In this document: piece by piece, positions 1-32,883 of the stretch
Numbering within the stretch: position 1 is the first letter of the stretch
How the letters are laid out: each line of letters begins with the position of its first letter
From: Chrysophaeum taylorii
Taxonomy: Eukaryota > Sar > Pelagophyceae > Pelagomonadales > Pelagomonadaceae
Assembly (NCBI GenBank): GCA_029834535.1
Contig: JAQMWT010000579.1
Span: 1 to 32,883, forward strand
DNA: 32,883 nt
Direction of reading: 5' to 3'
Notes under the pieces: generated by a model
What the model was told of the DNA's origin: nothing
The model's database searches: none
The model's input: the letters and a program-made list of their open reading frames with translations, nothing else
Program-made: the position numbers and the translations under genes

Positions 1-45
1 GGTATGGCGCAATGTTTGTAGTCTAAACCGAGAGGGCGGTGAGCG

Positions 46-2044
46 TCACCCAGTGCATTGTAGCCTGTGCGGTGTCTGGGCTTTAATCGGAATATGACAT
101 ATGACGTCATACAAAGCGATGGGAGCTGAATCAGACGTGATGGGACTGGCTAGTAGTGCCGGGAGCAGCATGTCGGGGGTGGCGCTCAGAGATGAGGGTG
201 GAACGCAGTCCACATCTATCTTGGTTGCCGTGTGTCGCGGTACTATGGGCGTAAACAACTGACATGAAGTAAGTGCTTGTGTCTCAAACGATAATGCGGT
301 TATAGTCGCATGGGAAGGTTGCATTTTGTCTCTGCTGCAGTCAAATGCTTTGGAGGAAACCAATGGAGAAACCACGAGCACATGAGTGGCGTCTGGTAGC
401 CAAAGTTCCTGTGGGAGTTGTTGAGGTGACTCCGAAGTAGGATTCCTTATTGGGTATGACTCAAGCGTTTCAATGAGTTCATGCTCGAGATCATAGTCGT
501 CCATTAGATGACTTGAGGTGGTCGCGAATGAGCGATACGTCGACCTGGTGTCAGGGGAGACTGAGGTGGTGCAGTGACCTGACTGGCTGAGGTCGCCGTG
601 CTGGTGAGATTCCAGCGGGTGCGTATAACTCTGCAGAGTGCTGACATTGGCTTGTGCCTGATCTGCAGTCGTGCAGGGAGGCGAGATCGTCTGTGCTAAT
701 ACGGATTGCAGCGACATGGAAGGGTCAGGTGCCTGGGGGGCTGAGAGGCGGCCTTTGTCTTCCAGAGGCGAAGGGGTCAAGCAAAGCTGTAGTCATCGTG
801 ATCGGATAGGCGCAATGAGCTTGTGCGCATGATCGTGGTGCGCTTACCTGTGTCTTCATGATGTACCTTTGTGTCCTGTGGTGGTGCTTCTGCGAGCGGG
901 ACATATCTTAAGGATTGGTCCATCGGATGGGGTGCATCAGATATGAATGAGACAGGAGCCAGTAGCAGTGCAAGGTCAGGTGACAGAACGTTTGCGTGGT
1001 CGAGTAAGTGAGCGTCGGACCTGAGCATCGTCTGCATAGTCTGGAACCGTGCTGTGCAGTTGGTTTGCGTTGTCTCGTCTGCTACATCAATGAGCTGGCT
1101 GGTGTAGCTGGCCGTTGTGGTCTTATCTTTCGTCTTGTCGTCCAATACTGCGAGATAGTACTGTTTACTATGTGCGAGACTTCAAGTAGCTGTTGAGCAG
1201 CTGTTGAGAGCCGAGTGCTCTCTTGTCTGGCAGTTTCTGTTGCTTTGGAGTTCCAGAGACATGATTGCGCAGCTTCAGACGTCTTGGCATTGGGGATTGC
1301 CATAAAGTAACTCGTAAGTTCAAAGTCGGACGTCGGAAAACGCATCGAAAGACCTGTGAGGTCACCAATTGAAATACGCCCTCGTAAGGCGTGCGCGACG
1401 TGGCGCGGGCGCGAGCGACTTATGTTGGTGAGCTGAAGGTCGTGAGATACGTTGCAGCGCGGAGTGTCGGTGGAAATGACGAGTGTCGTGGTGTTAGAGG
1501 CGGTGACGCGGAGAGCATCAAAGAGCGTGTCACGCACCAAGAGCGAAAGCGCGTGATGCGGGTGGTCCGAAGTCAGTGCCAAAAGGAGTGTGTCTCGCGG
1601 CTGACCTGCCTGCAAGGTAGGGCAGATGGGCACGTGAGCTGAGATCCCGTGGTGGAGAGTATCCGGCCTGAAATGCTTGGGGTCCAGTGCGGGAATTCGA
1701 AAAGAGGGGTCGCCGAAGGTGAGTGCAGTAGAATCAAGGGCGATGTAAGGGTCAGTCCTGCTGGGTGCATCCTCAGTAGCTGAGATGCTGGGACCAGAGC
1801 GGTGAGTATCGTAGTGACCAGGGTTGCCCTTAGGCGTGTAGAGCATTCGAAGGTGCGGACATGTGACATGCGTCCTCAAATGAGGAGTGACGTGCTGAGC
1901 GATAAGACGCTTTTGAGGGAGGCAACGTACGTGACTTGGGTGCATGTTTGTGGTGGAGCCGGCAGCTGGCGTGGAACGTTTGTCGTGCATTCCAGTGATG
2001 CGAAAATGCTTACAGAGTGGTTCAGTTGGAGCGAATCTGTGCAT
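46..2044 (-). pseudogene. Ser/Thr/Pro-rich ORF chain, function unknown
   Basis: Three minus-strand ORFs follow one another with short overlaps: 2044-1082 (320 aa), 1145-777 (122 aa) and 780-46 (244 aa). They are rich in Ser, Thr, Pro and His, with no catalytic motif, signal peptide or membrane segment that I can recognise. The overlaps (64 and 4 bp) and the shared strand and composition suggest one long coding sequence broken by small indels, continuing the ORF pair at 1876-4053. Introns at the joins are an alternative that I cannot test by eye. Because part of the upstream sequence is repeated elsewhere in the window, I infer that this belongs to a mobile element rather than a host gene. No homology is claimed. 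Confidence 0.35.
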
Positions 2045-4053
2045 AGTGCGCGGAGAATGTTTCCTGAGAGCGCAACGTCGATTTTCCGGAGGCAGCGCAA
2101 GCGTGTGGCGTCCAGAAGAGAGCTATGCAAGGGGACATACAGAACCGAAGTCGTCGCAATGGAATCGTGCATAGTTTGCGGCTGATCGGGTCGTGCAGAA
2201 CTCTCGAAATCTGTGTCTGTTACTGCAGCCATGGGGAAATCTTTCCTGAGGCTTGGTCGCGGTGAGACATAAGGATCGGCAGTCAAAAGGAGTGCGTCCT
2301 CTGAATGAGAGTTGGGGGGCGGGTGATCAGGTGTTGCGACTGGTGTTCGTGCGAAGACATCCATCAAATCGTTACATGGTGGTCGCAGATGGGTCCATGC
2401 AACCTGCTGAGCAGTGTCATCCAGTGCATCCGACCGAGAAGGTGGATGGTGGGTGCAGCAGCAAGCGCCGGTGAGCGGCAGTGCGCGCCTGTCTTCGAGG
2501 AGGGGATGCGGCGAGGCGGAACCAGCTTCGAAGTGATCGGGAGCTGCTGGTCGAGAGATATCGAACAAGGCGGGAGTGCCTAGTGAATCTGAGCTGATAC
2601 CTGCAGGTGCGGCGAGTGCCTGCGAGTATGGTGACCGTGGGACCGTTGGCAGCGTGTCTTGTCCTTGTGGATTCGGCATTGCGGGGTCATTGGTGGTGCT
2701 TGGATCAGGCGGCTGATCTGGAATGGTCGAGGAGACCATCTTCGAGACTAGTGAAGTGGGTCTTGTTTCTTCGCTATATGCATCATACCAGGGGACTGAA
2801 TCAGAGGGGATGTTGTCAGTGGCCTGCGGCTCTTGTGCCCGGTGCATGGAATGCGGCGGAGCTTTAGATTCTTGGGTGTGGTTGCCATAGTCGATGTAGG
2901 CATAATACTCGGGAACATCTCGAGGTGTCTTGGTCTTTGACTTGTCGAATGTGGGAACGAGATGGCTTGGTGTTTCTTCGACAAGATTGCTTCCTGGGCC
3001 GTTGTGCCCGAAGAGAGAAGAAGCCCTTATGCATGTCTTGGCAGCACGATGGTGAGCATGACCATCTGGCAAAGAGCTGTCTTTTGATAGTTCGGAGCTT
3101 GTCGACTCTTGATGTGGGATGGTCTTGATTATTGGTGGGACTTTGCACGTGGAGATCGTCGCTGGTTGTAGGGGTACGGTCGCCGGTGTTGAGTGTACGC
3201 CCCCGCAACTCGGACGCGGGGATGTGGTCGAGTTGGAATGAACCAGGTTGCTGATAAGGCGAGCGGGTGCAAAGGGGTTCAGGGGGTGCCAAAGAGGCGA
3301 AGAGTGAGTGGGTAGAGGAGGAGGGGCCAGAGATGGCGGGGGGTTGAGAACAGAGAGACGGAGTGGGTGGTGAACCTGGAGAACCAGGTCCGGGGCATCC
3401 GTGGAGGTGGTGATGATACTCGGGGAGAATCGGGGGAGAGACATTGGAGGTTGGTTCGGAAGGGGATGAGGGTTGGTTATGGATGGGGAAAGGAGGTAAA
3501 AGATGCGATGCAGCATCTTGGGTGGGGTGGGTGGCGTCCAAGGAGGTGAGAATCGTTTGGAGGACGGCGTTGGTTTCAAGGTGGGAGCTGCGGATGTCAG
3601 CGTGGGCAGTTTCGAGTGCCTTGAGCTGGGTATGGGTGAGATGGAGTTCGGCTTGGGAGGAGACCAGTTCGTCGGCTTGGATGGCGAGCTGGGCAGTGGC
3701 GAAAGCCAGGGCGGCGTCGGTGGTGGTGAGTTTGTTGGCTGTGGAGGACAAAGCGTCATCCTTGCGAATGAGCATGGCCTTGGTTGCGGCCAATTCGGCG
3801 GTTTGGGAGCGGAATGCAGCCGTAGTGGCGGCCAACTCGCGTTGGAGCTCAGACGGAGGTGCATTGGAATTTTGAGAAAGGAGGTGGAGTGTTGCTTGAA
3901 TGGGGACGGAGGAATGGTCGTAGTCGTGGAATGCATATTCACGCGGGTGGAGGTGCAAATCGGAGGAACAGCGACTTTCGAAAGGTGATGAAGGTCTGTC
4001 AGGAGGGTGCGATGGTTGGGCGGCAGGATCTTGAGCCGCGGAAGGAGCTATAG
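1876..4053 (-). pseudogene. Coiled-coil, Pro/Ser-rich protein, frameshifted
   Basis: The upstream half reads in one frame (from about 4053 to 3440). It has a roughly 100-residue alanine-, leucine- and glutamate-rich stretch that looks like a coiled coil, with repeats such as TAELAATKA and LKALETAHADI. The downstream half continues plausibly only in another frame, down to a stop at 1876, and is Pro/Ser-rich with scattered D, E, K and Y. The switch falls near 3430-3445, where this copy has one C more than the related copy at 21732-22484. A coiled coil followed by a Pro/Ser-rich region would suit a gag-like or ORF1-type protein of a retroelement, but that is inference. The sequence upstream of 4060 is replaced by Ty3 element 1 on the other strand. 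Confidence 0.4.
3069..3820 (-). repeat. Dispersed repeat, copy A (coiled-coil segment)
   Basis: About 750 bp on the minus strand match 21732-22484 on the plus strand closely over the whole length, including the coiled-coil and Pro-rich coding region. Homology starts at a GCTGC(A/G)TTCCGCTCC motif and stops just after an AAAGACAGCTCTTTG motif. The flanks differ, so only an internal segment of the parent sequence is shared. Confidence 0.8.
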
Positions 4054-4062
4054 TAGAAATGG

Positions 4063-4740
4063 AAGTTGAAACACTTGGCGTCCGTCGTGCCACCAGACAC
4101 GATGACCTTATTAGTACTCGATCTGCACAACTCTGTGACCAAGGACTTTCACTTGAGCGGCGAAGCTTTGCCGTCGGCGTTGAGTCCTGCAGACCGACCG
4201 TTTGATTATTATTTGCAAATTGATGCAACCACCCTTCGTCACGTACAAGTTCCGCCGTTAAACACGCGCACACGTGTCGTAAGATGGGTATCGACTGATG
4301 ATCTCCAAGATCGCACCAAATGGAAACCTCCCGAGGTACCGTCGATTCCGCCTGCAACAGATGAGGCGGGGACGTCTCATGCTTCTTCTGCTGCCCCCCC
4401 CCCCGACAACCAAATTTGGACGTTCCGCCAGATCATGAGCGAGATCGGGAACCGAAGATTAAGAGCGAGCCGAGTGTTCGTGTCAAAGGCGAGAGGATCA
4501 ACAAACGCCACCCGGAAGTGAGACTAAAATATGAGAAAAAGTTTGACGTGCCGTGAAAAGATGCGCCGCGCGATGCTGAGGGCGCACCGCTACCGCAAAC
4601 TCCTGAGCATGTCAAGGATAACGAAGCAATGAAAGTTCAAATTCACACGAAGGAAGAAGTTGACAAGGTTGTTCAGGAGCTGGGGATTCCTGACAATCCT
4701 CACTTAGATGATGAGGCGAAACTCATGCTCCGTCACTGTG
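4063..4740 (+). pseudogene. Methyltransferase motif X stub, pol linker and start of RT
   Basis: The first readable residues, KHLASVVPP, match KHIAAVIPP of element 2, which there ends the cytosine methyltransferase domain (motif X). A linker follows, sharing VLDLHN with VLDAHN and DLQDRTKWKPP with DLQDKAKWQPP of element 2. Next come a Lys-rich stretch, a KKFDVP motif (ERFDVP in element 2) and KEEVDKVVQELGIP leading into the reverse transcriptase. The frame is lost at the poly-C run 4394-4404. A TGA at 4554-4556 replaces the Trp codon of element 2. There is no start codon or LTR upstream, so this is an internal fragment and not a separate gene. Confidence 0.75.
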
Positions 4741-6868
4741 CAATATTCTTGGGCCTTTTTCGACCCGATTATGAGACCTGTGGACTCGCCTCCTGTGTCT
4801 CTACGATTCAAAGACGCGAATCCGCGACCGATTAAGATGACGCCCTACCGATTGACGCCTGCGAAGCTCGATTGTCTACGCAAGCAGATCAGCGAGTGGT
4901 GCCGGGATGGAGTCATTCGTCCGGCCAACTCACCTTGGAGCTTTCCTGTGTTGATGCTCCCAAAGAAAGGAGCTGAGATTGGAACGTCGAACGCGTTCCG
5001 CGCTGCAGTTGACTTACGTCGGCTCAACGATCAATTGGTCAATGACAGTTGGCCGAACATTCGACAAGATGATGCTTTAGCTTTTCTCGCTATGCGACGA
5101 TGGCGGACATGCATTGATATTAGATGGGGATACCACAACCTTCGTCTGGATCCGGCAGCGCAAGACGCTGTCACGATGGTTAGCCCACTTGGCGCTCATA
5201 GTTTCTTGCGATTACCTCTAGGTGTAAAGACGGCCGGAGCTCTTTTCTGCAAGCAAATGGCGAGCGACGTTTCGAAATGGATGTATCGAGACTTGGTTGC
5301 GTTTGTTGACGATATTATGATGGGATCCGACGATCTTCATCGACATTTACAAGTTTCGATCGAAGTGATGTGTCATTTGGCACAGAGAGGGTACAGCGGT
5401 CGAACCGCAAAGTTCCACCTTCTCAAGGATGATATAGAATTTCTGGGACACATTTCGACCCCAGAAGGTTTGAAGCCGAATCCGAAGACGCTGGAAGCAC
5501 TGCAGAATATGCCGATTCCAGGTACTTTACCGAATACTTCCCCGAAGATCCAGATACGCTCTTTCATCGGCATGAGCAACTACTGCCGGCGATATGTGAA
5601 GGGCTACTCGAAGATCGTGGAACCGCCGAGACGATTATGCCTCGAAGGTGTAAAGTTCGAGTGGACGCCCGAGTGTCAGAAAGCTTGGGATACGATTATT
5701 GAAGCTTTGGTTGATTCCCGTGGAGTCTACCACGCCGATTATGATCTGCCTTTTCAGATCCGATCCGATGCTTCCAAGGATGGACTTGGAGCATATCTCT
5801 TCCAAATTGTCGAAGTCAAGGACGATGTCGGAAGAGTGACTCGAGAAGAACGAGTGATTGAATACTGGAGCCGAGCTGTGCCGAAGGAGATGCGCAATTA
5901 TGAGCCCCGTCGGTTAGAGCTGCTGGCAGTTATACTTTCACTAGAGCACTTTCGAGCCTACATCGAAGGGCACCGAACTGTTTTGGAGACCGATCACCGA
6001 AACTTGATGTTTTTACGTAAGGCGACGCACTCGTCTGGACAGCTTGCTCGTTGGGCGATGCGCCTCGCCAATTTTGACCCTGAACTTGGGTACAAGCCGG
6101 GAAAGTCACCGGGAATGAGTATCCCTGACTGTCTCGCCCGCAATCCGATAGATCATGTCATCGAGACTGACGAGTTTGGAGAACCTTTGAACCACGCTTA
6201 TTTGGTGTTCCAAGAGCTTCCCCGACCTGTTGATGACCGAGAAATTCCCGCTTCCGGCTGCCACTTCACAATGTCGTTTGTTACGACCGAACTGCCGGAA
6301 GACGAAGATGAAGACCCAGAAAAGGATCCGATAAAATTGGCTACGTCTCACGCTACGAGACAACGTCGGAAGAACCGTGCGCGCGATGAGCCACAGGTCT
6401 TAAAGGACGCAGCCGCTTACAAAGACTATATCGATAAGATACCCGATAATATGACGCTCGCTGGGATCGCACGTGACCAAGAACCTGATGCTACTTGCGA
6501 GGATATTCGCTACCGAATGGCCCAAGGTCAGACGCCGCGACGTTCCCGAGCGAACGAACGATGCGAAGTCGTTACAGACGTTCTTTGCCGCATTTCTGCT
6601 GATTTGCACCCGATGATTGTTGTACCTGCTACGTTGCGCAAGCGCATTATTCGACTCTACCATGATACTCCGGTTAACGGTGGTCATATGGGACGTCACA
6701 GTACTGTCCAGGCTATCCAAGAACGATTTTGGTGTCCCCACATGTCGAACGAAGTTGGTGTCTTCATTGCTGAATGTTTAGTTTGCCAGAAAGCTCGTAC
6801 GCCTGAGCCGAAACGAGCTGGACTATTGCAACAGCCCGTATACGATGGTGATGGCGCTGTTCTCTGCA
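4741..6868 (+). pseudogene. pol: Ty3/Gypsy pol: reverse transcriptase, RNase H, integrase zinc domain
   Basis: A polyprotein segment that copies element RNA into DNA inside virus-like particles. The frame runs open from 4708 to 6930. Seen in order: the RT fingers (PYRLTPAKLDCLRKQI), a D-containing TCIDIRWGYHNLRL motif, the LPLGVKTAGALF region, and the catalytic FVDDIMMG at 5302-5325, the Ty3-type form of YxDD. RNase H has RSDASKDGLGAYLFQ, the ELLAVILSLEHF glutamate and the LETDHRNLMFL aspartate. Next comes an HHCC zinc domain (GGHMGRHS, ECLVCQ). The frame is lost upstream near 4740, relative to element 2, and downstream where one extra A precedes the integrase Met-Asp at 6869. Product inactive unless recoded. 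Confidence 0.92.
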
Positions 6869-7591
6869 ATGGATTTATTTGGACCCTTGCCCAGCATTGG
6901 CCCCGAGACGTATCTTCTAGTATTTTTTGATCCGTTCTCGCATTTCTTGATTCTGGATGTTTTGAACGATAAGACTGCTGAGTCCGTCCTCGAGTCTTTT
7001 GTCATTAACATCCTCCTCAGGGGCTACTTGCCCCAGATGATTCGTACCGACAACGGTAAAGAGTTTGTGAACAAGTTGATGCGCGAGTTTTGCCATTTCT
7101 TCAACACACGATACCAAACTACGATTCCTTATCATGCCCAGTCGAACCCGGCTGAGCGTGTTAACCGATTTATCAAGGCCTTCCTCCGTGCTTGCCTTCA
7201 GGGCCGGAACATAACGGATTGGCCCGACTTTGCTCATTATATTGCGTTTTGTTATAACCGCAAGTTTTTTCCAGGCACGCAGATTTCTCCCTTTATGCTG
7301 CGCCTGAACCGTCAGCCGATGCTGCCTACTGACTACACGCTTATGGATTTTGATACGCGAATGTTGCCCAAGACGCGCTCTGATGCAGTCGCCGACACTC
7401 GTGAACGATCGAAGTATTATACGAAGATCGTCCGCGAGGCTCGTGATAAAGCTTTGAAGAAACAACGATTGGCCTACAATGCCGATCATGTGGATGTTGA
7501 ATACAAGGAAGGGTCGCACGTTTTGCTCTACATTCCTTTCCTTCAGAACAAACTTCGACCGGAATGGCGCGGACCGTTTATTATCAAGGAA
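6869..7591 (+). pseudogene. pol: Ty3/Gypsy integrase catalytic core, interrupted
   Basis: The DDE integrase core joins element cDNA to host DNA. Three acidic motifs are visible in frame: MDLFGPLP (first Asp, right after the frameshift), RTDNGKEFV (second Asp) and SNPAERVNRF (Glu). A PFMLRLNRQPMLPTDYTL stretch and RPEWRGPFIIKE follow, matching element 2. The coding sequence ends at GAA 7589-7591, where the Helitron unit is inserted. It resumes at CGC 8658-8660, and the two halves are in the same frame when the unit is ignored. Reading into the unit gives only about ten foreign residues before a stop. Confidence 0.92.
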
Positions 7592-8657
7592 CAAGTGCAG
7601 GCCAGTAAGTTCACCTATCTCTAACCCCAGTAAGTTCACCTAATCCCGTTAAGTTCACCTAGTCCCAATCTCTAACCCCAGTAAATTCGGTGTAAGCCCA
7701 ATCTCTAACCCCAGTAAGTTCGGCGTAAACCCACTCGTGCTCACACCCACTCCTTCGAGCTCGTCGCTCTCACCCCCGCCAATCTAAGCTGCTTTGATCC
7801 GCACACGCCGCTAAGCTTTGAGTTTACTCTAAAAGCCCCAGTAAGTTCACACTTGGTCTCAGTAAGTTCTCCTGGTCACTAAGTTCACCTAGTCCCAATC
7901 TCTAACCCCAGTAAGTTCACCTGGTTCCAGTAAGTTCACCTGGTCCCAGTAAGTTAACCTACAGTGCGCGTGTAGACGCCGGGAGGGGGCTTATCGGTAT
8001 TGCGCAGCACGCGTGGAGTAGGGTGGAGTCGTCGACCAAGAAGAGCATATTCTCGGGGTTGCCGATCGACAGAGAGCCACGTAGAGCTGGACGTGGCAGA
8101 AGACGGGCTTGGGCAAGAGGACGCCGACCTCGCGGGGCGTCTGGCCCTGGCTCTTGGTGATCGTTTGGCGTCGGCGGGCCTTAAGGGATACAGGTTGGAG
8201 GAGCCTCGGTGACACGACACGATCAATCATGTACCTGGTACCGTTGCAGTGGCCGTGCGACGGGTCGAGGTTGCGAAGACTTTAAGCTCGCGATCAAAGT
8301 CAGCATGCCGTTGGTTGTCAGGGAGTCGAAAACTCGACTGTAAAGAGCGAGGCGTCGGCTTCCGACCCAACCTAGTCTGCCGAAAGAAACTCCGACGCCT
8401 CGTCTCCGGGAAAAAAAGGCCTCGGTCATGCGCGCGTTGTCAGCATCGACAACATCGTTTCGACGGGGCGTGAGAATGGCGCGCTGAAAGAGCCGCCACG
8501 GGTCGTGGAAACAGTCTGCGAGGTCGCCGTAGACGGCTTGGAGGATCAATGGCTGGCTCGCGCGCCTACCTGATCCTTACCCTAAATCGAGGGACAGACA
8601 AACAAACAAACAAACAAACAAACAAACAAACAAACATCTGTCGATTAGTAGTTAGGA
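7592..8657 (-). mobile_element. Helitron-derived unit A, nested in integrase of element 1
   Basis: A 1066-bp unit of the same family as the array at 11222-17442. On the plus strand it starts CAAGTGCAGGCC and ends TAGTAGTTAGGA. In coding orientation it therefore starts with TC, as Helitrons do, and ends CACTTG before a T. Its minus strand carries the C-terminal end of a PIF1-type helicase: RLFQRAILTPRRNDVVDA, then KSQGQT and QLYVALCR, in shifted frames. Near 8595-8635 is an (AAAC)n microsatellite, the purest in the family. The low-coordinate side, 7604-7960, holds repeated AGTAAGTTCACCTGG-like subrepeats. No flanking duplication is needed to restore the integrase frame exactly, which agrees with Helitron insertion. 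Confidence 0.8.
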
Positions 8658-9230
8658 CGCCTTTTCCCGGTCACCTATAGGATTGAGTCTCTCGACTCTC
8701 CGCCCGAAGAACGACGTGTTCACGTCAGTCAGATCACGCCTGTGATGGTACCTACGATCGTTGATCAAACCATATGCAAACCCGACGAAACCTTCCGTGA
8801 TGATTATCAGCACGGGAAGTTTGTTGTTTTCCGGATTCCTGACCGGAAGGGCTCTGATTGGCGCAAGAAGATTTATGTTGCCGAAGTTTACGAGCCTTAC
8901 GATTACCAGAATGATCGTGTTGCTCTACATGTCTATTCCGATTTGAGTCCGAACGATGATGTCGCTTATTTCAAGCCGACCTCTCACCTTTCGCACCGCA
9001 AACTCAAGCCCGAGTTCAAGGACGTTGAAGGTCGCAGTTTCACCGACAAGTCCAGAATCTCATCCAACACAACTCCTTGAGTCCCGGATTTCGCTCCGCA
9101 CGAGATTGATGTGTTGATCCCCAAGTTTACTTTACGCAGTGGTCGAGTTCCTGAACCGATCATCACCCGCGTTTACAACAAGATTCGTTCACGAGATGCT
9201 CGTAAGGCGAAGCCGCGCTCCTCGCGCTAG
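8658..9230 (+). pseudogene. pol: Integrase C-terminus and conserved C-terminal domain of element 1
   Basis: Coding resumes at 8658 with RLFPVTYRIESL, matching RLSPVSYKIRSV of element 2, then EERRVHVSQITPV. A domain of about 60 residues follows, HGKFVVFRIP..DWRKKIYVAEVYE..DRVALHVYSDL, conserved in element 2. It is unlike the catalytic core and may be a chromatin- or DNA-binding module of the kind many Gypsy integrases carry; this is inference. TGA at 9078-9080 replaces a Cys codon of element 2. The same frame then stays open (DFAPHEIDVLIPKFTL) to TAG 9228-9230, the natural end of pol. Confidence 0.85.
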
Positions 9231-9260
9231 CAGCTCGCTGGGGCAGCTCGAATTCTTACC

Positions 9261-9267
9261 AGGGGAG
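9261..9267 (+). other. Polypurine tract, element 1
   Basis: AGGGGAG lies 31 bp after the pol stop and is followed by TCCTGTGGCGG. Element 2 has the same 18-bp block (AGGGGAGTCCTGTGGCGG) after its own pol stop, although the sequences on both sides differ. That conservation fits the plus-strand primer and the start of the 3' LTR. Confidence 0.7.
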
Positions 9268-9560
9268 TCCTGTGGCGGCAACTCTCGCCTCCTAAGGCTT
9301 ACCCCTCTTCTAGACCCCCCCCCCCCTATCAGGGGCACCCTACTCCGTTCTGATGATGTCAGTTTTCTCTATGACATCATCTTCCCTGATTTCTGTGATT
9401 CAAGTGTTCTTAATCATAAAGCAACAGCCGATCCTCAAGTTGTGAGGACCAGGCACGGAAGTTGTTTGTGGTTGTGTGGCGAGAGAACGGTCATCCTCGT
9501 CCAGTGACTCCATCAAGGGCGCGGACGCGAGCGGCGAGCCAGGATTCGAAGGCACGCCAG
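9268..9560 (+). repeat. Probable 3' LTR remnant of element 1
   Basis: The LTR is expected to begin directly after the polypurine tract, at 9268 or at TG 9271. There is no second LTR in the window to compare with, since element 1 is 5'-truncated, so the right end is arbitrary. It contains a 12-C run at about 9315-9326 and a perfect hairpin at 9352-9381. Only the first 11 bp are clearly shared with the LTR of element 2. Confidence 0.4.
9352..9381. other. Perfect 10-bp inverted repeat in LTR remnant
   Basis: GATGATGTCA and TGACATCATC are exact reverse complements separated by 10 nt. This could be a hairpin, or a paired site for a bZIP-like factor since the TGACATCA half resembles CRE/AP-1-type sites. 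Role unknown. Confidence 0.5.
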
Positions 9561-10375
9561 GTAGGCCTAAATTCTCCTAACGCCACAGCCAACGCATTGG
9601 GCCGGGCGCGCTGTGCCCTCACCGCCCTCACCCATGTCGCCGCCTCGGGGAGCCCCACGCAGGCCGCCCGATCCCAGCAGGACGTAACCCTTCGTCGCAC
9701 ATACGTCCGGCGGAGCATGCGTACGACCTACGGGCGGGGACCGTCCTCTCTTCGCCTGCCCCACGACTCGGCGATGGCCCCGACTAGGGCCCGCATACCT
9801 ATCTACGCCCGTCAGGCACATCCCTCCTACCCCACAAAACCACACACACCCTTCATGCACCACCACCCCCCCCTCTTGGCAGTCGACCTTTAAAGACAAA
9901 CAACAGTCGACCTTTAAAGACAGACGAGTTGAGAGGCGCAGACTTTATTCTTTTCCCAGTACCCATACGTCTGCTTTTTTTGATATACATGTCTTTTTTA
10001 TGATATGTAGAGCTCTACGGACGTAGACTCTAGATTTGGTGTGTCGAGCCACGGGGCAGTACTCCGTGGTGGAGCTATATGTATGCGTACGACGTAGTCT
10101 ATACATGCACGTTGCCCGCATTCCCTCGCATCGCCTCACTCGGAAAATGCTCACCTCCCGGTGCGCCTCCAAACGTCCTCGCAGGTCCCCACATCTCACA
10201 TACGGCCGTGGTCTCAACAAGGCACTCCGAGTTCAATATACTCACAAACCCCTGCCCCTCCCTCGCTCAGACCGGTGAGAACTGGAGACAACAATTCAAC
10301 TCGTCCTCAATCCCCCACTCTACCCACCCCGTCTCATCGCCCAGTGACCCTTATCCCACCCGCCATGGCTGGTCA
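9561..10375. other. No gene recognised; short direct repeat
   Basis: No ORF here has recognisable motifs; the open frames are short and of odd composition. A 19-bp sequence (CAGTCGACCTTTAAAGACA) occurs twice, at 9880-9898 and 9904-9922. The rest is pyrimidine-rich, unassigned sequence, possibly LTR or an old element. Confidence 0.5.
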
Positions 10376-10391
10376 GGTAGTTAGTTAGTTA
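10376..10391 (+). repeat. Short (GTTA)n tract
   Basis: GTAGTTAGTTAGTTA resembles the (GTTA)n 3' tails of the two short elements at 17472-17773 and 22957-23331, but the sequence upstream does not match them. It could be the tail of a related retroposed element, or a chance microsatellite. Confidence 0.35.
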
Positions 10392-11125
10392 TATTTCCAC
10401 GGGGGGTGTGAGGGGCTCATAGCCGTGGCACGCTTGAAGTGGTGGTGTGAGTGCGAGCATCTCGTGCGTGGTGTCGTATAGCGCGATATCTTTTGTCTCG
10501 TGGACTTTGGCGGCAGTGTCTTGCGGTTCGCACCGCAACAACGGTGACATTGTATATGACGACGATGCCCTCCGGTATGAAGCAGATCACGAGATCTTTG
10601 TTTCGTGGACTTTGGCAGCAGGGTCTTGCGGTTCGCGCCGCAACAACGGGTCTGATACCCATACATACCCATACAGACGATGGCCCCCGCCATGGTGCAG
10701 CCTCCGCCCTGCGACGCGATCGCGAGTCCCACGCATTTCTTGTGCTCGGCGTTGTGACGCCAACGCTGGCGATGCTTGTGCCAGGTCGCGATCGCCGCAG
10801 AGGTTGGCGATTGGTCCCGTCGCGCCACACCGTGGTTGTCATCCACTACCTGGTTGTCATCCTCGCATTCATTCACCGCATCATTTTCACCGGTGGTGGT
10901 GAACGCATTGTCGTCTTTGGCTTCGATCGTGGAACGTGCGTCGCCGGGACTTGCCGCGTTGCATTCCTCGTCCTTGCACCTCGTGGCGACCGCAGCCTGG
11001 TTGTCATAATCGAATTCATCTACGGCATCACTTTCGCTGCTGGTGCCGAGCTTGCGTCTCTCCCTTGATCGCGGGAGAGACCGCCTCCTCTTCAAACCCT
11101 TGAAGTTGGAACCTTGCTCAAACAT
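10385..11125 (-). CDS. Hypothetical repeat-containing protein, 246 aa
   Basis: An open frame of 246 codons starts at 11125 with ATG and ends next to the (GTTA)n tract. The N-terminal half has two related acidic blocks (SDAVDEFDYDNQ and NDAVNECEDDNQ). The C-terminal half has a 35-residue direct repeat, period 105 bp, starting RCCGANRKTL; the DNA copies begin near 10498 and 10603. The middle is basic, with several Cys and His residues but no recognised zinc motif. The repeats keep the reading frame, a mild argument for coding. No promoter, neighbour or homolog supports it, and it may be a decayed element ORF. Confidence 0.3.
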   Translation of the reverse strand: MFEQGSNFKGLKRRRSLPRSRERRKLGTSSESDAVDEFDYDNQAAVATRCKDEECNAASPGDARSTIEAKDDNAFTTTGENDAVNECEDDNQVVDDNHGVARRDQSPTSAAIATWHKHRQRWRHNAEHKKCVGLAIASQGGGCTMAGAIVCMGMYGYQTRCCGANRKTLLPKSTKQRSRDLLHTGGHRRHIQCHRCCGANRKTLPPKSTRQKISRYTTPRTRCSHSHHHFKRATAMSPSHPPWKYN

Positions 11126-11221
11126 GCCATTTAACGGCTAGCTTCACCGAACCACATCACCAGGAGTACCTTACATCTGGCGCATCAGAAAAAAATCTCT
11201 CTCTGGTGCATTAGAAATGGA
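11126..11221. other. Left flank of Helitron array, no gene
   Basis: Short spacer ending ATTAGAAATGGA directly before the array. It contains an imperfect 15-bp direct repeat, CTGGCGCATCAGAAA and CTGGTGCATTAGAAA. The GGA at 11219-11221 matches the GGA that ends the array at 17440-17442. Confidence 0.5.
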
Positions 11222-12238
11222 CAAGTGCAGGCCAGTAAGTTCACCTAGTCCCAATCTCTAACCACAGTAAGTTCACCTGGTCCCAGTAAGTTTCATATAA
11301 GTTCACCTGGTCAGTAAGTTCACCTAGCTCACACCAACTCCTTTGAGCTCGTCGCTCTCACCTCCGCCAATCTAAGCTGCTTTGATCCGCGCGCGCCGCC
11401 AACCTTTGAGTTTACTCTAAAAACCCTTTACTCTAAAAACCCCAGTATGTTCACCTGGTCCCAGTGTCACCTGGTCACTCAGTTCACCTAGTCCCAATCT
11501 CAAACCCCGGTAAGTTCACGTGGTCCCAGTAAGTTCACCTATAGTGCGCGTGTAGACGCCGGGAGGGGGCTTATCGGTATTGCGCAGCACGTGTGGGGTA
11601 GGGTGGAGTCGTCGACCCAGATGAGTATATCCTCGGAGATGCCGATCGACAGAGAGCCACGTAGAGCTGGACGTGGCAGAAGACGGGCTTGGGAAAGAGG
11701 ACGCCGACCTCGCGGGGCGTCTGGCCCTGGCTCTTGTTGATCGTTTGGCGTAGGCGGGCCTTAAGCGATACAGGTTGGAGGAGCCTCGGTGACAACGACA
11801 CGATCGATCATGTATCTGGTACCGTTGCAGTGGCCGTGCGACGGGTCGAGGTTGCGAAGACTTTAAGCTCGCGATCAAAGTCAGCGTGCCGTTGGTTGTC
11901 AGGGAGTTGAAAACTCTACTGTAAAGAGCGAGGCGTCGTCTTCCGACCCAGCCTAGTCAGCCGAAAAGAACTCCGACGCCTCGTCTCCGGGAAAAAAAGG
12001 CCGCGGTCATGCGCGCGTTGTCAGCATCGACAACATCGTTTCGACGGGGCGTGAGAATGGCGCGCTGAAAGAGCCGCCGCGGGTCGTGGAAATAGTCTGC
12101 GAGGTCGCCGTAGACGGCTTGGAGGATCACTGTCCGGCTCTCGCGCCTACCTGATCCTTACTCTCGCGCCTACATGATCCTTACCCTAAATCGAGGGACA
12201 GACAGACAAACAGACAAACATCTGTCGATTAGTAGTTA
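11222..12238 (-). repeat. Helitron array unit 1
   Basis: 1017 bp. It lacks the trailing GGA. Its subrepeat region shares with units 5 and 6 a CTTTACTCTAAAAACCCCAG block, which units 2 and 3 lack. Helicase remnant at about 11590-12130. The segment 5' of the helicase carries a duplicated CTCGCGCCTAC(C/A)TGATCCTTA. Confidence 0.8.
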
Positions 12239-13258
12239 CAAGTGCAGGCCAGTAAGTTCACCTAGTCCCAATCTCTAACCCCAGTAAAATCGGTGTAAAC
12301 CCAATCTCTAACCCCAGTAAGTTCGGCGTAAACCCACACTCACCCCACTCTCCTGCGAGCTCGTCGCTCTCACCCCCGCCAATCAAAGCTGCTTTGATCC
12401 GCACACGCCGCTAAGCTTTGAGTTTACTCTAAAAGCCCCAGTAAGTTCACACTTGGTCTCAGGTAGTTCACCTGGTCACTAAGTTCTTCTAGTCCCAATC
12501 TCTAACCTCAGTAAGTTCACCTGGTTCCAGTAAGTTCACCTGGTCCCACTAAGTTCACCTACAGTGCGCGTGTAGACGCCGGGAGGGGGCTTATCGGTAT
12601 TGCGCAGCACGTGTGGGGTAGGGTGGAGTCGTCGACCCAGATGAGTATATCCTCGGAGATGCCGATCGACAGAGAGCCACGTAGAGCTGGACGTGGCAGA
12701 AGACGGGCTTGGGCAAGAGGACGCCGACCTCGCGGGGCGTCTGGCCCTGGCTCTTGTTGATCGTTTGGCGTCGGCGGGCCTTAAGGGATACAGGTTGGAG
12801 GAGCCTCGGTGACAACGACACGATCGATCATGTATCTGGTACCGTTGCAGTGGCCGTGCGACGGGTCGAGGTTGCGAAGACTTTAAGCTCGCGATCAAAG
12901 TCAGCATGCCGTTGGTTGTCAGGGAGTTGAAAACTCTACTGTAAAGAGCGAGGCGTCGTCTTCCGACCCAGCCTAGTCAGCCGAAAAGAACTCCGACGCC
13001 TCGTCTCCGGGAAAAAAAGGCCGCGGTCATGCGCGCGTTGTCAGCATCGACAACATCGTTTCGACGGGGCGTGAGAATGGCGCGCTGAAAGAGCCGCCGC
13101 GGGTCGTGGAAATAGTCTGCGAGGTCGCCGTAGACGGCTTGGAGGATCACTGTCTGGCTCTCGCGCCTACCTGATCCTTACTCTCGCGCCTACCTGATCC
13201 TTACCCTAAATCGAGGGACAGACAGACAAACAGACAAACATCTGTCGATTAGTAGTTA
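12239..13258 (-). repeat. Helitron array unit 2
   Basis: 1020 bp, without trailing GGA. Nearly identical to unit 3 with the same period; the main differences are a cluster near 12638-12660 versus 13658-13680. At that cluster unit 2 carries the unit 1 variant, suggesting exchange or gene conversion within the array. Confidence 0.8.
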
Positions 13259-14294
13259 CAAGTGCAGGCCAGTAAGTTCACCTAGTCCCAATCTCTAACC
13301 CCAGTAAAATCGGTGTAAACCCAATCTCTAACCCCAGTAAGTTCGGCGTAAACCCACACTCACCCCACTCTCCTGCGAGCTCGTCGCTCTCACCCCCGCC
13401 AATCAAAGCTGCTTTGATCCGCACACGCCGCTAAGCTTTGAGTTTACTCTAAAAGCCCCAGTAAGTTCACACTTGGTCTCAGGTAGTTCACCTGGTCACT
13501 AAGTTCTTCTAGTCCCAATCTCTAACCTCAGTAAGTTCACCTGGTTCCAGTAAGTTCACCTGGTCCCACTAAGTTCACCTACAGTGCGCGTGTAGACGCC
13601 GGGAGGGGGCTTATCGGTATTGCGCAGCACGTGTGGGGTAGGGTGGAGTCGTCGACTCAGAAGACGATATCCTCGGGGTTGCCGATCGACAGAGAGCCAC
13701 GTAGAGCTGGACACGGCAGAAGACGGGCTTGGGCAAGAGGACGCCGACCTCGCGGGGCGTCTGGCCCTGGCTCTTGTTGATCGTTTGGCGTCGGCGGGCC
13801 TTAAGGGATACAGGTTGGAGGAGCCTCGGTGACAACGACACGATCGATCATGTATCTGGTACCGTTGCAGTGGCCGTGCGACGGGTCGAGGTTGCGAAGA
13901 CTTTAAGCTCGCGATCAAAGTCAGCATGCCGTTGGTTGTCAGGGAGTTGAAAACTCTACTGTAAAGAGCGAGGCGTCGTCTTCCGACCCAGCCTAGTCAG
14001 CCGAAAAGAACTCCGACGCCTCGTCTCCGGGAAAAAAAGGCCGCGGTCATGCGCGCGTTGTCAGCATCGACAACATCGTTTCGACGGGGCGTGAGAATGG
14101 CGCGCTGAAAGAGCCGCCGCGGGTCGTGGAAATAGTCTGCGAGGTCGCCGTAGACGGCTTGGAGGATCACTGTCTGGCTCTCGCGCCTACCTGATCCTTA
14201 CTCTCGCGCCTACCTGATCCTTACCCTAAATCGAGGGACAAACAAACAAACAAACAGACAGACAGACAGACAAACATCTGTCGATTAGTAGTTA
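13259..14294 (-). repeat. Helitron array unit 3
   Basis: 1036 bp, without trailing GGA. Almost a copy of unit 2 apart from the cluster at 13658-13680, one base in the helicase remnant near 13712 and a longer microsatellite (about 14239-14276), which accounts for its extra length. Confidence 0.8.
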
Positions 14295-15398
14295 CAAGTG
14301 CAGGCCAGTAAGTTCACCTAGTCCCAATCTCTAACCCTAGTAAGTTCACCTCGCCTCAGTAAGTCACCTGGTCAGTTAGTTCACTTAGTCCCAATCTCTA
14401 ACCCTAGTAAGTTCGCCTCGCCTCAGTAAGTCACCTGGTCAGTTAGTTCACTTAGTCCCAATCTCTAACCCGGCGTAAACCCACTCGTGCTCACACCCAC
14501 TCACTCCACTCTCCTTTGAGCTCGTCGCTCTCACCCCCGCCAATCCAAGCTGCTTTGATCCGCACGCGCCGCCAACCTTTGAGGTTGAGTTGTCAAAAAA
14601 AACCCAGTAAGTTCACCTGGTCCCAGTAAGTTCACCTGGTCACTCAGTTCACCTAGTCCCAATCTCAAACCCCAGTAAGTTCACCTGGCCCCAGTAAGTT
14701 CACCTACAGTGCGCGTGTAGACGCCGGGAGGGGGCTTATCGGTATTGCGCAGCACGTGTGGGGTAGGGTGGAGTCGTCGACTCAGAAGAGCATATCCTCG
14801 GGGTTGCCGATCGACAGAGAGCCACGTAGAGCTGGAAGTGGCAGAAGACGGGCTTGGGCAAGAGGACGCCGACCTTGCGGGGCGTCTGCCCCTGGCTCTT
14901 GTTGATCGTTTGGCGCGGTGGGGCTTAAGGGATACTGGTTGGAGGAGCCTCGGTGACAACGACACGATCGATCATGCATCTGGTACCGTTACAGTGGCCG
15001 TGGGACGGGTCGAGGTTGCGAAGACCTTAAGCTCGCGCTCAAAGTCAGCATGCAGTTGGTTGTCAGGGAGTTGAAAACTCTACTGTAAAGAGCGAGGCGT
15101 CGTCTTCCGACCCAACCTGGTCTGCCGAAAAGAACTCCGACGCCTCGTCTCCGGGAAAGGCCGCGGCCATGCGCGCGTTGTCAGCATCGACAACATCGTT
15201 TCGACGGGGCGTGAGAATGGCGCGCTGAAAGAGCCGCCGCGGGTCGTGGAAATAGTCTGCGAGGTCGCCGTAGACGGCTTGGAGGATCAATGTGTGGCTC
15301 GCGGGCCCACATGATCCTTACCCTAAATCGAGGGACAAACAGACAGACAGACAAACAAACAGACAGACAGACAAACATCTGTCGATTAGTAGTTAGGA
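14295..15398 (-). repeat. Helitron array unit 4
   Basis: 1104 bp, the longest unit, ending in GGA. The subrepeat region has an internal duplication of about 65 bp at about 14340-14470. Its helicase remnant lacks the four extra A/T bases that shift the frame in the other units (GGGAAAGG here, GGGAAAAAAAGG elsewhere on the plus strand). It is therefore the copy closest to an intact helicase frame over 15063-15290. Confidence 0.8.
15063..15290 (-). pseudogene. Helitron helicase fragment, unit 4
   Basis: A 75-residue frame reading ...LFQRAILTPRRNDVVDADN, then RMAAAFPGDE, EFFSADQ and SLFTVEF. In intact Helitron and PIF1-type helicases this region (RAIL.P.N..V...N, then a stretch ending VEFLNSL) lies between the ATPase motifs and the C-terminal KxQGQT motif. 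Only the C-terminal third of a helicase is present. The following NKSQGQT and QLYVALCR motifs lie in other frames at 14800-14920. The frame is open from the unit's 5' end, so 'start' Met is arbitrary. Confidence 0.75.
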
Positions 15399-16417
15399 CA
15401 AGTGCAGGCCAGTAAGTTCACCTAGTCCCAATCTCTAACCCCAGTAAGTTCACCTTGTCCCAGTAAGTTTCGTATAAGTTCACCTGGTCAGTAAGTTCAC
15501 CCAGCTCACACCAATCCTTTGAGCTCGTCGCTCTCGCCTCCGCCAATCTAAGCTGCTTTGATCCGCACGCGCCGCCAACCTTTGAGTTTACTCTAAAAAC
15601 CCTTTACTCTAAAAACCCCAGTATGTTCACCTGGTCCCAGTTTCACCTGGTCACTCAGTTCACCTAGTCCCAATCTCAAACCCCAGTAAGTTCACCTGGT
15701 CCCAGTAAGTTCACCTATAGTGCGCGTGTAGACGCCGGGAGGGGGCTTATCGGTATTGCGCAGCACGTGTGGGGTAGGGTGGAGTCGTCGACTCAGAAGA
15801 GGATATCCTCGGGGTTGCCGATCGACAGAGAGCCACGTAGAGCTGGACGTGGCAGAAGACGGGTTTGGGCAAAAGGATGCCGACCTCGCGGGACGTCTGG
15901 CCCTGGCTCTTGTTGATCGTTTGGCGTAGGCGGGCCTTAAGCGATACAGGTTGGAGGAGCCTCGGTGACAACGACACGATCGATCATGTATCTGGTACCG
16001 TTGCAGTGGCCGTGCGACGGGTCGAGGTTGCGAAGACTTTAAGCTCGCGATCAAAGTCAGCATGCCGTTGGTTGTCAGGGAGTCGAAAACTCTACTGTAA
16101 AGAGCGAGGCGTCGTCTTCCGACCCAGCCTAGTCGGCCGAAAAGAACTCCGACGCCTCGTATCCGGGAAAAAAAGGCCGCGGTCATGCGCGCGTTGTCAG
16201 CATCGACAACATCGTTTCGACGGGGCGTGAGAATGGCGCGCTGAAAGAGCCGCCGCGGGTCGTGGAAATAGTCTGCGAGGTCGCCGTAGACGGCTTGGAG
16301 GATCACTATCTGGCTCTCGCGTCTACCTGATCCTTACTCTCGCGCCTACCTGATCCTTACCCTAAATCGAGGGACAGACAGACAGACAGACAAACATCTG
16401 TCGATTAGTAGTTAGGA
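15399..16417 (-). repeat. Helitron array unit 5
   Basis: 1019 bp, ending in GGA and preceded by the GGA that ends unit 4. It resembles unit 1 in its subrepeat region and has a short, pure GACA microsatellite. Confidence 0.8.
15692..16306 (-). pseudogene. Helitron helicase fragment, unit 5
   Basis: The longest open frame in the array, 204 residues. It starts in the correct frame (LFQRAILTPRRNDVVDADN) and then shifts at the A-rich insertion, so the rest is not helicase-like except for FDSLTTNGML. The true C-terminal motifs, INKSQGQT and QLYVALCR, lie in the overlapping frame 15977-15747. The motif usually reads QLYVALSR in Helitron helicases; here and in the other units Ser is Cys. Pseudogene fragment; no independent function is proposed. 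Confidence 0.7.
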
Positions 16418-17442
16418 CAAGTGCAGGCCAGTAAGTTCACCTACTCCCAATCTCTAACCCCATCAAGTTCACCTGTTTCTGTTAAGTTCACCTGGTCAGT
16501 AAGTTCACCTAGCTCTAACCAACTCCTTTGAGCTCGTCGCTCTCGCCTCCGCCAACCTAAGCTGCTTTGGTCCGCACGCGCCGCCAACCTTTGAGTTCAC
16601 TCCAAAAACCCTTTACTCTGAAAACCCCAGTATGTTCACCTGGTCCCAGTTTCACCTGGTCACTCAGTCCACCTAGTCCCAATCTCTAACCCCAGTAAGT
16701 TCACGTGGTCCCAGTAAGTTCACCTATAGTGCGCGTGTAGACGCCGGGAGGGCTTATCGGTATTGCGCAGCGTGTGGGGTAGGGCGGAGTCGTCGACCCA
16801 GAAGAGGATATCCTCGGGGTTGCCGATCGACAGAGAGCCACGTAGAGCTGGACGTGGCAGAAGACGGGCTTCGCCAAGAGGACGCCGACCTCGCGGGACG
16901 TCTGGCCCTGGCTCTTGTTGATCGTTTGGCGTAGGCGGGCCTTAAGCGATACAGGTTGGAGGAGCCTCGGTGACAACGACACGATCGATCATGTATCTGG
17001 TACCGTTGCAGAGGCCGTGCGACGGGTCGAGGTTGCGAAGACTTTAACCTCGCGATCAAAGTCAGCATGCCGTTGGTTGTCAGGGAGTCGAAAACTCGAC
17101 TATAAAGAGCGAGGCGTCGTCTTCCGACCCAACCTAGTCGGCCGAAAAGAACTCCGACGCCTCGTATCCGGGAAAAAAAGGCCGCGGTCATGCGCGCGTT
17201 GTCAGCATCGACAACATCGTTTCGACGGGGCGTGAGAATGGCGCGCTGGCTAAAACAGCCGCCGCGGGTCGTGGAAATAGTCTGCGAGGTCGCCGTAGAC
17301 GGCTTGGAGGATCACTGTCTGGCTCTCGCGCCTACCTGATCCTTACTCTCGCGCCTACCTGATCCTTACCCTAAATCCAGGGACAAACAAACAGACAGAC
17401 AAACAAACAGACAGACAAACATCTGTCGATTAGTAGTTAGGA
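16418..17442 (-). repeat. Helitron array unit 6
   Basis: 1025 bp, the right-hand unit, ending GTTAGGA at 17442 and followed by unrelated AGACAGGTTT. It carries several private changes, including a short deletion near 16750-16775 and a small insertion near 17248 (GGCTAAAACAGCC). Confidence 0.8.
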
Positions 17443-17460
17443 AGACAGGTTTATTTAGCC

Positions 17461-17784
17461 TTACCCTAACCTTGCGAGGGCATCCGCCCTCCCGGCGTAG
17501 GTTGGCACCTATTCGCCTCCCGGGCGGGCCGGTCGGCAGCCGGAACGTTCGCAGTGGGACGGGGTATGGCCGGGGGGCGAAGACGGAAGGTTATCGACGA
17601 GTTGGTTGTCAGTCACATCGCGGTCTCCTCGTCGCATGACGACAAGCTTGATGGTCACTCTCCGCCGACCGACCTTTCGGCGCTCCTCGTCTACAGGCCC
17701 GTGATTCCGGACTGGCTCCTGTCGGTCCGGCCTGGCTCCCATGCTCGGGAGAGGTCTGAAGTTAGTTAGTTAGTTACCCTAACC
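17461..17784 (+). mobile_element. SINE-like retroposed element, copy 1, with 11-bp TSD
   Basis: The body at 17472-17773 is nearly identical to the reverse complement of part of 22957-23331. It ends in (GTTA)n and is flanked by exact 11-bp repeats TTACCCTAACC at 17461-17471 and 17774-17784. A tandem-repeat tail, a target-site duplication of this size and a 5' end shorter than the other copy are the signs of target-primed reverse transcription. A hairpin, GAGGGC-ATCC-GCCCTC, lies near its 5' end. It is too short to code for reverse transcriptase, so it would be moved by a LINE partner. I see no clear pol III boxes, so it may instead be the 3' end of a LINE. Confidence 0.75.
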
Positions 17785-17855
17785 CGTAACACGTCACATA
17801 CATACTAAACTTTTGGCGCTTCAGAAACAAGAAGGTTAATTGTGCCTTACCCTCA

Positions 17856-18500
17856 CTAGTACCACGTCACACAGCGTCTTAGATACATACTAAGCGCTAA
17901 ACTGATGTGTCGGTGGACGATTTTTTCGGACGCTTTTGTCGGAGCCTTGGACTCCTCGGCCGGTGGCGGGCCGAGCTCGAGGCGGTCGCACCGCGTGTCA
18001 AAACGTTGGGCCTTCAACGTGAGCTTGCAGCGGCCTTTGAAGTCGATCCGGGAGAGGTACGTGTACAGTTCAATGGTGGTGAGCTTGCGAAGCGAGTTGT
18101 AGGTGTTTTGCTTCAGCTCTTCCAGCGCGCGCGCGATCTCGTCCTTCTTTTGCTGCGCCTCGCGTACTTTGGTAGCGTCGTCCTTGGGCCACTCTGCACT
18201 GGCGAGGCGCTGCTCGAAATTCTTGATTATGCCCGGGAGGCGCGCGAGCACGACAGCAACCTTGTCGACGTGCATATGCTCGTCGACCTCGCCTCTCTCA
18301 AAGGCGGCGATGACGTCGGTGATTTTTTTCGCGTTGAAGGCATTAAAGGCGTCGAGCGTCGGTCGGAAGCTCAGTATGCGAGCGCGTTCCTGATGTTCGA
18401 GGATCTCGGGCCTGCTGTGTTTGCGGTTGATGCCGAGGATCGATTGTACGAGAGTTCGGTGACGCCAGCAACCCCGCGTCGCTCGAGAGTCTCTTTCAAA
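17856..18500 (-). CDS. Unknown protein fragment with helical C-terminal half
   Basis: A frame ending at TAG 17856-17858 is open from about 18495. Its ATG-initiated part starts at 18275 (139 aa), but the upstream residues (SRPEILEHQERARIL, TLDAFNAFNAKKITDV) look equally protein-like. The middle is charged and probably helical (EWPKDDATKVREAQQKKDEI, ALEELKQN), followed by a basic region. No family is recognised. The ORF at 18371-18610 overlaps it in another frame and could be its N-terminal part after a frameshift or exon junction. It lies between the two Helitron-related regions on the same strand, so it might be captured host sequence; that is inference. Confidence 0.4.
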   Translation of the reverse strand, partial: FERDSRATRGCWRHRTLVQSILGINRKHSRPEILEHQERARILSFRPTLDAFNAFNAKKITDVIAAFERGEVDEHMHVDKVAVVLARLPGIIKNFEQRLASAEWPKDDATKVREAQQKKDEIARALEELKQNTYNSLRKLTTIELYTYLSRIDFKGRCKLTLKAQRFDTRCDRLELGPPPAEESKAPTKASEKIVHRHISLALSMYLRRCVTWY

Positions 18501-18610
18501 AGGCTATCAGACCAGGCGCGTCGGTTGGTGGGTGTTCCATGCACTGCAGCAACAGCCGGGTCATCCACGCGGAGACGAAACTTCGGTGGCATCGTGGGCC
18601 AGGAATTCAC
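18371..18610 (-). pseudogene. Unknown ORF, possible upstream part of 17856-18500
   Basis: 79 residues starting MNSWPTMPPKFRLRVDD, with AWSDSLLKETLERRGVAG in the middle; the last 20 residues become Ser/Ala/Asn-rich where the neighbouring frame becomes protein-like. This suggests a switch of frame near 18430-18450. No motif recognised. Confidence 0.3.
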
Positions 18611-18901
18611 AAACAGCAGCCAAAGTACAAGTCCCCATAGAGCGCGCAGCCGTCCAGGCCCTCGGTGGTATGTGCCGAGGACTTAGTTTGCGTGAAGCTC
18701 TAAACAGGCCTCTGGGGGCGACGCTGCGCCCCAAAACGGGCCGAATGAGGGTTTCGTCGCTCACAATAAACAGCCGTGTCAACCGATTTCCACCTCGCCG
18801 CGTCGCGTTTCTTGCTCGGGGACACCCAGGGCGAGTACGACCAAGGTGCTGGTACGATGGGACCGACGGGACCTGCGAAGGATGCTCGTCGCCGAACGCT
18901 T

Positions 18902-19653
18902 CTAGGGTTGGCCGAAGGCCGAAGATTTTGAGTTTTTTGCAACACGATAGGCGCATGACGTCACGAGGCCTTGGAGATGAAATAATTCCTTGCAAGGCCA
19001 GCCGTGGAATCGCGGAGTCTCTTCGCGGTCTTCTTTCCAGTAGAGCATCGCCGAGACGTGGGAAAGCAACCACAGTACGAGCCTGGCTTGTCGCCACGTT
19101 TCTCGTTTGTGTGGCAGGTAAAAAGCAAAATGAAGTGTGGGAGACGTTGATGAAGCGGCAGCGCGTCGCCTTCGACATACTCGCGGAATGGCACCACCAA
19201 TAATTCTAGCTCGACGTAAAAGAAGAAGAAGGCATTCTTGTACGACGGGCATTCTTTGCAGAACCAGTCGAGTGCCGTCTGAACATCAACATCATCGCAA
19301 TCAATGTGGAATTCTCGGTACAGCTCCATAACATCTTTGTCAACGCCCGGTCGCGCATCCACTGCGCTCTCCCGCGTGGCATCAAATACGTGGATCATGC
19401 GCGAGCTGTTGATCTTCAGCTGCTCGCTTTTCTTCAACCCACCGAGCCTCGGAACGTCGGTCGATTTGAGCCACCGCGGCGCCCCCTCGGACTTGAGGCG
19501 CTCGTCCTGGATGTCAGCGGCCTCACGCTGGTCGGTGTCCGGCGTCTCTTTCGAGCTCTTTTCATTGCCGGCCTCGCCGTTCCCCTCGCCGTCACTTTCA
19601 TCGCCATCATCCGTAGCTTCGAAATACATGTCCTCGACGTCGCCGGTGGTCAA
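18902..19653 (-). pseudogene. Unknown acidic protein, frameshifted
   Basis: The frame 19653-18961 (230 aa, non-ATG at its left edge, stop-free upstream to about 19705) starts with a very acidic stretch (ATDDGDESDGEGNGEAGNEK). A more ordered part follows (KSEQLKINSSRMIHVFDA, VDVQTALDWFCKECPSYKNA, FFFFYVELELLVVPFREYVE). Around 19160-19190 the more protein-like reading passes to the overlapping frame 19252-18902 (TLHFAFYLPHKRETWRQARL, SHVSAMLYWKEDREETP), so there is probably an indel. No family is recognised. It directly follows the Helitron N-terminal region, but I find no HUH Rep motif in it. Confidence 0.35.
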
Positions 19654-19699
19654 CTCCGCGCCGGCGCCGGCGCCGGCGCCGCCACCCCGGCCGTCGACC

Positions 19700-21275
19700 T
19701 CGAACGGGCGCCATCAATATGCACTTCTCCCTCTCCCTGGCGTCGGCGTTCGCGCTGTTGATGTAGGCGTCGGCGTGTCGAAACGTTCGGACGAAGCGGT
19801 TGTTGGCTAGGATGACTGCCTGGACCGTGCGGACCACGTGATCGTTCAGGAGCGACGACTGGAGGCGGTGCTGGAGTTGCGTGCCAGGATCGAGCAGGTA
19901 CGTCTGCGCGAACATCGGCGCCTCGCCGGCCCGCGGCCGCAAGGAGCCCAGGCGGTGGTGTATTTGCCCCGAGATGCGCAGGGCGCTGATGGGGCACCGA
20001 TTGCTCGAGGTCGTGTTGCTTCTGGCGAACGGGCGCTCGTCGTGGACCTGCATGCTCGCGAACGTGAAAGCGTTGTTGAGCTTGCGGGCGTCGGCTCTGA
20101 AGGCGTGTTCGGTGGCGTGGGGGGTCGTGATGAGATGGACGAACTCCGGAGGCGGGTTCGGAGGGTCGGGAAGCACGACGGTGCCCCCCGAGCAGCACCG
20201 GTTGTATTTGTTTTTCGGGAAGCACGACGGTGCCCCCCGAGCAGCACCGGTTGTATTTGTTTTTGGTCGTCTCCTCCGACTGCCAGTAAAGCGCGAAGCA
20301 GTGCGGATAGACTTTGTCCATCGCGCCGGCGTCGTGCGTAGGGACGGTTCTCTCGTCGAAGTCGTCGAGGGCGCAGCGGGCGACAAAGGTCGGGCGTCGC
20401 CGCACTTCGTTGACGACATTTTGGCGGGCGCGTCGCTGTTCTGTGGCGTGGGCGGCGAGCCGCGCGGCGCGCTGGCCGTGGTCGTCGGTTCGTTGGCGCG
20501 ACTCGCGTTGTTCCTGGGCGTTGGTTGCGAGCCGGGCGTCGCGGTCCCCTCGTTCGTTGGCGCGCTTGCGCGATTCGCGCTGCTCGGCCGCATTGCTCGC
20601 CAGGCGAGCGTCGCGGTCCCCCCGCGCGTCCGCGCGCGCTCGCGACTGGCGTTGCTGTTCCGCGTTCGTGCGTCGCGCCGCCGCGGTCTCCTCGGGCGAA
20701 GCCGCGTGGCGCGCCGCGATGCGGCGGTGGCGGTCGCGGACGTATCTGTAGCCGGCGTGCTTGAACGTAAAACGGTACCCCGTTCGATAGCAGGAGTCGC
20801 AGCCGCGTCCCGCGCACGACGCGCACGCGTCCTCGCGGTATTGCCAGAAGTGGAGGATCTGGGCATCGGTGAAGCTCCGGTACGTAGCCGCGGCGTCGTC
20901 GACGGCGGTCGCGCGGGTGGCGGCGGGCAAGGTCGCGTCGGGAGCGGGCGCGGCCGGGACGACGCGAGGCTCCGGAGGACCGTCGACCGTCCGTACGTGT
21001 CCGACGGGCGCCGGATGCGCGTTCGTCGCGGCGTCGTTCGCGTCGGTCCGGAGGAGGCGCGCGGCGTTGATTCGACGTTGGCGGCCGTACATGTACCTGT
21101 AGCCGTCGTGCTTGGTCGAGAATCGGCGCCCGGTCCGGCAGCAGGCGTCGCATCCCTCGGCCGAACAGCGTTCGCATCGTTCGTTGCGATCGCGCCAGAG
21201 CGCGAGAATTTCGTCGTCGGCGAGGTCTCTGTAGGCGGCGGTGGCGGAGGAGGACGGCGCATCGGTCGTTGCCAT
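19700..21275 (-). pseudogene. Helitron Rep-helicase, N-terminal half
   Basis: Helitron proteins nick and replicate the element by a rolling circle. The frame starts at ATG 21275-21273 (MATTDAPSSS). Two related zinc modules follow, CxxCx4CxxC at residues 34-45 and 151-162, each with a RTGxRFxxKHxGYRY tail. About four 20-residue Arg-rich repeats (EQRESRKRANERGDRDARLA type) lie at roughly 195-285. Then comes the Helitron-like N domain: PHCFALYWQSEE, KYNRCCSGGTVVLP, KLNNAFTFASMQV, ISGQIHHRLGSLRP and APMFAQTYLLD. A 49-bp tandem duplication at 20167-20264 shifts the frame inside this domain, and the rest continues in another frame. The Rep catalytic region and helicase are absent downstream. Confidence 0.85.
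20167..20264. repeat. Exact 49-bp tandem duplication in Helitron gene
   Basis: 20167-20215 and 20216-20264 are identical. The unit covers the KNKYNRCCSGGTVVLP segment. Since 49 is not a multiple of three, the duplication breaks the reading frame. The perfect identity points to a recent event or an assembly artefact. Confidence 0.95.
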
Positions 21276-21731
21276 GATAATGAGGAGGAGGGCGTAGTGC
21301 ACAATCCACAGTGCTCGGTTCGGAAGTTCGCGCGTGGCGTCACGATTCTGATCGTTATATCTTCTAGGGCAGGGTTTGGGTCGAGGGGAGGGCAAAAGAA
21401 AAGAAAGTAAGTCGAGATCTGTCTTAATTTCGTATCTTTTTCCCACTCCTTACATTACCTAGTGGCTCCGAACATCCATAGTTAACGATTGTTATATATT
21501 ACCGTGGCTACTTTCACTACCACTGTATGCCACCACGGAACTCGACCTCGAGAGGTACCTCAAACTCCCCTAACTACCGTAATCTTCTACACCAGACACA
21601 ACCGCTCTCATGCACGCCGAGAGATGTGGGCGCAAAACCGTTCATGAATAGCAGTGCTTTTGGCGCATACATTAGCAAAAGAACAGAAAGTAGGGCCCGG
21701 GTGAAGTGTCGAGAAATGAATCGTTTTTTTG
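21276..21731. other. No gene recognised
   Basis: 5' flank of the Helitron gene plus unassigned sequence up to the inverted repeat copy B. It is less GC-rich than its left neighbour. I see no Helitron 5' terminus like that of the array units, and no RNA gene. Confidence 0.5.
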
Positions 21732-22484
21732 GCTGCGTTCCGCTCCCAAACCGCTGAATTGGCCGCAACCAAGGCCACGCTCATTCGCAAGGACAATGCT
21801 TTGTCCTCCACTGCCGCCAAACTCAACATCACCGACGCCGCCCTGGCTTTCGCCACTGCCCAGCTCGCCATCCAAGCCGGCGAACTCGTCTCCACCCACG
21901 CCGAACTCCATCTCACCCACACCCAGCTCAAGGCACTCGAAACTGCCCACGCTGACATCCGCAGCTCCCACCTTGACATCAACGCCGCCCTCCAAACCAT
22001 TCTTACCTCATTGGATGCCACCCACCCCACCCCAGATGCTGCATCGCACCTTTTACCTCCTTTCCCCATCCACAACCAACCTTCATCCCCTTCCGAACCA
22101 ACCTCCAATGCCTCTCCCCGATTCTCCCAGAGTATCATCACCACCTCCACGGATGCCCTGGACCCGGTTCTCCTGGTTCACCACCCACTCCGTCTCTCTG
22201 TTCTCCACATCCCGCCATCTCTGGCCCCTCCTCCTCTGCCAAATCACTCTTCGCCTCTCTGGCACCCCCTGAACCCCTTTGCGCCCACTCGCCTTATCAG
22301 CCACCTGGTTCGTTCCAACTCGACCACCTCCCGGCGTCCGAGTTGCGAGGGCGTACATTCAACACCGGCGACCGTTCCCCTACCACCAGCGACGATCTCC
22401 ACGTGCAATGTCCCACCAAGAATCAAGACCACCCACATGAAGAGTCGACAAGTTCCGAACTATCTAAAGACAGCTCTTTGCAAG
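21732..22484 (+). repeat. Dispersed repeat, copy B (coiled-coil, Pro-rich ORF)
   Basis: Inverted copy of 3069-3820. Here a single frame (21729-22550) stays open across coiled coil and Pro-rich parts: TAELAATKATLIRKDNAL, LKALETAHADIRSS, then SPRFSQSIITTSTDA. It has one C fewer than copy A in the CTCTCCCC run near 22113, which joins the two frames that are separate in copy A. It starts without its own N-terminus and ends in unrelated sequence, so it is a fragment of a larger repeat family, not a complete gene. Confidence 0.75.
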
Positions 22485-22943
22485 CGTCGGTTCCCAAAAA
22501 GAGCAGAGAGCGACATGTGCAGACGTATGGCGCGAAATTTCAGACGGTAGCGTTGGCCTTTATTTCCACATCCACACGCACGTTGGACGATGTCGACATC
22601 ATCGACTAACTGATCCGTGGGTTAGAGCCCAAGGATTTAAGAAACCGCGTGCGGACCATGAGGAGCGGCCATCCCGATAGCTATCTAACGTTTACCTCCA
22701 CCACCTGCGGCAGGAAAGGATTATGCGCGCGGACTTCTTACCCTGCTTCGACTGTGCCCTCGACGTCTCGAGGGTGCCGAGCGGGTTGAGAAGCGCTTCC
22801 TTCCTGTCGATCAACCTTCGAACTGCCCACGAGCTTCAATCCGGAGACTCGTGAAATGATTTATGGTTGAGATTAGTCGATTTGAACGAGGGAAACGCCT
22901 GGTGGCGTTGCAATACGTGCGTCAGCGGTTGAAGTAGAGTCCA
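22485..22943. other. No gene; probably includes the LTR of element 2
   Basis: Sequence between repeat copy B and the inserted short element. If the 13-bp duplication is removed, the right-hand part is continuous with the 3' LTR of element 2. No ORF of interest and no clear LTR end were found. Confidence 0.45.
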
Positions 22944-23344
22944 GTAAACGGGAAGTAAGTAACTAACTAACTAACTTCAGACCTCTGCCGAGCATGGGAG
23001 CCAGGCCGGACCGACAGGAGCCAGTCCGGAATCACGGGCCTGTAGACGAGGGGCGCCGAAAGGTGGGTCGGCGGAGAGTGATCATCAAGTTTGTCGCCAT
23101 GCGACGAGGAGACCGCGATGTGACTGACAACCAACTCGTCGATAACCTTCCGTCTTCGCCCCCCGGCCATACCCCGTCCCACTGCGAACGTTCCGGCTGC
23201 CAACCGGCCAGCCCGAGAGGCGAATAGGTGCCAACCTACGCCGGGAGGGCGGATGCCCTCGCAAGGCTCAGGATTCATGAGGCACCGTCCTCCATAGCAA
23301 CCATGCGGTCGGCGATCAGGGTAAGGGTATGGTAAACGGGAAGT
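22944..23344 (-). mobile_element. SINE-like retroposed element, copy 2, with 13-bp TSD
   Basis: The body at 22957-23331 lies between exact 13-bp repeats GTAAACGGGAAGT at 22944-22956 and 23332-23344. On the minus strand it starts CATACCCTTACCCTGATC and ends GAAGTTAGTTAGTTAGTTA. It is about 75 bp longer at the 5' end than copy 1. The extra part contains TGGTTGCTATGG and ATGAATCC, weakly like pol III A and B boxes, but spaced too closely to be convincing. It is inserted in the 3' LTR of element 2. Confidence 0.78.
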
Positions 23345-23406
23345 GGGGTAGAGAACTCGATAGAACTAGGGGTGAGGATGGCGGTGTAAGGGTTACCGCC
23401 ACAGGA
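23345..23406 (-). repeat. Start of 3' LTR of element 2
   Basis: In element orientation the LTR starts TCCTGTGGCGG directly after the polypurine tract AGGGGAG (23407-23413), as in element 1. The short retroposed element interrupts it after about 60 bp; the remainder should lie left of 22944. Confidence 0.6.
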
Positions 23407-23432
23407 CTCCCCTGCTTTGATAGGAGCTGTCC

Positions 23433-25219
23433 TCAGCGACGGCGGTGGTGCGACTGAAGAGAGTTTCGGCGCGGATCGTCGGTGGACGGGACTTGAGTGC
23501 GCGTCTGATGAGCGCGTTGTTGAGCTTGGAGTTGTTCTTGTTCTTGGCGCGCGTGATGCGCGAGAATATTTTTGACTCGCTGGACGATCGGGGGAGGAAC
23601 TGATTTACCCTGGAGCTTGAACCGGGGAACCCGGGCGTCGATCTCGTCCGGGGCGAAGTCGGTTACGCAAGGGGTGCATTGAGGTGTTAATTTCTCGGTG
23701 CGAGTGAAGCTGCGACCGAGTGCCGTCTTGAATTCCGGGCTCGGCGTGCGACCTTCAAGCGGCGAGGTCGGGTCGAAATACGATGGGTCGTCGCGCGGGC
23801 CCAGGTCGGAGTAAAAGTGGAGAGCGACTCGGTCTTGAAGATCATCATAGTCCTCGAAAACCTCGGCGACGTAGAGCTTCTTGCGCCAATCGGGGTCTCG
23901 GGCCGACGGGATGCGGAAAATGACGAGCTTGCCGCGCTCATACTCGTCGCGGAATCCGGGTCTCGGAAGACGGATCGTGGCGTCGAGTGCGGGAGGCATC
24001 GATACTGGGGTGATCTGTTGGACCGATGCGATTCGCTCTTCGGCGGCTCCGTAAACCGATCGGATCTTGTACGAGACGGGTGAGAGGCGCTCGGTGATGA
24101 GAAAGGGCCCGCGCCACTCCGGTCGCAACTTGTGTTGGGACTGCGGAATGTACAGCAGCACGTGCGAGTTGACGTTGTATTCGACGTCGATGTGATCGGC
24201 GTCGTACGCGAGCTTCTGCGTCTTCTTGGCCTGCTCATGTGCTTCCGCGACGACTTTCGAGTAATACTGGAAGTTTTGCTTTATCTCCAGTCGCGCGTCG
24301 GATCGGGGTCGCGGCAGAACAGGATCGGGCTGAACCAACAGGGTGTAGTCCGTGGGCAACATCGGCTGCCGGTTCCGGCGCAACATGGACGGGAGATTTG
24401 CGTGCCGGGGATGAACTTTCGGTTGTAGCAGAACGACACGTAGCGGACGAAGGCCGGCCAGTCGGTGATGCTGCGACCCTCGAGGCAGGCTCGGAGGAAT
24501 GCCTTGAGGAACCGATTGACTCGCTCCGCGGGGTTCGCTTGTGCGTGGTACGGTATCGTCGTTCTGTACCGGACGTCGAACTCTACGAGGAAGGCCCGTA
24601 GCAGCCGGTTGACGAACTCGCGACCATTGTCGGTGAGGATCATACGCGGGAGAAATCCCTGAATGAGGATGTTTCGCACGAAGGATTCTAAGATGGCGTC
24701 GGCGTGCTTGGTGTTTATGACGTCCAAGACCAGACAGTGCGAGAACGGGTCGAACATCACGAGGATGTATGTGGACTTGCCGGCGCTCGGCAGGGGTCCG
24801 AAAAGGTCCATGCATAGAACGGCGCCATCTCCGTCGTATATCGGCTGCTGGAGCATCCCTTTTCGCTTTGGCTCCGGGGTTCGCGACTTTTGGCAAACTA
24901 GGCATTCGTTGACGAAGACTCCAACCTGGTGGGACATGCGCGGCCACCAGAACCGCTCGGCGATCGCGGTGACGGTGCTATCGCGTCCAAGATGTCCTCC
25001 CATGGGCGAACTGTGGTGGATGCGCATGATCCTCCCTCGCATGGTTGCGGGCGCGACGATCACAGGTCGGAGGTCGATGTCGTACCGGTACAAAACTCCC
25101 TTCCATACATCATAGCGGACGTTGGCTCCGAATCGGCGGCGAGAATCGCTTTGGTTCATCCCCGCGCGGATACTATCGCATAGAGGGTCGTTCTTCTGGG
25201 CTTCAGCAGTCTCTTCCAG
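23433..25219 (-). pseudogene. pol: Integrase and C-terminal domain, element 2
   Basis: In two frames. From 25159 to about 24392: the zinc domain (GGHLGRDS and ECLVCQ), then the DDE core with MDLFGPLPSAGKSTY, LTDNGREFV and ANPAERVNRF. A one-base deletion near 24392 (at GTQIS) moves the reading to the frame ending at TGA 23433. This frame gives MLRRNRQPMLPTDYTL, RPEWRGPFLITERLSPV, and the C-terminal domain ERGKLVIFRIP..DWRKKLYVAEVFE..DRVALHFYSDL, ending in a Gln/Arg-rich tail. The same domain in element 1 makes it a stable part of the family. The TAA at 25220-25222 separates this segment from RNase H. Confidence 0.9.
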
Positions 25220-26052
25220 TTAGATGTTGTCAGGGATCTTGTCGATGAATTCCTTCTGTAGCCCGACGTCGGTTTGCAACGGTGGCTTGCACGAGCGCAG
25301 GGCCACTTTCTTGCGATGTTGCGTGGCGTGCGATGCGGCGTATCCCATCGGATCGTCTGTATGGTCCTCGAGGTCCTCGGGTATCTCGGTCTGCATCAAG
25401 TTGAGGATGACGTGACACCCGGCTTTGCCGTCGGGGAGAGGCAGCTCTTGCACGACCAAGTACGCGTGATTGAGCGGCTCTCCGAATTCGTCGGTCTCGA
25501 TGACATGGTCGATCGGATTCCTCGAGAGGCAGTCGGGGATGCTCATTCCCGGGGACTTGCCGGGCTTATAGCCGAGTTCGGGGTCGAAATTGGCCAGCCG
25601 CATTGCCCATCGGGCGAGCTGCCCGGTGGAGTGGGTCGTGTTCCGGAGGAATGTCAGATTCCGGTGGTCGGTTTCGAGGACGGTTCGGTGGCCTTCGATG
25701 AACGAGCGGAAGGTTTCGAGGGACAGGATCACTCCCAGGAGCTCCAGACGGCGCGGCTCGTAATTACGCATCTCGTTGGGCACCGCTCGGCTCCAGTACT
25801 CGACAACTCGTTCTTCACGACAGGTGTGACCCTTGTCGTCCTGGACTTCGACGATTTGGAAGAGATAAGCTCCGAGACCGTCTTTGGAGGCATCGGTCCT
25901 GATGTGGAAGGGGAGGTCGTAATCCGGATGGTACACTCCGCGGGAATCCGCTAGTGCGTCGATGATGGTGTCCCACGCCTTTTAGCACTCTGGCGTCCAT
26001 TTGAACGGCACTTCCTCCAACGTCCGGCGTCGCAAGGGCTCCGCGATCTTTG
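25220..26052 (-). pseudogene. pol: RNase H domain, element 2
   Basis: RTDASKDGLGAYLFQIVEV (first Asp), ELLGVILSLETF (Glu) and LETDHRNLTFL (Asp) match the Ty3-type RNase H that removes the RNA template. The GYKPGKSPGMSIPDCLSRNP segment is almost identical to element 1. Continuous reading is broken upstream by TAA 25983-25985, where element 1 has a Gln codon, and by a one-base deletion near 26053. It ends at TAA 25220-25222 (DKIPDNI-stop), where element 1 reads on. Confidence 0.88.
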
Positions 26053-27003
26053 AATGTCCTTGATGTATCTCCGGCAGTAGTTGCTCATCCCGATGAACGA
26101 GCGGATTTGCGTCTTCGGGGAGGTTTTCGGCAGCGTCCCAGGAATCGGCATCTTTCGTCGTGCTTCCGACGTTTTGGGGTTAGGCTTCAATCCGTCGGGA
26201 GTTGAGATATGACCAAGGAACTCGATTTCGTCTTGGAGCAAGTGGAATTTGGCTGTCCGGCCACTATGTCCTTTGGAGGCCAAGTGGGAGAGGACTTCGA
26301 TCAGGCACTGCAAATGATCGTGGACGTTATTCGTTCCCATGATGATGTCGTCGATGAAGCTGACCAGGTCGCGGTACATCCATTTCGTGAGGTCGGCTGT
26401 CATCTGCCTGCAGAAGAGGGCGCCCGCGGTCTTCACTCCCAAGGGCGGTCGGAGAAAGCTGTGGGCTCCGAGCGGGCTGACCATCGTCACGGCGTCCTGT
26501 GCCTGCGAGTCCAGTCGAAGGTTGTGGTATCCCAATCGAATGTCGATCGAGGTCCGGAACCTTCGTCCGGCCAGGAACGCTAGGGCGTCCTCCTGCGGCA
26601 CGTTCGGCCAGCTGTCGCCTACCAACTGGTCGTTGAGCTGACGTAAGTCGACGGCCGCGCGGAAGGCGTTGGATGTTCCGAGCTCTGCACCTTTCTTCGG
26701 GAGCATCAGGACCGGGAACCCCCAGGGGGATTCGGCAGGTCTGATGACTCCGTCTCTGCACCATTCGGCGATCTGCTGTCGAAGACATTCGATCTTGGCG
26801 GGAGTAAGGCGGTACGGCGACATCTTGATGGGTTTTGGGTCCGCGTCTTTGAATCGGAGGGATACCGGTCGAGAATCCACGGGTCTCATGATGGGATCGA
26901 AGAACGCCCAGGAGTATCGAACGCAGTGCGCCAACATGAGTTTGGCATCTTCGTCCAGGTGAGGGTTGTTCGGGATGCCTAGCTCATCGACGGCCTTGTC
27001 CAC
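25951..27003 (-). pseudogene. pol: Reverse transcriptase domain, element 2
   Basis: Open frame of 350 codons, lacking an ATG at the domain start because it is part of a polyprotein. Visible: PYRLTPAKIECLRQQIAEWC, SPWGFPVLMLPKKGAELG, TSIDIRLGYHNLRL (catalytic Asp), PPLGVKTAGALF and FIDDIIMG at 26338-26358 with the Asp pair. Then comes the primer-grip region, HLLQDEIEFLGHISTPDGLK. The last 30 or so residues are out of frame after the deletion near 26053. It follows the TAG at 27022-27024 in the same frame, six codons later. Confidence 0.92.
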
Positions 27004-27021
27004 TTCTTCTTTCGTGGGGTT

Positions 27022-27565
27022 CTAGACGACCATGGCCTCGTTCCCTTTCAGATGGTTGGGCTGTTGCGGTAGCGGTGCGCCGTCTTCGTCCCGGGGTGCG
27101 TTTTTCCATGGCACGTCAAACCGTTCCTCGTAATTGAACCGGGCGTGCTCTTTTGTCTTGTCGCTCGTTGGTTCCTTGGTCGGTTTTCCGTCCCTTGGTT
27201 CGCCTTTTGAGGTTGCATCGTTTTTGCTCGCGCGGGTACCCCCTTGGGAAGATGAGTGCATCGTCCCTGATGCAGCGGGCTTCGGAGGGGTTAAAGGAAG
27301 GTCCGGCGGTTGCCATTTCGCTTTATCCTGGAGGTCGCGGTTCGGCACCCAGTGAACTGCGCGAGTCGAAAGGTTCACAAGGGCGCTTCGGGGCTCGGGT
27401 GCGGTGGCTCCCCCGCGGGCGCGGTCGAAGGGGGCGCGCTCGACGATGTATGTTTCGGAGGGTTTGTCGGTGGGTACGACTACGTTCGGGCGCGCGATTC
27501 CGATGTTGCGGAGCGTGGACGGGAGCGCGTTGTGTGCGTCGAGGACTATATACGCCATGGAAGAC
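27022..27565 (-). pseudogene. pol: Linker between methyltransferase and RT, element 2
   Basis: Open frame 27558-27022 (178 aa) ending at TAG. It contains IVLDAHN, WVPNRDLQDKAKWQPPDL, a Lys/Ser-rich middle and EERFDVPWKNAPRD. All are conserved in order in element 1, so this is an authentic pol segment between methyltransferase and RT. It may be a spacer or an undetected small domain. The ATG at 27558 is probably only an internal Met: the upstream methyltransferase frame joins this one if one C of the run 27566-27571 is ignored. Confidence 0.75.
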
Positions 27566-28405
27566 GGGGGGTATGACGGCTGCTATATGCTTCATTCGGT
27601 CCGTGACTGTGAGGTTGCCCCATGCGAGATCGCTTGGCATTGTGAGAGCCTCCGCGAGCATTTCTAGTTTGAGTGCCCTGGTGTCCGAAGGCGTGGGTCC
27701 CGTTCGCACGCCGTTCCGCGTGATGGTGTATATCGGTGCTGTGGCCTCTCGCGTGCATCCAAAGTTGTTGCGCTGGATGAGGGGCTGCGCAGGGTCGAGT
27801 CCGAGTTTGGCGGCGAAGGTATCTTGAATAGTGCCGCACGTTTTGGGACGTCGGATGAGCTGAAGAGGCCAGCTCGTGATGATCATGCGCCGACGGGTGC
27901 TCATGAGGTCCGGCGTCGTCGTCCACAGGTCGACGACGGTGATGAACCCTTGCCTCAGCGTGATTCTCGAGCGGATGGAAGGTTCCTGCTCGATGATCCA
28001 GCGTCCTACTCCGGAGAGCTGAAAGAGCTTGATGGTCCAATTGGTCGCGGAGACTCCTTTCCCGGCGTCGCGGGCCGTAAGGTTGCACAAGGAGGAATCG
28101 ACGCATGGGGCCGTGCCAACGAAAAGTGCCATGGGCCATAGGCTTTCATGCAGGTAACCTTTGACCAGAGAAAGGACCCTGTCGTACCGACCGCCGAGAG
28201 TGTGCTGGACGACAGGTATTCCTGGAAAATTTCTCTCATGGATTTCTTTGGCGGTGTCGGATGCGTCGATGACGAGCACGACCTTGTACGCGGTTCCGAG
28301 CCATTCGTTGCTCCGGTATAAACCCTGGGTGCCCCCTCCAATCCCGCCGAAGAACATCACCACGGGCGTCACATTCTCCGGGATCCAGGAGAGTGCCTGG
28401 TGTTT
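27566..28405 (-). CDS. C5-cytosine DNA methyltransferase-like domain in pol
   Basis: About 280 residues at the end of the 1477-codon ORF. Motif I (AdoMet binding) reads MFFGGIGGGTQGL at residues 1134-1146, followed by VVLVIDASDTAKEIHERNFP (motif II-like). Motif IV reads GTAPCVDSS, with candidate catalytic Cys1218. Motif VI reads WIIEQEP, with Glu1256 in place of ENV. Motif VIII reads STRRRMIIT at about 1286-1294. The end, NLTVTDRMKHIAAVIPP, matches motif X. The order and spacing are those of C5-cytosine methyltransferases such as M.HhaI and DNMTs, which transfer a methyl group to cytosine in DNA; the size is near the minimal core. Gln after PC and the Asn of ENV are missing, so activity is uncertain. 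It shares the polyprotein frame with protease. Confidence 0.82.
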
Positions 28406-31400
28406 GTCAATGATCGCTTGTTCAGCGGTTCGGGACTTCGGCGGTTCGTGCGTCTGGGGGGCTTGCAGGCGCGGCTTGATTGACGACGTTCGAAGTGCTT
28501 GGCCGTCGGTTTCTCCGGGGTCTGGAGTTGGATAACTGGTGACCGAGACCGTGAAGGAGGCCGTGCCCTCGTGCTCGCTTGCGTGTGAGTTTCCAGGGTC
28601 GGCGCTTGGCCACGGGGTTGTCACCTGAACTTCTTCTTGGCAGCGGACGATTTCCCCCCGTGCGAGCTCTTGACCTGGGAGGATCGACATCGGTGTTTCG
28701 TCCCTCGACGACATGGCCACCGCGGCCGCAGTCGGGTCGGAGTGGTCATGTGTCGAGCAGGTTCCGGCGACGACGCCGAGGTGCTCTACGCTCGGCGCAG
28801 TGGCGACGAAGGCTTCTCCGGGCTTCAGCGCTTGGCTCAGTTTGACAGGGATGTTGTGGGTTCGACCGGGGTCGACACGCTGGGAACCGGTTGCGAACGC
28901 TCGGATCTCGGGCGCGGACGGTTTCGGGTCGTTGCTCGGCATAGATGGGTCCTCGGCCAAGGTGATGGCGGCCGACGCCCGCCGAGGAGGCGGCGAGAGG
29001 AGATCCTCTGCCGTGAGGAGGGGTGGAAGAGCTCTCTCGCCACCTTGACTCCGACTCTGCGCCAGCGCTTGCCCCCGGAACCCGCAAATTGGTGCTACGA
29101 CGGGGTGTGCTTCATAGGCTGCCCGATAGAGGATTGCGGGTGACCGAACAATCTCCCCCGCGTACGGTAGCTTCATCATTCGGAAAACTGTTTGGGTTCG
29201 CAAAAAAGAAATTCGGTCTCGGGGGTAATCGACAACAGCGCCCAAGGCTCGAATATCGCGGGCTCCCAGCAAAAACTGTTTATTGGTGTGTGCCACGATG
29301 GCGACGACCGGCACAGCCATTTCGTCCGAGACGGATATTCGCAGGGCGATCCACTCCGAAATCGAGGACGTGTTCTTTCCCGATCCGAAGAGCGTGCGCT
29401 CGAAAGGCAGTTTGCCGCTGTCCAGTAACATGCCTCGCTTCCTCATTAGGCGCGCGAGGTCGTGACAGATGTAGGTGACGTCGGCCATTCCGTCCACCCC
29501 AATTACCGTGGCATACGATGATTTGCCCGTTTTGTCGAATATATGGATGGGCATGAACGTTAGACTGCCGGCTTCCAAACAGTTGAGGACGCGCAGGTCT
29601 CTGTCGATCGTTTCGGCGTTGATGGAGGCGAACGATGAGTGCATGCACATCGCTTCGTCCTCTGTCCCTGCCATCGGCATCGATACGTGCGCGCGTCCCG
29701 TGACGAGACGGCGGGCTCTCGACCACCAGTTCTGTCGGTGCGTTCGCGGGTCGGCGGGAAGCTCATGGATTCTCCGCTGCAACTGCCGGCCTCTTTCTTC
29801 GCGCTCTCGAGTCCGGGATTTGGTGCGCTCTGGGCTCTTTTTGTTCCAGAGTTTCTGGACTCTCGTCCATATCCCCAACACTCGGCGCGGACGTCTCACT
29901 CTATCGCTTCTTAGCCGCATGCGGGGTGTTTCCGAGCCGGGAACTTCCTCGAGGCTTGTCGTTTCTCGAGCTCCGCGCGAGGGATCCCTGTCTGTTTCGG
30001 CTGCCTCGTCCGATCCTTCCGGTTCCGGCGTAATCGGTTCCCTAGCGGGTTCCTCAACTGGTGGCGACTCGCTGCTTCCGCTGCCAATATCGCGGCCGTG
30101 TCCGCGGCGGGTACCCCCTTGGGGAGAGTGCGGCGTCGCCCTCGACGTTGAATCGGGGATGATATCGTTGTCGGTTGTGCTGCCGGCGGCGTCCCGGTCG
30201 TTCCGGTCGGGCGCGTAGCCGACCGCCTCCGCGGGGTTTTGTCGGCGCGGGTTCGCAAAAGCTTGGAGAAGGGCATCTCTTATTGTTGTAGCGGTTTCGG
30301 GTCCGTGCGGATGACTGAATAGGGCCTGGAACAATTCTCCGGGTTGACTTTCGCGTTCGTCCGAACTTTCGCTGTCCGATTCGGTGTCATCGTCAATGAG
30401 GTCGGGGAGTTCGTCATCGGCGTGCGAATTTGCCTCCGGTGATCCCGTTCGGTTCGCGTCGGGGTTGGAGTCGTCGTCGCGGACACCATCACTGTCGGAG
30501 TCGCCCGGGTGCTCATCGGTTGCGTCCGTGCCCGAGTCGGAGTCGTCGTCGCTGTCGGACACGTTCTCGACGAGGTCGGAGACGTCCGTGTCCGACTCGT
30601 GCGGGACGTGCGTGGTGGCGCCGCTGATTCGACTGGCAACATCCTCTTGGGCGTGCGAACTCGAAGTTTCGGAGGTGTCGCTGGCGACCGAGGATGTTGC
30701 GTCCGACTCGTGCAGTCTCCGCTCGAGGTCGGCGACGTTTCGGAGGCTCGACTCAACCAGAAGCGATAGCGCGTTCTCCCCGGGATCTGGCTGATCGGCG
30801 TCGGGCATCTGGGGGGTGAGCGAGCGCGAGTCGACCGTTCGCTCCGCATCGACGTCCGCTTCGGGGGGGCCGGCATTTTCCTCGTGCAAGAGCGGGGCTC
30901 CTAGCGAGGTGAGCTTTGCCTGTGCTATTGCGATCTCTGCTTGCATTTTGTCGAGCTCGTCCTCCGGGACCACGTCGAGAGCGGTCGGGGAGGCGAACGT
31001 CGAGTCGGCCGGTGCGGTCATCACGCTCGGCTTCGGCGGCGGTTCGCTCGGTGGTGTCACTGGGGCCACGGAGACCGGCCGCAGTGCTCCAAAAGACTTT
31101 CCGTCGGTGCTGCTGGCCGACCCGAGGGGCGTGGCGTCGGTGATGGAGCATCCGGCGGCTCCGTCCCTCGATCGAGGCCCAAAGAAAGACCCCGCGTAAT
31201 CCAGCGAGGATTGCGTACTCGAGCTCGAGGAGTTTCGCGCTGCGAGCATGCGCTCGACGATCGCTTCGACCTGGTTGACCTGCACGGTGCCAGCACCCGG
31301 CGAGGCGGTGGCGTTCGCATTCGCGGGCGGTCGTCGGTCGCCGTTGGGTCGTGCTGCTTTCTGTTCTCTCTTCCAGGCTCCGTAAGGGATGGGTTCTTGT

Positions 31401-31756
31401 CCTTGCCGTCGCCGCGCTTTCATTGCTTGCTTATACGCGTTCGGGCGCGGGCATCGGAGGGAACCATCCGCGTTTCGCGTATGGTCGATCTTGTAGTTTC
31501 CGCAGTCGCACATCTTCTTCATCCATGCGTCCTTGTTTCGCATACTGGGCCTCGGATCGTCGTCTACCTCTGGCTCCTCCTGTTGCGTCGCGTATGCGCC
31601 GTTTTTTTTGCGGTCGCGCGGGTCGCGTGGCGGCGGGCCGGTGGTCTTACCGGGGCGCGCCTTCTGCCACGCGTTGAACTGGATCTCGTGCCGGAGGATC
31701 AGGCTTTGTACCTCAGCGAAGGTGTTGTACTGACTAGGCTGATCGCATCGCGCCAT
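27566..31756 (-). CDS. Gag C-terminus, acidic linker, protease and methyltransferase polyprotein
   Basis: The longest open frame in the window; the useful part runs to residue 1397, after which the frame is lost and it continues as non-homologous sequence to 27323. Domains: gag-like end at residues 1-40 (YNTFAEVQSLILRHEIQFNA); Cys/His motif near 90-115; linker with long Asp/Glu/Ser runs at about 370-490; Arg/Lys-rich part; protease at about 720-870; a divergent segment; methyltransferase at about 1118-1397. It overlaps the preceding gag frame (31699-32844) by 58 bp in the -1 frame, so it is probably expressed as a fusion. The ATG at 31756 is unlikely to be a true start. Confidence 0.8.
29150..29595 (-). 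other. Retropepsin-like protease domain, atypical active site
   Basis: Positions relative to the ORF beginning at 31756. SSYATVIGVDGMADVTYI is where retropepsins have a hydrophobic-hydrophobic-D-(S/T)-G-A motif; here Asp755 is followed by Gly-Met. About 100 residues later, QFLLGARDIRALGAVVDYP matches the second conserved block (ILG-x-D-xL...). Fold assignment is good, but the active site lacks the usual Ser/Thr-Gly. It should process the polyprotein if active. A damaged copy is equally possible. Confidence 0.6.
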
Positions 31757-32844
31757 ATGAATCTTTGCTGCAGCTTCGTCGATGCCAGTCCGGCGATCAT
31801 TTGGTGAATCATCTCGATGCTATCCATCGACGTGCCCGTCAACGCTGTATAGGCCGCAGCCTCCTTCTGCAGCGACTTGAGGTACCAGGACCCTCCTTCT
31901 TCGGCGTGGTGGCCTGCGTGATGGCCTGCGACCTTGGTCCGGCTTCCTCGGTCGCTGCGCGGAGGCTCGGCAGGCTTGGCGGAGCTGCTGGAGGATCCGC
32001 TGGACGTGGAGAGGTTCATGTCGCGAAGCTGTCGGATCTGTTCCTTGTACGGCGTTTGGCTGTCGGCGTGGAATTGCAGATAGAACGACTCGGGGTGGCC
32101 GAACGAGGTACACAGTGCCTCGGCCGCCATTCGCCCTTCCTCCAACGTCGGTAGCACGGCCTGTCGCACGTCGTCCGCGAGGCCAAACGACAGCGAGCTA
32201 ATAGAATAGTGGTCCTTCGACAACTCTCCGACGATGAGGGCGGCCTCGTGATCGAACTGCCGCTGGTCTTTGCCCTCGATGTCCAGCTTGATCATCTCCA
32301 GCTTGAGACGTCGGTGCCTCGGGGCAGCCGCGTCCTCGTATCTTCGGGAAGCCAGGGCGGCGGATGGCCCTTGGCCCGTTGCGGCCCTCACCAGTGCGGC
32401 GACGATCCTGTCGGCTTCCGTGGGTTCCTTCTTCTTCCTCGTGGGCTCGCGGACGATTCGCTTGCTCCGCGCGTCGGACCGGCGGTTCGCTGCTCGGCGG
32501 CTCGGAGTCGGATTCGTCGAGGTTCGATCCGCGAGGCGATTCGGGTCGCGGTGGTCGCGCTCGCTGCTCTCGACGCGTCTTGAGCGAGCGCACTCCTCCC
32601 GGAGATCTGGATTTCGTTCGCTGCGGCTTCGCGAGCGTGCTCCGCGTCCTCGCGGGCGCGTCGGAGCTCGTTCTGAAGGGCTTCCTCCTCCCGGTTCGCG
32701 GTTTCGAGTCGAGCCGTCGTCGCCTCTTCGATCTGCGCCGCGATTTCTTGAGCCGATCGCGCCCTCCTCGCGCTCTGCGCTTGCTTTGACTCTCCTCATC
32801 TTGTATTCGGATCCGCTCTTGCAGCAGGCTTCGCACTTCTTCAT
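31699..32844 (-). pseudogene. gag: Gag N-terminal and capsid region, element 2
   Basis: Frame of 381 codons, continuing out of the window. Residues from about 130 on look authentic: EADRIVAALVRAATGQGP, RRLKLEMIKLDIEGKD, EEGRMAAEALCTSFGHPESF and EMIHQMIAGLASTKLQQRF. The first part is Arg-rich and less convincing. In an overlapping frame at about 32750-32600 a coiled-coil-like stretch is visible (EIAAQIEEATTARLETANRE, EALQNELRRAREDAEHAREA), so a further indel is likely there. The frame ends at TGA 31699, while the homologous gag end continues in the -1 frame. Its role would be the structural protein of the particle. Confidence 0.6.
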
Positions 32845-32883
32845 CTTGCCGGTTGCGCTGCTGCAGCTGGTCTTGGAGCAACG

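Follow-up and report, generated by a model that had tools for sequence, protein, structure and literature searches.

A decayed Ty3/Gypsy retrotransposon with a divergent, predicted C5-cytosine methyltransferase domain between protease-like region and reverse transcriptase

Layout of the window

The window, the whole stretch of 32,883 nucleotides that was analysed, is the entire contig C579 of a genome assembly of 70.8 Mb in 697 contigs. Its minus strand carries one Ty3/Gypsy element, the 5′ end of which is cut by the contig end. The element belongs to family A, and a second element, on the plus strand, belongs to the sister family B. In the features listed here, A4 denotes an alignment of the N-terminal half of the methyltransferase domain (40 rows, in register), from which the family A copy L018, whose catalytic Cys is lost, was left out.

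31702..32883, minus strand: gag-like ORF, assigned by position and cut by the contig end; its Pfam match is sub-threshold and probably due to chance
31442..31513, minus strand: zinc-finger-like CxxC ... H ... C motif at the end of gag, found by eye
29183..29623, minus strand: protease-like region (VDGMAD ... LLGARDI), found by eye
28622..28918, minus strand: conserved stretch between the protease-like region and the methyltransferase, where families A and B share 40% identity
27566..28405, minus strand: C5-cytosine methyltransferase-like domain of 280 aa, from motifs, profiles and predicted fold
28319..28363, minus strand: motif I, VVMFFGGIGGGTQGL; across the 40 rows of A4, G21 is invariant and F19 and G23 vary hardly at all
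28091..28117, minus strand: motif IV, GTAPCVDSS, with P100 and C101 invariant in A4
27977..28000, minus strand: motif VI, WIIEQEPS, with E139 invariant in A4
27875..27907, minus strand: motif VIII, LMSTRRRMIIT, with R171 and R173 invariant in A4
27566..27598, minus strand: motif X-like RMKHIAAVIPP without the usual GN
25954..27021, minus strand: Ty3/Gypsy reverse transcriptase (RT), Pfam RVT_1 1.3e-11
25223..25981, minus strand: RNase H, Pfam RT_RNaseH 1.1e-25
24281..25159, minus strand: integrase, zinc-binding domain and core, Pfam Integrase_H2C2 3e-18 and rve 1.7e-11
22695..23403, minus strand: 3′ LTR-like repeat, interrupted (22695-22948 and 23332-23403), common to the 5′ end of the copy on contig C405
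4057..7624, plus strand: second element, sister family B, 5′-truncated, with methyltransferase motif X first, then RT, RNase H and integrase

The Pfam domains RVT_1, RT_RNaseH, Integrase_H2C2 and rve followed one another on the minus strand in the order of a Ty3/Gypsy element. A 1477-aa ORF (27323-31756, minus strand) holds the CxxC motif, the protease-like region and the methyltransferase domain. The initial annotation had described motifs I, IV, VI, VIII and X in canonical order at residues 1118-1397 of this ORF, in one frame with the end of gag and the protease; the order, the residue range and the shared frame were all borne out, with the motifs on the minus strand of 27566-28405 and the CxxC motif and protease-like region recognised by eye. 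Pfam gave no match for the protease-like region even at E 10. Its motif reads VDGMAD ... LLGxRDI, and VDGMAD is conserved in families A and B (window 29183-29623; L029:2018-2452); retropepsins carry DTGA or DSGA at the protease motif. The conserved stretch that follows (28622..28918) had no match in a Pfam scan.

The window copy is decayed. Its frame is broken right after the methyltransferase and again further downstream, and RT, RNase H and integrase lie in frames other than the methyltransferase frame. Methyltransferase and RT share a single open frame in copy L010 on contig C169 (1856 aa) and in copy L029 (2068 aa). Near its 3′ end the window copy matched the repeat at the 5′ end of the C405 copy (94%, in two pieces and in the same orientation), and the repeat start, TGTGGCGG, is common to C405 and C608.

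Several further observations were made in the window. The integrase C-terminus of the window copy gave weak Pfam matches to Integrase_p58_C and SH3_Tf2-1, and after it lies a conserved tail, VIFRIP...WRKKLYVAEVFEDYDD...VALHFYSDLG (23436-23900, minus strand), that is also present in L029 and was considered by eye a possible chromatin-reader domain. Repeat units of ~1 kb, 83-93% identical to the C405 contig end, occur at seven places in 7586-17349. The repeat also adjoins copies of the element on contigs C405 and C608 and in L029, directly after the LTR start at C608, and may be either a satellite serving as an insertion site or a hitchhiking repeat. One unit, at 7601-8596, apparently splits the family B element (4057-9902, plus strand); pieces of the 3′ part of L029 match the window past this unit, at 8694-9589 and 9656-9902. 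A GC-rich stretch at 18500-21450 (GC up to 0.65) has long frames on both strands, and the two long minus-strand frames scanned there had no Pfam match.

Identity and relatives of the methyltransferase domain

The motifs of the C5 methyltransferase class (FxGxG, Pro-Cys, Glu and Arg-x-Arg) were found in A4 with G21, P100, C101, E139, R171 and R173 invariant and F19 and G23 nearly so. The initial annotation had taken unusual residues in motifs IV and VI as possible marks of a separate acquisition. For motif IV this did not hold up: APC is private to the window copy; the alignment holds 14 further copies, of which 13 have PPC and one QTF. Motif VI does depart from known enzymes throughout families A and B, with IEQE in place of ENV, as does motif X, with KHxA in place of GN. 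ENV and GN are common in C5 methyltransferases and are not required for membership of the class. When the Cys codon was allowed to vary, the motif IV pattern matched 301 times across the genome and never in the reversed control.

The window copy alone had no match in Pfam or NCBIfam and reached E 0.05-0.06 against PHROG. Matches (at E up to 1) were counted for an aligned set of 15 copies, 9 from family A and 6 from family B. PF00145 matched 6 of the 15 (best 3.3e-6), TIGR00675 dcm 8 (best 7.7e-4), phrog_116 14 (best 5.3e-8) and phrog_363 13 (best 8.7e-8). The PF00145 search proposed in the initial annotation was thus negative for the copy for which it was proposed and positive for some related copies. 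When the A/B profile was compared with a profile of 12 C5 methyltransferases, from which the reference L036 was left out, the match was 96% (E 3.8e-9, 242 columns), and five column-shuffled controls gave 0.1-0.4%. Against a deeper C5 set, in which the first row, L062, was kept in a wrong reading frame, the match was 94.7% (E 6.3e-8; shuffles 0.1-4.1%). Family A alone matched more weakly, at 42.4% (E 2.6e-4) and 76.7% (E 2.1e-5), respectively.

Folding of the A4 alignment followed by a fold search predicted a C5-methyltransferase fold for the catalytic half; this match is not independent, because the alignment given to the model contained 28 known C5 methyltransferases. An AlphaFold model built from the 15 own sequences alone had a pLDDT of 40 and was discarded. 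A mixed full-length alignment (A3) had been set aside before folding because motif VI was out of register.

Could the motifs be a look-alike that arose by chance, with no methyltransferase behind them? In favour of this, the window copy lacks a Pfam match, and a search of 5.8 billion proteins yielded no match among the candidates that were scored. The PF00145, TIGR00675 and PHROG matches of other copies, the invariant motifs and the predicted fold all speak against it, and the profile comparison with its shuffled controls makes such a coincidence very unlikely, close to negligible. The domain is almost certainly a C5-cytosine methyltransferase as judged from motifs and profiles, and the proposed architecture, a Ty3/Gypsy element with this domain between protease and RT, is upheld by the motifs, RVT_1 (1.3e-11) and the profile match, the protease being assigned by eye only. 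We accordingly read the window copy as a decayed Ty3/Gypsy element whose Pol almost certainly carries a divergent form of this enzyme.

No match was obtained among 5.8 billion proteins for the polyprotein region (1691 candidates), the 15-row methyltransferase profile (7999 candidates scored) or the methyltransferase domain of the Copia family described below (7270 candidates), and no relative was found in IMG/VR and prokaryote genomes. The nearest solved sequence was DNMT2, a tRNA methyltransferase (E 0.11 and 0.032; motifs I-II only, not significant), and the list of solved sequences matched at E up to 1 included no DNMT3. In a tree built without Dnmt3 rows, the host DNMT2-like gene L001 neighboured families A and B on long branches (93/77). 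As searches of these collections found no close relative, a separate acquisition of the methyltransferase is plausible.

Element families, selection and a second methyltransferase in Ty1/Copia

The motif WxIEQE had 310 matches genome-wide and none in the reversed control. The motif list is complete for contigs up to C200, and these contigs hold 47 of the 114 RT matches scored. The motif was found upstream on the same strand in 40 of these 47, in 39 of them at a distance of 864-1049 bases, and one further RT (C11) has a methyltransferase match in place. By these counts the methyltransferase belongs to the normal make-up of a large element family. Identity between families A and B was 82.5% for RT, 54.5% for the protease-like region, 48.6% for the methyltransferase and 37-40% for two flanking stretches.

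Selection was analysed in 19 family A copies from 20 loci (L027, a duplicate contig, was dropped), with variants common to at least two copies counted apart from singletons. The normalised N/S of shared variants was 0.09 in motifs I-VI and 0.25 in motifs VIII-X; the flanking linkers had 0.37 and 0.40, and RT had 0.19 (methyltransferase versus linkers, p = 1.1e-4; versus RT, p = 0.20). Mean pairwise dN/dS was 0.24 for the methyltransferase (18 copies) and 0.135 for RT (6 copies). Singletons were nearer neutral (N/S 0.45-0.68 in the methyltransferase halves of family A) and mostly represent post-insertion decay. These ratios indicate that the domain is under purifying selection. Where frames are intact the methyltransferase is fused into Pol, and selection maintained it as the element spread; the domain is probably functional during transposition.

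A catalytically dead methyltransferase, retained in Pol to bind nucleic acid or for a structural role, would fit the altered motifs VI and X. It fits poorly with the invariance of the catalytic Cys, Glu and Arg in A4, with the absence of the Cys at only 3 places among the ~100 listed of the 301 open-codon matches and with selection being strongest in motifs I-VI, so that we regard it as distinctly unlikely.

A different C5 methyltransferase was found in a second group of elements, family C. The genome has 57 PF00145 rows, of which 41 carry the family C motif and two more, L004 and L007, belong to family C by sequence; two rows, L001 and L002, represent other genes, and the remaining 12 lie outside this assignment. 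The family C motif had 97 matches genome-wide and none in the reversed control. In L047 (G000:C96:61500-71000) all main domains lie in one 1952-aa ORF: a protease-like IDGGAS motif seen by eye (without a Pfam match), the C5 methyltransferase (PF00145, 32.1 bits at 349-475; AGGLHQEGF, TLPCQ and IVENV), an integrase core (rve at 1016-1110, E 0.006, below the cut-off) and a Copia-type RT (RVT_2 1.6e-38 at 1686-1933), with RNase H in the next frame by eye. The integrase lies upstream of RT and the methyltransferase between the protease-like region and the integrase, and on this domain order family C was assigned to Ty1/Copia. Alongside L047, the loci L003-L008 belong to the Ty1/Copia family with the different methyltransferase. 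Selection in seven family C copies was strong throughout (0.13-0.15), alike in the methyltransferase and the stretch preceding it.

The family C profile matched the two C5 sets at 96.0 and 97.3% and the A/B profile at 0.2%. A single clade of A/B and C was disfavoured, although not rejected (p-AU 0.056). Two captures are suggested by the different retroelements and by the failed match between the A/B and C profiles, not by the tree. The sequences thus indicate that two superfamilies carry two unlike C5 methyltransferases in a matching Pol slot, directly behind a protease-like region.

The host is probably a photosynthetic ochrophyte alga. On one contig an rbcS-like frame comes after rbcL; we take rbcL to be of the red-type form and assigned the name rbcS by eye. 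Bacterial-type rRNA was found on another contig, together with a permuted mitochondrial 5S rRNA (mtPerm-5S, 44.5 bits), a form described for brown algae in the available text of PMC11528492. L002 (G000:C621:15462-18998), which differs from the DNMT2-like L001, matches PF00145 at 7.9e-18 and has an open frame of 2086 aa that contains acidic runs.

Possible substrates and comparison with known systems

Hosts usually turn cytosine methylation against transposons, and a transposon that keeps a selected C5 methyltransferase therefore needs an explanation. CpG observed/expected was 0.94-1.39 along the window (3-kb steps), 1.26 and 1.46 in L001 and L002, and 1.22 in family A, 1.30 in family B and 1.03 in family C. 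C-to-T changes found in single copies, per 1000 sites, amounted to 9.8 at CG (96/9787), 10.3 at CHG (44/4279) and 11.4 at CHH (129/11359) in family A, to 8.3, 6.2 and 7.2 in family B (10, 4 and 12 events) and to 27.9, 24.8 and 33.2 in family C (27, 13 and 59 events). Neither CpG depletion nor an excess of C-to-T decay at CpG was found in the three families. Unless deaminated sites are efficiently repaired, resident copies are thus unlikely to carry lasting CG methylation. Methylation at other motifs, or of a transient kind, may be compatible with the missing footprint.

The initial annotation had suggested that the element might methylate its own cDNA before or after integration and so disguise it or tune its silencing. 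In the silencing version of this idea, the enzyme would act on integrated copies or host chromatin, with lasting silencing or concealment as the result. The C5 methyltransferase identity agrees with this, as does the report by de Mendoza et al. (PMC5890265, in its available text) that SymbioLINE copies are CG-poorer than other retrotransposons, and repair or a non-CG target could mask methylation. Given the CpG ratios and the lack of a singleton excess at CG in all three families, we consider lasting self-silencing unlikely, and among the readings it fits the data worst. The missing footprint argues against this simplest reading and toward a role at the replication stage.

In our best explanation of the whole, to which we assign a probability of roughly 0.55, a Pol-carried C5 methyltransferase modifies the element's own nucleic acid during replication. 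As part of Pol, the domain should be packaged with RT and would thereby meet the element RNA and fresh cDNA. It would methylate the element's nucleic acid during replication, the likeliest target being newly made cDNA, and the mark would be a short-lived, protective or self mark before or at integration rather than lasting CpG methylation. That the enzyme acts on the element's own cDNA specifically has, in our estimate, slightly less than an even chance. The altered motifs VI and X, DNMT2 as the nearest solved sequence, the missing CpG trace, the lower conservation of the methyltransferase than of RT between families A and B and the weak family A profile all count against this explanation.

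Alternatively, the domain could act on RNA, as DNMT2 does, and methylate cytosines in the genomic RNA of the element or in its primer tRNA. The best solved matches are to DNMT2, albeit weak, L001 neighbours families A and B in the tree on its long branches, and a CpG footprint is absent; RNA methylation was also raised for SymbioLINE by de Mendoza et al. (available text of PMC5890265). However, the DNMT2 match is limited to motifs I-II and not significant, enzymes packaged with Pol meet cDNA besides RNA, and the fold search draws no line between enzymes that act on RNA and those that act on DNA. We consider an RNA target a serious competitor, though a less likely one than cDNA.

A more far-reaching version of replication-stage modification, which we put forward tentatively, is that in one ochrophyte genome Gypsy and Copia elements acquired unlike C5 methyltransferases at matching positions of Pol, directly behind the protease-like region, and together reached ~400 recognisable motif copies, far above the number of host C5 methyltransferase genes. 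The enzymes would modify cDNA or RNA inside the particle without a lasting CpG mark, a transient self-modification functionally like the genome modification of phages. Because two superfamilies carry different C5 methyltransferases at matching Pol positions, the question of the substrate (cDNA, genomic RNA or chromatin) is testable.

Retrotransposon-encoded C5 methyltransferases in dinoflagellates and charophytes, mentioned in the initial annotation, are documented in the available text of de Mendoza et al. 2018 (PMC5890265), which describes them in dinoflagellate LINE and DIRS elements and, as Dnmt3, in a charophyte Gypsy element. The DIRS type methylated CG in yeast, and results for the LINE and Gypsy types were inconclusive. 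The work is cited in PMC12344493 as 'LTR Copia and DIRS', so that an association with Copia does appear once in print, although, in the portion available, this is seemingly a restatement. The accessible part of PMC6338049 lists stramenopiles among the hosts of DAM- and DCM-encoding retrotransposons and leaves the type unspecified. The available texts of PMC12477816, PMC9998398 and PMC3145265 contained no C5 methyltransferase inside an ochrophyte LTR element, and our literature search, largely confined to sources other than subscription papers and preprints, found no other report.

The closest known system is KnitGypsy-Dnmt3 of the charophyte Klebsormidium nitens, as described in the available text of PMC5890265. 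In both systems an LTR Gypsy element carries a C5 methyltransferase inside the Pol ORF under purifying selection. The KnitGypsy enzyme is Dnmt3-related, whereas the A/B domain has IEQE and no DNMT3 among its listed solved matches (the tree being without Dnmt3), and the charophyte host lineage is unlike the present one. SymbioDIRS-Dnmt3 and SymbioLINE-Dnmt of Symbiodinium resemble the present elements in their hundreds of retrotransposon C5 methyltransferases per algal genome and in selection on the domain. They belong to DIRS (tyrosine recombinase) and LINE elements, whereas those described here are Ty3/Gypsy and Ty1/Copia, and Symbiodinium is CG-methylated with CG-poor SymbioLINEs (same source), whereas the present elements show no CpG depletion.

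In more distant cases, to the extent that the cited texts are available, other enzymes and domains are involved. DIRS elements with Dam-like enzymes likewise have a methyltransferase in a retroelement polyprotein, but of the adenine type, stated to be structurally unrelated to cytosine DNMTs (PMC5890265, PMC6338049). Transposons of the ochrophyte Ectocarpus also captured accessory domains, including Gypsy elements with NADAR or chromatin readers and Sola1 with ParB and a methyltransferase predicted to form N4-methylcytosine or N6-methyladenine (PMC12477816). Orchid Ty3/Gypsy elements captured a nucleic-acid-modification enzyme too, an m6A RNA demethylase domain rather than a cytosine methyltransferase (PMC9289625). 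Set beside these systems, what appears to be new here is an orphan C5 methyltransferase, with Gypsy and Copia elements together, in an apparent ochrophyte; it adds an orphan methyltransferase lineage of which Pfam misses the window's own copy.
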